This document shows positions 1 through 64,000 of a stretch of 64,000 nucleotides of DNA, piece after piece; within the stretch, counting starts at the first letter, position 1, and each line of letters opens with the position of its first letter. The stretch lies in NCBI GenBank assembly GCA_000333855.2, contig CM007332.1:37138-101137 (forward strand). Reading direction: 5' to 3'. A program made the translations under genes and the position numbers. The stretch comes from Endotrypanum monterogeii (lineage: Eukaryota; Euglenozoa; Kinetoplastea; Trypanosomatida; Trypanosomatidae). The notes beneath the pieces were generated by a model. The model had not been told where the DNA came from, ran no database searches, and saw only the letters and a program-made list of their open reading frames with translations.

Positions 1-1
1 G

Positions 2-196
2 GCGACACCGGCTGAGCGCAGTGACGAAGCAGCTGTGGGACGGCCGCTGAGTGTTTCAGATTTTTTGTTTCTTCATATCGGCAAAAGCGGAGTTGATTTT
101 TTGCGCTCGCTGCTACGTTACGATCCCTCTGAGCGTATGACTTCGGCAGAGGCGCTGCGCCACCCTTTCTTGAGCGTTGACATACTGGATAAGTAG
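2..196 (+). CDS. Protein kinase, C-terminal end only (5' part outside window)
   Basis: Reading in the frame that ends at the TAG at 194-196 gives 64 residues with no internal stop, running off the left edge. The segment has the C-lobe ending of a eukaryotic protein kinase: a helix like FLRSLLRYDPSERMTSAEAL followed by RHPFL, matching the conserved (L)xxxDPxxRxTxxEALxHPF(F/L) signature of subdomain XI. The kinase domain ends only about ten residues before the stop, so no C-terminal regulatory tail exists. The signature is most typical of the CMGC group (CDK, MAPK, CLK, DYRK), but group and substrate cannot be decided without the rest. It lies upstream of, and in the same direction as, all other genes. 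Confidence 0.85.
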   Translation, partial: ATPAERSDEAAVGRPLSVSDFLFLHIGKSGVDFLRSLLRYDPSERMTSAEALRHPFLSVDILDK

Positions 197-1235
197 GTGT
201 GCAACAGAAAAAACGATGCTGCTGTTAGGGAGGGTTGTGTATCCATTGCTGGGGCCACGGAAACGGATCTTTGACAAGGGTTGAAGAGTGCATACAGGAT
301 GATGGGAGGGAGGATTCTGGCCGGGGATGTGGAGGACATCTTTTATCCCATTTATCAGCCCCTCTTGCGCTGGACTTCTTTTGATGCAGATGTACGGATG
401 CCGCGTCTTCAATTCCTGTGTGTGTATGCGTGCTCATGGAGGAGGGGGAGGAAGGTGTGCTGGAGCGCATTAAAAATCGGACGGTTGCAGAAGGGAACGT
501 GTGCTTACAGTGATTTCTTCAAATGCGGTTTAGTCTTCGTCGCTTTGCTTAACAGACGCCACAAATATCATCCCCTCTTTTTTTTCTGCTCTCACCAATC
601 ACCCACCTTCTACATTTGCGAGAAAAAGAAAACCATTACTGCTGTTATAGTTACGCCTGGAGGTGACGTCAGGCGGAACGACAGTGTGTGGATCGCAGGT
701 GGGCGCTGTCGCGGTGACATATACTTATTTGTGCGGCCAAATGGTGTCGAAGGAGGGGCCACTTCCCCTTCCCTGCTGCCATTTAGTGCTGTGTGCTGCC
801 GCGCTTCCCCCTCATCCCCTGTGGTATACTTCTTTGATGCCCATCGAGTTCCTTCCGAATGAGTGTGTGGTGTGACACCCAGATGCCCCCCCCTCCCCTT
901 CGCAGCAAGACAGGTAGACGGGAGGCCCCGCTTTCGCTTTTTATTTTTTGATGCGATGCGTTTTTGCCTGGCACAGCATGTCGTCATTCTTTCCACTTCG
1001 CGTTTTTTTTTTTTTCGTAGGTATGTGGTCTGTCTATGTGCGGTTATGCACTATTTTTTTGTGCATTATGTGCTCTCATGTTCAGTATTATTTGATGGAA
1101 CTCTTGTGTGGCTAAAAAATACGACGTCCAAGTGTGTGCCAGTCGAATGGACGCGACTTCTCTCCGTGTGTGTCTGTCTGTCATACACAACGCCGTCTGC
1201 GAGTGAGTGTCACTTCCTTGCGTCGAGGAAGAGAG

Positions 1236-1269
<34 letters not shown>

Positions 1270-1618
1270 TGTGTGCGTCTTGAGCGGTTTCTATTCGTAG
1301 TGTTCCTTTCTCTCCATGAAGGGATGCTAGTTGGTAATTTGTAGACGCTTGCTCTGCTGCTGCTGCCGTCACTGTCGATGAGTGTGTATGCAGGATGGCG
1401 GTAGGTAATGGCTTCAGGGTGAATGCCCGGCGTGCCGTGCGTGTATCCATCCGAGTCTGCCCGTCCGACGCTTTCCACGTCCTCAATACCGACCATTTCT
1501 CGTAGCATACACTAGCGATGAGAGGAGGAAAGATTTTGATGGGATGGAGGGAGGGAACCGACTCAAACCCCTAAAATGGATTGCGTGAAAGCAGGCAAGA
1601 GCGGGAGGAGGGTCGTAG

Positions 1619-1621
<3 letters not shown>

Positions 1622-1655
<34 letters not shown>

Positions 1656-1683
1656 ATTATTATTATTATTATTATATTATATT
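1622..1683. repeat. Compound (AT)n-(TTA)n microsatellite
   Basis: About 29 bases of alternating AT pass directly into roughly eight TTA/ATT units and a short TATATT tail. Noncoding, within the 3'UTR side of the spacer. Length polymorphism is likely. Confidence 0.95.
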
Positions 1684-2410
1684 GGTGACCCCCCCTCATT
1701 CCCCCCCTCCCTCATTCCCTCTCCTTTTTGATTTCTTCCTTCAGATCACTTTGTTTCACATGCAGTTGAGCGAGTATTCTCATCGGCTGTGCACGCTAAC
1801 TCTAATGTCCCTCCCTCCCTACACACCCGCAGATCAAACAACAGCAGCAGCACCCCCCCCCCCCAAAAAAAAAAACCTTGCCAGAGGTGACGTGATGCCT
1901 GAAGCCCTGCATTGACAGATACTGCCTCCACGGATGAGGCCGATTATATGGTACGGAGATGCAGTTTTGGCACTTGGAGAAGAATAGTGCGGTTGACAGT
2001 GTTCTTCTGTCGAGGAGATGTTGTTTGATGAGGGTTGTTTTGCTGTATTCTATTGTGCGTGTGCTGTCCCCGTCATTCTCTACAGCCTGGTTACTTCGGG
2101 CCACTGACTCGCGCGCCTGGCGCACTGTTTCCCACCACAGAAATGTGATGCGAGCATTTAAATCTCTGCCTTTTTTTCTCCTCCTCGTGAAGCTTGCTCA
2201 GCTCGAAGTCAATACGATTCGTCGCAGATCCGTTTCCTGTCGCCCCCCCCCCCCACCCACACACACAAAGCATATAAATAAATATATATATATATATATA
2301 TATATATGATATTTTTCTCCGTACTATTAGTTCATACATAAAGATAAGTTTGTGGTGTGGCCACGAGGAGTGCACAAGTTTCCAGAGCCGCTTTCCTTGT
2401 TCCTTGTATA

Positions 2411-2430
2411 TTTTTATCCCCCCCCCCCAG
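2411..2430 (+). promoter_or_regulatory. Likely trans-splice acceptor for the APH-1-like gene
   Basis: A T-rich then C-rich pyrimidine run is closed by AG at 2429-2430, the first AG after the tract. It lies 38 bases before the ATG at 2469 and downstream of an in-frame ATG at 2352, which argues against that earlier start. Confidence 0.55.
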
Positions 2431-2468
2431 AGGGACAACGTATATTCCGTCTCTCTGGTCGACAAGAT

Positions 2469-3872
2469 ATGGCCTACGGGATTCTGGTGCTCTGCACCGT
2501 CGTCCTCTATGCCCCCCACATCGTCTTATGTGGAATGGGGATCCGGTGGCAACCCATGCTGTTTGTAGTGAGCCTGCTCTCATCACTCATCGCATTCCTG
2601 CCGCTTGTGGTGACAGGGGCGGTATTTCAGGTCCTGCACTGTCTCGGTGTTGCGGATGCTGCCGTGGCTACATCGGCGGTGATGATTCACTTCATTCTTC
2701 AGAATGCGGTTCGAGTCGGTGTGCTGCACGCCTGCTTATGTTTACAGCGACTGGGGTGGGAGCATGGCTGTCTTCTGGTTCGCAGCCGATTTCCCTTGGT
2801 TCCCCTGAGTATCGCCGTTGGCGCTGGCTTCGCGGCGACCTCTGTTCTCGTGAGTGGCGGTGCGCTTCTCGCAGAGGCGTGGGCTGTCGCGGGTAGTTTG
2901 GCAGGCAGCAAAAGCATCTCTTCCTCCTTCCGCAGTGAGTCTGCGCGGGGGGCTGACGTGTTTGCACACAGCGAAGGGTGCGCGGGGCTTCCTCGGTTTG
3001 TGCTGGCGTGCTTTCAGCAGACCTTCTTCACCTGTGGGCAAGTGGCGTGGACCGTGATGGTGGGCCAGGCGTATGCTGCCCTCTGGCCTCAGGACGCAGG
3101 GAAGGACTCGATATCAAAGAGTGCAGCCTCATCGACATCATTACAAGGCGTTCTCTTGTTCGCCGAGGCCTCCGCAGAGGGCGCGGGAGGGGACACCGTA
3201 TCGATGCCACAGGTGGCGAGGCTTGATGTGGAGGATGTACGACTGGTGGTTACTGAGCAGTTACTAGTGGATGCAGACTTGCAGCAGCCGGCTTTCGGAG
3301 GCAGCAGGCCGGACACGATGGCTTGCAGCGAAACAAAAGCGTGCTCGTGTTCGGCTGCGGTGTCGATGTCGCGTGAGGACGCGGAGGCAAAAAAGGGCGT
3401 CGCCCGCAGTGGCGCACGTTTTGCGAGCGATGATGCTGGCGCTGACACAGGATCAGCTTCAACGCCTTCTAGAGTCCAAATCGAAAGGTCTACTACTGCC
3501 TCAGAGAGTGCGGAAATTGTATCGCCACCGTCGTCCTTATCTGACATTGCTGGCTGGATTGTGGGGGATTCGGTTTTCGCTCAGCGACTGCCCACCGCAG
3601 CCATCACTGGCGCTGCAGCGCTGGCTCTACATGGGTCTTTTGTATTGCTGCCTCTGACCGCGATGAATACAAATACTGACCCTGCGCACAAAACAGCAAC
3701 GAGTTCAGAAGGCAGTGAAATGGGTGTGTGCTTCGCTAGTGTGCTTCTGCAGTGCGTTGTGACGATCGTGTCGGTGGTATGGGGATTGTGGATTGTGCAG
3801 TTCGAGCGTTACCCCTCAGCATACATGCTCCTTCCTCTATCGGCTTCTGGGGATGTGCCTCGAGGTTCGTGA
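2469..3872 (+). CDS. APH-1-like multi-pass membrane protein (candidate gamma-secretase subunit)
   Basis: 467 residues from the first ATG after the likely acceptor. I see seven hydrophobic segments, at about residues 1-22, 30-56, 63-90, 108-138, 174-206, 371-397 and 419-450, the helix count of APH-1, the scaffold subunit of gamma-secretase in the ER/Golgi membrane. The start (MAYGILVLCTVVLYAPHIVL) looks like an APH-1 first helix. Segment 3 has LQNAVR where APH-1 has LQExxR. Segment 4 keeps the first Gly of the APH-1 GxxxGxxxG motif and ends in LLAEA, like LADA in APH-1. Segment 5 keeps a Trp (W194), but the first conserved APH-1 His appears as Q191; H388 in segment 6 could be the second. A Ser/Ala-rich insertion of about 160 residues between segments 5 and 6 is unusual for the family. 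The comparison is from memory. The alternative is an unrelated seven-helix protein. Confidence 0.5.
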   Translation: MAYGILVLCTVVLYAPHIVLCGMGIRWQPMLFVVSLLSSLIAFLPLVVTGAVFQVLHCLGVADAAVATSAVMIHFILQNAVRVGVLHACLCLQRLGWEHGCLLVRSRFPLVPLSIAVGAGFAATSVLVSGGALLAEAWAVAGSLAGSKSISSSFRSESARGADVFAHSEGCAGLPRFVLACFQQTFFTCGQVAWTVMVGQAYAALWPQDAGKDSISKSAASSTSLQGVLLFAEASAEGAGGDTVSMPQVARLDVEDVRLVVTEQLLVDADLQQPAFGGSRPDTMACSETKACSCSAAVSMSREDAEAKKGVARSGARFASDDAGADTGSASTPSRVQIERSTTASESAEIVSPPSSLSDIAGWIVGDSVFAQRLPTAAITGAAALALHGSFVLLPLTAMNTNTDPAHKTATSSEGSEMGVCFASVLLQCVVTIVSVVWGLWIVQFERYPSAYMLLPLSASGDVPRGS

Positions 3873-4394
3873 CAGTTGTTGACAGTGTAGTTTTCTATGT
3901 TTACATACCTGTCCATGTCGACAGTGAGTTTCTTGAGCGTAGTTTGGATGCGGTGGAGCGGCTGCCTTTGTGCTCGCCCACTCCCGCTCCCTCGTCTCCC
4001 TCCACCCTTACACCGTCGCAACCACCTAAAATGTTTTTTCCTGCTTTGCTCCGATTTTCTCGACTCCAGATTCGTGCGATATTTTATTGAACCTAATTTT
4101 GTAGAGATGTCCTCCTCTGTGGAGCTCTACGCTGTGCATGTCTGGAGAAAAAAAAAAATGATGCCTCGAAGCGGCTTTGGCTCCATGGAGAGAAGGGGGG
4201 AGAGGGAGCTTCTTGATGAGTGGTGCGCGTGCTTCTATTCAGACTGCGCGTGGCATAGCGCGCGGTGGGCATTGGCACGCTGAGGAGGTCTACCAGAGAA
4301 GTTTTCTTCCCGTGTGCTTTGGATGTTGCCACTTGTCCCCCCCCCTTCTATGCCCCCCACGCGTGTGGCTCATGCTTGTTGATTAACGATGCTT

Positions 4395-4417
4395 TATATA
4401 TATATATATATATATAT
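4395..4417. repeat. (TA)n microsatellite
   Basis: Roughly eleven TA units in the spacer between the APH-1-like and LRR genes. Confidence 0.95.
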
Positions 4418-4862
4418 TTGCCTCATCTCCCACTTGCATGGATACCTTCCTTTCCTTTCTCTTTCGCTGGCCACGTTCTCTTTCCGTTGTGCTGGCACAC
4501 GATTAATTCGAAGTTGTGCTGGAGGCTCGTGCGTGCGGTACCACACTAAAGGCGTGTGGACGTTACGAACGCTGCAAGCGCTTTATCCTCCCCCCCTCCA
4601 CACACAACACTCACGCGACACGACAATATCGACTGCCCGAGAGCTGTAAAGCAGCACTCTCTTGCAGGGTCAAGCAGAAGTCCTGTGGGTCACATAGGCA
4701 CTCAACGCCAACTCCGCTTATCGGCACCGTTTTATCGGTGGGAATAGTCTGCCTCTCTAATTTTATTTGTTTTTTTTTTTGTTGCTACTTGCTTGCCTAT
4801 GTGGACCTACGTACATTTTCTTCGTCCTCTTCTTCCACAACAACGCGAATCGCCTACCCTAG

Positions 4863-4930
4863 TCCTTTCCTTTTTTTTTTTCGTCGCTGATTCACCGTTT
4901 TTTCCCTTTTTTATCGCTTTGTTAGCCCAG
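4863..4930 (+). promoter_or_regulatory. Likely trans-splice acceptor region for the LRR gene
   Basis: A nearly pure T/C tract of about 60 bases is followed by TTAG (AG at 4924-4925) and CCAG (AG at 4929-4930). It would give a 5'UTR of about 415 bases, long but the best tract in this spacer. Confidence 0.4.
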
Positions 4931-5343
4931 CGGCTGCCATCTAAGCACGGCAGTCGCTGTGTCGGTATATCACGCAGACTCTGTGTGGCTGCACACTGTG
5001 TGCACCTCTTCAGTGATATCCCCCCCCCAAAAAAAAATCATTCCCAAATTAAAACAAACAAAAAAAATCGATTCGCACGTCTCTCTCATCTACTTAAAGC
5101 ATAGGAGAGGGACATTCTAAAATCTCTATCGAGATCAAAGCGAAGAGTTTTCCAGACGCCGAGCGCGGCGACCACGTGCAGCAGGAATTGACCTACAGGC
5201 GACCTGTATTCATCTGCTGCCGCCGCAGATTGGTGCAGAGCTGACTGATTGATCCTGTACTGATTTCCGTTCGTTTTCGGAGTCTAGAGCTGCATGGGTT
5301 GTGAGGGGGTGGGGTGGGGGTGGGGGTGAAGGAAGGTGCCTTG

Positions 5344-8300
5344 ATGAGTGACCACGTGAAGGAGGGCACCGTGCCCGGGGTGCAGATGGAGGGCATGGCA
5401 CCCTCAGCTGTGATACAGTCTGTGCCGAAGTGTCTGATCAACAGATGCAGCAGCTCTACTGCTGCCAACGACCGCGCTGGCTCTGCCTCCGCTGGTCAGC
5501 CACACAGGTCGGTTGTGTCTTCACCAGGTCCCTATAGGGACCCATGCGCGGCCGTTCCGCCGATGCTAACCAACTCCGAGCCAGTTGCACACCGCAAAGA
5601 CTTGAGGAGGTCACATACACCTCGTGGGGGCTCGTTTTGGGGAGGGCAAAGGACCGCTGTGGTGCTCAAAAAAAAACCGACTCAGCCCCTCACAGCCGCA
5701 GCTCAGACGTCGGGCAACGGCACAGTCGTGGGGGACGGAGTCGTATGCTCGACCAGCAGGTCGATCGCGGATTCATCTGTGCGGAATGGGGATGCGCGTA
5801 ACAAGTCTACTGTTACTGGAAGGAGCATCACTCACCTCACCTCCCTCCGCCGCTCCAGCGATCCAAGTGCGTCCTCAGCAACGACCGTGGGATCGGTTGC
5901 CTCGACTTCGGCCCTCGTGGAGAAGGACCGCGTGTTGTGTGTCGAGCTTGCGGATGGGCTTCCACAAGATTCCTCACACGTGAGTTCCGCTGTCTATGGT
6001 GAGCGTCTTGATTTGCGCAAGCGGGGGCTAGTGGCGCTGCCCTGTCTTCATGCGCGCGCAGCCTTTCCACCAACGTTGCCCGACGCGAGAGACCAGACTA
6101 TGACGTTAAGGTCTGCTCACAGGAGCGGCGATGTCCTCGCAGGGCGTCTCCGCACTCTTAGTTTTCGCGAGAACGTCATCGAGAGCATCGCTGCATCGCA
6201 GACGCTTTGTGGGTCGCCTTTAGAGTGTTACACAAACGTGTCAACGCTTGACCTCACTCATAACGCTCTCACATCTATCGCCGGCATCGAGGCCCTGAGA
6301 TGTCTGCGCTCCCTGCGTCTCGCGTTCAACAGAATCACCTCGCTGGCGCCTCTTTGGGCGTCGCAGTATGTGGCGGATCTGGACGTGCTTGATGTAAGCT
6401 CAAATAATCTGACCGAGCTCATCTCCCCAGAAGACATAAACGTTCTGGGGCAGCACTGTGTTGAGGCTGTCCCGCACCCCGAGCGGCTGCCCATTCCCAC
6501 CAGCGACCTGAACAGTGTCGAGGCGCGTGCGTGCAGGGTGATGCAGCTACGCGTTCTGTACGCGTCCGACAACCGAATTCGTGAAGTGCCGAGTGCAATG
6601 TACATATTCAAAAAGTTGACAGATCTGCGTCTGAGGAAAAATTTGATTGACAGTGTGCCAGAAGGATTCCCAGAGCGCGCGTATCTTCCGCAGCTGTCGC
6701 ACGTGGATTTGAGCATGAACAAGCTCCCTGCTAGCGTAGCTGGGGCGGTAACGGCACGCATGCGAGAGGGGGGTGCTGGGCTTTCACCAGTAGACAACAC
6801 CAAGTGGACTATCGTGCCGCCGCTCTTACATGCAAAAGGCCCTGTGGTCGCTTTCTCTCAGCTGCACCTCCACACCAGCGACCTCCCGCCTGGTGAGACT
6901 GCCATTTGCTCGTCATCTTCCGCATCGATGGCCACGCGGGATGCGGAGAGCGGGACATCCACCCTAACAAAGGGGGCCGCTGTGGACTGCACCGAGTCTG
7001 ATGACGGTAGCCAGCGGCCCGTGTTGGATGAAGGCGAGGAGGAAAGCGGGGTGCTTGTGGTGAGCGAGGATCAGGGATGCCGTGCACAGGGCTCTGCAGG
7101 ACCGGCTGCGGGTATGGCAGGCCCGAGCGGATGCAGATGCACGCACCTCACCTCGATGGACGATGTGGCGAATCCACTTAGCTCTCAGATAAAAGTGCGG
7201 TGTGGGTGTGCCGCGAGCAGAGCTCATAGTGCCTGCAGTGGGATGTCCTCAGCCACTCTGCCAGACGTGACATCAGCCGCTTCTAGCGTGGTGGGTCAGG
7301 AAGCACCGCATCAAGATGCTATCCAGCGCGTAGCGGAGAACGCTTACAGTATCGATATTGGTGATTGGGCTGCAATGGTGCGGCAGCGCCTTGAGCAGGT
7401 GTTGCAGGAGCCACCTGCTGGACAGGCGGGTGACGCACTGGATGCTCAGTCGCCACGGAACATGCGCGAGCATCTTCTGAACTTGTCCAACACTCTCGCC
7501 TCCCAATGCAGCGGCGGTGCCCCAACGGCGCAACCACGCGATCAGGCCCAATCGGCTACCGTGTCTCGCATGGCGGCTGCGCTCAACCTTTGTTTACCTT
7601 CAGGTTGTCTGGTCTTCTCGGAGGATGCCCAAGGGTGTTGCCCTCTCCTCCTCCTCACCGGCATCACCGCTGCGGCAGCCACCGACCAAAGCGGGCTCCT
7701 TCTTCACGAAGTCGTGGCGCACCACATTGTCCAGAATTGCCTGCAAACGGCGAAGACTTCCGCAGGCGGAGAGAGCTCGCCGTTTTCTAAGTCCCGGTCC
7801 TCTTGCCAGGCATCGGGGTCAGCCGAATCGCCACAGCAGCAGCTGTGCCAGGGCCGGAGCGCCGGTGAGTCGGTTGTTCGCTCTGAAGCTTCGGCGACCG
7901 ACTACTCGAAGGTTGTTAAATCCTCCCTCTTGCGCTCACGCATTCCAGCACGGGGTCGAGGCGGCGGCGCCCCCCAGCCGCTGAGTTTTTCCTTACCGTT
8001 GCAAGTGATTCACGTGATTGATTGCACAGACTCAGTGTCCACAGCCTACAGTACCACGTCGGTCATGTGGGCATACATCACCTGGCGGCAGCGGTGGGAG
8101 TCGGCTGTGTCTCGTCGCCGGTTCGCATGCAGGAATACTTATGTTTGTCAGATTGAGAAGCAAAATCCCCCAATACCCCCACCACAGCACTTTATTTCTA
8201 CGATGGCGTCACCAACGGCGGCACTGGATGGGGACCAAGCGCATGCAGTCCTCCATCATGGGAAGGCAAGTAACCTTTACCCATTCACTGCGAACTCCCC

Positions 8301-9054
8301 CGTCCCGCGCGTACTCGAGTGGCGTCGGCTGCAGGACCATAGACCGGCGTCATACTACGCAGTGCCATTTTCGTGGGAAATACTTTACGATCTGCTCCTG
8401 TGCTCATCCCCGTCGCAGCGGCGGGACAGGACTCCTGGTCTACTGCCACTCCTGCATTTGGAAAGCAGTAGTGTGAGCCACAAGTGTAGCGCACTAGCTC
8501 ACCTCGTGTGCGCGCAGATTCTTGGTGCTGATTCTGGTGGTCTCGCACAGGGGTCGTCGGTGAGTGCGTCTCCGTCATTGCAGCTGCTGCGCCGACCCCC
8601 ATCGGGCACAGATAACTCGACGCTCAGTTGCGGCTCCAGTGGCACACAGACTACTGCTTTGTCGTCTCATCTAAAAGATGATATCATTATTCGCGCCCTC
8701 CAGTGGCGTCGCAGCAGCCAGCAGCTGTCCAGCTGCGTGGAGAGCGAAGCGAGTACTGTCGCAACGGAGCAGGTGACGAAGTGTGACATACCGCTGTACA
8801 GCTCTGAAGAGGTACTCCAAAGTCAGCAGGCTGCCGTGATCGCACTGAGCTCCCCTGACTCTCGCCATTTTCACCGGAAACCGCGATTTCACGAGCACAG
8901 CGCCCCACCAGCAGTGGCACTGGAGGACACCATCGCGTTTGGTGGGAATGTGTTGGGACAGACTCCTCCCAGTCCGGTTCTAGTCATGTCGCCCTCGGAA
9001 CGACGTTCCTCCACCTCTGAGGACAGCGACAAAGCGTCTCTCAGAACCATGTGA
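5344..9054 (+). CDS. Large leucine-rich-repeat protein
   Basis: 1236 residues from the first in-frame ATG; the open frame begins slightly earlier at a GTG in the G-rich leader. Residues about 268-465 hold leucine-rich repeats of LxxLxLxxNxL type: LRTLSFRENVI, VSTLDLTHNALTSI, LRSLRLAFNRITSL, LDVLDVSSNNLTEL, LRVLYASDNRIREV, LTDLRLRKNLIDSV and LSHVDLSMNKL. A gap of about 40 residues separates the fourth and fifth. Such repeats form a curved solenoid for protein binding. The N-terminal 260 residues and the region 480-860 are rich in Ser, Gly and Ala and look disordered. The C-terminal third has short ordered blocks (for example YSTTSVMWAYITWRQRWE) that I do not recognise. There is no membrane segment or signal peptide. 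In kinetoplastids such proteins are often flagellar or cytoskeletal, but nothing here shows the location. Confidence 0.85.
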   Translation: MSDHVKEGTVPGVQMEGMAPSAVIQSVPKCLINRCSSSTAANDRAGSASAGQPHRSVVSSPGPYRDPCAAVPPMLTNSEPVAHRKDLRRSHTPRGGSFWGGQRTAVVLKKKPTQPLTAAAQTSGNGTVVGDGVVCSTSRSIADSSVRNGDARNKSTVTGRSITHLTSLRRSSDPSASSATTVGSVASTSALVEKDRVLCVELADGLPQDSSHVSSAVYGERLDLRKRGLVALPCLHARAAFPPTLPDARDQTMTLRSAHRSGDVLAGRLRTLSFRENVIESIAASQTLCGSPLECYTNVSTLDLTHNALTSIAGIEALRCLRSLRLAFNRITSLAPLWASQYVADLDVLDVSSNNLTELISPEDINVLGQHCVEAVPHPERLPIPTSDLNSVEARACRVMQLRVLYASDNRIREVPSAMYIFKKLTDLRLRKNLIDSVPEGFPERAYLPQLSHVDLSMNKLPASVAGAVTARMREGGAGLSPVDNTKWTIVPPLLHAKGPVVAFSQLHLHTSDLPPGETAICSSSSASMATRDAESGTSTLTKGAAVDCTESDDGSQRPVLDEGEEESGVLVVSEDQGCRAQGSAGPAAGMAGPSGCRCTHLTSMDDVANPLSSQIKVRCGCAASRAHSACSGMSSATLPDVTSAASSVVGQEAPHQDAIQRVAENAYSIDIGDWAAMVRQRLEQVLQEPPAGQAGDALDAQSPRNMREHLLNLSNTLASQCSGGAPTAQPRDQAQSATVSRMAAALNLCLPSGCLVFSEDAQGCCPLLLLTGITAAAATDQSGLLLHEVVAHHIVQNCLQTAKTSAGGESSPFSKSRSSCQASGSAESPQQQLCQGRSAGESVVRSEASATDYSKVVKSSLLRSRIPARGRGGGAPQPLSFSLPLQVIHVIDCTDSVSTAYSTTSVMWAYITWRQRWESAVSRRRFACRNTYVCQIEKQNPPIPPPQHFISTMASPTAALDGDQAHAVLHHGKASNLYPFTANSPVPRVLEWRRLQDHRPASYYAVPFSWEILYDLLLCSSPSQRRDRTPGLLPLLHLESSSVSHKCSALAHLVCAQILGADSGGLAQGSSVSASPSLQLLRRPPSGTDNSTLSCGSSGTQTTALSSHLKDDIIIRALQWRRSSQQLSSCVESEASTVATEQVTKCDIPLYSSEEVLQSQQAAVIALSSPDSRHFHRKPRFHEHSAPPAVALEDTIAFGGNVLGQTPPSPVLVMSPSERRSSTSEDSDKASLRTM

Positions 9055-9157
9055 AGGCGAGACGGGGGCTACGACCCACCGATACGACATTGTGCGGTCG
9101 CAACAGTTAAGCAACCGACACACACAGGGGGAGTGGACAGCAGCTGCTTCGTAAGTT

Positions 9158-9163
<6 letters not shown>

Positions 9164-9200
<37 letters not shown>
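9164..9200. repeat. (GT)n microsatellite
   Basis: About eighteen GT units in the 3'UTR of the LRR gene. Confidence 0.95.
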
Positions 9201-9204
<4 letters not shown>

Positions 9205-9505
9205 CGTTCCTCCTCCCTCTCCAAACACCTCTTTAACAACAACAAAATGAAAGAAAAAAGAGTGACGGTGGTGTGGGATGATCACATCAATTTTAATACG
9301 ACAACGTTCGGCGTGGGAATGGTGGACACAAGTAACGTGTTGTCTGTGCCCCCCCCCCCCCTTCACACACACACACCTCACAGTTATTGCAACTGGCCCT
9401 CCAATTTCTCACTGCGAGCAGACTTAGCCTTTCATGTGTACTGTGTCGGCTGTGAGTTGCGCTCCTGCGCTGTACCCTACATGAACACTTTTTCTTGCGT
9501 CTGGA

Positions 9506-9555
9506 TCCCCCCACCTCTTCATTTTCCTTCTCCCCCATCGAGCACTTCGGCTCAG
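9506..9555 (+). promoter_or_regulatory. Likely trans-splice acceptor for the IQ/PHD-like gene
   Basis: A C/T-rich run ends at AG 9541-9542, with a second AG at about 9554-9555. Either gives a 5'UTR of 20-33 bases before the ATG at 9576, and both lie downstream of the non-ATG opening of the frame. Confidence 0.5.
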
Positions 9556-9575
9556 TTGTGCTTGTGGGGTTGGCC

Positions 9576-10910
9576 ATGCCAACATCATCTGTGATATATC
9601 CCCCAGCGGGTGTGAACAATATTAGCGGCTGTCATGGCGCGGTGGTCAAGCCCTCCCGTGAACTGGCAGCGCGCGTCATACAGACCTGGGTGCGCAGACA
9701 CTGGGATCGACGATACGCACATCGCTTGCTCTTATTGCTTCACGTGATGGCGGCTTCCCGTGCCCCTGGTCATCGACTCAGCGAGGGGAGCATGTGTCAG
9801 TTGGTCTCCCCAACCGAAGGACCGACTGCGCTCTCCTCGTCTTACACCACCCGTGATATGGCCCCCGATACGGATGACTACTTTGGAAGAATGTACGAGA
9901 CTGTAGTGAAGTACGAGTCGGCTCTGCAACTCGAGAACTACACGCGTCGACTGCTCGCAGATGAGTTTTGTGCCAGCAGTGAAGTCGCCCGAGGGGCCTC
10001 GCACGCGACACGCCACATACTGCGACAGCAGCACCCGCTCTTACGCCGTGTGTCACTGAGTGCGGATGCCCTGCACTCGGTGGCTAAGGATTGTTCTCGA
10101 GCTCGGCACAACTCCATTTCCGCCACCACTGTGACCCTGGAAAAGCTGCGCTCGTATCTGACTCCAGAACTCTTCTCATGGTGGCGCGCGGGGCAGCGGT
10201 CTCCCTCCGCCTGCGTACCTTATGCCGCACCTACACCCCCACCCATCCACAACGCAGCGAGGGATTTCGGATTGAACCATCCTTTGCCGCTGTGTACCAA
10301 TCCAGGTGGCGCCCGCATGGATGAGGTTCTCGAGAGCGGAGGGTTAGAGGCGGTGTGGATGGAGGTGGGGGGTGATGAGATAGATGACGAGACTGCTATG
10401 AACGTAGCGTACACCACAGAGAGGGATGCCGTAAAGAAGGACGCATTTCTCACCGCGCAGAGGACCACGTTGGCTGGATGCCCTGATCCATTCGCCACGC
10501 GCGATGGCGATGGCGCGGCGGGTGTGCTGCGGGAGGATGCGTCTTCGACATGTTTACCGGAGGGAGATGACATCCATCTAGTGGTTCAGCCTGTTCTCGG
10601 CGGCGTTGCACGCAGGCGGTTCAGTGACATGCATCATCCCTTGGCGAAGCGCCCCACAACGGTAGAGGAAGTTATTCATCTACGCGAAGGGACTACGGAG
10701 GCTCCAATGTGTGCTGTTTGTGAACTCTGCGGTGTTGTGGCGAACTTGCAGAATACCGCTGACACCGTACTGGAGACGCAGGAAGAGGATGAGCTGCACC
10801 CCTGCAGTGCGTGCCACGCTCTAGTGCACACATCCTGCGCTTTTCCCTGTGATACTGCCGATATCTTCTACTGCAGCCGCTACTGCTCCTCAGGTGGGAA
10901 CAGGGCGTGA
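9576..10910 (+). CDS. Protein with IQ-like motif and C-terminal PHD-like zinc finger
   Basis: 444 residues from the first in-frame ATG. Near residues 27-45 is RVIQTWVRRHWDRRY, close to the IQxxxRxxxxR calmodulin-binding motif (R after a bulky residue instead of RG). The last 67 residues hold a cysteine/histidine pattern: CxxCxxC at about 378-385, about 25 residues, CxxC, four residues, HxxC, about 12 residues, CxxxC. This C4-H-C3 order is that of a PHD zinc finger, which binds histone tails in many nuclear proteins; the 25-residue gap in the first loop is long but allowed. The middle is acidic and probably disordered. No nuclear signal is obvious. IQ plus PHD-like is an unusual pair, so both assignments need structural support. 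I do not recognise a named orthologue. Confidence 0.75.
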   Translation: MPTSSVIYPPAGVNNISGCHGAVVKPSRELAARVIQTWVRRHWDRRYAHRLLLLLHVMAASRAPGHRLSEGSMCQLVSPTEGPTALSSSYTTRDMAPDTDDYFGRMYETVVKYESALQLENYTRRLLADEFCASSEVARGASHATRHILRQQHPLLRRVSLSADALHSVAKDCSRARHNSISATTVTLEKLRSYLTPELFSWWRAGQRSPSACVPYAAPTPPPIHNAARDFGLNHPLPLCTNPGGARMDEVLESGGLEAVWMEVGGDEIDDETAMNVAYTTERDAVKKDAFLTAQRTTLAGCPDPFATRDGDGAAGVLREDASSTCLPEGDDIHLVVQPVLGGVARRRFSDMHHPLAKRPTTVEEVIHLREGTTEAPMCAVCELCGVVANLQNTADTVLETQEEDELHPCSACHALVHTSCAFPCDTADIFYCSRYCSSGGNRA

Positions 10911-11081
10911 GCAACAGGTCTGTACCAAGTGCTGAGCTTGGGAAGGATGGGGGCGGGGCAGTGATGAGTTCCCTGGGTGAGCCAGTGAACTTCTCTGCCT
11001 CCGTTTGCTCTCCTTTTCTAAAATAATTATTAGCGCCATTGGCCACAGGTGCCTTCCGGAACCCAAGGTGCACACGCATCC

Positions 11082-11127
<46 letters not shown>
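11082..11127. repeat. Compound (TA)n-(TG)n microsatellite
   Basis: About ten TA units pass directly into thirteen TG units. The same TA-to-TG junction recurs at 62189-62226. Confidence 0.95.
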
Positions 11128-11919
11128 TTATGTACATAGTTACTGCCGAACAAACGTGCCGTCGCCACAGAGAGAGAGAGATCGACACGCCTGCAGCGTT
11201 TCTGCTGAAGCGAAAGGTGGTGAAAGAAAGAATAAGTGCCACTTCACTGGGAAGCTGAAGCGAATATGCGACGCGCCCGCAGCTCTGTGATCAAAGGCTC
11301 TGTACACCCTCCCCCGCTCTCCCTCCTCCTTTTTTCTCTCCGCATGCTTCTTGAGCAGCAGGCGGCAGGTGCGCATGCGGTATAGCGGAGCTATGTCTCT
11401 GTAGCAATGAATGCGGGTGGTCGCTGGCGTAGCCCTTCTTGTTATGTCTCAAGCGTCAATCCTCAGCATTCGCCCACACACATCACTGCAGGGCCTCTTT
11501 CTTGTTGGCATAGACGAATTGGATGAAGTGAAGTGTGGGAGGGGAAGGAGATTGAGGTGCGGTGCGGTGGTGGTGGCAGACTATCTCCTACAGTGAGTTC
11601 ATTCAAGAAGTGCGACGTTGTCTGATCTCCGTATGCGTTGCGCATGTGCCAGGTTTTCACTCCTCTGCTCATTCCTCTTTCTTCCCTTCTCCCTTATTGT
11701 TTTCTCGCGTGGCGGGTGCGTGTGCATGCTCGACCCCTCGAGAAGGTGTGTGTACGCCAGGTCTCCTCTACATCGTTGCACTTGTCAAGGGGCTCGAACG
11801 TGCGGCTGAGCGGGGTGCGTTGCACCAGCGAGATGTGAGTTGAGAGGGATTAATCTACACTATTGGACGGAAGGAAAAAGAGTTGTCGTAGATCAATCCC
11901 ATTCACGACCCCTGCATAG

Positions 11920-11943
11920 ACACACACACACACACACACACAC
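11920..11943. repeat. (CA)n microsatellite
   Basis: About twelve CA units about 140 bases before the ORC3-like start codon. Confidence 0.95.
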
Positions 11944-12012
11944 GTGGTCCCGTGTTGTCCATATCCCATAGACAAGACTAACACTGGCACCGCTGTCCCA
12001 GACCCCTGATAA

Positions 12013-12044
12013 TCTTTTTCCTTTCCATTCGAGCCTCCCTTCAG
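12013..12044 (+). promoter_or_regulatory. Likely trans-splice acceptor for the ORC3-like gene
   Basis: A T/C-rich run is followed by AG at 12032-12033 and by TTCAG with AG at 12043-12044, 40-50 bases before the ATG at 12084. Confidence 0.5.
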
Positions 12045-12083
12045 TCATTGGCCGAGAGACGGTGACCACTATACCGAAGAATC

Positions 12084-14807
12084 ATGTCGGACGTACTCGG
12101 ATTCCTGAACGGGGTGTTGCACAAAGTCTCAGCCACGTTCATGCCGACTGAGATGGACGACGTCGCCTCGTTCTTGCGAGGCGATGCATGGGTGGTTGCG
12201 ACGGGAGCTCCTTTGTTGACAAGGAAGACCACAGAAGCATCTTCTACAGAACCGGGAGACGTGCCGCGCGGAGCAGGAATGCTGACTACAGCGCGTTATC
12301 CCCTTGGGGCTACACGCTGGGGCCATTTTATACCGCTTGGTATTGCGGGCACGGAGCTTGTTTCTGCCGCCACTTCCAGCATGCGAGGGATCCTGGTCAA
12401 TTTCTTTGAGAGCAACGGCTTCAAGCATGTGCTCACCCTGAGTCTTGTGCCCACCGAGCAGCAGCATCTGCAGCAATCTCAGGTGAATCTGACCACGCCA
12501 GGGGGGACGGTGGGTTCGCGTGCTTGTGAGGGCGCTGCATTGTCCCGCGACGGCGACTGCAACGCAGACTTCTTGCGCGCACAGCAGCTTTTTTTTCCTG
12601 CGTCGATCGACACCGCCACCGCCACCACTCGCGCCTCACGAAAGCGGACTCGGCCCGATCCGACCTCGTCTTCGGTCGTTGACATATCGCTGGACAGTCG
12701 CTATGGCTCCACGGCGGAGGCGGCGCGACACAGCTGCATAGCTGCCGTGCGTCGCTGGTTCGAGAAGGTGGAGGATAGTGCTTTACTGGACATCGCTCAA
12801 ACAAAACAAGACAATGGTGGAGGTGCTTTCGAGTGCACAAATGGCACTGCGCAGTGTAAGAGAAAAATGCAATCGCAGCGCTTACTTGTCATAGTGCGAT
12901 GCTGCACAGACAATCGTATCGCCTTCTCCACACGCGGCGGTGCTGTAGGTGGTGGTCCGGCATCCACTTTGGGTCCAGGGCGCCGACACCGTCGCGGAGA
13001 GGATCCGTTGTACCTTTTTTTGCATGAGCTTGCAGCTCTCACTACATTCTACGAGGTGCGGCTGGCCGACACATGCTGCGCGGCGCGGCCTGCTGTGCTG
13101 CTGCTACCCGAAGACGATGGGTACAGTGGCGCCATGCTGCGGCAGAAGCTGCGGGAGGAGGTGGGAAGCCGTTTCTGGGTCGAACTTTTCCATAATTCCG
13201 ATGGCCCGTCGAGTAGTGGCGGGGGTTTGGCGAATGCCGGACGAGGATCGCAGAGGAGCGACGGATGGAGAACAGCCTTGATAGGCAGCGGCACTGGTGC
13301 GAGTGACGCACCTGGGGGATCGGGCGGCATTTCGCAACATCGACGCCACGAGCAGCCCGAGACGCCACTCGCACGCGGTTGTCGTCTGGCGGCTCAGTGG
13401 GGTGTTCTACACCTGCCAGGGGCATTATCAAGCGAACCACACGCTGCTCCAAATAAGATGGACACCTCACACGCGGGCCTTCCTCCTTCCACGGATGTCT
13501 GTAATGGCGGCGGTTGCGTTTCCGGTGGCGCGTCATCCCCAACTGCAGCCCCTCCCCAAGTGGCACGGCTTGTATCTCCTAAGCAACAAGAGGAGGAACT
13601 GCGCCGCCACGCGGCTTGCTTCTTTGCGCGACCCAGCAACGCTCCACTGTGTGTGTTCTTGCTGGAAGCGCTACGTCGCTTTCCCGTGCTTGTTCGCCCA
13701 GTTGTACTGCAACACTGGCAGTCCACGTGGACCGCACGTCACTCGTTGACGGATTCGTTGTTTGCCTTCCACACGGCTCTATGCCCCTTTATGCTCTCCG
13801 CGTCTTACTGTGGAAGCGTGGGGCCTTATCAGGCGTCATCTGCGCTGTCGAGCACCAGGGATAGACCAACGTTTCCGGCAACCAGGATGCTGCAGGACAC
13901 CACGGATCTCCTCGACGCGCTGCTATCTGCTGCATTCACGCTTGCTGAGGAGCGCGATGCTACACATCCGCTGTCTGCCAACGACTTGGCCATTGAGCAG
14001 GCGACACTGTTTCTTCTGTTCTATGAGGCGCTTGTGCACCAGCGTGAGGGTCGACTGCGCCGTATTCCCGACCTGGTGCGCGTTCTTGTTACCCTATCAG
14101 ACCGCCACGACAGCACCGCTGATGAGTCCACTCCGTGTGCTCCGGGTCGGGGGGCCACTACAAACGAGAAGGTGCATTACGCGGTCCGACATCTCCTCCC
14201 GTTTTCACCCTTGAATCTTTTTTACGAGCGAGTTGCACAGTTGACGGCCTCCTCGCACGATGACCGCGGCACTCAGCGTGAGGTACAGAGATACCCGATG
14301 AACTCACTTGTCCTTCCCATACGTCGCGTGTCTGTTGCACCTCAACTGCAGCACAGCACGCTACTTGCTCTCCTGCCGATTAGGGAATCGCTGATGGAGA
14401 TCCACGGGGTGGCGGAATCTTTGTGGCGGGATCAACTGCCTTCCTACTGGCGGCGTGTCCTGGGAGCCATGGGCACAGGTGATAACGCCGCAGGGGCGCA
14501 CCCCACCACTGCAGCGCTGTCAGTGGCCCATGAAAACCCTGACGCCCGCGCACTCACTCAACTCAGTCCAGATAACTTCTATCACCCCAACGTACCACAT
14601 GCTGTTCGCGTTTTGTATGTGTTAACCGCGCACGCCCTCCGCGCCCCCACGGAGGCCGCAAAGCAAGTGCCGATTGTGCACCTCCAGGTCATATCCCAAT
14701 TGTCGGACGAGCAGTTGCTGCGCACTCTAAAGGAGCTCGAGAGTGCCGGGCTGGCGAGTACGAATATGAAAACAAGAACAGCGCGAACACTGGTGGACAC
14801 GGTGTAG
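12084..14807 (+). CDS. Origin recognition complex subunit 3-like protein (divergent)
   Basis: 907 residues from an ATG just after a good acceptor; human ORC3 is about 711. Collinear blocks resemble ORC3 as I remember it: (1) residues about 82-125, FIPLGIAG through a helix to HVLTLSL, like the IP...G...VVSL strand region; (2) RLLVIVR at 266, like the VVVILK strand; (3) LRQKLREEV then FWVELFHN at 364, like HRLLPHAV...CIELFQ; (4) FPVLVRPVVLQHW at 533, with the same spacing as FPxxxxxxVLQVL in ORC3; (5) a C-terminal winged helix (about 835-907) with SPDNFYHPN near PHAVRVLYVL and final LRTLKELESAGL...TRTARTL, like the ORC3 ending. No Walker A is present, as expected of ORC3, which does not hydrolyse ATP. 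Ser/Gly-rich insertions separate the blocks. The role would be origin licensing in the nucleus. The call is inference from pattern and memory. Confidence 0.55.
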   Translation: MSDVLGFLNGVLHKVSATFMPTEMDDVASFLRGDAWVVATGAPLLTRKTTEASSTEPGDVPRGAGMLTTARYPLGATRWGHFIPLGIAGTELVSAATSSMRGILVNFFESNGFKHVLTLSLVPTEQQHLQQSQVNLTTPGGTVGSRACEGAALSRDGDCNADFLRAQQLFFPASIDTATATTRASRKRTRPDPTSSSVVDISLDSRYGSTAEAARHSCIAAVRRWFEKVEDSALLDIAQTKQDNGGGAFECTNGTAQCKRKMQSQRLLVIVRCCTDNRIAFSTRGGAVGGGPASTLGPGRRHRRGEDPLYLFLHELAALTTFYEVRLADTCCAARPAVLLLPEDDGYSGAMLRQKLREEVGSRFWVELFHNSDGPSSSGGGLANAGRGSQRSDGWRTALIGSGTGASDAPGGSGGISQHRRHEQPETPLARGCRLAAQWGVLHLPGALSSEPHAAPNKMDTSHAGLPPSTDVCNGGGCVSGGASSPTAAPPQVARLVSPKQQEEELRRHAACFFARPSNAPLCVFLLEALRRFPVLVRPVVLQHWQSTWTARHSLTDSLFAFHTALCPFMLSASYCGSVGPYQASSALSSTRDRPTFPATRMLQDTTDLLDALLSAAFTLAEERDATHPLSANDLAIEQATLFLLFYEALVHQREGRLRRIPDLVRVLVTLSDRHDSTADESTPCAPGRGATTNEKVHYAVRHLLPFSPLNLFYERVAQLTASSHDDRGTQREVQRYPMNSLVLPIRRVSVAPQLQHSTLLALLPIRESLMEIHGVAESLWRDQLPSYWRRVLGAMGTGDNAAGAHPTTAALSVAHENPDARALTQLSPDNFYHPNVPHAVRVLYVLTAHALRAPTEAAKQVPIVHLQVISQLSDEQLLRTLKELESAGLASTNMKTRTARTLVDTV

Positions 14808-15698
14808 CACACACCTACCAAATAGGAGAGGAGAAGCTAGGGGGGGAGGGGGCGGTTCTCCTGGTGGTCATTTGTCCTCTCAACTCCAGGGCGCCGTGTC
14901 CGCTCTTTACCTCCCTCCCCCCTTTTATTTGTTTTTTTTTTAAGGGACGACCGCGAGACACACACACACACACACAGTTCATGGAGGCGACGTACGGGAA
15001 ACTCCCTATTTTATGCTTTGAGGATATCTATGAATGTGTGCACCTGCATGGAGCATCGGCCCAGACTTCCCAGGCAAGCTCCGTTCTGTTTGTGTGTCAT
15101 CTCTTACTCACAACCGCTCTTTTTTTTTTTCTCTCCACCTGCGCGGGGGCGGGGCTTGGTGGGGGAGGGGGACGAAGGAGAGGGGGTGGGGCAGTAGAAA
15201 AAGGAGGTCCACTCAGGGGAGCTTCTTTATTGCCTTGGAGATTGATGTCGGGTTACTTTGTCGCCTTTCACCCGCGGAATATACTCCTGTTTTCGCATAG
15301 CATTTGTGTTGTATTGCTGGTTCCTCTATTATCCCCGTCACGCTGTTGAGCGCCATCGACAGAGCCCTTTGGGCGACTACTCTTCATGCCCGCACTGTCC
15401 GCCTTTCGCATGTATATATATTAAAAAAAAAAAATTCTGCACTTCTTTCTCCTTTTTCCCACCATCCTCTGTTTTGTGTGGCCGCGTGATTGTACGTGGG
15501 GCGGATGTTGTGGTGACAGAGTCACGATTGCTTTCCCTTCTTTTCTCCCTTTCTCTTTTCCACTCTTCCACACATTAGCTGCTTTTGGTTGAGGAGACGT
15601 CGTTGTGGAGAAAGACCTTCGCGTGCATACAGTGTGCCACATTCTTGCTGACACCTCCGCATGCTCGGGATTCACTCAGAACATGTTGAGTGGACGAT
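14808..15698 (+). other. Intergenic region between the ORC3-like and USP genes
   Basis: Holds a poly-T run at about 14931-14941, a (CA)n tract near 14958-14977, another poly-T near 15120-15130, a G-rich block at 15147-15190, T/A runs near 15411-15434, and the long pyrimidine tract used for the next acceptor. No gene seen. Confidence 0.65.
15530..15578 (+). promoter_or_regulatory. Likely trans-splice acceptor for the USP gene
   Basis: About 40 bases of T/C are closed by CACATTAG, with AG at 15577-15578. The 5'UTR would be about 120 bases. Confidence 0.55.
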
Positions 15699-18600
15699 AT
15701 GGCCAAGTCGGACATGACAAATATTTCTGCAGCAGCAGAGAAAACGCATATGGAGAGGGAGACCGCCGTACCTCACCAAGAACGGGTGTTGCCACCACCT
15801 CCCGTGGAGTTGGCCCTGGAAGAAGGCCCCGATGTTGCTGACGCATCGACGGAGGATCCGGTGGAGTTCATTCTTCACCGAGTCGATTGTATTGAACAAT
15901 GGCGGGCTACAGTCGTGCGCCTGAACGCGACGCAGCTGGGAGTGTCGCTGGTGCGCGGAGTGCTGCGACGCGGTCGCTTCGCAACGCCGCCACTACGCCC
16001 CTTCGAGACGACGGAGACTCGGGCACTGGCAGGAGGTGCAGTCGAGGCGAGGGAGGAGGCTCATGTACATTGCCCAGCGCTGTCGGAACTACCATCGCTG
16101 CGCACGTGCACGGCGTACGATCCCGGGCAGTCAGCTACACCTATTTTAGGACAAAATGATAGTGGGGCCGCGTCTCGGCAGGCAGTCTACCCTCACCACG
16201 ATAGCGTATGTAGTACGCACACTATTTCACAACCCAGCGTCGCTCGCCGCACACTCGTGCAGAGCGTCAGCCGTGCCTCTGTTCCCCTGTATATGGGTAT
16301 TCTATCCGCCCTCGTTGCGCACGGTGTAACATCCCTGTATGACGAGGACTCGAGGACCGACTCGCAGAGCGCCAGTGAAGCTGCGGCGGCACGACCTGTC
16401 AAGGCAGCCGTGTCCACACTCTCTACAGCTGAGAGGGACTTCCAGGCACCTGAAGGCTACCTGCACTTGTCTACGGATATGAACCGCGCGCTGCACGAGA
16501 TCCACCGAGCGGCGGCTGAGGTGATATGTACTATAGATCACGAGAGTCAAGAGATGCAGACGCTCGCATCGGCGTGTCTGATGAGTGAGGAGGACTCCAT
16601 GAGGGATCTCCAATTGGATGTGTGCCGGTCATGCCGGCGGCTCAGCCTCATCGCAGCAAATCTTTACTCGCTCGTGGCCTTCCTGAGCTTTTTTGCGGTG
16701 GAGGAGGCGGTCTTGCCGGTGAAGGCACTGGGAACTGCCGTCCGCACTGCCGCCTCGGTGGCCACCGCCTCGCACCTATCTGACGAAGCCGCAGCGAGAG
16801 CAACGCACGAGGCGGAGGCAGCATGTAGTGCAGGCAACGACTGCCATCCGCGTTGTCCTCCAATCCACTCACTATCGACTTTCCCATCCGTGTCGGCCGT
16901 TGCGACGGCGACAACCGATCACGACGCTCACGCGATCGCTTCCACCGGCGGCACCGGTAAATGGGTGCCCTTTGCCTCAGTCACATGCCCCGCCCATCAT
17001 ATGCTCGAAGCGATCGCAGCGGTGCCCCCGTACACGGTGGAGCGTTTCCATGAGCTCTTCGACGCATCGGGTCAGTTGCCACAAACTGTGTGGAGGGTGT
17101 TTTCCACAACCGCCACGACTCTGAGCCAGTTCGCTGTGAGTTGGTCTCTCACCACAGGTGATGCGCAGAGCCACCAAACATTCAACAACACCGCACGTGC
17201 GGTACTCGGCGAGGATCAGCGCTGCCTATTGCTGCAGCTGCATCGCCTCTGTTCTCGCTTCGTCGTTCTCCGGCACCGAGTGTACGCCCTGCACCCTGTG
17301 AACCCTCTCTACTTCAAAGTGAAGCAGATGCTAGAGTGGGGTGGCCTCCTCAACGCCAGCGTGCCGGATGAGTGGTCGTACGACAACGGCGACATTGACC
17401 GATGCGATTTGCATAGTGATTCATTGCATAATACCTATCCGCTAGGCCATCATCTGCGCGTAAGTGCCAGCAACAGGGCAGCGCTGCGGGCGGTGATGAC
17501 GTGCCCGCACGCTGCCACGGCGGGCGACTCGGCACATCGGCGGGTGCAAGGGAAGAGCGCGTTTGTGCCAAGTGGACACGGGGTCGGCGGCGGATGGCGA
17601 GGGAGCACTCCAGGCGATGGCCGTGCATCAGCCCCGCTTTCCCTTCTCGCCTCACTTGTCTCTGCTGGGACGAACGGCAGAGCCAGCGCCGGCCTCGCCA
17701 GCCTCCTGACAGGCTCGTCAGCCGACCCAAGTCCAGGACCTAGTGGGGCTGCATCGCTTCAGCACTCCTCTGTGCCGGGATACGTGGGGCTGCGGAACAC
17801 CGGAAACACCTGCTTCCTCAACAGCGTGGTGCAGCTCCTCGGCAGCGCATCGCTGTTTCGTGACGATCTAATGCTGCGAGTGCAGAGCGCAGTCTTCGAC
17901 CATTCGGCGTCCACCGATCATCAACCTCCGGAAGACACTCGTGCCACTGCTACTGAAATAATGGCGGATCTCTTCACCAAGTATGGCTGTCGCCTCGCCA
18001 TTGCGCTGCTACTCGGTGAACTGCAATGGCGCGGTGCACATCACCACCAAGGTCCTGCGGTCGTACCGGACTACCTTACCCCACACCTGCCGCCGCCGTT
18101 CGACGACCATCATCAACACGACGCCTCAGAGTTTTGGCACGCGCTGTTGGATCAGCTGGATTTGCCGAGTCAGCCTGGTGGTGCTGTCGTCGCCAAGTGG
18201 TTCAGCGGCCGAACAACAACCACGATGAAGTGCGTGTCTTGCCAGCGTAAGCGCTTGCACACGAATACCTTCTGGGACATCTCCACACCCCTTCTCCGTT
18301 CGGCCTCGGCTTCCTCTGCGCCAGTCCCTTTGGGAGGCGGGCCGTCCAGCCCGGCAGCGGTGTCGACAAAGCCTGGGGCGGCACCCACCACATCGACAGG
18401 GCCTGTTGTGAAACAAGTTGATGTGGAGCGCTTTGCCAATGCCACTGCTGTGACCACGACGTACATGGATCCATCAGCACCCGAGGAGCTTATCAGCACG
18501 TCGACTGCCGCGTACGCATCTGTGGAGCAAGAGGCGGTTACGGACGCAGAGGAGGATCCCAGGATGTGGATTGACGGTCAAACGATCTTGTCGACACCCC

Positions 18601-20672
18601 CCACAGATGCCCGCCGCCAGGTCACGCTTTCTTCTGTCGCCCTGCCATCGCCCTCCAGGGTGGAGGCGCATGAGGCACCCAAGACGTTACAACACCTCTT
18701 GCTTCACGTCCTTCACCCTATTCTCAACAAGGAGCTCTTGCACGGTAGCAATGCCCTTGACTGCGAACACTGCCATCGGCGCACCGACACCGTGCTCACT
18801 ACACGTCTGGTAGCGAACGTGGGCAGAGAGGGACAGAGGGAATGCGATGTGGCGGCAGCAGACTTACACGATAAAGGCTCGAGTGTTGTGTCGTTCACGC
18901 GCGTCTTTACCGATAGCGGCGCCGCTGATGTAGGGCGCGAGGTTGAGGAGGGGATGCCAGGTACCCCCCGTGAAAAGGAATGCGGGTCTCCACACGGGAG
19001 GTCCCAGTCGATGGCGACGGGCTTGAAGTCTTCGGACTCCGTGTCGAATACAGCGGCTGGAGGGGGTCTTCCGTACTACCTGGCGATCCAGCTGAACCGC
19101 TTCGCCTACCAGCGCATCTCGCAGTCCTACCAAAAAATTACCGATGGCGTACCGCTGAATGAGGTGATCATCGTCCCCGTCTACACCACAGGGGCTGAAC
19201 AGCGAGACCCACCCCAGCCCTCTTCGGGTGTGCATGGGTTCAACAAATCGACTCTGACGACCAGCGAAGTGGCGGGCAACTGTGATCTGCAGCACGAAGA
19301 CGAAGGTCGGTACAGTAGCCCTGTTGATCGGGTATCAGCGGTGCCTGCCGATCCGGTCTGGGTTGCGTATCGTCTGCGAGCTATCGTCATTCATAGTGGC
19401 TCCACGCCGAATAGCGGTCATTATTTCACACTGGCGCGTTGTCTCGCAGCGACGCCGGTGGAGGTGCAGCCTGACAACAGGAACTACAGCGAAGAAGAGG
19501 TGGATCATGCGGTTGTTGCATCAGAGCTGGCGACCCTGCGCGCATACGTCGAGCAGCTGGGGTCCGCGCTCACCAGTTCCCTCCAGGCCGAGCCTGATTT
19601 CCCCAGCGGGCAACGTGCGCGCCAAACGACGGGGGCAGGCGATGCGGCATCAGTTGAAGGCTCTTCGAGTCATAACGGTGCAGAGGTGGCTGGCTGGCCG
19701 CCACAGGACAGGGCTCCTGTGCCACACACGCCCCCGGGCACCGAGGCGGGGTTCCCATCACCGGTGCCTTCCCCAGCGCCGACACTCCCCGACGCCGCCG
19801 TTTCAGTCAGTGGCGATCGCCTCTACGAGAGCTGGGTGATGCTCAACGACTCCCACGTCCAGCCGGTCGGCGTGGACACGATGCGCAGCATCTTGCACGG
19901 GTCTGGTGGTGGTGTGTACTCATCCATGGAGACGCCGTACATCATACTCTACGAAAAGACGCCGGTCGCCTTTCAAAAGACCGCGGCGCACCCTGCGCTG
20001 TCAGGGAATGAGGAAGCGGCGGATCCATACGTCCCTGACGCTACACGGTCGGTGGCCCTGAGGTTGCAACGCCTGTGGGAGACACCTTATCCCTCGGTCT
20101 GCAACTCAGGCGGCGCCTCCACTGGTGACCCACGCGCCGAGTCGGTTCAGTTTTCTCCGGCAGTAATGCAGACGTTCACCGCGCGGCTGAAGGACGAGAC
20201 GGCCAGCAGCACCGCCAACAAACCCGTCTCCCGAAAGATAAAGCCGTATATTCCCCCTTTCATAGTCGGCAATGAAACGCGTCCACTTCCTCAGGCAGCA
20301 GCTGCACTGACATCCGGAGAAACGCAAGGCGCAACTTCGAGAGCTGCTTTCGCTGAGCCACCATGGGTTGGCACGACGAATACCGGAAATGTGGTCCCAT
20401 CCGAGGGATCCAAAGCCTTTCATGTGGATCTGAGCAATGATGTACCAGTCGTTTCCAGTGACCGCAACGTTAGTCGTGCTACAGCATCACACCGCCCGCG
20501 TCGGCTGACATCCGTTACCAAGTACAGTCAGGTACTTCGCACCAAGCGGCACAGCGCATCCAGGAACCACGGAGGTGCAGGAAAACACCGAAAGCGTGGC
20601 GGCTCGGCGCACAAGGGCGCTGTACTCAGCTCAAGTGGTAGCGATGTCAGCTCAGAGCTGGACGACGGGTAG
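15699..20672 (+). CDS. Ubiquitin carboxyl-terminal hydrolase (USP, peptidase family C19)
   Basis: 1657 residues from the first in-frame ATG; the frame opens three codons earlier at a GTG. It removes ubiquitin from proteins. The Cys box is GLRNTGNTCFLNSVVQ, with catalytic C705. HQHDASEFWHALLDQL matches the QQDAxEF box. Two Cys pairs, C845/C848 and C1022/C1025, form the usual fingers zinc site. YYLAIQLNRFAY is the LxLxRF strand. The His box SGSTPNSGHYFTLAR has H1241, and the third catalytic residue lies in SWVMLNDSHV (D1384). The protein ends that domain with the YILLY-like strand PYIILYEK. The catalytic domain is split by Ser/Thr-rich inserts at about 870-990 and 1045-1115, and in the region after the His box. 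The N-terminal 690 residues have helical parts (16430-17300) but no UBP finger that I can see. The basic C-terminal tail may be a nuclear signal. All catalytic residues are present, so I expect activity. Confidence 0.95.
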   Translation: MAKSDMTNISAAAEKTHMERETAVPHQERVLPPPPVELALEEGPDVADASTEDPVEFILHRVDCIEQWRATVVRLNATQLGVSLVRGVLRRGRFATPPLRPFETTETRALAGGAVEAREEAHVHCPALSELPSLRTCTAYDPGQSATPILGQNDSGAASRQAVYPHHDSVCSTHTISQPSVARRTLVQSVSRASVPLYMGILSALVAHGVTSLYDEDSRTDSQSASEAAAARPVKAAVSTLSTAERDFQAPEGYLHLSTDMNRALHEIHRAAAEVICTIDHESQEMQTLASACLMSEEDSMRDLQLDVCRSCRRLSLIAANLYSLVAFLSFFAVEEAVLPVKALGTAVRTAASVATASHLSDEAAARATHEAEAACSAGNDCHPRCPPIHSLSTFPSVSAVATATTDHDAHAIASTGGTGKWVPFASVTCPAHHMLEAIAAVPPYTVERFHELFDASGQLPQTVWRVFSTTATTLSQFAVSWSLTTGDAQSHQTFNNTARAVLGEDQRCLLLQLHRLCSRFVVLRHRVYALHPVNPLYFKVKQMLEWGGLLNASVPDEWSYDNGDIDRCDLHSDSLHNTYPLGHHLRVSASNRAALRAVMTCPHAATAGDSAHRRVQGKSAFVPSGHGVGGGWRGSTPGDGRASAPLSLLASLVSAGTNGRASAGLASLLTGSSADPSPGPSGAASLQHSSVPGYVGLRNTGNTCFLNSVVQLLGSASLFRDDLMLRVQSAVFDHSASTDHQPPEDTRATATEIMADLFTKYGCRLAIALLLGELQWRGAHHHQGPAVVPDYLTPHLPPPFDDHHQHDASEFWHALLDQLDLPSQPGGAVVAKWFSGRTTTTMKCVSCQRKRLHTNTFWDISTPLLRSASASSAPVPLGGGPSSPAAVSTKPGAAPTTSTGPVVKQVDVERFANATAVTTTYMDPSAPEELISTSTAAYASVEQEAVTDAEEDPRMWIDGQTILSTPPTDARRQVTLSSVALPSPSRVEAHEAPKTLQHLLLHVLHPILNKELLHGSNALDCEHCHRRTDTVLTTRLVANVGREGQRECDVAAADLHDKGSSVVSFTRVFTDSGAADVGREVEEGMPGTPREKECGSPHGRSQSMATGLKSSDSVSNTAAGGGLPYYLAIQLNRFAYQRISQSYQKITDGVPLNEVIIVPVYTTGAEQRDPPQPSSGVHGFNKSTLTTSEVAGNCDLQHEDEGRYSSPVDRVSAVPADPVWVAYRLRAIVIHSGSTPNSGHYFTLARCLAATPVEVQPDNRNYSEEEVDHAVVASELATLRAYVEQLGSALTSSLQAEPDFPSGQRARQTTGAGDAASVEGSSSHNGAEVAGWPPQDRAPVPHTPPGTEAGFPSPVPSPAPTLPDAAVSVSGDRLYESWVMLNDSHVQPVGVDTMRSILHGSGGGVYSSMETPYIILYEKTPVAFQKTAAHPALSGNEEAADPYVPDATRSVALRLQRLWETPYPSVCNSGGASTGDPRAESVQFSPAVMQTFTARLKDETASSTANKPVSRKIKPYIPPFIVGNETRPLPQAAAALTSGETQGATSRAAFAEPPWVGTTNTGNVVPSEGSKAFHVDLSNDVPVVSSDRNVSRATASHRPRRLTSVTKYSQVLRTKRHSASRNHGGAGKHRKRGGSAHKGAVLSSSGSDVSSELDDG

Positions 20673-20797
20673 GATAGGCTTCACTGTCAACTTTGTATCC
20701 GGCGCGTGTAACAAATTGGGTGGCGATTGCCCATGCGTGCAGCAATCATCACTGCGTGGCCGATGAGAAGAGGCGACGTGCAGAACGCGTTTGTGTG

Positions 20798-20821
20798 ATT
20801 ATTATTATTATTATTATTATT
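20798..20821. repeat. (ATT)n microsatellite
   Basis: About eight ATT/TTA units in the USP 3'UTR, followed by a poly-T run. Confidence 0.95.
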
Positions 20822-20959
20822 CTTTTTTTTTTACCGAAAAGGGTGGTAACGTCTGCGGTTGTCTTTCTATCGATCAATAATAGGGGGGGGGAGGGAGGGT
20901 ATATACATCTTATATCGAGGGATTATTGAGGCGGGGAGGGAAGGGGGGGGGGCTGAGAT

Positions 20960-21570
20960 GTATTCGGACAACGTTACCTATCGCTCGGAGTAGTGGGCAA
21001 GGGAGGGGGGCGCCGAGTGAATAGATTTGCTGCGCTAATCCAGCAGCAACACCTGTCCTCGACAGGGAGGGTCTGAGTCGGCGTTGTACCAATGGGGGAC
21101 CTGCGAGTCAGTGTAAAGCTGACATCAAACCATAAAAAAAAAAAATGAGCTCATTGCTGAGTTCGAGGCTGTTTCAGACCAGAGAGAACGTCTGTTGAGT
21201 GCACGACACGGAGCGGGACGATCCATACCCTGCTGCACATTAACCATCGCTTCGTACACTGATTTTAACCGGTGACTACTGCTGGGACAGGGACGGCACA
21301 GAGTGCCGATGCTGCGCTCTATCGGTTACCCCTAGTGGGTCTTCGGCATACCAACTCTCCGGTGTTCTGCCGATCATACAGTATGTTTGAAGAAGGGAGT
21401 CACGGGTGGGCTGATCAAGGCCGGTGACCTACTTCGGTTGGCGTCATGGGTCCGCATGGGCTTCGGCGATCACGTGCGTGTGTGTGTGCCCCTCCTTTAT
21501 CTCTTCCCCATGGGCATGAGTGGGTTGTTTTGCTCGCGTCGCGTGAGTGTTTCACACCGAGAAATGTTTC
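20960..21570. other. Ordinary-complexity block in spacer; possible SIDER-type retroposon remnant
   Basis: About 600 bases with balanced composition and few simple repeats, unlike the rest of the spacer, with an A13 run at 21133-21145. Leishmania 3'UTRs commonly hold short degenerate SIDER retroposons of about this length with A-rich ends. I cannot identify the diagnostic signature by eye, so this is only a candidate. Confidence 0.2.
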
Positions 21571-22420
21571 AGTAATTCTCTATGCACACACATGATGATT
21601 GATGGAGAAGCATTGAGGCTGAACAGCAACGAGACCCACATGTATGCGTGTGCCACGTGTATGCGTAACCTCCGAGATCCAGTCGAGTGACTAGTGGAGC
21701 AGAAATCTTGTGAAACGTGATGGTTCCCCCCCCCCACCCCATATTATATTATAGTGGAGTCCATCAGACCCCAATCTGTATTTTGTCGATTTTATGTCGA
21801 GTAGCGTAGTGACTTGGAGCACAGCAAACGAGAAAGAACTGAAAATAATAATAATAATAAAAAACAAGTGGGTAGGTCGACAAGGTCTGAGGGGGTTATG
21901 ATTCGTAAATGGAAAACCTTAGTGCACTCTTCTGATAGGTGTCAGAGTCGCACTCTCGCGCCCATCTCACGACAGATCCCATCGGCTTTGGCCTTTGTCG
22001 CGCACCTCTTATCGAAAGGAAGACTGAAGACGCCCAGGAGGCCTTCAATAGGCACACGACCTTACTCGATGACTGGGGGGGGGGGGCGGCGGCGGCGGCT
22101 CGCCGTGTGTACGCTGGATGAACACGCTGCAAACATGTGCGACAATGAAGAACTATTTTTACTGATTCTGTTCCTCTTTTTTTCTCCTTTTATGACACGT
22201 ACACGCGCACGTGCTACTGCCACAGTGTGCTCGAGTGCCTTCACCCTCTGTGTTGCATCTTTTTGTATCTCATCCCCAACCCCCCTTCTTTACGGAGCAG
22301 CAGCAGCACCACCATCAACAACAGAAACATCTCATCAACGCGGCTTATCGGGTGCGTCTCTCTCAGCGCTTCCTGACGAGGAGGGGGAAAAAGTCCTCTT
22401 GAGCACTTCCAACGACACAC

Positions 22421-22519
22421 GTGTGTGTGTGTGTGTGTGTGTGGTGATACCGAGGAAGCTAGCTGTAAACGGCGGTGCAACAATACGCGAGGCAGCACAC
22501 ACACACACACACACACACA
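22421..22519. repeat. Complementary (GT)n and (CA)n tracts separated by about 53 bases
   Basis: Eleven GT units at 22421-22442 and about twelve CA units at 22496-22519 are complementary in inverted orientation, so RNA across them could fold into a stem of about 22 pairs. Confidence 0.8.
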
Positions 22520-23189
22520 GGCACCATAGCCAATTCTCTCTTTGGCTTTCCGCTCAACCCTCATCGTTTCCCCCACAATCTTTCTTCCTGTTGCTCCTGG
22601 TGTACACGCCTCATTGTGGCGTTCGTCCCTTCACTGCTTTTTTCTTTTGTCCCCTTTTTAAAAAAAAAATTCATTCATGTGTATTATGTAGTGCACGCGT
22701 CTCTCCCTCTCTCCCCGCGACGCGTTTTCGCTTGTCCGAGTGACACCTGTCTCTGCTCCTTTTTCAACGGCAACTCCTTGGTGATTTTTATTTTGAGAAT
22801 CAAGGGACTTACACACACTGGCGAAGACAGACAGACACAGACGTAATCAAGTGTGTGTGTGTGTCCTTTTTTTTCTGTGAATATTTTCATTGTGTGTTTT
22901 GGGGGGTTTTTCTTTCAATACTGCGAAGGAAGGATTGTGTGAGAATTTTTTAAAAAGGCGAATGTTGCGGGCAATGGCAGAAACGCGCGTCTCTCCGACC
23001 CCATAGCATCCTTCCGTCCTTCCCCCCCCCCTGCTCCTCCTCATCCCTCCCCACACACGTTTGCCTGTGGGCACCACCTTAGCGTGGCCACATTGTCGAT
23101 TGAACGATTGTTCTCTCAAATCGTACCCCATATTGACCATTCGCGTTCTTTTTATTTTTGTGACTCATCCAGAATATTTACGAACACAC

Positions 23190-23285
23190 ACACATACACA
23201 TAAATATATACCTATATACATTTATATTTATATACATATATATATATATATACATACATATATATATAATATATATATATATTTA
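23190..23285. repeat. TA/CATA-rich low-complexity tract
   Basis: Nearly 100 bases of (TA)n, (CATA)n and TATTTA variants upstream of the T-rich tracts of the next gene. Confidence 0.9.
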
Positions 23286-23539
23286 TGTGTATGTGTAAAT
23301 TGTCTCATTCTCACGCATCTTCGTCTTCTTGTGGTCTATGTGTGTATCTGCTGATCTTTTTTTTTTTGATTCAGATCTCCCCCTCATTTTTTTCCGTTTT
23401 TCCTCCTCACCTACACTGCGTTACTTTTTAGTTTTGGATCGACTCGGCAAACATTTATTTTTTTGTTCTTGTATGAGCGTATAATTCATATATATATATT
23501 TTTATTTATTTATTTATTTATTTATATATTTTCATTGAT

Positions 23540-23585
23540 CTCTCTCATCATTTTTTTTTTAATTTTTATTTTTCAAACAACGAAG
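23540..23585 (+). promoter_or_regulatory. Likely trans-splice acceptor for the unknown gene at 23662
   Basis: A T-rich tract is followed by CGAAG, with AG at 23584-23585, about 76 bases before the ATG. An alternative acceptor is the CAG near 23373-23375 after an earlier poly-T. Confidence 0.4.
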
Positions 23586-23661
23586 CTCATTGTTCTCGTT
23601 CTAGTTGTCTTCACTTCAACCGAGCTCGCTATCGTCTCCAGGCGTGCGGTGCCAATCCCAG

Positions 23662-26600
23662 ATGACGCGGTCGTTGTCCAGCGAAACACCAAGCGGAGAC
23701 GGCGGCAGCGACAGCGACACAGGTGGAGTTACAGCCGAAATGGCGAGTACGTCACCGGAGTTGGTCTCGCGGGTGCCAGCTGCCTCCTTGCTTTCCTCTG
23801 CCAATTTCTCAAAGGGCTCCTTTCACATGCCTGCATCGACCTCAAGGGGGACACGCAGTGAGGACTGCGCGACGGGGCGTGCGGACACCATAAAGGAAAA
23901 CAGATTCGCTGCACATGATTATAGACAGCAGATGCCGCATATTCTTTCCTCGACAGACAGAGGTGGCCCACAGCCGTTAACCCCGCGACGCCAGTCATGC
24001 CTCCCTTGTAGTGGTGGTGATGGCGGAGAACCTTGCCAAGCCCGAGACAAGGTTAGTACTAGTGTGCCAACACCAGGCCTTGGGCTGATATCTTCTCCAA
24101 CAAGTACAACGAGTATCCCCGAGGAAGCGGGCGAGAGACCCAGTGTCATTCCAACTTTTGGACCGATGGGCCGGCAACTGGGCGGCACCACTGTGTGGGC
24201 TTCTGCTGTGAACGGCTGTGTTGCGGCAGCCCCAACCGCCGCTAGTGCTTGTACATGGGGACCGTCTTGTTTCTCTGCCCATGGCAACGGTATTCACATC
24301 CCTCTTCATCGTCCTCAACAAATATGCAGCGTCTTAACGGTTGATGCAATGGAACCCACAGACTCGAGGACGCCTGTGTTGTCGCATACTGTGCGGAAGC
24401 CCACCGCGCCGCCTCCGGTTCACGGGCCCGCTGTGGCTTGTCGTGAACGAACTTCGGATGGGGTTGATGTCACGCTTGGAGACTGCGTGGAAGCGGAGGT
24501 TGCGTCAACGCTGAGGGAAACCCATGCACCAGCCTCCGTTCAAAAGCACCTTCCCACGGACAAAAATCAGTCGATGGGTGCTGCCGCGCTCGATAATGAG
24601 GCGGCTCGGGAAGGGTTAGGAGAAGGGCCAACGATACTCGTCACGTCTTCTGCTGCCCGCGCAGCGCAGGGCGAAGGCGACAGCGGTGGCAGTGCTGAGC
24701 GCCTTCGCATCCGTGCTGGGAATGATCAGCGAAAGCATCCCGTGACTGACGATATGAAAGACGTTCCCCAACTGAATGAAGACGTGTGTTGTGCCTTCAC
24801 AACGGAGGCACCCGTGAAGCACTTACCCTTCTCGATTTGCGAGGAGTCGGGCACCAGCATCGCTCCAGGTCTTGACCTACTTTCGGTCAAGAATGGCTTG
24901 CTACGAGGGCTGGTGTCGTCGTCATCGTTGCAGCAGCGGAGCAGCTGCCCAGCGGAAAAGACTGATTGTACGGTTAGAGGGGCCAGAAGCGGCGACGGTA
25001 GCCTGGGGAGTCACTCAAATCCTATTGCCCTCAAGCAGATCATGGAGGACCCACCGTGCAGCCACTGCCGCCATGTGGCACAATCGAGGGGCCGTAATTT
25101 CGAGGACCTCATGATATTGCCTCTCACCTCTCTTGTGACTGTGCCCCCAACAGTTCAGACACTTCTTCTGAACTCAGACACAACCAAGGAAGAGCTCTGG
25201 ATGGCGCTCCGAGATCTCTGCCAGCGACTTGAGGTTCTCGAGTGTCGTCTTGCGCGAGGTGAGATATCGCTGGGGAATGAAAAGGGGCGCTATGAAAAGG
25301 TGGGGGGGGGAAACAGCAGTGCAGCCAACAATACATCCAGCGAATACCGAAGGGGCGATGTGTGGAAGAACCCGACGACACCGTCGCCCAGGTCTGACCT
25401 GGAAAAGAAAACCGACCGCACAGCGGGTGATGACTGCACGGGCACAGGTGTTCACAACGCTAGGAGCGACCTGGCCAAGGTGCAGGTGGATCCGGCACAC
25501 TCGTGCAGCAGTGCTTCATTTCAGACCCCCGTACCCACGAGAAACAAGCTCAACTCGAGCCACTCGCAGATGAAGCGCACAGGAGAGTGGGCTACTGCCC
25601 CCTCATCCACTGCAGAGACAGGCATTGCACACATCTCCGTGGATGCCCACCCGCATGCGAACCCGCGTGCCACTCTTTTGAGTCCCAGTCAGAGGGACTG
25701 CAGTAAGAGCAGTAGTGTGTCTTGGGAACTGCGCAGCCGAGTAGTGGAGGTGATCCGCAGCGTCGAGAGAGAGCGCAAGGCACCAGCGATCTCCGTAGCC
25801 GTCCTCCAGCCACACGAGGGTGGAGCAGGTCGTCCTATATGCGGTCTGAACGATCCTAGATACCCGCGTGCGCTCGGTGACGGCACCCGCGAAAGCAGTA
25901 GCAACCTGTGGGGTTCCTCGATATTGGCGCCGTCGGCTGACATGCCAGGGATCCTCGCCAGCGCGCCTTCACTGAGTGTGCACACCGGTGGGATGCGGTA
26001 TGCCCGCACTGTAAGTGATTCACCGGTTTCCGCCGCTTCAGCTGTTGGGCGGACCGCCTGTGGCCCTGCGCACCCGCCGCGCACTGTGGGAGAGGCTGAA
26101 TCGTGTGGAGCTGCCTGCGATGCAGTCTCGCCGCGGGCATCTAGGGGTCAAAGCGATGGAAGTGTGGGTGACGATGCTCGAGTCGTGGGCACTGGGTTCT
26201 ACGTGGCTTCCGCGTTGCCGGTGATATCCGCGGGAGAGGTGCACACGCCGCTCCCATGGTCTACGCGAGACCCTGGCTGCGATGGGGAAGGTACCAGTAG
26301 CGCCGCAGGGGTGCAACGGTCACTGTCATTGCCGGCGTTCCCTGAATGCGCGCCTGTTGCTGTAGGTGAAGGCGATTTTTTTAACTTCGTGGCTGACGTC
26401 GCATCGACCTCCTGGGGATGCGACGCTGTCCAGGCGACAACCGGAAGTACTGCCAGTGAGAGCTACCTGAACCACATTTCACTCAACACGCGCAGTCTCA
26501 CTCCGTCAAGCGCGGGCCAGCATCCGTCAGGGTCTTCGATACATAGGAGGGCCTACGACACTTCCGCAGCAGTGATCTCCAGTCGAGTGGTTCCCCGAGG

Positions 26601-27021
26601 GAATATAGTGTCTGCGGTGCACGCGCCTACGTCCTCCCCACGTCAGACCGCTCGAGAGGGTCCCTGCGACCGCGGAGGAAACACCTCACCGAACAAGCAG
26701 CCCGCGTCCCAACAGCAGCAGGTGCAGGAGCAGGAGCAGCACCAACATCCACCGACGACAAGGACACATGCCTATGGGGATGACGCTGCTCAGTTGGCGC
26801 AGGTCACCGTTCGATTGCAGTCATTGCTTCCCGTGCAACCGGACGGCCCCGGCTCAGCAGTGCATTCAACTGCCTCACAAACACTTCAGTGGCTCAGGCA
26901 GCTGCAGCAAGAAGGCTCTGCCGTGTCACTCGTCACCGAGACCGATGAAAGGATTGCGCTGCGGCAGTGGAGGAGCGAGGCGGCGTTGGTGAAGGCAAAG
27001 GGAACACGGACAATGTACTAG
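23662..27021 (+). CDS. Hypothetical protein, largely disordered
   Basis: 1119 residues from the first in-frame ATG (MTRSLSSETPSGDGG); the frame opens 19 codons earlier at a TTG. I do not recognise it. Nearly the whole chain is rich in Ser, Thr, Pro, Gly and Ala with scattered charges and looks intrinsically disordered. Two parts look ordered: a short amphipathic helix at about 512-535 (LWMALRDLCQRLEVLECRLA), probably a small coiled coil, and a C-terminal helical segment from about 1035 to the end, including LRQWRSEAALVKAK. A Gln-rich stretch near residues 1015-1028 (QQQQVQEQEQHQH) separates them. There is no signal peptide, membrane segment, zinc pattern or enzyme motif. Length and uninterrupted frame in a GC-rich coding style support a real gene. 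Disorder plus two helices suggests a scaffold or RNA-associated protein, but this is a guess. Confidence 0.8.
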   Translation: MTRSLSSETPSGDGGSDSDTGGVTAEMASTSPELVSRVPAASLLSSANFSKGSFHMPASTSRGTRSEDCATGRADTIKENRFAAHDYRQQMPHILSSTDRGGPQPLTPRRQSCLPCSGGDGGEPCQARDKVSTSVPTPGLGLISSPTSTTSIPEEAGERPSVIPTFGPMGRQLGGTTVWASAVNGCVAAAPTAASACTWGPSCFSAHGNGIHIPLHRPQQICSVLTVDAMEPTDSRTPVLSHTVRKPTAPPPVHGPAVACRERTSDGVDVTLGDCVEAEVASTLRETHAPASVQKHLPTDKNQSMGAAALDNEAAREGLGEGPTILVTSSAARAAQGEGDSGGSAERLRIRAGNDQRKHPVTDDMKDVPQLNEDVCCAFTTEAPVKHLPFSICEESGTSIAPGLDLLSVKNGLLRGLVSSSSLQQRSSCPAEKTDCTVRGARSGDGSLGSHSNPIALKQIMEDPPCSHCRHVAQSRGRNFEDLMILPLTSLVTVPPTVQTLLLNSDTTKEELWMALRDLCQRLEVLECRLARGEISLGNEKGRYEKVGGGNSSAANNTSSEYRRGDVWKNPTTPSPRSDLEKKTDRTAGDDCTGTGVHNARSDLAKVQVDPAHSCSSASFQTPVPTRNKLNSSHSQMKRTGEWATAPSSTAETGIAHISVDAHPHANPRATLLSPSQRDCSKSSSVSWELRSRVVEVIRSVERERKAPAISVAVLQPHEGGAGRPICGLNDPRYPRALGDGTRESSSNLWGSSILAPSADMPGILASAPSLSVHTGGMRYARTVSDSPVSAASAVGRTACGPAHPPRTVGEAESCGAACDAVSPRASRGQSDGSVGDDARVVGTGFYVASALPVISAGEVHTPLPWSTRDPGCDGEGTSSAAGVQRSLSLPAFPECAPVAVGEGDFFNFVADVASTSWGCDAVQATTGSTASESYLNHISLNTRSLTPSSAGQHPSGSSIHRRAYDTSAAVISSRVVPRGNIVSAVHAPTSSPRQTAREGPCDRGGNTSPNKQPASQQQQVQEQEQHQHPPTTRTHAYGDDAAQLAQVTVRLQSLLPVQPDGPGSAVHSTASQTLQWLRQLQQEGSAVSLVTETDERIALRQWRSEAALVKAKGTRTMY

Positions 27022-28381
27022 TCGGTCCGGGAAGTCGTATGGTGAGCCAGGTGAAACACTGTTTCGTCGGATGCAGCTGCGTATGTCTTTATGCCGGGAA
27101 CGGGGGGGAGGCAGCGTGGATTGAAGCGAAGCTTGCACTGTGGAGAAAACGTGCGAGGCTGCTGAGAAACATCTTCTGTGCATGGCGTGGGGCTTGTCTG
27201 CACAGACGGAAATATTCTATTCATTGGAGAGTTGGACCGTCCCCCCCCCCTCCCCTCTACACACACACTCTCTCACACACACACACACAGACATAACGTG
27301 TAGTTAAAAGCCACACGCCGACCATTCCACTCGTTCCTGCTTCTCCACAAAGATATCTTTCTCAAGGCTGCATCATCCTTCGCCAACTTTTTTTTTTTTG
27401 CATGCCGCTGTACATTCCCCCATCCCCCTCCTCCCTCGCCCTTTTCGTGTGACCATGTACGGTAGCACCCCCGCCTCCCCCATTTGTGATGCTTTGTGTA
27501 CATGCGTAGTCCGACCCTCCCCCCCCCCTTGTTCCTTCACTAGACTCTGTGGGTACTGGCGTATCGTTTTTTTTATGTTTTCTGTCACCCGGTACATTCG
27601 CATTCTGTGTCGAGGCTGTGTGTGTGTGTGTGTGTGTGATTGTGTTTCTACGTATTCTTCTTTTTATTGGAAAGGAAGGGAGAATGGGGAAACGTGGAGG
27701 TGGTGTGGTACGCCGCTGCTTCATCTCTTCCTGTCATTACATGGAGATCCTCGACTGCGTTCTCATGCGCATTCGTCAATCTTGCTCTACCTCTGTTGGG
27801 TGTGTGCAACACTTCATCTCGTCTTGTATAAACGAGGGAGGGTGTGGGGGACAGTTGGGTGGCTCGCCGGCGTTGATTGTGTGCATTCTCCTGTTTGTCT
27901 CTCTCTGTGACACTGGCCCTGCTGTTTCAGACGTTTTCCCTGCTTGGTTGTGTACCTCCCTCCACCCGTCCTCCTCTCTCGTCTTTGCCCCCACAGTGCT
28001 CTCGCACAAGCTTGGTAGATGGTGAGGCTCAGTATTTGTCAGTACTGATTCACTGTCGTAGCCAAAAAAAAAAAAGGGTAGGCGCTCCTCTGTTTTGAGG
28101 TCTTTGGAGGGACGGAGGGGGGATAGCACATAAGTAGAGCAACTTCTGTGTGCTTGTGTGTTTGTGTAGTGGGAAGAAAAAACACGTTGTCTGCGGCTCG
28201 GGTGAGTACTGTCCTGTCTATCTTCACACCTATGTAGAAAGGGGGGAAGAAGGGGCAATTGCTCACCATGAGACCGGCAAGCTGCACATTCTCCGTCCAG
28301 GAACGGCCCCATGATCGTTCTGTGTATAAGTATGTGTGTGCTTGTGTATTGTGTCGTGGCACTTGTCACCTTATGTCCCGA

Positions 28382-28399
28382 TATATATATATATATATT
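28382..28399. repeat. (TA)n microsatellite
   Basis: About nine TA units in the spacer before RPT3. Confidence 0.9.
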
Positions 28400-28646
28400 G
28401 CTGTTATAAACCTTCTACCTCTTCCGTATTATCGAACCCATCACACACTAATGATCCCCACGTGTACGTGCGTGCCTGCACAAATAAGCACGTCCACACG
28501 TCATTCCAGCGCGTGGGTGCGTTCGTCAGTGCTCTGAATGCTGCAGCACTGCTGCATATCGCGTTACTGTTTGGACATTCACATCAAAACATATTCTCTA
28601 CTACATCTTCCTTCTCCATCTCTCTCTCTACATGTATACTAAATAT

Positions 28647-28670
28647 ATATGCATATATATATATATATAT
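28647..28670. repeat. (TA)n microsatellite
   Basis: About twelve TA units, preceded by an interrupted ATATATGCATA block. Confidence 0.9.
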
Positions 28671-28771
28671 GCCTATTGTGTATTTTTATTTTTTTAATTC
28701 TATATTGGGCCACAAAGTCTGGAAAAATAAAACATTTTTTATTTTTATTTTTACAGCAGCGAGCAGTGTCA

Positions 28772-28960
28772 TTCTTCCTTCTGATTTTTTCGTTGTTGCT
28801 GTTGTTCATTGGATTTTCAGGGAAAAAATTATTCTGTCCTGCGGGCGCACATCTCATTCGCATCCCTCTCAGCCGCTCAAGCCCCAGACTCGCATCCACA
28901 CCCCTACCTTTGAACCACAGACCCCCTGAGAGGCCGTCAAAGCGTATTGGCGTTTTTCAG
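28772..28960 (+). promoter_or_regulatory. Likely trans-splice acceptor region for RPT3
   Basis: A T-rich tract ends in GGATTTTCAG with AG at 28819-28820. A second, CGTTTTTCAG, has AG at 28959-28960. They give 5'UTRs of about 226 or 86 bases. Both lie before the ATG at 29047, and the second coincides with the non-ATG opening of the frame. Confidence 0.5.
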
Positions 28961-29046
28961 TGCATCGAGTCATAGAACAACGACGGGTACCCCATCCGCC
29001 ACTACCAGCGCTAGCCTTTCCTTGTTTTGTGGAACCGCTGAGTAGC

Positions 29047-30282
29047 ATGGCCACCTCCACACTTGAGGCCAAATCGGCCATGAGAGCTTCCGCCCTTGCC
29101 ACGAGAAAAGCGGAGAAGGACGCGCGCATGAGCCGCTCTCTTTTTGAGGAGTACGAGCAGCTGAGCAAAGAGATCAAGAACATCCAGCTCAAAACGATGA
29201 TCTGCAGGACTGAAACACATCAGCTGATGAAGGAGGAAAGCGCGGCGAAGCAGGAGGTGAAGCGCATCCAGGCAGTGCCCCTTGTCCTCGGAAATTTTGT
29301 CGAGGCCGTTGACAGCGTGCGTGGTATTGTGAGTGGCACAAGCGGTTCCCAGTACTTTGTGCGCATCCTCTCGACACTCAATAAGGAGCTGCTCAAGCCC
29401 AATGTCAGCGTCGGTCTGCACAAAAGCAGCAACGCGTGTGTGCAGCTGCTGCCAAGTGAGACTGACGCAACCATCACACTGCTAAACCCGAGCGATAAGC
29501 CCGATGTCACATACGCAGACGTGGGTGGTTTGGACATGCAGAAACAGGAAATTCGAGAGGCCGTGGAGTTGCCGCTGACTCACGCGGGTCTCTACGAGCA
29601 GATCGGTGTGGATCCTCCGCGCGGTGTGTTGCTCTATGGTCCGCCCGGCACCGGGAAGACGATGTTGGTGAAGGCTGTGGCGCAACACACGAAGGCCTCC
29701 TTCATCCGTGTGGTAGGCAGCGAATTTGTGCAGAAATTTTTGGGCGAGGGCCCGCGGAAAGTGCGAGACGTCTTTCGCCTCGCTCGTGAGAATGCACCGT
29801 CGATTATTTTTATTGATGAGGTAGACTCCATCGCAACCAAACGCTTTGATGCTCAGACGGGTGCCGACCGTGAGGTGCAACGTGTGCTGGTGGAGTTGCT
29901 CACCCAGATGGACGGCTTTGACCAGACAACCAATGTCAAGGTGATCATGGCCACAAACCGCTGGGACACACTCGACCCTGCCCTACTGCGCCCGGGCCGC
30001 CTCGACAGAAAGATTGAGTTCCCTTATCCTGACCGCCGCCAGAAGCGCCTCGTCTTCCAGGTCTGCACGTCGAAAATGAACTTATCCCCTGAGGTGGACC
30101 TCGAGGACTACGTCACACGCTCGGAGAAGCTTAGTGGAGCTGACATTCAGTCTATCTGTCAAGAGGCAGGTATGCTGGCGGTGCGAAAAAATCGCTACGT
30201 CATCCTGCCGCGTGACATCGAAAATGCCTATCGCACCGTGATCAAGAAGACCGGGGATGGTACATATGACTTCTACTCGTAG
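29047..30282 (+). CDS. RPT3: 26S proteasome regulatory particle ATPase RPT3
   Basis: 411 residues, the usual RPT3 length. It is one of six AAA ATPases in the base of the 19S cap that unfold substrates and feed them to the 20S core in cytosol and nucleus. Residues about 25-75 form the N-terminal coiled coil, followed by the OB domain. [20 protein letters not shown] and the following EAVELPLTH segment are characteristic of RPT3 among the six paralogues. Walker A is GPPGTGKT at 198-205 and Walker B is IIFIDEVD with D257/E258. [20 protein letters not shown] supplies sensor 1 and the arginine fingers. The C-terminus is YDFYS; yeast and human RPT3 end in a hydrophobic-Tyr-X type motif used to dock into the 20S alpha ring, so the final FYS is compatible but a residue should be checked. 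The start is the first ATG after the acceptors. Confidence 0.97.
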
Positions 30283-31291
30283 GATGGGGAACAACTGCAA
30301 CAACAAACAAACAAAAAAAAAAGCTCAGAGTTCCTCCCCGCACGTGTGCAGATGCACGCCCCCTACGCAAAGAAGACGTTGTCTGGTGGTGATCTTTATT
30401 TTGTTGCCCAACGCAGCGGTCGCCTTTGGTCCGCTGATTTTACTGTGTAGTCTCTGATGTTTATTCAAGGGAGGGGAGGGGGGGGGCCGCGGTTGATGAC
30501 GTCATCGCCCGCAACGGCGTGTGCATGCGTGCGTATCTGTCGAGGTCAACCATTCCTCTCTCTGTCTCCCCGTCAATCCCGCTCGAGGGCCTCCGTGGTT
30601 TCCGTCGCCTTTCGTGTAGGTTTTTTTCTCTTTTTTTCTTCTCGTGTGTGTGTGTGTGTGTGTGTGCTTACGCGCCTTTGCTCGTAGGTCTGCGTGTCTG
30701 CGTGCGCTCCCTTTTTGTGAAGCAAATTTATGTGTGATGTGAGACCTTGATAGTCCTTTTGCCTTCCGCGTGTGCTGGTGCGCGTAGGGGCCTCTAGGCC
30801 TGCAGTGCGTTCCGCCCCAAAGAAAAAATAATCCGCATAGGGCGAATGTGAAGACCGTCATGTACAAGATACCGCCCAAGTGGCACTGCCAGCTAGCCGG
30901 CACCACACGGAGACACCAGTAGATGTGCAAGGCCTTTGGTGACAGGACATACATATGTGTGCTCGAGCGCTTTTTTTCTCCCCTGGGTAGCTACAGGGGA
31001 GGGGGGAGGGGCATGGCTTTAGCCCTCCTGCACACGTATGCGTCTCTCTCGGCGGCAGTTGTCATGGCGGTAATGCGTCCATCATCTATCGCATCTTTCC
31101 CCCACTCTGTACCTTGTCCTTCCCTCCTCTGCCAACTTCCTACTTGTATCCCCAACGCATGATCGGAACACGGTCTCCTCAGCGCCTTTCTCAACGCCCA
31201 CGCATATCGGTATACATACTTCCTCGCCCTCCTCCCCCGACACACACACATACACATACACCACTCCCGCTCTCAGCTACTGTCAGGCACT
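30283..31291 (+). other. Intergenic region between RPT3 and glyoxalase II
   Basis: Contains an A-rich run at 30306-30321, a G-run near 30478-30486, (GT)n at 30645-30665, T-rich tracts, a poly-T near 30970, and pyrimidine tracts with (CA)n at 31219-31262. No gene seen. Confidence 0.65.
31219..31276 (+). promoter_or_regulatory. Likely trans-splice acceptor for glyoxalase II
   Basis: A C/T-rich run plus ACACACATACACA is followed by CTCTCAG with AG at 31275-31276, only about 15 bases before the ATG. An earlier CTCAG (AG at 31181-31182) is an alternative. Confidence 0.4.
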
Positions 31292-32179
31292 ATGCGCAAC
31301 TATTACACGAAGAATTTTGGCTCAGCCTTCTCCGTGACGATTGTGCCAACGCTCAGGGACAATTTTTCCTACCTCATCAACGACTATGCGACCGACACCC
31401 TCGCCGCTGTGGATGTGAACGCTGACTACAAACCAATTTTAAATTTTATCGAACAACACCTGAGTCGAGAGAAAAACGCTGGCATGACGTCCAATCTCCG
31501 CACCATCCTCAGTACGCACAAGCACGCCGACCATTCGGGTGGCAACGCGAAGCTGAAAGCGAAGTTAGAGGCCATGAACACCTCTTTACCAGTGACGGTG
31601 ATCGGTGGGGCCAACGACGGCATCCCTGCCGTCACACAACCAGTGCGCGAAGGTGACATAGCCCACATTGGGCAACTCGCCGTTCAGGTGATCGATGCGC
31701 CATGCCACACACGCGGTCACGTCTTGTACAAGGTTTATCACCCGCAACACCTCAGCGATGGTGTGGCGCTCTTCACAGGTGACACGATGTTTGTCGCCGG
31801 TATTGGCGCATTTTTTGAGGGAGATGAGCAAGACATGTGTCGTGCGATGGAGAAGGTGTACCACCTCAACCAAGGGAATGACTACACCCTCGATGCAAAC
31901 ACCTTCATCTTCCCTGGGCATGAGTACACTCTCGGCTTCATGAAATTCTCGGAGAACCAATTCCCAGATCGCACCAGTGACGATCTGTCGTTCATTCGGG
32001 CACAGAAGGCCAAGTATGAAGCAACTGTGCAAAAAGGTGATCCATCGGTGCCCAGTTCACTGGCCGACGAGAAGCGGCAAAACCTCTTCTTGCGTGTCGC
32101 AGACCCGCATTTTTTGTCAAGTATGAATCAAGGCAACAAGCATGCGCTGATGAGGTACCTGTACAACGCCTGTGACTGA
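31292..32179 (+). CDS. GLO2: Glyoxalase II (hydroxyacylglutathione hydrolase type, trypanothione-dependent)
   Basis: 295 residues, full length. It hydrolyses S-D-lactoyl thioesters, the second step of methylglyoxal detoxification, in the cytosol. This is a metallo-beta-lactamase fold with THKHADH at 75-81. The two-metal ligands are H76, H78, D80, H81, H139 (APCHTRGH), D164 (FTGDT) and H210 (PGHEYT), all present at exactly the numbers I recall for the L. infantum enzyme. The residues reported to select trypanothione over glutathione in that enzyme, I171, Y291 and C294, are also present (C-terminus RYLYNACD). The enzyme is therefore expected to be active and trypanothione-specific. The ornithine decarboxylase at 58175-60286 feeds the same cofactor. 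The ATG at 31292 is the first after the acceptor, and the N-terminus matches the family. Confidence 0.97.
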
Positions 32180-32389
32180 GCTTCTAGTGCACCGCCTGGT
32201 CTCTACCCCCTCCCCCTCCCCCTCTTTCCCTTGGCGTATGCAGGGTGTTTTTTTTTTTTTGCTTGGAGGATATGAGAGAGCAAGTAGCGATCTTGACGGG
32301 GGGGGGGCGTTCATGAACACGCGTGTGGGAAGGAGTGCGTGAGTAGTATAGTGCGGGTATCAGAGGGAAAGCGGAGCTGCACAGTCCTC

Positions 32390-32560
32390 TTTCTCGAAGC
32401 CGGCATCCCCATGTGGTGGTATGCGGGGTATACGTCCCATTAGAGCCTGTAACAGCGACATCCGCGGTGCTGCCTCGTCGTGTTCATCACAGTCATTCAT
32501 TCGTACGATGCGGAGGCGAGGGCAGTCCTAACTAGGAATGGGCAGCATTCATCGCCTTGC
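32390..32560. other. Possible degenerate SIDER-like segment
   Basis: A GC-balanced stretch containing GATGCGGAGGCGAGGGCAGT and then GGAATGGGCAGC. A similar order (GGCGAGG...GGAATGGG) occurs in the spacer at 41850-41920. This resembles my memory of Leishmania 3'UTR retroposons but is weak. Confidence 0.2.
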
Positions 32561-33212
32561 GCGTATCAGCTTCAGATATTTTCATGCATAGCCCCCCACT
32601 CGTCTTCATAACCCAGCACACACACACACACTCTTCCTCTTCCACTTGCCTCCGGTTCGTCGCGCGTGTCACACTTGACTCGTTCTTTGTTGCTCTATCC
32701 AGTGAGGCGTCGCTGAGGCAACTCGCTCGCACACATGCTGATGGGTCGCTTTCTGCTCCTGCCATGTGCGCACCCCTCCCCCCCTTCCTCTCCCCCCCCC
32801 CCCCCTCGTGACACTCTAATCAAAACAATGAGTGCATCGATTCGCCCAAGGGAACTGTGACAGGTGGGCCCTCTTGTAGAGTTACTATCTGAGGCAGCAA
32901 ACACAGGGGCACCGGGAGGGGGCATCCTATGCTTTTCAGTGTCGTATGCTATTCGGGGAAGGGAACTGGGATGCTTTCGTTTCGACCTTGAGTGGTGTAG
33001 GCATCACTTCATGTGGTGTTACTTTTTTTTTTTTTTTGGGGGTAGGGGGGGGTTACTCAACACGAACGTGCGCGCTGATGGGCCTCCTTAAACCAGCTGC
33101 CTTCACCTTCTGCAACATATCGAATACGTTTTCTTACCGTCTATCGGGTACGCGGTGACCCTGTCGCTCGTCACTCATGGTTGTATCGTCACCTCCTCTG
33201 CAACGTGACTAT

Positions 33213-33214
33213 AC

Positions 33215-33255
<41 letters not shown>

Positions 33256-33260
33256 TATAT
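33213..33260. repeat. Palindromic (TA)n microsatellite
   Basis: Two (TA)n arms of about 22 bases meet at ATATGTATAT, so the whole 48-base tract is nearly self-complementary and could extrude as a cruciform or RNA hairpin. Confidence 0.95.
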
Positions 33261-33560
33261 GCACATCGCAGTACTCCGCCGCTTCGTCTCTCTCTCTTCG
33301 GTTACCCTAACGGTAACGCACAGTTTGAGTGCATACCGGGTGTGTTTTCCCCCCACAATTCTCCCACAAAATCCCTTTCTTTCTTCTATCCCTCTCCCTC
33401 TTCTTCCGTCCCCCCCCCCCGCATACACACAAGAAGGTACCGCAAAAGGGGGGAAACTCTTCTTAATTTTTTTTAGAAACAGGGAGGGAGGAAGGAGGTC
33501 ACCATAAAGAAAGGCACGCACCGATATTTGCGTGTCCCGCTGACGGGCACCTGTGATTGC

Positions 33561-33595
33561 CCCCCCCCCCTCCTCCCACACACACACACACACAG
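33561..33595 (+). promoter_or_regulatory. Likely trans-splice acceptor for the AT-hook gene
   Basis: A C10-TCCTCCC tract then (CA)n closes at CACAG, AG at 33594-33595, about 130 bases before the ATG at 33726. Confidence 0.5.
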
Positions 33596-33725
33596 CAAGC
33601 AGATACCTTCAAGTACATTACGCGTGTAGCCACCAACGCCCTGATCAGGAGCGCTATCGAGGGATCGTGTGTGCTGAGAAGGAAAAGAAACGTTTGTTTT
33701 CTACCGAATCACCCCAATCACCGTC

Positions 33726-36700
33726 ATGGGCGCCAGCGGTAACCTCGAACGACTGCTGCCCTCTCTCTTCGAATTCCTTTCCTCCCACCCGTTTGATGCG
33801 CACGCGCGGTGGCTAGCGGCTCCAACCGATGGGGTCTACACCAATAGCAGCCGTGGCAGCGGCAATACCAGCGCTACAGGCCACTTACCCGCACCCCTCA
33901 GTGTACCTACGGAGTCATCATGCACGCCTCCGGCTCCTATTGCCGATAGCTATGCGCGCTGGCGGCGGTGCATCACGGTCTGGCGAACGGTGATTGGGAA
34001 CGACAGCGTTTTCCTTGCCGTTCTTCTTCATGCGGGTTGTCTGTGGTGCCCTGACTACGCAGCGCTCCATCAAGCCAGACACCGCATTGCCATGCGGGCT
34101 CGGCATAAGCAGTCGTCGGCATCATCTGAACCGCTGCCGAAGGCTGGAAGTGAGGCAGCGGAAGGGAGGCGTGACAGCAAAGAATTGGCGCATCACGCGA
34201 CCTCAACAGCCAATGGGTTGCCCAATACTCTTGTCAAGCGGCGCGGCAAGCGCCGCGGCAGGGCGGTGGCAGAGGCAGCGGCGGATGCTGTCCGTGCATT
34301 GGCAGCGGCTGCTGACGCACATGCGGAGCTGGCAGCTGCGTGTCCTGCAAGTGTCTGGGCGCTGCATGTGCTTCATTTTTTGAGGGTGGAGGAGGTCTGC
34401 GCTCTCCCCTTTAGCAGGTACACGAGGAGCCTCAAAGTGCAACGGGATGGAAAAACATCGAACCTCATGTCCGGGTCTTCCCTTGGTGTCAGCAGCGACT
34501 GCAGCGAGGGCGATGTCAGTGCCGCGAGCAGCAGCACTTGTCCTAGCCGAAGCAGCAGCAGGTACTCCGACAGCACCTTGGAAAGCAACTGCGGGGATAG
34601 CGATCAGGTGAAGGGTGCAGTGGAGAAACCCGTACTGAAGAAGCGTAGGACGGCGACGGATCAACCCGCGCGTGGGAAGTGGGGCAGAGGCGCTCGAGGC
34701 GTGACGGGGCAGCGTCAATCGGGACGTGGGGGACGCGGTGGGGCATCGAAGACAAACGACCGCCGTGAGGGAGACTACCTCCACGTGGAGGGTCGTCCGT
34801 GGGGCGTGGGTGCACCACCCGACTTGTGTGAAAGTCAGCTGGCCACGTCCTCCTCTTTGCTCCCCAAGCTGACGAGTAAGGAAAGCAACGGCGGTGGCGG
34901 CGGGAGCAAGCGCCTCGGCAGTACACTGGCGGCAGTTCTTGCTGTCCTGCAAGAACAGGAGGAGAGGCACAACATCTCGGTCAGCCGCCGTGACAGGTCC
35001 GAAGACGACGGTGCAGCCGTGAAGGCAGAAGGGGGACCATGTCATGTTGAAATGGCTGATGAACGGGGATGTCGCAGCACCTGCTATGGGGGCTGTGGAG
35101 TCTGTAACCAAGTCTGTGTGACAGCTGAACAGAAACACATGTTGCTTCTGCGGGCGACCATTACACTAGTCAGTGAGGAAGAACCGTTGGTGCAGCAGGT
35201 GGCCACAGCACTGGTGAACGAGTGGCTCGATCTCCTTTCTGTCGACATTTCCCTCTCCCGGCCATGCGAAACGACGACAGACGCGTCATCAATGGTGAAG
35301 GGCGAAGAGATTTCTTCCACCGGTGTTGGTAGTACCAGTGGTGCGTGCAGCTCGTCACGCAGCAGGTCGGCGCCCACTAGAAAGCCAGCTTCCTGCACCG
35401 AGACGCCGATGCGGGTGCACCAGCATCGCCGCATGTGTCATGCTCGGCACTATTGGTTATCGTCTTTACTGAAGATGGTGGGGTACCTCGACGGTGCTCA
35501 CTCCGCCCTTCGTGAGGAGAACGTTCACATCAGTGCCGTTCTTGCCCGCCAGGGCATCGTGCCTCAGGATGCGGAAGATATCTTCACGAAGTCACTACCC
35601 GCAATCTTTAACTGTGCTCTCGTCGAAGAAGTTCTTCAGAGTGGTGAGACCGCCACGTCACAATTTTCTCAGCCGCGCAGCTTGACAGCACGGTCAGCAT
35701 CGTCCTTGTCGACATCCACTGGCGCTGCCCCCACCTTGCGCTTGTGGATGCCGCCCTTCGTGATGCTGCTTCCCTTCCACCTGATAGGTCGAGGATCTAC
35801 GTTTCACATATTTGTACCTCCCAGCACAGCGTCGGATAGCGCACCAATCGACTACACGCGCGCGTCAACAGCCGCACGCTCCTCTACTCGCGCGCAGGGT
35901 CGCTTCGTGTCCTGCGTCGTGGACTCCTACGGGTTATATCTTGGTCTGGAGCCGCAATGTAACTGTCAGACACGCGACCCAAGTCATCTCGTAACAAAGG
36001 TGGAGGGCTCTGATAGGTCAGCGACGCCGTACGCGAGCACTCGCAGGTCCTCGAATGTGAGTGGACAGCGCGCCGTAGCCGGCGCTCTCGATCCATGGTG
36101 GTCGATGGGGCATCCTCAGTTGGGCTTTGAGGTGCGTTGTGGAAACTTTGACTCGCTTCTGGAGCCATGCTACGTGGCCTCTGTGCAGCATCTCCTTCCC
36201 AGCCTCCGCGTCCCCGACACGCCGAACAAGCCGACAACGGCCAGCGACGTCCACCGTGGTCATCTAGAGCAAAGCCCTTCAGTACGATGGTGGTCGTGTA
36301 TGATGCACGAAACCGCTGGCAGTCCGTGTATGGATGTGCGCGTTACACGAACGCTGTTCATGCTGCCAATACCGGCTCAGGGCACAGGGGACACCGTCAC
36401 GGATCATCCCATAAGTGTTCCGGGTGACAGCAGTGACGCGGTCATCCGAAGACTTCCTGGGGATGAGTTGTCGCCCGCGAGAAGTCGCGCTGAACACAAG
36501 CTAGGTGTGCTAGGGTCCACGTCGTTAGCGCCTCTAAGCAATAAGCGGCCACGGCGAGGTTTAAGAAGGAGATCTGTGGTGTCTGCAGAGGAGCAGGCCG
36601 TCCGACGACAGCACCCGCAACTTCATCATGCGATGCGCTTACACCTACGCGCAGAACAGATCGCACTCAAGGCAGACAGTCACTGCTCTGAGAACGACGC

Positions 36701-38411
36701 TGCTGAGCTTGTGTTGTTGTACGGTTCCCCCCGCGGCGAGGAAGCAACGGCGTTGCGTCACATGGGGTTCACTGTGCGCACTAGCTGTAACAGCAAAGCA
36801 GGCCGTAGCAGCAGCTCAAGAGGTAGTATCGGTGCACTCTATACCAGGGGCATGGGCCCATCTACTGTATCATCCGTGACGGGGTCTAACGACGGTGGCG
36901 GAGGTGGACGCCCAACTTTGGCCAGAGATGCCCTAGGTACTACGCTGGAGGGCATGTACTTAGTTGCCCGTCGTGTGCTGGGACTGCAGGGCATCTTTGT
37001 ACCTTCTTTACCCATCGCCACACCATCACCTACAGCGGCGACGCATAACGACAGCAGGGAGCGCCCTCCCTTCACCTGCCCCACCACAGCTGGTGATGAG
37101 GGCTCGTGTCCTTCGGGCACAGCCACCACAACGACCAATGGAAAGATCTCCGCTCGTTCTTCGCATATGGAGAAGGAGGCCCTTGGGACTGTGGCAGCCA
37201 CGCTCGTCCTCACGTGTCTCGTGCTCAGTCACAGCCTCGTCAAGGATTTGCTTCAGAAACCCATCCTGGTGTTATGGACAACGGAATTGGCATCATTTAT
37301 AGTTGACGTGTCATTGTTGATGCCGCGGCCGATTCCCCGGCTACTGAGGGCTGATGGATTTGCATTTGCGCTCCTGCTGCAACCAGCACAGTCGCTGCTA
37401 CTGATGGTGGGGCTGGCCGCGACGCTAGTGACCCGAGAGGTGTGTATCGAAGGTGCACAAAATGGAGGGGGCGGGCGGAAGCGCGATACTGATGGGGCGT
37501 CAACAGAGTCTCTATATACCGTACCTCAGTGGTATCCCTGGTGGTCTGCGTTCCGCACGGCAGTGCTACGCGACGCCGAGTTGCCTAGCTGCCTTTACAG
37601 TGGGATCTGGCCGATTGTGGAGAAGGCTGAGGATACACTTTTTATATTCGCTGCGGAGGCGCGGTGGGGCACCTCTGACAGTCGTCAGGCAACTAATTGT
37701 AAGCGCAGCCATTCTTCCTCAACAGCAGAATGCGGTGGCACTAAGGAGGACGGCTCGGCAGTGGTGACATCAGCGAGCCTGCAGGGCCGTGGTCGCCCCC
37801 GTGGTGGTGGAGGGGGACGTGTCTTGTCGCTCTCAGGGCCGCTACCCGTTGCGGCTTCCGGCCCCTATTCTGCGGTGGATGCACAGGGCGTCTCGTCAGG
37901 CCACAGTGACGCTCATTCCTCTGGGCGGAAAGGAGGCAGTGGAACGCTCCGTGGTCGTCGTCTTTTTTTGTCGGTGCCTTCACAGGTTGGCGCGGGAGGG
38001 CAGCCTTTGTTGAGTGCATCGCCGCGTCACAGCAGCTCTGGGGGGCCAGTAGGCATCACCGCAAGTCGGTCGCAGGCAGACCCCCTTTTTCGTGCCCCTC
38101 GTATACTCTGCGGTCCTGCAGTTCTCTGTCAAGGCGAGGAAGCCTGTGGGATGGGCAGTGAGACCGCGGCCACTCCAGCCGTTCCCGGCGCCGCGTTGTT
38201 GGTGGAGAAAATAGCCGTCATGTCTGGCCGTGACATGGCGCTCCTCAGCGCCAACCCGGCCTACACCGATACTGCTTCGCCCTTGCCGGGGATGCTTTCC
38301 CTTTCGGCGACAAAAGCAGTACAGCTTCCTCGATTGACCTCTGCGTTCGCCTCCGCTCTATGGGTATCGTTAGAGGCGCAAGAGATGTATTGGCCCACCG
38401 GCGCTGCGTAG
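33726..38411 (+). CDS. Large hypothetical protein with AT-hook and nuclear-localisation-like clusters
   Basis: 1561 residues. I do not recognise the family. Visible features: a helical N-terminal block (1-120) including RWRRCITVWRTVIGNDSVF; an Ala/Arg-rich helix at about 160-205; basic clusters KKRRTAT at 305 and KRPRRGLRRRS at 940, which look like nuclear localisation signals; a Gly/Arg-rich stretch at about 318-345; a Cys-rich spot near 445-460 (CRSTCYGGCGVCNQVC); ordered hydrophobic blocks at about 545-640, 670-740, 800-870 and 1145-1240; and GRGRPRGGGGGR at 1354-1365, which matches the AT-hook core GRP flanked by basic residues and binds the minor groove of A/T-rich DNA. The hydrophobic 1145-1240 block contains VAATLVLTCLVLSHSL, but I think it is a buried helix rather than a membrane segment. 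Together this suggests a nuclear, DNA-associated protein, as inference only. Confidence 0.8.
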   Translation: MGASGNLERLLPSLFEFLSSHPFDAHARWLAAPTDGVYTNSSRGSGNTSATGHLPAPLSVPTESSCTPPAPIADSYARWRRCITVWRTVIGNDSVFLAVLLHAGCLWCPDYAALHQARHRIAMRARHKQSSASSEPLPKAGSEAAEGRRDSKELAHHATSTANGLPNTLVKRRGKRRGRAVAEAAADAVRALAAAADAHAELAAACPASVWALHVLHFLRVEEVCALPFSRYTRSLKVQRDGKTSNLMSGSSLGVSSDCSEGDVSAASSSTCPSRSSSRYSDSTLESNCGDSDQVKGAVEKPVLKKRRTATDQPARGKWGRGARGVTGQRQSGRGGRGGASKTNDRREGDYLHVEGRPWGVGAPPDLCESQLATSSSLLPKLTSKESNGGGGGSKRLGSTLAAVLAVLQEQEERHNISVSRRDRSEDDGAAVKAEGGPCHVEMADERGCRSTCYGGCGVCNQVCVTAEQKHMLLLRATITLVSEEEPLVQQVATALVNEWLDLLSVDISLSRPCETTTDASSMVKGEEISSTGVGSTSGACSSSRSRSAPTRKPASCTETPMRVHQHRRMCHARHYWLSSLLKMVGYLDGAHSALREENVHISAVLARQGIVPQDAEDIFTKSLPAIFNCALVEEVLQSGETATSQFSQPRSLTARSASSLSTSTGAAPTLRLWMPPFVMLLPFHLIGRGSTFHIFVPPSTASDSAPIDYTRASTAARSSTRAQGRFVSCVVDSYGLYLGLEPQCNCQTRDPSHLVTKVEGSDRSATPYASTRRSSNVSGQRAVAGALDPWWSMGHPQLGFEVRCGNFDSLLEPCYVASVQHLLPSLRVPDTPNKPTTASDVHRGHLEQSPSVRWWSCMMHETAGSPCMDVRVTRTLFMLPIPAQGTGDTVTDHPISVPGDSSDAVIRRLPGDELSPARSRAEHKLGVLGSTSLAPLSNKRPRRGLRRRSVVSAEEQAVRRQHPQLHHAMRLHLRAEQIALKADSHCSENDAAELVLLYGSPRGEEATALRHMGFTVRTSCNSKAGRSSSSRGSIGALYTRGMGPSTVSSVTGSNDGGGGGRPTLARDALGTTLEGMYLVARRVLGLQGIFVPSLPIATPSPTAATHNDSRERPPFTCPTTAGDEGSCPSGTATTTTNGKISARSSHMEKEALGTVAATLVLTCLVLSHSLVKDLLQKPILVLWTTELASFIVDVSLLMPRPIPRLLRADGFAFALLLQPAQSLLLMVGLAATLVTREVCIEGAQNGGGGRKRDTDGASTESLYTVPQWYPWWSAFRTAVLRDAELPSCLYSGIWPIVEKAEDTLFIFAAEARWGTSDSRQATNCKRSHSSSTAECGGTKEDGSAVVTSASLQGRGRPRGGGGGRVLSLSGPLPVAASGPYSAVDAQGVSSGHSDAHSSGRKGGSGTLRGRRLFLSVPSQVGAGGQPLLSASPRHSSSGGPVGITASRSQADPLFRAPRILCGPAVLCQGEEACGMGSETAATPAVPGAALLVEKIAVMSGRDMALLSANPAYTDTASPLPGMLSLSATKAVQLPRLTSAFASALWVSLEAQEMYWPTGAA

Positions 38412-38646
38412 CCCCACAGGAGGGGGCGGGGGGGGGGGCGGGGGTGACCTATGTAGTGTATACCTGAGGGCTTAAGGGGATGACGGACACGGAAACATTA
38501 CCAGTGACCCTCTTGTTTGTCTCCCTCTCTCCCCTCCTCCTCTATTTATATTTCTACATAACTTCATATGGTCAGATACGCTCAAAGCATATGTGTTTAT
38601 ACACATTTGTGTATATAGGTATGCAAACACATACACATGAGAGAAA

Positions 38647-38673
38647 GTGTGTGTGTGTGTGTGTGTGTGTGTG
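38647..38673. repeat. (GT)n microsatellite
   Basis: About thirteen GT units in the 3'UTR of the AT-hook gene. Confidence 0.95.
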
Positions 38674-39050
38674 CAAGCACAGTGGAGTGATAGTTGTAAC
38701 CGCTGTCCTATTGTACTACACGAGTTTTCATCACACGAAGGCAACCCTCTGTTAACACACCTGTTTTTGATCAGCCGCGAGCACCCTCGCTCGTTCACAT
38801 CTCTTCTTCGTTTCCCTCAACCATGCGCCTAACTACCCCCCGCCCCCCTCTCCTCTCTTTTTTTTTCTTCTATATCTCCCTCGCGCACACGAAACAATTT
38901 TTATTTTAATGAATCTATTTTCGCTTCAAGGCACCCTCCTTCCTTCTTTCCATTTCTTTTTCCCGAGACTTACGAGATCTCCATCAAACGAATAGGGGGG
39001 ACTTTCTCACGCACTACGTGCGTGTGTGTGTGAGAGCAGCAGCACAGGTC

Positions 39051-39103
39051 ATTTTTTCCCAGCGAGACGACCGCTGTCCTGTCAGCATTTTTTTTTTCCT
39101 TAG
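39051..39103 (+). promoter_or_regulatory. Likely trans-splice acceptors for the beta-lactamase-fold gene
   Basis: ATTTTTTCCCAG (AG at 39061-39062) and a T-run then CCTTAG (AG at 39102-39103) lie about 50 and 9 bases before the ATG at 39113. The very short distance of the second makes the first attractive. Confidence 0.45.
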
Positions 39104-39112
39104 AGACTGGCA

Positions 39113-41149
39113 ATGAATTTCATCGGTGCCGGAGGCGGTGATCTGCCGACTGTGTATGTGCTTCGAGGTTTTCGCGACGGGGGCGCCTATGGACTCCTAT
39201 CGCGTCTGATAGTGTTTACTGTGGTCTTTGCACAATTTTTATTCATCTGCAATCCAGTGTACACCGCTGCCGATGTGACCGAAACCCGAACAAGGAATTT
39301 CCCTCCCTCACACGCCGACCCCGATGGATACCACTGGACGCTAAGCTCCCAGGACCCCATCATTTTTGCTGGTAGCATCTCCACCCGCAGTGGTAGGCGC
39401 ACTTACCCGGCACCCACCACGGTGCATGGCAACAGAACCGTCTTGAAGATTTCATATGGACCGGAGTGGATGGGCGCGGCTGGGCTGGTGAACACTGACT
39501 CGACAGCGTTTCGCGCCGGCGTTCTGTCCGAAATATTTGTAGCGATGGCAGTTCATCACCTCGAAATCAGTGGCGCACTGCCTTTTGCACGCGCCGATCC
39601 GATACCCTCTAGATACTTGCCAGACTCCTACACTGGCGGTGCCACCTTCGTCAACCCATCGTTCCCAAGCGCCCCCATCACCCTCAACATGCTGCTCCAG
39701 CACGTCTCCTCCATCACCGAAAGAGGCTTTGAGCTTGGTGCTGCAGCGGGGCTGTCCGCCACCGCTCCAACTCTCTCTGCATTTGTCAGCTCTCTTTTCT
39801 CCACCCCGAACTTGACCATATTCGATCCCGTTATTCCCGGTTTGTCTGATGTGTACGTGCACTCACGCACCAACACGGCGATCGTCTGCTACATCGTGGA
39901 GCGGGTCTTGGCTGACTCGGATAAATATCGGCCTCTTCGCGGCATCGACGAGTTTGTCTTCGACGTCGTGCTGCCACCCCTGCAGCTGTCAAACACTTTA
40001 TTGGTAGATGGACAGGGTAATGTCGTCATTGCAATGCTTTTATTTACAGGCCTGAGGACCCGTGTCAGGCCCCACTACCCAACCCGCCAGGACGTCGACA
40101 AAGCCAAAGGTCACCTCTTGGGCAGCACTCCCGCCCATGCCTCGTACCTATTGGACTTCATGTTGTTCACTACTGCTGCAGATATTAAGAAGTTGGTGAC
40201 GGGAGTGCTGCTGCCGGCTGGGTTTTACGATCCTGATATTGGCGCTGCGATGCTCAAGAACGTCATACCGATTCCATCGCTGACGATGCGCTACGTGCGC
40301 AGTCGCACAACTGGTCTTCTTTTCTTCAATCTGATACCCTTGTGTTCGCTGATGCAGGGATCCGTCGACTTCCGCGGTGATGTGCTCTTCTGCAGCCCCA
40401 ACTCTTCTGCAGACTGCAACTCAGGACTGCCCTATGGGCTGGTCTCGAAAAGCGGTCTCAGATTTTTTTCGTTTGTGTGCATGCCCATCGTGGGCGTTGA
40501 TACACCCCTCTGCTCCGTCGCAAATATATCCTTCGAGGACTCGATCTGGCCCTCAGGTGACGAGGCAGCAGCAGGAGGCCGCTCCGTCTCCTTTGCCATG
40601 GCCGGGCTGGCGTACGCCATAAGGGAAAACGCCGTCGTTGACTCACACATGGAAACCAATCATAAACAGCCAAGCACGTGGCTCGTTCTTGTCAGTGTGC
40701 TCTCCATACTCATTGCCGTTCTCATCGCCTCCTACCTAACCGACTTGATCCTTCAACCACTACCGCCAGAAGACACAATGGTGCCGGTCCCCACTGGGCA
40801 GATGGGCGTTAGTGGCAGCGCTCTCGTCGGTTTCGGCGAACCCGCCCACGGTGACAACTCAGAGGTGTTGCGCAGAAACGACCCTCACAGTGCATTTCAA
40901 CGCTTTGCAGCTGCGCTGGACGGCCGCTATCCGCCGCTGCATTTCATGCGCAGTGTCCAATTTCCCGCGAGCCACTCGCCACCACTGCGTCGGCGTCGCT
41001 CTTTCTACCGGGAAGATCTTGTCAGTGATGTTATAAACTACGACGAGGACAGTGTCGATGGGAATGATCTGGGTGAGCCCCATTTCACCCCGAGGGGGCC
41101 GCAGCAGTATAGCCCAAACACCGCTCTGCACTTCGACGCCTACATATAA
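39113..41149 (+). CDS. Membrane-anchored beta-lactamase-fold protein lacking catalytic residues (pseudoenzyme)
   Basis: 678 residues. A hydrophobic segment at 28-50 (signal anchor or cleaved signal) and another at 523-547 frame an outside domain of about 470 residues with several N-glycosylation sequons (NRT, NLT, NSS, NIS), leaving a cytosolic tail of about 130 residues. The outside domain follows the serine beta-lactamase/LACTB family (class C type): FRAGVLSEIFVAMAVHHLE with ALPFARADPIPSRYLPD, then ITLNMLLQHVSSITE (family ITxxxLLxHTSG), and HSRTNTAIVCYIVERV (family YSNxxYxLLGxIIE). The key residues are gone: the SxxK box is S139-E-I-F142, so the lysine is missing; the Tyr-Ser-Asn box reads H250-S-R252; and HTSG reads HVSS. 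It is unlikely to be a hydrolase and more likely a ligand-binding or surface-structure protein. The fold call is from motif order, not a search. Confidence 0.75.
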   Translation: MNFIGAGGGDLPTVYVLRGFRDGGAYGLLSRLIVFTVVFAQFLFICNPVYTAADVTETRTRNFPPSHADPDGYHWTLSSQDPIIFAGSISTRSGRRTYPAPTTVHGNRTVLKISYGPEWMGAAGLVNTDSTAFRAGVLSEIFVAMAVHHLEISGALPFARADPIPSRYLPDSYTGGATFVNPSFPSAPITLNMLLQHVSSITERGFELGAAAGLSATAPTLSAFVSSLFSTPNLTIFDPVIPGLSDVYVHSRTNTAIVCYIVERVLADSDKYRPLRGIDEFVFDVVLPPLQLSNTLLVDGQGNVVIAMLLFTGLRTRVRPHYPTRQDVDKAKGHLLGSTPAHASYLLDFMLFTTAADIKKLVTGVLLPAGFYDPDIGAAMLKNVIPIPSLTMRYVRSRTTGLLFFNLIPLCSLMQGSVDFRGDVLFCSPNSSADCNSGLPYGLVSKSGLRFFSFVCMPIVGVDTPLCSVANISFEDSIWPSGDEAAAGGRSVSFAMAGLAYAIRENAVVDSHMETNHKQPSTWLVLVSVLSILIAVLIASYLTDLILQPLPPEDTMVPVPTGQMGVSGSALVGFGEPAHGDNSEVLRRNDPHSAFQRFAAALDGRYPPLHFMRSVQFPASHSPPLRRRRSFYREDLVSDVINYDEDSVDGNDLGEPHFTPRGPQQYSPNTALHFDAYI

Positions 41150-41679
41150 AGGGTTCGGGGGAACAGGGAAACAAAATATAAGACACACACACACACACAC
41201 AAATGAAAGTGTTGGGTCGGGCGAGTACGCCCCCTTCCCCTCTCTCCTCCCCCCTCCCCCCTCCCCCTCCCCCCCGTCCCCTCTTTTCTACCTTGCGTTC
41301 GCTGCCCGTCGTGGTGCGTAGGTAAGGGTGGAGAGTGTTCCGCTGGGGAATATTCTGCTTTCTTTCGCTGGGCGTGTCGCGCAGCTCTTCGCTTACTTTA
41401 GCCGTTATCCTCTTGGACAGTACATATATATATCTATATAGATATCGCATTCCCTTGCTTACGTCACCTGTTCGCAAATGCCGTGGTGACTCGATAGACT
41501 TACACTTCTCCTGAGGGATAAAGAGCACATCTGCGCAACAACATCGACTCCCCCCGCCCCTCTCCTCTCCTCCCCCGTTCTCTCTCTCCCCGCAGACACA
41601 AGGGCAGATATGCGTTCCTTACATTTGCTTCATACGCAACAGGGTACTTTTGTGCGTATGCATCAAGACACATCTGCCC

Positions 41680-41990
41680 CCCTGCCGTGACCTCCACCAT
41701 CCTGTGAAGAACATGTGTATCGTGAGGATGGAGGGTGGTCTTCTGCACCCCATGAGCGCGCTCTTCAGATAAGCACTTCATTTCGTGGCATGGGGAGGAG
41801 AGGGCTGGCTGCAGCGTGATCGCTGGGTTAGCAGTCCCTGGCTGGTTGTCTCCCAGGCGAGGCTAGTGCGCGCGGGGAGGGGGGCAGCTGGTGTTTCGAT
41901 GCAAGGAATGGGTCTAATACGCCAGCTGCCGCCTTCCAGGAGTCGCAGAGGAGGCATACACTTACACGGGGGGAATCAAATTCTCTGCAA
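41680..41990. other. Possible degenerate SIDER-like segment
   Basis: GC-balanced sequence containing GGCGAGGCTAGTGCGCGCGG, then a G-run, CAGCTGGTGTTTCGATGCAAGG and AATGGG, then AGTCGCAGAGGAGGC. The order resembles my memory of the 3' part of Leishmania SIDER2 elements. It is unverified. Confidence 0.25.
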
Positions 41991-42458
41991 GACTATTTTT
42001 TTTTTCCCTTCGTCGCACTACCGCCGTAGAGGTTGTAGGTGAAATGGGGCACCCACCTACCTTTTCTTGTGTCACACCAGTGGGTAGCTGTTACAGTTAG
42101 CTTCACTTCTTCTCGTACTCCGCCTCCTCCGCCTCCTCCGCCTCCATCTGCTGACGACTCGCTTATGAAAGATCGAATGGTCTTCGTGCACCTAGTCAGC
42201 ATCTCACACATCTTCTCGTCATCGACTTTTTTTTTTTTCACGCTGGAGTATTTTAGCTCTCTGGGAGCATACTCACATTATATATATATATATATGTTTG
42301 TGTATCTGTAAAAGAGACCAAAACAGAGTGGTAAGAAAAAAAAAAAACGAAGTTATAGGGAATTTCTTTTGTGAATTTGATCTTTTCTGTTGGGTATTGG
42401 CCTTTAGTGTCGCGTTTTGTTTGCATTGTCGTGTCTGTAGTGACTCCTCGACTTTTAC

Positions 42459-42512
42459 ATCCACACACACATCCACACACACACACACACACGCGCATAC
42501 ACACACACGCAC
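42459..42512. repeat. (CA)n-rich repeat with CATC and CG interruptions
   Basis: About 50 bases of CA units interrupted by ATCC, CGCG and CATA, immediately upstream of the CysRS acceptor. Confidence 0.9.
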
Positions 42513-42513
42513 C

Positions 42514-42535
42514 TCTGTTTATCGTTCTCGCTTAG
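42514..42535 (+). promoter_or_regulatory. Likely upstream trans-splice acceptor for cysteinyl-tRNA synthetase
   Basis: A CTCTGTTTATCGTTCTCGC pyrimidine run ends in TTAG with AG at 42534-42535. This TAG is also the in-frame stop that bounds the upstream open extension. A second acceptor, CCCCTCCACAG (AG at 42628-42629), would remove most of it. Confidence 0.45.
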
Positions 42536-42745
42536 CGCGCATCGCGTCTGAAAGTGTTTCGGATTCGCATTCCTGCGCAGGTGCCACCCGCATCTCGGCA
42601 CGTCTTGCGTCTGTGGTGCCCCTCCACAGAAACCGCGCACCCCAAGCTTGTTGGACATCAAGTAGCCCGACTGAGTACAATCTCCGCGGCGCCAACATCA
42701 TCTCTTACTGAGTCGGGTCATTGGCAGAGAACATCCCCCATCCCA
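42536..42745 (+). other. ATG-less in-frame extension upstream of CysRS, presequence-like
   Basis: Seventy codons between the in-frame TAG at 42533-42535 and the ATG at 42746 are open and in frame with CysRS. The predicted residues begin RASRLKVFRIRIPAQVPPAS and continue RHVLRLW; the first 29 or so have many Arg/Lys, Ser and Ala and no acidic residue, like a mitochondrial targeting sequence. There is no ATG anywhere in the extension, so translation would need a non-AUG start such as the CTG or GTG at 42548-42556, or it is a decayed exten­sion. Confidence 0.35.
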
Positions 42746-45100
42746 ATGAGCAGCGATTCTGCTTCGAAGGTTGTGCCCGGCCTCGATGGCAACAAACCAG
42801 TGATGCGGGAGCGACACCCCGCGTGGTACCCGCCGGCGAAGCTGGATGGCAAGGGCTTAAAGGTGATCAACTCGCTCACAGAAACTCTGGAGGACTTCGC
42901 GCCACGCCAAGGCCGAGTCGTGCGGTGGTACACATGCGGCCCGACGGTCTACGATCTTTCTCATATGGGTCACGCCCGCGCCTACCTCACCTTCGACATC
43001 ATTCGCCGGATCATGGAAGACTACTTTGGGTACTGTGTGATTTATCAAATGAATATCACGGACATTGATGACAAAATCATTAAGCGCGCGCGTCTTAACA
43101 AGCTGCTGGAAGACTTCATGCAGGAAGAGCTGCAGAACCACGATGTGGCAAAGCTGAGGGCATTCACGGCGGACGCGGTTGCCGCCGCTGAGAGCAACTT
43201 GGCGAAGCGCAGGGAGAAATTGGCAGGGCCCATACCCGACACCGCCAACAGCCGCGCGAAATCAGACCGCGAGGAGAAGCTGCTTGAGGTGCAACTGAAA
43301 GAGTCTCAACTCGTGGAGACGAAAAGAAAGATCGCGGAGGCCAAGGACGACTTTGTATCCCTCTTTGCTGCGGCCAGCAGTGTGAACGGGGACCTGCTCG
43401 ACGAGCGCAACGGCCACAGCATCTCCGATCAGCAAATCTTTGAAGACCACGCGCGCAAGTATGAGCGCACGTTTTTCGAAGACATGCAGCGTCTCGGTAT
43501 TCGAGACCCAGACATTGTGTCGCGCGTCACAGAATACGTGCCGCAGGTGGTGTCCTTTATTCAGAAAATTATCGACAACGGATTTGCATATGTCGGCAAG
43601 ACGTCTGTCTTCTTCGACACAGAGGCGTACGTCAAAGCGGGTCATGACTACCCGAAGCTGAAGCCTGGTGGCGATCGGAACACCACCGAGGATGAGATGG
43701 CCGAGGGCGAGGGTGCACTGACGAAGGGCGTCGATGGGGAGAAGCGCAGCCCTAATGACTTTGCTCTATGGAAGTTTTCCAAGCCCGGAGAGCCGCGGTG
43801 GCCGTCCCCGTGGGGCGAGGGCCGTCCTGGCTGGCACATTGAGTGCTCCGTGATGGCATCCGACATTCTGGGTGAGAACATGGACATCCACAGCGGGGGT
43901 TGGGATTTAAAATTTCCGCACCACGATAACGAGTGCGCGCAGAGCGAGGCGTGCAACCTGCACCACCAATGGGTGAACTACTTCCTACATTGCGGTCATC
44001 TCCACATCAAGGGGCTCAAAATGAGCAAAAGTCTGAAGAATTTCATTACGATCCGCGAGGCGCTCGATGAGCTCGGCGTCACGCCGCGCACAATGCGGCT
44101 TTTATTCCTCGCGAATCCATGGAACAGGCCGATGAACTTCTCAGATCAGTCTCTCGACGAAGCGAAGGAGAAGGACCGTGTGCTGCGCGCCTTCTTCGGC
44201 AGTGTCGACATCGTTGTCCGCGGTGATCACTGGGGGGAGGTTCAGGGCGCGAATACCCACGATAGAGAACTGTTAAACAAGTGGATAGAGGTCGAGGCCG
44301 CCGTGCACACGGCACTCCTGGACAACTTCGACACTGTCGTCGCCTTGCAGCAGCTTATGTCTCTGGTCGCGGCGGCCAACCAATACTTGCTCTCCGGCGA
44401 GCGTCCGAGCGCAACGCTGGTGCGCAAGGTGGGCTGCTATGTCACGAAAATATTCCGCGTGTTTGGCGTTGTCGAGGGATCGGACGAAGTTGGTTTCCAA
44501 AGTCAAGGCACCGGGGACGGTGAGGCGCGCTTCATCGAAGTCGTGAACAGTCTCGTGCGCTTCCGCGATGAGGTGCGTGATGCTGCGAAGGAGCAGAAGA
44601 TGGTGGGAGCCTTCCTTCCCTTATGTGATAAGGTGCGTGATGAGTGGCTTGTGGATGCGGGTGTGCGTCTGGAGGACAACCCGGCTGGCCCGACGACATG
44701 GAAGAGGGATGAGCCCGCGTTGCTTCGTCGAGAGCTAGACGAGCGCCGCGCGCAACAAGAAGATGACCGCATGAAAAAATTGGCAAACCAGGCGGAGACA
44801 AAGCGTAAACTCGTGGAGAAGTGGAAGTTGTTTGTGCACCCGCCATCGGAGTTTCTTATTCGCCAAGACAAGGAGCGGGAGCTGAGAAAGTACAGCGCCT
44901 TCGACGAGGTCACCGGTTTCCCAACTACGACGACTGACGGGGAGGCGGTTGGAGAGAAAGAGCTCAAGAAGCTGAGCAAGGAGCTGGCCAAGTACGCCAA
45001 GTCGTATGATGAGTTTGTCGGTAAGGGTGGCGCGCCGTGGCTACAGGAGCAGGAGGAAGAACTGGCAAAGATGCTGGCAGAGCTGGGGGAAAAAAAGTAG
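42746..45100 (+). CDS. CysRS: Cysteinyl-tRNA synthetase
   Basis: 784 residues from the first ATG in frame. It charges tRNA-Cys with cysteine using ATP. Class I signatures: [19 protein letters not shown], with HIGH-type HMGH at 73-76 and the zinc ligand Cys just upstream; [23 protein letters not shown] and [19 protein letters not shown], which carry the other zinc ligands; and KMSKS at 425-429. An insertion of about 110 residues after DDKIIKRA (residues about 120-225) is charged and helical, as in eukaryotic enzymes. The last 130 residues are Lys/Glu-rich coiled coil ([26 protein letters not shown]) and may mediate complex formation. Trypanosomatids generally use one CysRS for cytosol and mitochondrion, which gives the ATG-less extension upstream added interest. 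The alternative start is discussed separately. Confidence 0.97.
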
Positions 45101-45430
45101 GCGTGGGTGAGAGGAGGTGCTCATCCATCCGCACAGACAGCAAAGGTTGGTCACACGCATCCAGGAAACTGGAGAGTGATGGATCAGAGCAGGTTAAAGG
45201 CAAACATCCAGAGATCACTCGACACAGAAGAAAACGCTCAAGGAGGAGGGAAGGGAGCAACCCGTCGTGTGAGTGTGAAGTCTGCGCATGCACAATTTTT
45301 GCATACATACATATATATATGCATATAAATATATTTATGTATATGTCTTCCAAACGTTTCCGTCTGCTGCCATCCCAAGTCCACCCGCGTAAGGGTACTT
45401 GACAGCGGCGAGGTATGGGGAGGTATCTAC

Positions 45431-45462
45431 CCACCACCACCACCACCACCACCACCACCACC
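45431..45462. repeat. (CAC)n trinucleotide repeat
   Basis: Ten CAC units in the noncoding spacer; poly-His or poly-Thr readings here are not a gene. Confidence 0.9.
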
Positions 45463-45942
45463 CGGCAGGAAGGGGGAGAGGGAGGGAGAGAGAGGGGGGG
45501 GATGATCCAGCACCAAAGGTGATTTCCGCTGTAGTCGTCCCCTGTGTGCGATCGCACCCACCAAAAAAAATATATATATATATATATCTCGCCCCTACGC
45601 AATAACAGCCACAAAAGCAATAGATGAAATGAAGTGTTCTTATTTACAACGCGGTGCGCTCTTTAGTTATAAATATATTTTCTATCCCCCCTCCCTCCCT
45701 CCGTTTCCTTCTACCCATGCTTCCCCACGATCGACCATGGTGGCCTGCAAATATCTTTTGTTCGCGCACAGAGCGTGCCGGCAATGGGTATGGGTGAAGG
45801 GCTTGGGGTGGAGGAGTAGGGATTCACATGTCCGTTTGTAAACTAAACGGGTGAAGTGAATCGCTCCGACCTAGGGCGCGACTGTGTGTGGAGGAAAGAC
45901 AACATTAATGCAGATCACTGCAGTCCCCTGGGTACTGGATAG

Positions 45943-45978
45943 CCCCCCCCCCCCCCCCCCACCCCCACCCCACCCCCA
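45943..45978. repeat. Poly-C tract with A interruptions
   Basis: About eighteen C in a row then CCCCCA-type units. The G-rich complement has several runs of four or more G and could form a G-quadruplex on the - strand. Confidence 0.9.
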
Positions 45979-46066
45979 CGCACCGATGGCACTTGTGAGC
46001 TCACACAGTGGGTCGACAGTCAGGGTACCAGGCTCCCCTCTCTCGGTCACACACGTACACACACAC

Positions 46067-46085
46067 TAATAATAATAATAATAAT
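46067..46085. repeat. (TAA)n microsatellite
   Basis: About six TAA/AAT units just before the first, probably unused, in-frame ATG of the helicase frame. Confidence 0.9.
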
Positions 46086-46150
46086 CAGGAAGAGAAATGT
46101 GCTTTTTTCCCTCTTCTGAACCGTTCGTTCCTCTCTTTCCTCCACTTCTC

Positions 46151-46188
46151 TCCCCCCCCCCTTTACACACACACACACACACACACAG
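46151..46188 (+). promoter_or_regulatory. Likely trans-splice acceptor for the DEAH helicase gene
   Basis: A C10-CTTT run followed by (CA)n ends in ACACAG with AG at 46187-46188. This lies downstream of the in-frame ATG at 46097 and 44 bases upstream of the ATG at 46232, so I use the latter as start. Confidence 0.5.
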
Positions 46189-46231
46189 TCGTTTTCTTGC
46201 ATCCTTTTTATTTTTTGTCGTTGTTTTCCGT

Positions 46232-49200
46232 ATGCGTGGTCTATGGCGCAGCGGATCGTCGATCGCGTCTTCGCCAAAGGCACCTGGGAGTCGTCTGTGT
46301 ATGGTTGCACGCAACGAGCTCGAACGTTACGATGATCAAGCCGTGCTGGTGGTCTCGGTGGCGAGAGGACTGAGGTCCAATAGTCCCAAATTATTCAGAT
46401 CGAATCGCAGCAGATGCTTGATCAGCGCCATCAATCGTGCTGCCATTACATCGGCGTTCAAGCCAACCTCGCCGCTACTGTGCTCGCGCCGCCCTCTGGA
46501 AATGCCTTCGGGAAGCAGCGAAAGTGTGGCACTGCCAACCGCACAGCCTTCGCAGCCCTCATCTGTGTCTTTGGATACATCACCAGCCAGCAAGCAGACG
46601 GCAGAGCTGCTCCGTAGCATTGCACGTCGCGGTGGTGGGGCCTTGCGCCGCTCACGTCACGGGACCCCCGCTTCCACTGAAGCTGCTCTATCGGATCTTC
46701 TCAAGCCCAACAGTGTACTCGCGAGAGGTGAGGCGGTCGGCCAAAAGGTTGGTGCTTCACCACTGGCAGCAGCGTCGGTCAAGCGAGGGAAACGCATCGC
46801 AGGCAGCTCACCGCTGCTGACTGTTTTCGATGTCACAGCCCCGCAGCTGTTCAGCAGCTCACCCCCCAAGACAGAACCAAACTCCTTATCACCCTCCACC
46901 GGCGACACGGCGCAGAAACGTTGCCACGTGAGTGCACCACGCATGAAGGGCAGAGCAAACTCAGGTGAAGGTCCTCCCAACTCCTCAAGCAGGGTAGCAG
47001 GTAGGGCATTGTCTTCTGCACCCTCTCCCGCGCCGCGGCCGACCCCGCCGTCCAGAGCGCTCCTCGACCGGTTGCTCCACACTATTCAAACCGAGAAGCG
47101 AGTCTCGTGGGACACCCTCGCTCGGCAACATCTCGAAGTGCATCAGATGCCACTGTTTGCATGCCGTCGGGAGTGGTGCGAGTTTTTATCCTCCCGCGGG
47201 AGCGCAACGCCGATCCACTCATCCCCGAAGGCAGATTCCGGCCCCGTATCATCCTCGCCATTCCCCTCGTACGCGGCTGTAGCCACCAGCGAGGCGAATT
47301 TATGCGCCACGCACATCGACGATCAACGCCGGCTTCCTCCGCTCCTGTTGTGCGCCGCATCGACTGGCACCGGCAAGAGTGTCCTTATTCCGCTATATGC
47401 ACTCGACACACACTGGGCACTGCTGGAGAGGCGACTACGGCATACCATTGATGTCTACGACGAAGTTACCTCCATAAGCGGGGAAGCGAGGGAGGCAGGC
47501 GCCGCGCACAAGCCAGCACGCCCCGCCTTCACAACGCATGCGGCGGAGGCCAATGCGGCTCAGACGTCCTGTGACCCATTTCCCCTGGACTCGCATGAGA
47601 AGTTTTCACAAGAATTCACAGCCTGTAGCCGACTTCGAATTGTGGTGAGCCAACCGACACGTGTCGCATGTGCGGAGCTTGCTGCGTACGTGAGCACACT
47701 TTTGGGCAGCGGTCGCACCTGTGACAGCTCGGGTAAGACAACTGCAGCAATGCCAGATGGCGCCGATGGCTCCAGTGGTGGAGGCCGCAGCGACAATTGG
47801 GGGCGTCTCCGGAGCCGTCAACTAGTCGGGAAGCGGGTGGGGTTCGCAGTCGGCGGCGAGTCTTGTTTCTGTCGGGAAACAGAAATTGTCTTCGCCACTC
47901 CTGGCTACATTCTCAATGCGGTGCAGCTCTCCCACCCTCGGTCACCATCCTCACTGTCGCTGTCACCGACCACGCTCGTAGTGGATGAGGCACACTGTCG
48001 AGATTTGGAGACCGATGCTTTATTAACCTGGATGAAGCTGTCGAGAGAGCGCGAGCGGGAAACAGATGTCCCAGCACCGAATACTTCGCCGCCGCTTGCT
48101 GTATTACGACAGTACTTTGTGGTGTCAGCCACGATGAACCTGCGGGCGATGGACGCCTATCTCTGCCGAGGACTCAAGCGGGAGGACCGCAGCGACGGAC
48201 TAGCTGGCGAACATGGCCCGGCCCCTAACCCAGTGCCCGCGGATGCGCCTGCTTTACTTTTATCTGCAATGCAGCGGCGGCGTGTGCGGCGATGGTGGAT
48301 CCGAGAGCAGGCAGCTCACATTCGTGAAGGTGTCGATGATGCAGAGATAGACTTGGCCGTTATGCGAGCCCTGGGGACAGACCCACGCGTGCGCGCAGCG
48401 GTCTTGCAGCTCGTGGAGTCCACCGAGGGCGAAGACGAATGCGATGAGGGGGATCGTGGCGATCCACGATTTATCAGCGATGCGGCCAACGTGGCAAATA
48501 TTTTATTCACTGGAAGCCCTTTGGGAAGTAAGGCACTTGGCCTCCCCGCCAGCGGCTACACAGCTCTCACAGCAGCAGCAGCAGCAGCAGCAACAGCAAC
48601 AGCGCCACCACCCCCACGTGCACGCGCGCCGCCTTCCCAGAGCCCATTAGAGCTCTACAGTGCCAATGGTGCGGCCATTGTCATTTCCAAAAAGCCGTAC
48701 CGTGTAGAGCGCTACTTCGTTGACGACCTTGATCCCGTGAACGGCTGCTTCAGGCAGTCATGTGTGCTGTTTGATGATGTTACCCGTCGAAATGCAGCCG
48801 CTTCTGCAGCCACGGCAGCGGCTCGCTCACCTTCCGGCGCGCTACTGGGTGCGGCTAACGGAACTGATAACTCCGGCAGGTCACCGAAGCAGCACGGCAC
48901 GGCGGCCCCCTCTCCATCTGCCGGCAGCGGTGATCAGTGGTCTAGCCGAGGGCTTCCCATATGCCTCACTGACGATGGCGCTGCACTCCAGACATGGCTC
49001 GTTGATTTATACGGCACGCGCGCTGCCTCCTATGCCATGCTCAGCTCACACGCACGGGCGATCGTGGAGCTCCTCCTCCAGCTACTGCAGGCCGCCCGGT
49101 ATCGGTGGATCGACGGCGCGTCAGTATCCAGATCAGCCGCGTCCACCGTGATGCCGCCATCTCCGAATTGCGAGCAAGGTTATCGCGAAGGAAACCATGC

Positions 49201-52200
49201 TTCTCCATTGACACGGACGACAATCGACGCCGGAGATCTGCCAGCATCGAAGGCGCCAGTGACGGTGCTGGTTTTCGTTGCTGGGATCGGGGAGCTGCAC
49301 CAGATCATGCTGGCGCTCGAGCGACGGTGCGACATTGTACAGCCCTCACCCTCGATTGGGTGGTCGCAATCCCACAGCACCGTAGACTCGGGTGCGTCCT
49401 CGACCCCCGTGCTGCGCCATGGCGGCGAGGTGTTCTCGGTTGGTCTTCTGCACTCTAGTGCGGTAGGGAGCCCGCAAGAGCAGTTGATGGTTACGGAGCA
49501 CTCGGGGGCACCACTGCGTCTGCTTCTATCGACAAACGTTGCGGAGAGCTCCCTTACCATTTCGAACACGCGTATTGTTGTGGACACGTGCCTCGAGCGT
49601 CGCGTGAACTCTGATGACATCACTGGTGCTGCACGGGTGCTGACTTCTTTTGTTTCACCGAGTGGACTTCGACAGCGATGTGGGCGAGTCGGTCGAACTT
49701 GCGATGGCATTGTCATTCACCTAGCTCCAAGACGGTTTGTGCTCCCAGAGGTTCCTCTACAACTGTCGTCGACGACGACAACACCGACGCAGGCGACGCC
49801 GACCTTGGAGCCCCTGCCCGACGGCGTCGCGGCGGTGTTGCTAAGGCTTAAATTTCTCTTCCCAAAGGTAAGTGCCGCGCTGGCGGCATTGCCATCCCCT
49901 CCGGGGGATGGAGCCGCTTCATTGGCTTTGCAGCAGCTTGCGGATGCGGATCTCTTTCTTTTGCCGGAGGTACCGAGGGCATTTCTTCCTCACGGAATGG
50001 TCGATGATTTGTGCACAGGGGCGGCTTGCACCGTCGCTGGGCAACGCAGCCTGATGGAGTCCAGGGCCGCTGTTGCCTCTGTAACCGCAGGAGATCCCTC
50101 AAGGACTGAGGATGCGGCAGCTCATCACACTCGCGATGGGGTGCTGCTCGCTCTACTCGACACTAGTTTTCTCACTCCCAAAGGTCGGCTTGTGGCGAGT
50201 CTACCGCTGCCGTACGAGCACGCCATCCTCGTCTATCATGGCCTTCAGTTCTGCTGTGTCGAGGACGCGGTGATGGTGGCGTGTGCCACGGCTGTTCCGT
50301 CTTTATTTCTGACGCCGCGTGTGTCCCCTCGCAGCGCAATTCGGGTGGGGGCTCGAAGCAGTACGAAATCCGACTACGTGTATCAGCGGAGGGACGTGGA
50401 CAACAAGGCGGCCCTCTCGCCGCTGGAGCAGTATTATCGGCACCTCTGGGTGCAGCGCCACTTGGCCGGCTTTACCCCGCGACTGGAGGCTGCCGCGACA
50501 TCCGCGGAGCGTCGAGGCGGGCAGCTCAGTGAACCCCTCATGCTGCGTGCGCTGCTGCGGCAGTGGTACACATTTTCTAGTGCAGACGACTGCACGAATT
50601 TTCAGCACGTGTGCGGACTCAACAGGGGTGCCATGCGCCAGGTGGACTTTATGGTGGCCCAGACCTGCGGCCGACTTATCCGACTACTTCTGCAGCTGAA
50701 CTCCGCATCCGCAGAGGCCCCAGATGCGCAGCTGGGTGGTGCTGACCAGAGCTTTGTTCTCGAGGACAACGATGCAGAGGTGGATATCAGCGCCTACGTG
50801 TGCCACGCCAACGCTGTCGACTTGTGTACGTCCGTAAAAAAGGGAGACACGGAGGGCAATCACATCCCACTCGACACCATTCCTTTTCTCTACGAGTGGT
50901 CGGCCGAGACCCGTGCAGAGCTGCTGCGCTCGCTGCGGCGCCTTCAGCGGGCCGCTATCGGGCGTCTTCGCCTGCGCCATGCCGAGCTGCGGCAGCGCTA
51001 CGGCTTGCCCCAGTGGTACAATAATGATGAGCGATGGATCCGGCTGTGGAGTAGGCCGTACATCCGGTCTTCCTCAACCGATAGCTGCTCCTCCGGTGCT
51101 GGCCGCCGAGGAACCAGTGATGTGCGTCACGGCCCTCGTGCCAAAGAAGGCGAGACAGTAAAGGCAGTGCGAAGACACCCATGCTTCACATACTGGGCGA
51201 GGGGTCTGCCCGCTTTGCCGTCGCCATATCCTTCCCTATACAGGCAGCAGCACCCGGTGCCTTCCTCAGCCGCATCCGCTGTCGCCCCACTGACTTCAAA
51301 TTTCCCTCCGCCAGTATCCATGCGAGTGACGAGGTCGAGGGCGCCAATCTACCGCGCACCATCACCGCCGCCGCCCTTCCCTCATGTCGTCTTCGTGATG
51401 GGGCACACGGACGATCGACTGTGCGCCGCCTTCGTAGCCGCCTTCGGTCACCGGACTTTGCGTGGTGAGGATGGTGGGCACCGCTTTCACCACCGCCGCC
51501 TCCTTCGCAACATGCAGATCCTGGGAAACGACGAGGAGCACGTGTGCACCTTCAACATCGATGTCCAGCAGCAGCAGCAACAACAGGACGTAGTACCCTC
51601 GCGGCTGTCCCCGCCTCCCAGTTCCTCTGACCTCCGCCGCACATCCGGAGTCACATTGGAATCAGTGGAGCGGGCGCTTGCGCCATATCTGCGCGGCACC
51701 GGTCTTCAGCAGCTGGAGATTTTTATGAGCAACCGTCTCGCCATGGCGGCTCGCTTCGCGCGCGATGGATTTTCCGGCCTCTTAAATAGTTTCATGCCGA
51801 GTTCCCCCAACGCTTTTCGCATCAACGTCGGCGCTGACAACAGCGCCGATGACGGGGTCGATGGCGCTGTATCTGTCAAGGACATGCACCCTGCGTCAGT
51901 GGAGTGCGGGGGTGCTGCAGGGAGCGTTATATTTCCGCAACCGGTAGCTCCTGCGGTCACAGCTTCAGAGACAGCACCAACAAGCACTGACGATGCTCAT
52001 ACACCGCCAGAGGATCTCCTGAAGGCAGTGGTGCTTCCGCCCCCCCTGCGACACGTTGAGGGGGGAAGGTCTCTGTCGTCAGCGATACGACCGGCCAACA
52101 ACAGCTCAAGTCGAAGAAGTCATCCACATGTGCAACTGGCACCGTTTGGTGTTAGCCTCCTTACTGCCGCGACAGCAGGCACCGGGGGTAGGGGCGGGGG

Positions 52201-54721
52201 TAGTGGTCTTGGCGGGCTCCAGCGGATACCTTTGATGGATGCCGCCACCGATGCGCCACGATCTCCGACACAGTCCACGCACCCGTTGCCCTTTTCAGCC
52301 ACCACTGTTTCGCTGCCTGCCACCGTGTCTACACGCCAAGACCGCTCAGCGATGGAGGAGCGGCGCGGCGTGCGCTTCTCTGAGGTCTCCGCACCGCACA
52401 CCGCAGCGGCAGCTCCGTCATCCGGCTGCAGCAGCTGCCCCATGACTGAGGCCACGACGACGTGCATAACGTGGCCTGACAGTCTTGGCATTTGTAGCCG
52501 TTCCATTACTCGTGCAGCCGTGGAAGCCTTGGGGCTCTCGGATCTGTTCCCTACAGCGTCTTTGCGATCGAGTAACGCATCACCGCTTGGCAGCCGCGAA
52601 GCTCGCGAATTGATCAACGATGGCAGCGGCTCTCCCGCTGCGCCAGAGCCTTCAGTGGTGGTCGCAGCCAAAAAATTCTCTGATGGGTCGGGGACGCCGG
52701 CAACGCTCACCTTCAGCATCCTCCCACCCATTTACGCGACTCGCAGCATCACATGGAAGGTCCCTCTGCCGACTTGCATACTCCGCGCTGGCTCTGTGGC
52801 GCAGGCGAAAAACGATGGAGGCACCGACGCTGCATGGTTGCCGGCGCACTACTGCACCCTCTGCAACCGCATCTACGCCAACCAGGGAGCTCTTCACCAG
52901 CACTACCGCTCCACCAGCCACCTCGACCACCTCTATCATGCGGTCCTCCTCGGCATGCGCCGCGAGCACCTGGAAATGTTGTACGGTTGGACACCAGGGG
53001 CGGCCAGCGGTCGACCATGTGTGGATACAACCGAGGCGCCCAATCGTGGCCACCCCGGTTCCACAGAAACTGAAGGCAACGGCAGCACACCCCGTACCAC
53101 CCTGTCTGGCACCGCTTCACTGCCACTCGCGTCGCTACTGTGTGTTCATAGCGCGACTCAACTATCATTTATTCAGCACGTTTTCCCTTGCACGATTGGC
53201 TCCCAGTCATTTCTGAACTGTCTGCAGTGGCTCGGTAGCGACTCCTCGCCGTCGTCCTTGGATGGGCTGAGCGCCACGAGCGCCTATAAGGCGGGGGGCA
53301 GAGCTGTGGGAGGGGCAGGTCGAGCGACGCCTCTTGCGGTGGCCGGCACTCTAGTTTCGATGCAAAGCACGGCTGATATTCTTCCGCCACCGCACCTACG
53401 ACAGTCATCGACTTCAGCAACCATGGCCTGGGGCGAGGCAGGAGCGGGACCCCTTTCGTCGTCGGTTGACGCAGATACGCTCGCGGCTCACCATGTCTGG
53501 GTACTAGACATTTCCCATAACGATGAGGTGAGGCCGACTGCCTCGGCCACGACACCGCCACCGCTGTCAGCGCTACTCGCGGTGGCCGGCTACCTCGCTG
53601 CTGCCTCACCCCAGGCCATGGTTGCGACACTCCTCAATGCCACGCATACACATCTTCATGCCATCATGTTGTACGGCCTAGGTGTGTGGCGGCTGCCGAC
53701 ACCGCTACCGATGGAGGGCTACATGGGCCTCCTGGAGCACATTACGCGTGGTGGTGGATGGCCTGGAGTCTTGACACCCGTCCCCGACGACCACCGAGAC
53801 CGACAGCGGAGACAGTCTCTGGAACCGCCGTCAAGTGTGCTGCCTGGCCCCTCCGATGGGCTGCACTGGTGTCTTCCAGAAGCATCGTGTGCCGCCGCCG
53901 CGACGGAGGAACACTGCTGCCACGCCTCGGCAGGTAGGCGCACAATGGAGAGTGACTCTGTCGTCGAGGCGACGCTTCTCCTAGTTCTTCACGAGTACCA
54001 GCAAGCGGGACGCAACATGGTCGTACTCGCTGACTATGTCGAGCGTGTGATGCATAAGCTCCACATCTCCCCGTTTCTCGCCGCTGTCGCACGTGCAACC
54101 AGGGGGATAGAGCAGTCACCCCAAGCCGCTACAGCAGCAGAAGTTCTGACCGCATACTTAAGTCGCGAGCGCCAGGGGCAAACGATACAGGCGCTCTTGC
54201 GCGACCTCGGGTGCATCTTCGCCACACCGCCGCGCGCTCTGGCGGCGCTGATGCAGCCTGCCCGTGCGTCCACTGGCATGAGGGATGTCGAGGGGAGCTG
54301 CATTGATACGCAAGGAGGACCGCATGAGGGCGGTAGTCGTGAGGCATCTGTGTCGCCTGACGCCGTACTGTCAAAGCGGCTTAGCCTTCGCGCACTGGGT
54401 GCCGAGGGTGCCGTGGTGGAGATGATGTTCACGGTCCCACCAGCGCTCCCCTCGAGGCTTCCGCCACCCCTCTTCGCCGCACAATTGCGCCAGTTTTACG
54501 TGGGATGCCACGCGCACCGCTGGGCGCCGCTGAGACAGGCCTCCGAAATCCAATCACGGACTGTCAACAACGCGGTGTCATCGACACATCCTGGGAATAA
54601 GAGACTTGGCAGAAGCAAGTCGCAGGGAAACCCCTCACCTTCACCCCAAACAGGCAGCGCGGCTCACCGCCCCCACAAGGTCACCCACGCAAACGACAGG
54701 AAGAGCGCGCCACAGTTTTAG
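46232..54721 (+). CDS. Giant DEAH-box RNA helicase with C2H2 zinc finger, presequence-like N-terminus
   Basis: 2829 residues, far longer than typical DEAH helicases (700-1400). Motifs in order: I GTGKS at 379-383; Ia SQPTRVACAELA; II DEAH at 585-588 (LVVDEAHCRD); III SATM; V LLSTNVAESSLTIS; VI QRCGRVGR at 1148-1155. This is the DEAH/RHA family of ATP-dependent RNA helicases. A winged-helix/ratchet-like region with LVASLPLPYEHAIL follows at about 1310-1345. Between motifs III and IV are large low-complexity inserts, including an Ala tract from a (CAG)n/GCA run near 48570-48600. In the C-terminal half, CTLCNRIYANQGALHQHYR with C2208, C2211, H2224 and H2230 is a matrin/U1-type C2H2 finger, which commonly binds RNA. 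The N-terminus (MRGLWRSGSSIASSPK) is Arg/Ser-rich and acid-free for the first 25 residues, suggesting mitochondrial import. RNA substrate unknown. Confidence 0.93.
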   Translation: MRGLWRSGSSIASSPKAPGSRLCMVARNELERYDDQAVLVVSVARGLRSNSPKLFRSNRSRCLISAINRAAITSAFKPTSPLLCSRRPLEMPSGSSESVALPTAQPSQPSSVSLDTSPASKQTAELLRSIARRGGGALRRSRHGTPASTEAALSDLLKPNSVLARGEAVGQKVGASPLAAASVKRGKRIAGSSPLLTVFDVTAPQLFSSSPPKTEPNSLSPSTGDTAQKRCHVSAPRMKGRANSGEGPPNSSSRVAGRALSSAPSPAPRPTPPSRALLDRLLHTIQTEKRVSWDTLARQHLEVHQMPLFACRREWCEFLSSRGSATPIHSSPKADSGPVSSSPFPSYAAVATSEANLCATHIDDQRRLPPLLLCAASTGTGKSVLIPLYALDTHWALLERRLRHTIDVYDEVTSISGEAREAGAAHKPARPAFTTHAAEANAAQTSCDPFPLDSHEKFSQEFTACSRLRIVVSQPTRVACAELAAYVSTLLGSGRTCDSSGKTTAAMPDGADGSSGGGRSDNWGRLRSRQLVGKRVGFAVGGESCFCRETEIVFATPGYILNAVQLSHPRSPSSLSLSPTTLVVDEAHCRDLETDALLTWMKLSRERERETDVPAPNTSPPLAVLRQYFVVSATMNLRAMDAYLCRGLKREDRSDGLAGEHGPAPNPVPADAPALLLSAMQRRRVRRWWIREQAAHIREGVDDAEIDLAVMRALGTDPRVRAAVLQLVESTEGEDECDEGDRGDPRFISDAANVANILFTGSPLGSKALGLPASGYTALTAAAAAAATATAPPPPRARAPPSQSPLELYSANGAAIVISKKPYRVERYFVDDLDPVNGCFRQSCVLFDDVTRRNAAASAATAAARSPSGALLGAANGTDNSGRSPKQHGTAAPSPSAGSGDQWSSRGLPICLTDDGAALQTWLVDLYGTRAASYAMLSSHARAIVELLLQLLQAARYRWIDGASVSRSAASTVMPPSPNCEQGYREGNHASPLTRTTIDAGDLPASKAPVTVLVFVAGIGELHQIMLALERRCDIVQPSPSIGWSQSHSTVDSGASSTPVLRHGGEVFSVGLLHSSAVGSPQEQLMVTEHSGAPLRLLLSTNVAESSLTISNTRIVVDTCLERRVNSDDITGAARVLTSFVSPSGLRQRCGRVGRTCDGIVIHLAPRRFVLPEVPLQLSSTTTTPTQATPTLEPLPDGVAAVLLRLKFLFPKVSAALAALPSPPGDGAASLALQQLADADLFLLPEVPRAFLPHGMVDDLCTGAACTVAGQRSLMESRAAVASVTAGDPSRTEDAAAHHTRDGVLLALLDTSFLTPKGRLVASLPLPYEHAILVYHGLQFCCVEDAVMVACATAVPSLFLTPRVSPRSAIRVGARSSTKSDYVYQRRDVDNKAALSPLEQYYRHLWVQRHLAGFTPRLEAAATSAERRGGQLSEPLMLRALLRQWYTFSSADDCTNFQHVCGLNRGAMRQVDFMVAQTCGRLIRLLLQLNSASAEAPDAQLGGADQSFVLEDNDAEVDISAYVCHANAVDLCTSVKKGDTEGNHIPLDTIPFLYEWSAETRAELLRSLRRLQRAAIGRLRLRHAELRQRYGLPQWYNNDERWIRLWSRPYIRSSSTDSCSSGAGRRGTSDVRHGPRAKEGETVKAVRRHPCFTYWARGLPALPSPYPSLYRQQHPVPSSAASAVAPLTSNFPPPVSMRVTRSRAPIYRAPSPPPPFPHVVFVMGHTDDRLCAAFVAAFGHRTLRGEDGGHRFHHRRLLRNMQILGNDEEHVCTFNIDVQQQQQQQDVVPSRLSPPPSSSDLRRTSGVTLESVERALAPYLRGTGLQQLEIFMSNRLAMAARFARDGFSGLLNSFMPSSPNAFRINVGADNSADDGVDGAVSVKDMHPASVECGGAAGSVIFPQPVAPAVTASETAPTSTDDAHTPPEDLLKAVVLPPPLRHVEGGRSLSSAIRPANNSSSRRSHPHVQLAPFGVSLLTAATAGTGGRGGGSGLGGLQRIPLMDAATDAPRSPTQSTHPLPFSATTVSLPATVSTRQDRSAMEERRGVRFSEVSAPHTAAAAPSSGCSSCPMTEATTTCITWPDSLGICSRSITRAAVEALGLSDLFPTASLRSSNASPLGSREARELINDGSGSPAAPEPSVVVAAKKFSDGSGTPATLTFSILPPIYATRSITWKVPLPTCILRAGSVAQAKNDGGTDAAWLPAHYCTLCNRIYANQGALHQHYRSTSHLDHLYHAVLLGMRREHLEMLYGWTPGAASGRPCVDTTEAPNRGHPGSTETEGNGSTPRTTLSGTASLPLASLLCVHSATQLSFIQHVFPCTIGSQSFLNCLQWLGSDSSPSSLDGLSATSAYKAGGRAVGGAGRATPLAVAGTLVSMQSTADILPPPHLRQSSTSATMAWGEAGAGPLSSSVDADTLAAHHVWVLDISHNDEVRPTASATTPPPLSALLAVAGYLAAASPQAMVATLLNATHTHLHAIMLYGLGVWRLPTPLPMEGYMGLLEHITRGGGWPGVLTPVPDDHRDRQRRQSLEPPSSVLPGPSDGLHWCLPEASCAAAATEEHCCHASAGRRTMESDSVVEATLLLVLHEYQQAGRNMVVLADYVERVMHKLHISPFLAAVARATRGIEQSPQAATAAEVLTAYLSRERQGQTIQALLRDLGCIFATPPRALAALMQPARASTGMRDVEGSCIDTQGGPHEGGSREASVSPDAVLSKRLSLRALGAEGAVVEMMFTVPPALPSRLPPPLFAAQLRQFYVGCHAHRWAPLRQASEIQSRTVNNAVSSTHPGNKRLGRSKSQGNPSPSPQTGSAAHRPHKVTHANDRKSAPQF
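48566..48602 (+). repeat. (CAG/CAA)n tract inside the DEAH helicase coding region
   Basis: CAGCAGCAGCAG then CAACAGCAAC; in the gene's frame it is read as GCA/ACA and gives an Ala/Thr tract. A second tract at 51567-51590 is read as CAG/CAA and gives seven Gln (VQQQQQQQDV). Confidence 0.85.
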
Positions 54722-55453
54722 GTGCAAAAAAAAAAAAAGGAAGCCGAAGGCAATGTTTTTACTGCCCGATCACCACCACCACCACCCCACCCCCTTCACC
54801 GACGGTTCACACTGCTCTTCCCCCTCTCCCTCTGGTATTCCTCTTCATCTGCGCACCCTGGAATGAGAGGCACGGGGATGATGTGCAGGCTGTCTCTTCC
54901 TCCCACCGTGCGTCAGTGATGCCTGTCTTTATCTTGTACATCACAGATTATGAATGAATAAGCTGCGCGCCGACATAATTGTTCACTTCATCATCGAATG
55001 ATCCGCCTGACGCCGTCTTCTTTCCCATCTCCACCCCCTCCCTCACCCTACACACACACACACACACACTCCTCTGGCCAAAAAAAAAAAACTCAATTCT
55101 TTTTCATTACACACCATCTGTCTCCGTGCATATCGAACGTTTATGGAACTCGAACGAGCACCTATGCATGAGGCGGCAAATGGCTGCACGTGTGTAGTGG
55201 GAAAAGGGGGAGAAAAGAGGAATGGGGGGGAGAGGGGGAGGAATGGAAAAGCAAGTGGGTTTGTTGTGTTCACGTGAACTCAGACCGGCTTTTGCTTGTC
55301 TTCTCGCTCTCATATGTTGCCCACTTCAATGTTATGCGCCTACTCTTCTGCCACTAACGCTTATTTTTCTTTCCCCCCCCTTTCTGCCTTGAGTTCGGCT
55401 CGTCTGTGATCATCGCTGCCCATCGTGTGTTTGCTTTCCGGAGCAGATCACCT
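54722..55453 (+). other. Intergenic region between the helicase and SET genes
   Basis: Contains an A-run near 54727-54738, (CCA)n at 54771-54787, (CA)n at 55052-55069, an A11 run at 55080-55091, a G-rich block at 55200-55245, and the T/C tract at 55361-55393. No gene seen. Confidence 0.65.
55361..55393 (+). promoter_or_regulatory. Likely trans-splice acceptor for the SET-domain gene
   Basis: A T/C tract ending in CTGCCTTGAG, with AG at 55392-55393, lies 60 bases before the ATG at 55454. Confidence 0.5.
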
Positions 55454-57304
55454 ATGTCTCCCCTACTTCTCTCTACGGGGGAGCGCCTTTGGGGCCGGCT
55501 TGGCATTCGCTGCTGGAGACACGGTCCATCCAACCAAGTATTCTCATGTCGCTCACGTATCGTACAACAAGCGATGTCGTCTTCCGTTTACACTTCATCA
55601 ACCGCCTCGACGGCGTCTTCCGTTTCTCCGCGCTCGAAGCGGCTGAACTACGCGGACGCAGAGAAATTCTGCTCCTCTGTGAACTGCGCAGCACCTTCGT
55701 CCTACTGTCGACCTCTCAGCGATCACGCCGACTCGATCAGCGCCGTCCTCTCCCACGTTGACAGCACAGCCCCCCATGCATCACTCCGCATCCGCCTGCA
55801 GCAACGATGGATGACTGTGCTTCTCAGGCTCATGCGCACACCATACCTTGGTGCGCTCACGATGCGTGCGCTGGAGGCCGCAGCCTACATGGCCTATGTC
55901 AAGGGGTCTGTTACGATATTTACTAGACGGCGCGTGGGTCCACCGGTAGCGGGGGTGGTGGAGTCCGAATTATCTTTCGATGATAGGAAATTATGCCAGT
56001 GTAGCCGTACTGCTCACTCTCAGGCATCGCAGTCTCATCGCGACGACAACATGCCCAACGGGGATGCTCGCTCGACCTCTCCGCATCTCACGTCAACCAC
56101 CGCCCCCTCCGCCCCCCACGCCGCCTGGCGCACCCTCTCTCATGGATCGTCCTTTGGAGAGGAAGCCCTTGACTGCCTCTACGTTGGGGACAGTCCAATC
56201 CACAGCAGAGGCCTCTTCACGACACGTGCCCTACGGCGCGGCACCCGCGTCATTGCCGAGAGACGCCGCTCACTCCTCCTCGCTCCTCATTTTGTGACCT
56301 TGTTGGCGGACACACACGAGAGGCTGCCTGACACATGGCACTACACTCAGCCCACTGGTAGCGTAGTGGAGCTGGTGACGCAGGCGCAACCACATCATCT
56401 GATGAACCACAGCTGCAGGGCTAACGTGTGCAGTGGACTCTCGCCTATTTTCTGGGAGGCCGCCGCAATGGCAGGGGCGTGGCAGCAAACCTCGCAGCTG
56501 CGGAATGTTAAAGGCGGCTGCGGCAGCGGAGGCGGAGAGCGTGGCGGCGGTCCCTGCAGCAGCTGTGTAGGGGAGGGTGATGATGAGGTCTTGGGAAGCC
56601 CATCTTCTTCGGTGGAAGCCGCACCACCCCACAACGTGAACTGGATGGAGCGGCTCACGCTGTGGCCCTTTTTCGCGGATGCAAACAGCTTCTTTGTGAC
56701 TCGTGACGTCGAGGCGGGAGAGGAACTCACGCTGAACTACAGCGCTCGCATGGCCCCCCTCTACGCGGGAGACTCAACATCGATGCCGCAGTCGCGCAAC
56801 TGGCTACTATGTCAGTGTGGGCAGTCGTGTTGTCGTCATTATGTTTACCGCCCAACGCCAGATGTCCACGAGTTTCTGCGAGCGCTGCAGTCGGGGAGGT
56901 ATGTAGAGAAGCGGAGCACACAACTGACAGGGCGGCATAGTCTACCGAGCATGTCAGAGGGTGCAGCGGTGCCCAACGCGCCGGCCATCCGTGACACCCT
57001 GCACGTCATGGCAAAACTGCTGCAGCTCGGCTTCGACGATGAACTTGTCCTCCTGAGTTACGCCGCCAGCAGTGCAGACGTCGTGGCCTATGTGTATGGA
57101 CAACCGCTGCCCTCCTTGCAGAAGCGTTCCACCGCTCCACAGGGCGTGTCATTTGCACCTCTTCACGCACCGTTAGTGGATGCACCGTCAACCGTTGAGG
57201 AGGGTATTTCCGTAGAGTTACGGAGGGTGACCAAGCGGCAGCTTCTATTGGATTACCGCTACGTCTTCCGACTTTTGAACGAGAGGGCACCCTTGCGTGC
57301 GTGA
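55454..57304 (+). CDS. SET-domain protein (candidate protein lysine methyltransferase)
   Basis: 616 residues from the first ATG (MSPLLLSTGERLWGRLG); an alternative ATG lies at 55574, 40 codons in. SET signatures: an N-SET segment IHSRGLFTTRALRRGTRV, giving the SAM-binding GxG-like region in degraded form; NHSC at 318-321 (HHLMNHSCRANV); GEELTLNY at 422-429, ending in the catalytic Tyr; and a post-SET cysteine cluster C453, C455, C459, C460 (CQCGQSCC). The core is split by a Gly/Ser-rich insert at about 345-400, making the NHSC-GEEL spacing unusually long. All key residues are present, so methyltransferase activity with SAM is plausible; the substrate may be a histone or non-histone protein. 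The first 40 residues are Arg-rich with one Glu, and may be a mitochondrial presequence removed by use of the second ATG. Confidence 0.9.
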   Translation: MSPLLLSTGERLWGRLGIRCWRHGPSNQVFSCRSRIVQQAMSSSVYTSSTASTASSVSPRSKRLNYADAEKFCSSVNCAAPSSYCRPLSDHADSISAVLSHVDSTAPHASLRIRLQQRWMTVLLRLMRTPYLGALTMRALEAAAYMAYVKGSVTIFTRRRVGPPVAGVVESELSFDDRKLCQCSRTAHSQASQSHRDDNMPNGDARSTSPHLTSTTAPSAPHAAWRTLSHGSSFGEEALDCLYVGDSPIHSRGLFTTRALRRGTRVIAERRRSLLLAPHFVTLLADTHERLPDTWHYTQPTGSVVELVTQAQPHHLMNHSCRANVCSGLSPIFWEAAAMAGAWQQTSQLRNVKGGCGSGGGERGGGPCSSCVGEGDDEVLGSPSSSVEAAPPHNVNWMERLTLWPFFADANSFFVTRDVEAGEELTLNYSARMAPLYAGDSTSMPQSRNWLLCQCGQSCCRHYVYRPTPDVHEFLRALQSGRYVEKRSTQLTGRHSLPSMSEGAAVPNAPAIRDTLHVMAKLLQLGFDDELVLLSYAASSADVVAYVYGQPLPSLQKRSTAPQGVSFAPLHAPLVDAPSTVEEGISVELRRVTKRQLLLDYRYVFRLLNERAPLRA

Positions 57305-57766
57305 GAGGGGCCCCCTCTTTTTTTTTGGGGGGGGGGGGAGGGGAGTATCCATCATGCGTATACGTACGGTAGAGGACAGCCGTGCCGGCAGGGAGAGGGA
57401 CGGTCCCGTCCTCGCATTGGTGACGGCGCACGTGAGACGCAGCACCGTCGTCACGCTTGAGGGCACTTCCAGAAGCGCTTTGCATCGCCTCACTTAGCCC
57501 TTTTCCCCTCTTCCCTTGATTTATTTTTTTTCCACTATTTCTATTGCACTTGGGGAGGATCGATGGCTACCCTGTCTTCCCATATTGTTCCTCCCCGATC
57601 TCCTCCCCGGCCACACGCATGCACAGTGTGTGTGTGTGTGTGTGTGTATGTGAGGCTTTTGTATCCCATTTCGTTTAGAGTTTGGGCCTTTCCGCTGTAA
57701 TGCAAGTTGGGGAGCGGCGGGGGATGGAAAGAAAAAAAAAAGCAAGCGGCCGGCAAATAAATTGTC

Positions 57767-57785
57767 CCTCTCTCTCTCTCTCTCT
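57767..57785. repeat. (CT)n microsatellite
   Basis: About nine CT units; as a pure pyrimidine tract it could also serve in trans-splicing or polyadenylation. Confidence 0.9.
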
Positions 57786-58145
57786 GTGTTTCCGTCATCG
57801 ATATTTTGGCTGCATTAGTATTTCTTACTTATTCTGATTCTCTTTCCTGTTACCTCCCCTCTTCTCCCTACCTCACGTACACACATACATATACAGCATA
57901 CCTCACTCTCCTTGTTATTTCTCAAGCCTTCGTCTTCCTGAACGACTCTTACCTAATTTTCTTTCTTTGTGTGTGTGTGTGTTTGTGTTTTTTACTGAAG
58001 GGAGAGAGGCACAGCAGCAGTAACGACAACAATAACAGCAAAAGGTGTATTCGATATCGAATACCTCTTTGTGCATCTCTTGTCCGCACACACTCTTCTG
58101 GTGATCTCCTGTGAAAAATTTCTCGTCTCCTGAACAGCACACAAA

Positions 58146-58167
58146 CCCCCTCCCCCCTCCAGTCTCA
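58146..58167 (+). promoter_or_regulatory. Likely trans-splice acceptor for ODC
   Basis: CCCCCTCCCCCCTCCAG with AG at 58161-58162, and a second CTCAG (AG at 58166-58167), leave a 5'UTR of only 7-12 bases before the ATG at 58175. An acceptor further upstream may also be used. Confidence 0.45.
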
Positions 58168-58174
58168 GAACTCG

Positions 58175-60286
58175 ATGAGTGACGCTCATGACAGCCATCT
58201 TTGCCAGGTGAGTCATTACAATCATGCCAACTACTTCCGCGCGGTGCCGCTGCCAACGGTCATTGACCTCACCTCCGGTGAGGTTGGGGGCCGTGAACAC
58301 GCCTCTTCCATGCCAATGATGCCGTCTCTTCCCGTCGTGGACAAGGACGCGGCCCATGAGCGGTTGCTCATCTGCAAGGCGCAGTTGTTGGAGCAGTATA
58401 ACCTCCGCCCGCAGGCCGCCTCCTACGGCCTACCACACCGAGTTGATGCTGTCTGCCGTCACAACGAAGCAGTACAGCTCTGTGCAGGGAATGGGCCAAA
58501 CCAATTCACCGCCCTCGGATCCGTCCTTTCTCCGACAGAGTGCAACAAGCGGACCCCCGCGTATGTGGAGGAGGTAACGGCGGGTCTGACCGCTGATGCC
58601 CACGTCCCCGTCGCAGCCAGTCAAGATCTTGTCGACCTTTTCTTTCTGGAGGGAAGTCAGGCGGTGAGCGGCCTGAGCTTCTCGCCCTACCCGATATATG
58701 GTCCCCGTACGGCTGAGGAGCGCCGGGCTGCCGTTTGTGAGGTGTTCAGGAAGTACTGTGTAGATACGCACCTGCCTGTCTCAGGGATTTCTCTCGCTGC
58801 TATTCAGCGCCAGCACAGTCGTTATCATAACCCTGCCGGCCTCTCGTGCAATAAGAGGGCAATGGAGACGCGTGAGCAGTACTGGCGTCGACTGTCAAAC
58901 ATTTACATACAGAAGGGCATGAAGTCCTGTCCCGCGGGCGCGGAGTCTCCGACACCAACGAAGGGTGTTGCCCCGGTCGACCATGCGTTCGAGCCTGAGG
59001 ACCCGTTCTTCATTATTGATCTCGGTCGTGTCGTGGAGCAGATGGCGCGTTGGCGTCACGAGTTGCCGATGGTGCGCCCTTATTTCGCTGTCAAGTGCAA
59101 CCCGAACTTGGCGATTTTGGAGGTTCTTGCGGCCCTCGGCGCCGGTTTTGACTGTGCGTCGAAGGAGGAATTTCGTACCGTACTGAACAATCATCTGGTA
59201 AAGTCGCTGGACGACATCATCTTCGCCAATCCGTGCAAGCAGCTTGGCGATATGAGAGCGGCACAGGCCTGCGGTGTGACCTACGTGACAGTGGACAACA
59301 TTCTGGAGATCGGGAAGATCGCCGGCACAATGCCCTCGGCCCGCGCGATCATCCGTATCAAGACAAACGATAAGAATGCAAAATGTGCCTTCTCTAGTAA
59401 GTTCGGCGTCGCCCTTGAGGACGTCAAGACACTGCTGCAGGAGGCGCGCAGGCTCAATGTCGATTTATACGGTGTCAGCTTCCACGTGGGCAGCGGCAAC
59501 AGTGACCCAGCTGCGTACGTGTCCGCCATTCACGACGCTGCGTATGTTTTTGAGCAGGCGGCCGAGCATGGCTTCAATTGCACCCTCCTGGACATTGGTG
59601 GTGGCTACCCGGGCACGGCACCCGATGCAGACAGCGACGAGGCCTCCTTCGAGATGATTGCCTCTGCGATTCGGCCGGTGCTGGTTGAGCTTTTCGGAAA
59701 CCGTGATATCACCATCATCAGCGAGCCTGGTCGGTACTTCACGGCTTCCACGCATGCACTTGTGATGAACGTCTTCGCAGCCCGAAAACTGCGATTATCT
59801 GATGTGGAGAAGGAGCACCTCCAGACCCGTCAGTCGATTGTGCCGATGGAGGAACCTGAGGAATATCAGTACTACGTCAACGATGGCCTCTACAACAGCT
59901 TCAACTGTCTCCTTTTTGATCACAGCCACCCACGACTGCTCCTACTTGACGATGGTGACGGCGCTGATCGCGTGGAGGTGGAGGAGGAGGAGGTCCATGA
60001 GACGTGTGAGGCCTCAGTGGGCACTGCCCTACCACACGACTCGCTACACATGTCTGTCTGGGACCGCCGTCGTTGTCTTGCGCGCCGTCCGCTCCGCCTC
60101 ACAACCATCTTTGGCCCCACCTGCGACTCTATGGATTGCATTTTGAAAAAACAGCCTTTTCCGGAAATGAAGTTGGGTGACTGGCTTCTGGTGCCGGACA
60201 TGGGGAGCTACACGACTGCAGCTGGCAGCTCCTTCAACGGCTTCTCGACACGACGCTGCGAGTGGGTGAGCTCAACTTTTTTCTAG
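58175..60286 (+). CDS. ODC: Ornithine decarboxylase
   Basis: 703 residues, versus about 420-460 in most eukaryotes and 707 that I recall for L. donovani; the extra length is an N-terminal extension of about 200 residues typical of Leishmania. It decarboxylates ornithine to putrescine with PLP, the entry to polyamines and trypanothione. YFAVKCNPN carries the PLP lysine K307; FHVGSGN, LDIGGGYPG and EPGRYF form the PLP-phosphate site; FGPTCDSMDCI holds the catalytic cysteine C650 and D651 near the dimer interface. A stretch of repeated Glu/Asp (about 598-613) is inserted before HMSVWDRRR, as in the Leishmania enzymes. The chain ends at WVSSTFF, about 20 residues shorter than I recall for L. donovani. 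The N-terminus lies just after a strong acceptor. Confidence 0.98.
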   Translation: MSDAHDSHLCQVSHYNHANYFRAVPLPTVIDLTSGEVGGREHASSMPMMPSLPVVDKDAAHERLLICKAQLLEQYNLRPQAASYGLPHRVDAVCRHNEAVQLCAGNGPNQFTALGSVLSPTECNKRTPAYVEEVTAGLTADAHVPVAASQDLVDLFFLEGSQAVSGLSFSPYPIYGPRTAEERRAAVCEVFRKYCVDTHLPVSGISLAAIQRQHSRYHNPAGLSCNKRAMETREQYWRRLSNIYIQKGMKSCPAGAESPTPTKGVAPVDHAFEPEDPFFIIDLGRVVEQMARWRHELPMVRPYFAVKCNPNLAILEVLAALGAGFDCASKEEFRTVLNNHLVKSLDDIIFANPCKQLGDMRAAQACGVTYVTVDNILEIGKIAGTMPSARAIIRIKTNDKNAKCAFSSKFGVALEDVKTLLQEARRLNVDLYGVSFHVGSGNSDPAAYVSAIHDAAYVFEQAAEHGFNCTLLDIGGGYPGTAPDADSDEASFEMIASAIRPVLVELFGNRDITIISEPGRYFTASTHALVMNVFAARKLRLSDVEKEHLQTRQSIVPMEEPEEYQYYVNDGLYNSFNCLLFDHSHPRLLLLDDGDGADRVEVEEEEVHETCEASVGTALPHDSLHMSVWDRRRCLARRPLRLTTIFGPTCDSMDCILKKQPFPEMKLGDWLLVPDMGSYTTAAGSSFNGFSTRRCEWVSSTFF

Positions 60287-61339
60287 GCGTCGTGTAGAGC
60301 ATATTGAGGTGTGAGCGACAGTGTGTCTATGATGGGGGGGGGGCGGTACACCGATGTCGCAAAGCGAGCAAGTGAAACGGAAGTACAATAGGGAAGTGGA
60401 GTTGCACACTCAGTGTGTATCTGTGGAGGTACACCAGCACTCTCTCTCTTCTCTATCCCCCATCGACTCGCTTTTCCCGAATCGCTTGGCAAAGACATCA
60501 CTCAGCGTTTGTGGCTCCCCCCCCCCTGCCCCCTCTTAACCCATCGCCATCCGCGTCCATCTTGGCGATGTAATGAACATTAACCACCCCATTCAGCAAT
60601 AACTCACTCTACCCTCTTCCCCCATACATGCACAGATACAACAGGCATGCGGCACTTTGGGGCTTGTACCCCACCCATGTACATGCGTATATATATATAC
60701 GTATAAGTACGTATGTGTGCGTGATTGTGTACCGAACGAATATTCGAGAGATGACATGATACAAACCAGATAAAAAAACACCGGAAACGGTCACACTCGT
60801 GAATATGGCAAGAAAGTAAGCGGAAGGGAGGGGAAGAGAAGGTGACATAATGACAGGCATGCGCTTGTTCATTGTGGATACCCGCCGTGTTTTGCCCACT
60901 CTCCGTGCTCCTTCCCACCCCCCCCCCCACACACACACATACACTTATACATACATACACTTATACACACGTCCCCGTCCTATGTTGTTTTGGTCGTGTA
61001 TGTCGTCTTTTCTTGCCTCCGCTCCCCCCTCTTCGTTTTGCTTTTCGTGTGGTGTGAGGATGATGCCGATACCACCACACGCCTATACACGCACGCACAG
61101 GTCCTCCTGTCTCCATCTTCTCTCTTTTTTTATCCTTTGAATGACCACAGGCGACGGGGAAGGCGAAAGAAAAAGGGGTGTGTAGAGTGAAGATTCTTTT
61201 GCTCGTGTGTGTGTGTATGGGGGGGAGGGAGGGGTACCTGGTTATGGATAGTGCAGTTCTGTGGGGGGTGATCTCCACTGTGGAAAGTACACAATAGAAC
61301 CGCACATAAAGCTCATTTTTATCCCCTCTTTCACGCACA

Positions 61340-61416
61340 CAAAAAAAAAAATATATATATATATATATTTTTTTAATATGCATTAATAGATATACATTAT
61401 ATATATATATATATAT
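61340..61416. repeat. A-run and two (TA)n tracts
   Basis: An A11 run passes into about ten TA units, then T6AATATGC and, after about 25 bases, a second (TA)n of about nine units. Confidence 0.9.
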
Positions 61417-62188
61417 AAACTGATTGGTCTATGTTTGTTATCTGGGGTACAATTTCCTTTCTTCATTTTTTTTGTCCGTGTTTGTGCCCGTTGTTGAAGG
61501 TTGCTTACGCGCGCACCCTCCATCCCTCTCCCCGGATTGGACTTGGGCTCCGAAACGGACTCGGCGCTGGTCGCTGCTCCCTTCCCTTCCCACCCCCCCC
61601 TCCCCCACCACACACCACACACACCGGTGGGCTGGAGTGGGGAGGGAGGGAGGGGAGAAAAGCATCACGTGAATATTACCAACAAGTCACGCATTAAGCA
61701 TACACGATATAACAGAGGGGGGAGGGGGGGGGCAGGAGCGAACAACTCGTCAGTGCATATCACTATACATCTCGGAGGGGAAAACATCTAATAAGGCATG
61801 CGAGGCGTGACAACTGTCGGTAGGCAGAGGAAGGGAGAGGCCAGCCAATGCTCCATGTGTCGACATCGTGTGTATCTGAAACGAGTGCTTGCTAGCAGGG
61901 GAGAGGAGGAACTTTCGATACGTGCTTTTCTCTCATCCCCTATGTGTGTGTGTGTGTGCGTGCACCCGCTTTTTTATTTGTTTGAAGTCACTGCGGTGAA
62001 GCGTCAATGAAATGAAGCCGTTTTTTTTTCTCGTGTTTCTTTCTGAGCATTGACATCTGCCTGGGTTTCTCTTCATCGCTTGCGAGTTATCCCCTTCCCC
62101 CTTCCTCTCTGCAATTTTTCCCTTTTTTCCCTTTATCTGAACCGTTTTTTTTTTTTTTTTAAGGGTGAAAAGGAAATACCCTCCGCAC

Positions 62189-62226
62189 ATATATATATAT
62201 ATATATGTTTGTGTGTGTGTGTGTGT
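62189..62226. repeat. Compound (TA)n-(GT)n microsatellite
   Basis: About nine TA units then GTTT and about ten GT units, the same composite order as at 11082-11127. Confidence 0.95.
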
Positions 62227-62478
62227 ATGTGGTTTGTTTAGTTGTTTATATTTCTTGCGCTTCTTTTCCGTTGGTGGTGGTAGGTGCAGCATTGGCAAGG
62301 CACCGTCTCCCTCCCCTTCTCCTTTTTCCACAGTACGAGCTATGGATGTTACGCCCTCACTTGCCGTCTTACGCTGATATCGTCGATCACCTCTTTCCCC
62401 TCCCCTCCCCGCCGCCATCAGTGAGCCTCAACGCACCGGCAGTGTCGCTGAGCTCATAAGCGTGCCGCCTGCGCTCAC

Positions 62479-62505
62479 GTGTGTGTGTGTGTGTGTGTGT
62501 GTGTG
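62479..62505. repeat. (GT)n microsatellite
   Basis: About thirteen GT units followed by GCACAC. Confidence 0.95.
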
Positions 62506-63083
62506 CACACAGAGAGAGAACAGCTGTTATTTCGAAGTTGTGCGCACCGCACTGCTCCCTTGCGCACAACAAGGGATGAATGAAGCGAACGAGGGCAGGA
62601 AAGGGAGGGAGAAGTGGTGAGGCGATGAGCACCCATCTTTGATTCACAACGACGCAGCAAAGAGCAACAATAACAATAAAAACCTGCGCATCCCACATAC
62701 AGAAACAGTCTACCCTCGAGGAACATACTGACACATGGACAACCAAAAAAAAAAAACAAGAGCGTGTTTTACGAGGTGTGCTTACTCATGGTGACTGTGA
62801 ACCTCATTGAGTGTTTGTGCTGAGATTTCTTTTTTTGTCGACTTTTGGGAGGTGAAAAGTTGCCGCCTGATCGGACTCCCCCTCCTCAGAAACAAGTAAT
62901 GAGAGGGGGACAGCCGGGAGGGGAGGGGTTAGGTACAGGAGCAGTTGAACATCGCACGTGACGTCTTTGTGCACGGGTGGAGAAACTCAGTGCGTTCAGG
63001 AAAAAGGGGGGCCTGGAGAGGAGTATCAGCAGGGAAGGTCAGTGCGTGCAAGTGCGCACCCTCTTACAGGAGCGTTGGGTATA

Positions 63084-63108
63084 TGCATATATATATATAT
63101 ATATATAT
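63084..63108. repeat. (TA)n microsatellite
   Basis: About twelve TA units, last of the TA tracts in the window. Confidence 0.95.
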
Positions 63109-63908
63109 CCTTTGAGTCTCTATCCGCTACCCCTCTGAACTCCCCAAAAAGGTATCATCGTGAGTCCTGTTGCACATAGGAGATCTAGTTCATATCACTG
63201 CGACTGACACTCTCCCTCCAACGGCATCGCAACCCCGGCTCCTCCCTTTCGTAGAAAGATTTACTGGTAGTATAACCACCAAAAAAAAAAAATTCTCTAG
63301 TTCTTTCTCGTCTATCCCTTTTTTGCAAAGGCAGCGTGCCGTCGTCCCCCCCCCCTCCCCACACGACGTTCACGCGCACCGGCCACGTCCATGGCAGAGG
63401 CCACGGTCCTTCCACGTCAGCTTCGATCGCCTTGCTTCAGCTTTCGCCGTGAACAAACATTGAAAAAAAAAGACTTCTTCCGACGCTGACAACAAATTAT
63501 ACATATCTGATCACCGGCACCAATATCACTTTTAATATTATTAAGACACTTCGGTAGACACTAGCAGTGGATGGATGGTGGGTGCGGATGTTCGCCAATG
63601 GCACTCTGCCCCACGCACCGCTCTGCCTGAAGGCCACTGCCCCCTCCCGCAAGGAAATACTGGATGCCCCCTCCCCCTTCCCCCCCCCCCAACTCCCTTG
63701 TTTTTTCTCAAAGTGATCATCTTTTCCGTTATGTTAGTGTCCTATTGTTTTCTCCTCCTCCTCCTTTTCTGGGCATCGGCTGAGTTTTCCCCAAATGTCA
63801 AACAAAATGTGAGACACCCCGGTGTCGTGCGCAGGCGCGTCGCTATGCGCGTCCATGACGCCCATGTTGCCAGCGGTTTGTTTCGCTGCCCCGCCGCTCC
63901 CAGGCAAC

Positions 63909-63969
63909 CTTCCCCCCCCCCTCCCCCCACCCCCCCCCCCCCCTCCCTCTCCACCACGCACACACACAG
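63909..63969 (+). promoter_or_regulatory. Likely trans-splice acceptor of a gene at the right edge
   Basis: About forty bases of C with few T/A, then CTCTCC and (CA)n, close at CACACAG with AG at about 63968-63969. The arrangement matches the acceptors at 33561-33595 and 46151-46188. Confidence 0.45.
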
Positions 63970-63990
63970 CGTCCTTTCCCACACACCCTC

Positions 63991-64000
63991 ATGCGCGTCC
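63991..64000 (+). CDS. Possible start of the next gene (three codons only)
   Basis: ATGCGCGTC (Met-Arg-Val) begins 22 bases after the likely acceptor, the same spacing as other starts here. The window ends within the fourth codon, so only position supports the call. Confidence 0.3.

Follow-up and report, generated by a model that had tools for sequence, protein, structure and literature searches.

A conserved trypanosomatid gene as a serious though unproven candidate for the vacant ORC3 position in kinetoplastids

Our analysis covered a window of 64,000 nucleotides of Endotrypanum monterogeii DNA, which is part of contig 12 of a genome of 30.7 Mb in 44 contigs. Eighteen ORFs of at least 200 amino acids were read in this window, 15 on the forward strand and three on the reverse strand overlapping forward ones. 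The ORF under study is a single ATG-to-stop frame of 907 amino acids, and a protein search of the genome found the gene in one place (Table 1). The pyrimidine-rich tract and AG that lie 39 bases before its ATG fit the expectation for a trans-spliced gene, and the AG is likely the splice acceptor. The adjoining forward-strand ORF (15690-20672) encodes 1660 amino acids with a ubiquitin C-terminal hydrolase domain matched over residues 699-1250, which implies long inserts. Further along the same strand, a 2874-amino acid ORF (46097-54721) gave a weak Helicase_C match at residues 1109-1201, just below the cut-off, as well as a C2H2-type zinc-finger match, and it is possibly a giant helicase-like protein. 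Six more long forward-strand ORFs (2352-3872, 9495-10910, 21814-22743, 23605-27021, 33726-38411 and 39113-41149) had no Pfam match at E 0.001.

Table 1. Features of the candidate gene and its annotated neighbours (window positions)
Feature	Position	Strand	Basis
Pyrimidine-rich tract ending in AG; likely trans-splice acceptor	12014..12044	+	Function inferred from trypanosomatid biology
ORF, candidate ORC3-like protein, 907 aa	12084..14807	+	Frame, homologues, one place in own genome
RecA/AAA+-like alpha/beta domain without Walker A, residues 82-370	12327..13193	+	Model of residues 1-377, fold neighbours
Conserved basic patch RKRTR, residues 186-190; possible nuclear localisation signal	12639..12653	+	Alignment; function inferred
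Low-complexity insert, for the most part variable, separating the base from the lid-like helices, residues 373-498	13200..13577	+	Alignment, low pLDDT
Conserved helices where an AAA+ lid would sit, residues 499-574	13578..13805	+	Alignment; lid role inferred from order
FP-x6-VLQ inside lid-like helices	13680-13712	+	
Largely helical region that follows the lid-like helices and precedes the winged helix, residues 599-796	13878..14471	+	Full-length model
Winged-helix domain, residues 826-907	14559..14804	+	
Proteasome-type AAA ATPase	28960-30282	+	
HAGH-type metallo-hydrolase	31292-32179	+	
Class I (C) tRNA synthetase	42554-45100	+	
SET-domain protein	55406-57304	+	
Ornithine/arginine-type decarboxylase	58175-60286	+	

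The candidate ORF is a real gene that is conserved in other trypanosomatids. Protein searches returned 13 homologous proteins, including those of Porcisia, several Leishmania, Leptomonas and Novymonas, and the nearest among the matches listed was that of Porcisia hertigi (70% identity). A query without the inserts also found a Phytomonas homologue, P0014 (E 3.1e-85, 32% identity, 57% of the query covered). The named matches of three protein searches, each with about 8000 candidates scored, came from Porcisia, Leishmania, Leptomonas, Novymonas and Phytomonas, and no Trypanosoma or Bodo orthologue was among them. The L. major homologue is on a contig 675,346 bases long, which is the length of L. 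major chromosome 12. Motif and Pfam counts below refer to a family set of 15 members that includes P0014 and another member, P0003.

The predicted layout of the protein was examined with two models. The model of residues 1-377 had a mean pLDDT of 50, with the blocks that carry strands or helices mostly at 54-88. Strands were predicted at residues 83-87, 115-120, 263-273 and 332-342 and helices at residues 90-97, 101-110, 210-245, 308-330 and 347-360, interrupted by low-confidence inserts at 126-196, 246-260 and 277-304. From this model we place a RecA/AAA+-like domain in the N-terminal part with moderate confidence. The full-length model (mean pLDDT 38.6) was too poor to be used for this base domain. 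It gave the lid-like helices a pLDDT of only about 31-42 and the helical region 49-71 over residues 601-710 and below 50 over the rest. The C-terminal winged helix, a feature of ORC3 that the first-pass annotation had placed at this end, was modelled confidently. As had also been noted, the Walker A motif GxxxxGK[ST] is absent from the protein, and it is absent from all 15 members; a Walker B-type pattern (hhhhD[ED]) occurs in P0003 only. By these motifs the protein does not classify as an ATP-binding initiator (ORC1, ORC4, ORC5 or CDC6). The basic patch aligns as RKRxR in 14 of the 15 members, within an otherwise variable insert, and P0014 has the pattern only elsewhere, at residue 521.

Structural comparison listed P-loop proteins among the nearest neighbours of the predicted base domain, with every match below significance. 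Foldseek gave no match with E <0.001 (best E 0.35), and all VIA Z scores were <8. The top three VIA matches were chains of the yeast Shu complex Psy3-Csm2, namely 3vu9_B (7.3), 5xyn_B (7.3) and 4dt1_A (7.2), with the best spanning 153 residues. Chains of Orc3 and Orc5 were among the better AAA+ neighbours in both Foldseek and VIA, and the two best Orc3 chains came within 1 Z unit of the top matches, so they are effectively tied with Psy3-Csm2. An archaeal Orc and RadA, RAD51-complex and Elp456 chains were matched as well. For the winged helix, the 50 VIA matches listed were to wHTH proteins of a general kind and included no ORC chain, which does not exclude that family. A structure comparison had been proposed earlier as a check on ORC3; the predicted RecA-like plus winged-helix layout and the Orc3 and Orc5 neighbours, all of them below significance, lean toward it.

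The ORC3 reading was originally based on five blocks said to have the order and spacing of ORC3. Both IP at residue 83 and FWVELFHN at residue 364 are present in the protein. FP does stand at residue 533 and VLQ at 541, but the gap between them is six residues and not the seven claimed. The ORC3-like spacing did not hold, since ELF and FP are 168 residues apart (365 to 533) compared with 26 in human ORC3 (positions 176 to 202 of the stretch compared). FP-x6-VLQ is exact in 8/15 members and present in relaxed form in all 15, and the Y/W/C-ELF pattern is found in 11/15. Each occurs in human ORC3 and is absent from the fly and yeast ORC3 stretches tested, and therefore neither is an ORC3 signature. 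We also designed a test for this analysis in which the five blocks were cut from human and fly ORC3 and scored at their proposed places against 100 column shuffles each. Four of the five were no better than shuffles as evidence of ORC3. The score was reached in the proposed place by 42 of 100 shuffles for the IP block, 93 for the lid/FP block and 83 for the PLHE block, while the winged-helix block was marginal (7/100 in place, 22/100 anywhere). Only the Walker-B block beat its shuffles (2/100 in place, 4/100 anywhere), with a best match that is shifted in register and ends at residue 353. When yeast Orc3 was put through the same test as a control, its Walker-B and winged-helix blocks passed (0/60 shuffles each) and the other three failed.

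Profile searches gave no link to ORC3. None of the 15 members matched PF07034 (ORC3_N) at E up to 10 (human 6e-91, yeast 4.6e-84) or PF18137 (ORC_WH_C; human 1.1e-31, yeast 3.5e-23), and for this reason we do not file the protein as an ORC3 member. None matched PF19675 (ORC3_ins), which is not common to all ORC3 since yeast Orc3 does not match it either. Pfam as a whole gave nothing significant for the 15 members, only VIR_N at E 0.46 in one member and Cdc6_C at E 0.24 in P0014. Matches to the NCBIfam models psbA (E 0.024, 2/14 members) and CysN (0.48, 1/14) were read as chance. Searches of the PDB by phmmer and by profile listed cyclin H (0.037), VPS4, photosystem II, POP2 and similar proteins, and no ORC chain was among the matches listed. 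The HMM-HMM comparison that had been suggested as a check went against ORC3. With hhalign, human and fly ORC3 gave E 0.23 over 17 columns of the winged helix, but this result was unstable. When the input was trimmed or the column settings were changed, the best piece shifted elsewhere, at E 0.29 in one comparison and at E 0.35 against human and fly, 0.81 against three ORC3 and 0.23 against yeast in another. Given the poor motif evidence, the block test and these hhalign values, sequence alone does not identify the protein as ORC3.

The power of these searches was assessed with yeast Orc3. A human and fly HMMER profile missed it in the PDB at E 1, hhalign reached E 0.002 with a probability of 14%, and pairwise BLAST, as a two-sequence search, also made the link, at E 2e-5. 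The negative sequence result therefore indicates divergence beyond that between yeast and metazoans and is not proof that the proteins are unrelated. In the E. monterogeii genome, PF07034, PF18137, PF04084, PF14630, PF09079 and PF14629 had no matches. These blanks say little about absence, since the controls were detected in 0/14 genomes (PF09079 in 5/14).

The idea that trypanosomatid ORC subunits have been hard to match agrees with the literature. The passages on which we draw (PMC3297607, PMC4889932, PMC12759066, PMC7058166, PMC7052976, PMC9213392, PMC13179062, PMC5662062) include statements that T. brucei has no known Orc3, that kinetoplastids may lack this subunit and that a search for it in Discoba found none. 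The T. brucei complex described there so far comprises ORC1/CDC6, ORC4, Tb3120 (ORC2-like) and Tb7980 (ORC5-like), with Orc3 and Orc6 unaccounted for, a vacancy that the candidate would suit. The passages on ORC1/CDC6 immunoprecipitations name no Orc3. They describe a complex larger than its known subunits, for which the authors offer missing subunits and favour bound MCM as the likeliest explanation. In the open-access literature searched, no passage was found that names ORC3 in kinetoplastids, and no paper was found under six guessed L. major gene names.

Based on the predicted fold, we suggest that the protein is a nuclear ORC-type subunit, most likely in the ORC3 place of a divergent kinetoplastid ORC, a reading to which we give a little less than an even chance. 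We infer ORC membership from the fold and the ORC3 place, in turn, from that membership. The protein would combine an AAA+/RecA-like domain no longer able to bind ATP with a lid and an insert, both helical, and with a winged helix at the C-terminus. Such a subunit may bridge the ORC2-like (Tb3120) and ORC5-like (Tb7980) subunits and help form the ring that loads MCM2-7. Against this stands the lack of sequence signal in the methods run, although some of them do link yeast and human ORC3. Also against it are the fold matches below significance, headed by Psy3-Csm2 chains, the mean pLDDT of the base model, the general wHTH matches of the winged helix and the immunoprecipitation passages that name no Orc3. 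The earlier observation was partly confirmed and its interpretation partly supported, with the predicted RecA-like N-domain without Walker A and the winged helix leaning toward the ORC3 slot and the sequence tests against it.

An unlikely alternative, though the best placed of the others, is a RecA-like non-ATPase with a Shu-complex or Elp4-6 type fold that is fused to a winged helix and serves recombination or another nuclear process outside ORC. Psy3-Csm2 has a RecA-like fold without an ATP site and provides the best VIA matches, with RadA, RAD51-complex and Elp456 chains also matched, but the tie with Orc3 weighs against this, as does the length of the Psy3-Csm2 chains (about 190 residues). 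Psy3-Csm2 is also not known to carry a winged helix or a long insert of helices. Less probable still is another subunit of the ORC/CDC6 clade, either an initiator paralogue particular to this lineage or a diverged protein that resembles CDC6, ORC5 or ORC2. Orc5 chains and an archaeal Orc score alongside those of Orc3, and below threshold P0014 has a single Pfam match, to the CDC6 winged helix (residues 743-778); this match is, however, at chance level, since psbA and cyclin H reach lower E values. Loss of the ATP site is more in keeping with ORC3 (or ORC2) than with CDC6 or ORC5. For T. brucei, Orc1, Orc4, Orc2 and Orc5 subunits are already proposed in the passages cited. It is equally improbable that the protein is a helical-repeat and winged-helix protein of the PCI type (proteasome lid, COP9) or a transcription-type wHTH protein with a RecA-like base that is a model artefact, because, even though the full-length model matched a 26S proteasome chain best in Foldseek (E 0.055, prob 0.38, none <0.001), followed by COP9 (E 0.11) and further proteasome matches, such chains being PCI proteins, those alignments have rmsd >20 A, VIA on the same model aligns only residues 826-907, and the fragment model alternates strands and helices over residues 83-360.

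If the ORC3 reading is right, the unusual replication system of these parasites would have its conventional ring back. A wider proposal, which we hold somewhat more tentatively, is that kinetoplastids kept the full ORC ring, that their ORC3 diverged past sequence recognition and gained low-complexity inserts, and that the candidate is this ORC3. The reported absence from Discoba would then be a detection artefact, and ORC3 would date to the common ancestor of eukaryotes. A named gene makes the question of the missing Orc3 directly testable.

Compared with known systems, the candidate may resemble Psy3-Csm2 in the predicted fold of its base and differs in its length of 907 amino acids and in its winged helix. 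Like Tb3120 and Tb7980, which are described as kinetoplastid-restricted, highly diverged and without a BLAST link to ORC subunits, it belongs to a diverged kinetoplastid family. The L. major orthologues of these two proteins are other, separate genes (LmjF01.0660 and LmjF36.6700, in the passages cited), and we rejected the candidate, on the 12th contig of its own genome, as an orthologue of either. It differs from ORC3 in its lack of matches to the three ORC3 Pfam models, in its long low-complexity inserts and in the C-terminal IN-x2-D-x3-AF of human, fly and yeast ORC3, which is not evident by eye. The Pfam order of human ORC3 is N-domain, insertion and winged helix. In its predicted succession of parts the candidate is like human, fly and yeast ORC3: a RecA/AAA+-like domain that lacks Walker A comes first, then a middle part made of helices (at low confidence here) and last a C-terminal winged helix. 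ORC3, ORC5 and other P-loop proteins are among the nearest fold neighbours of its base.
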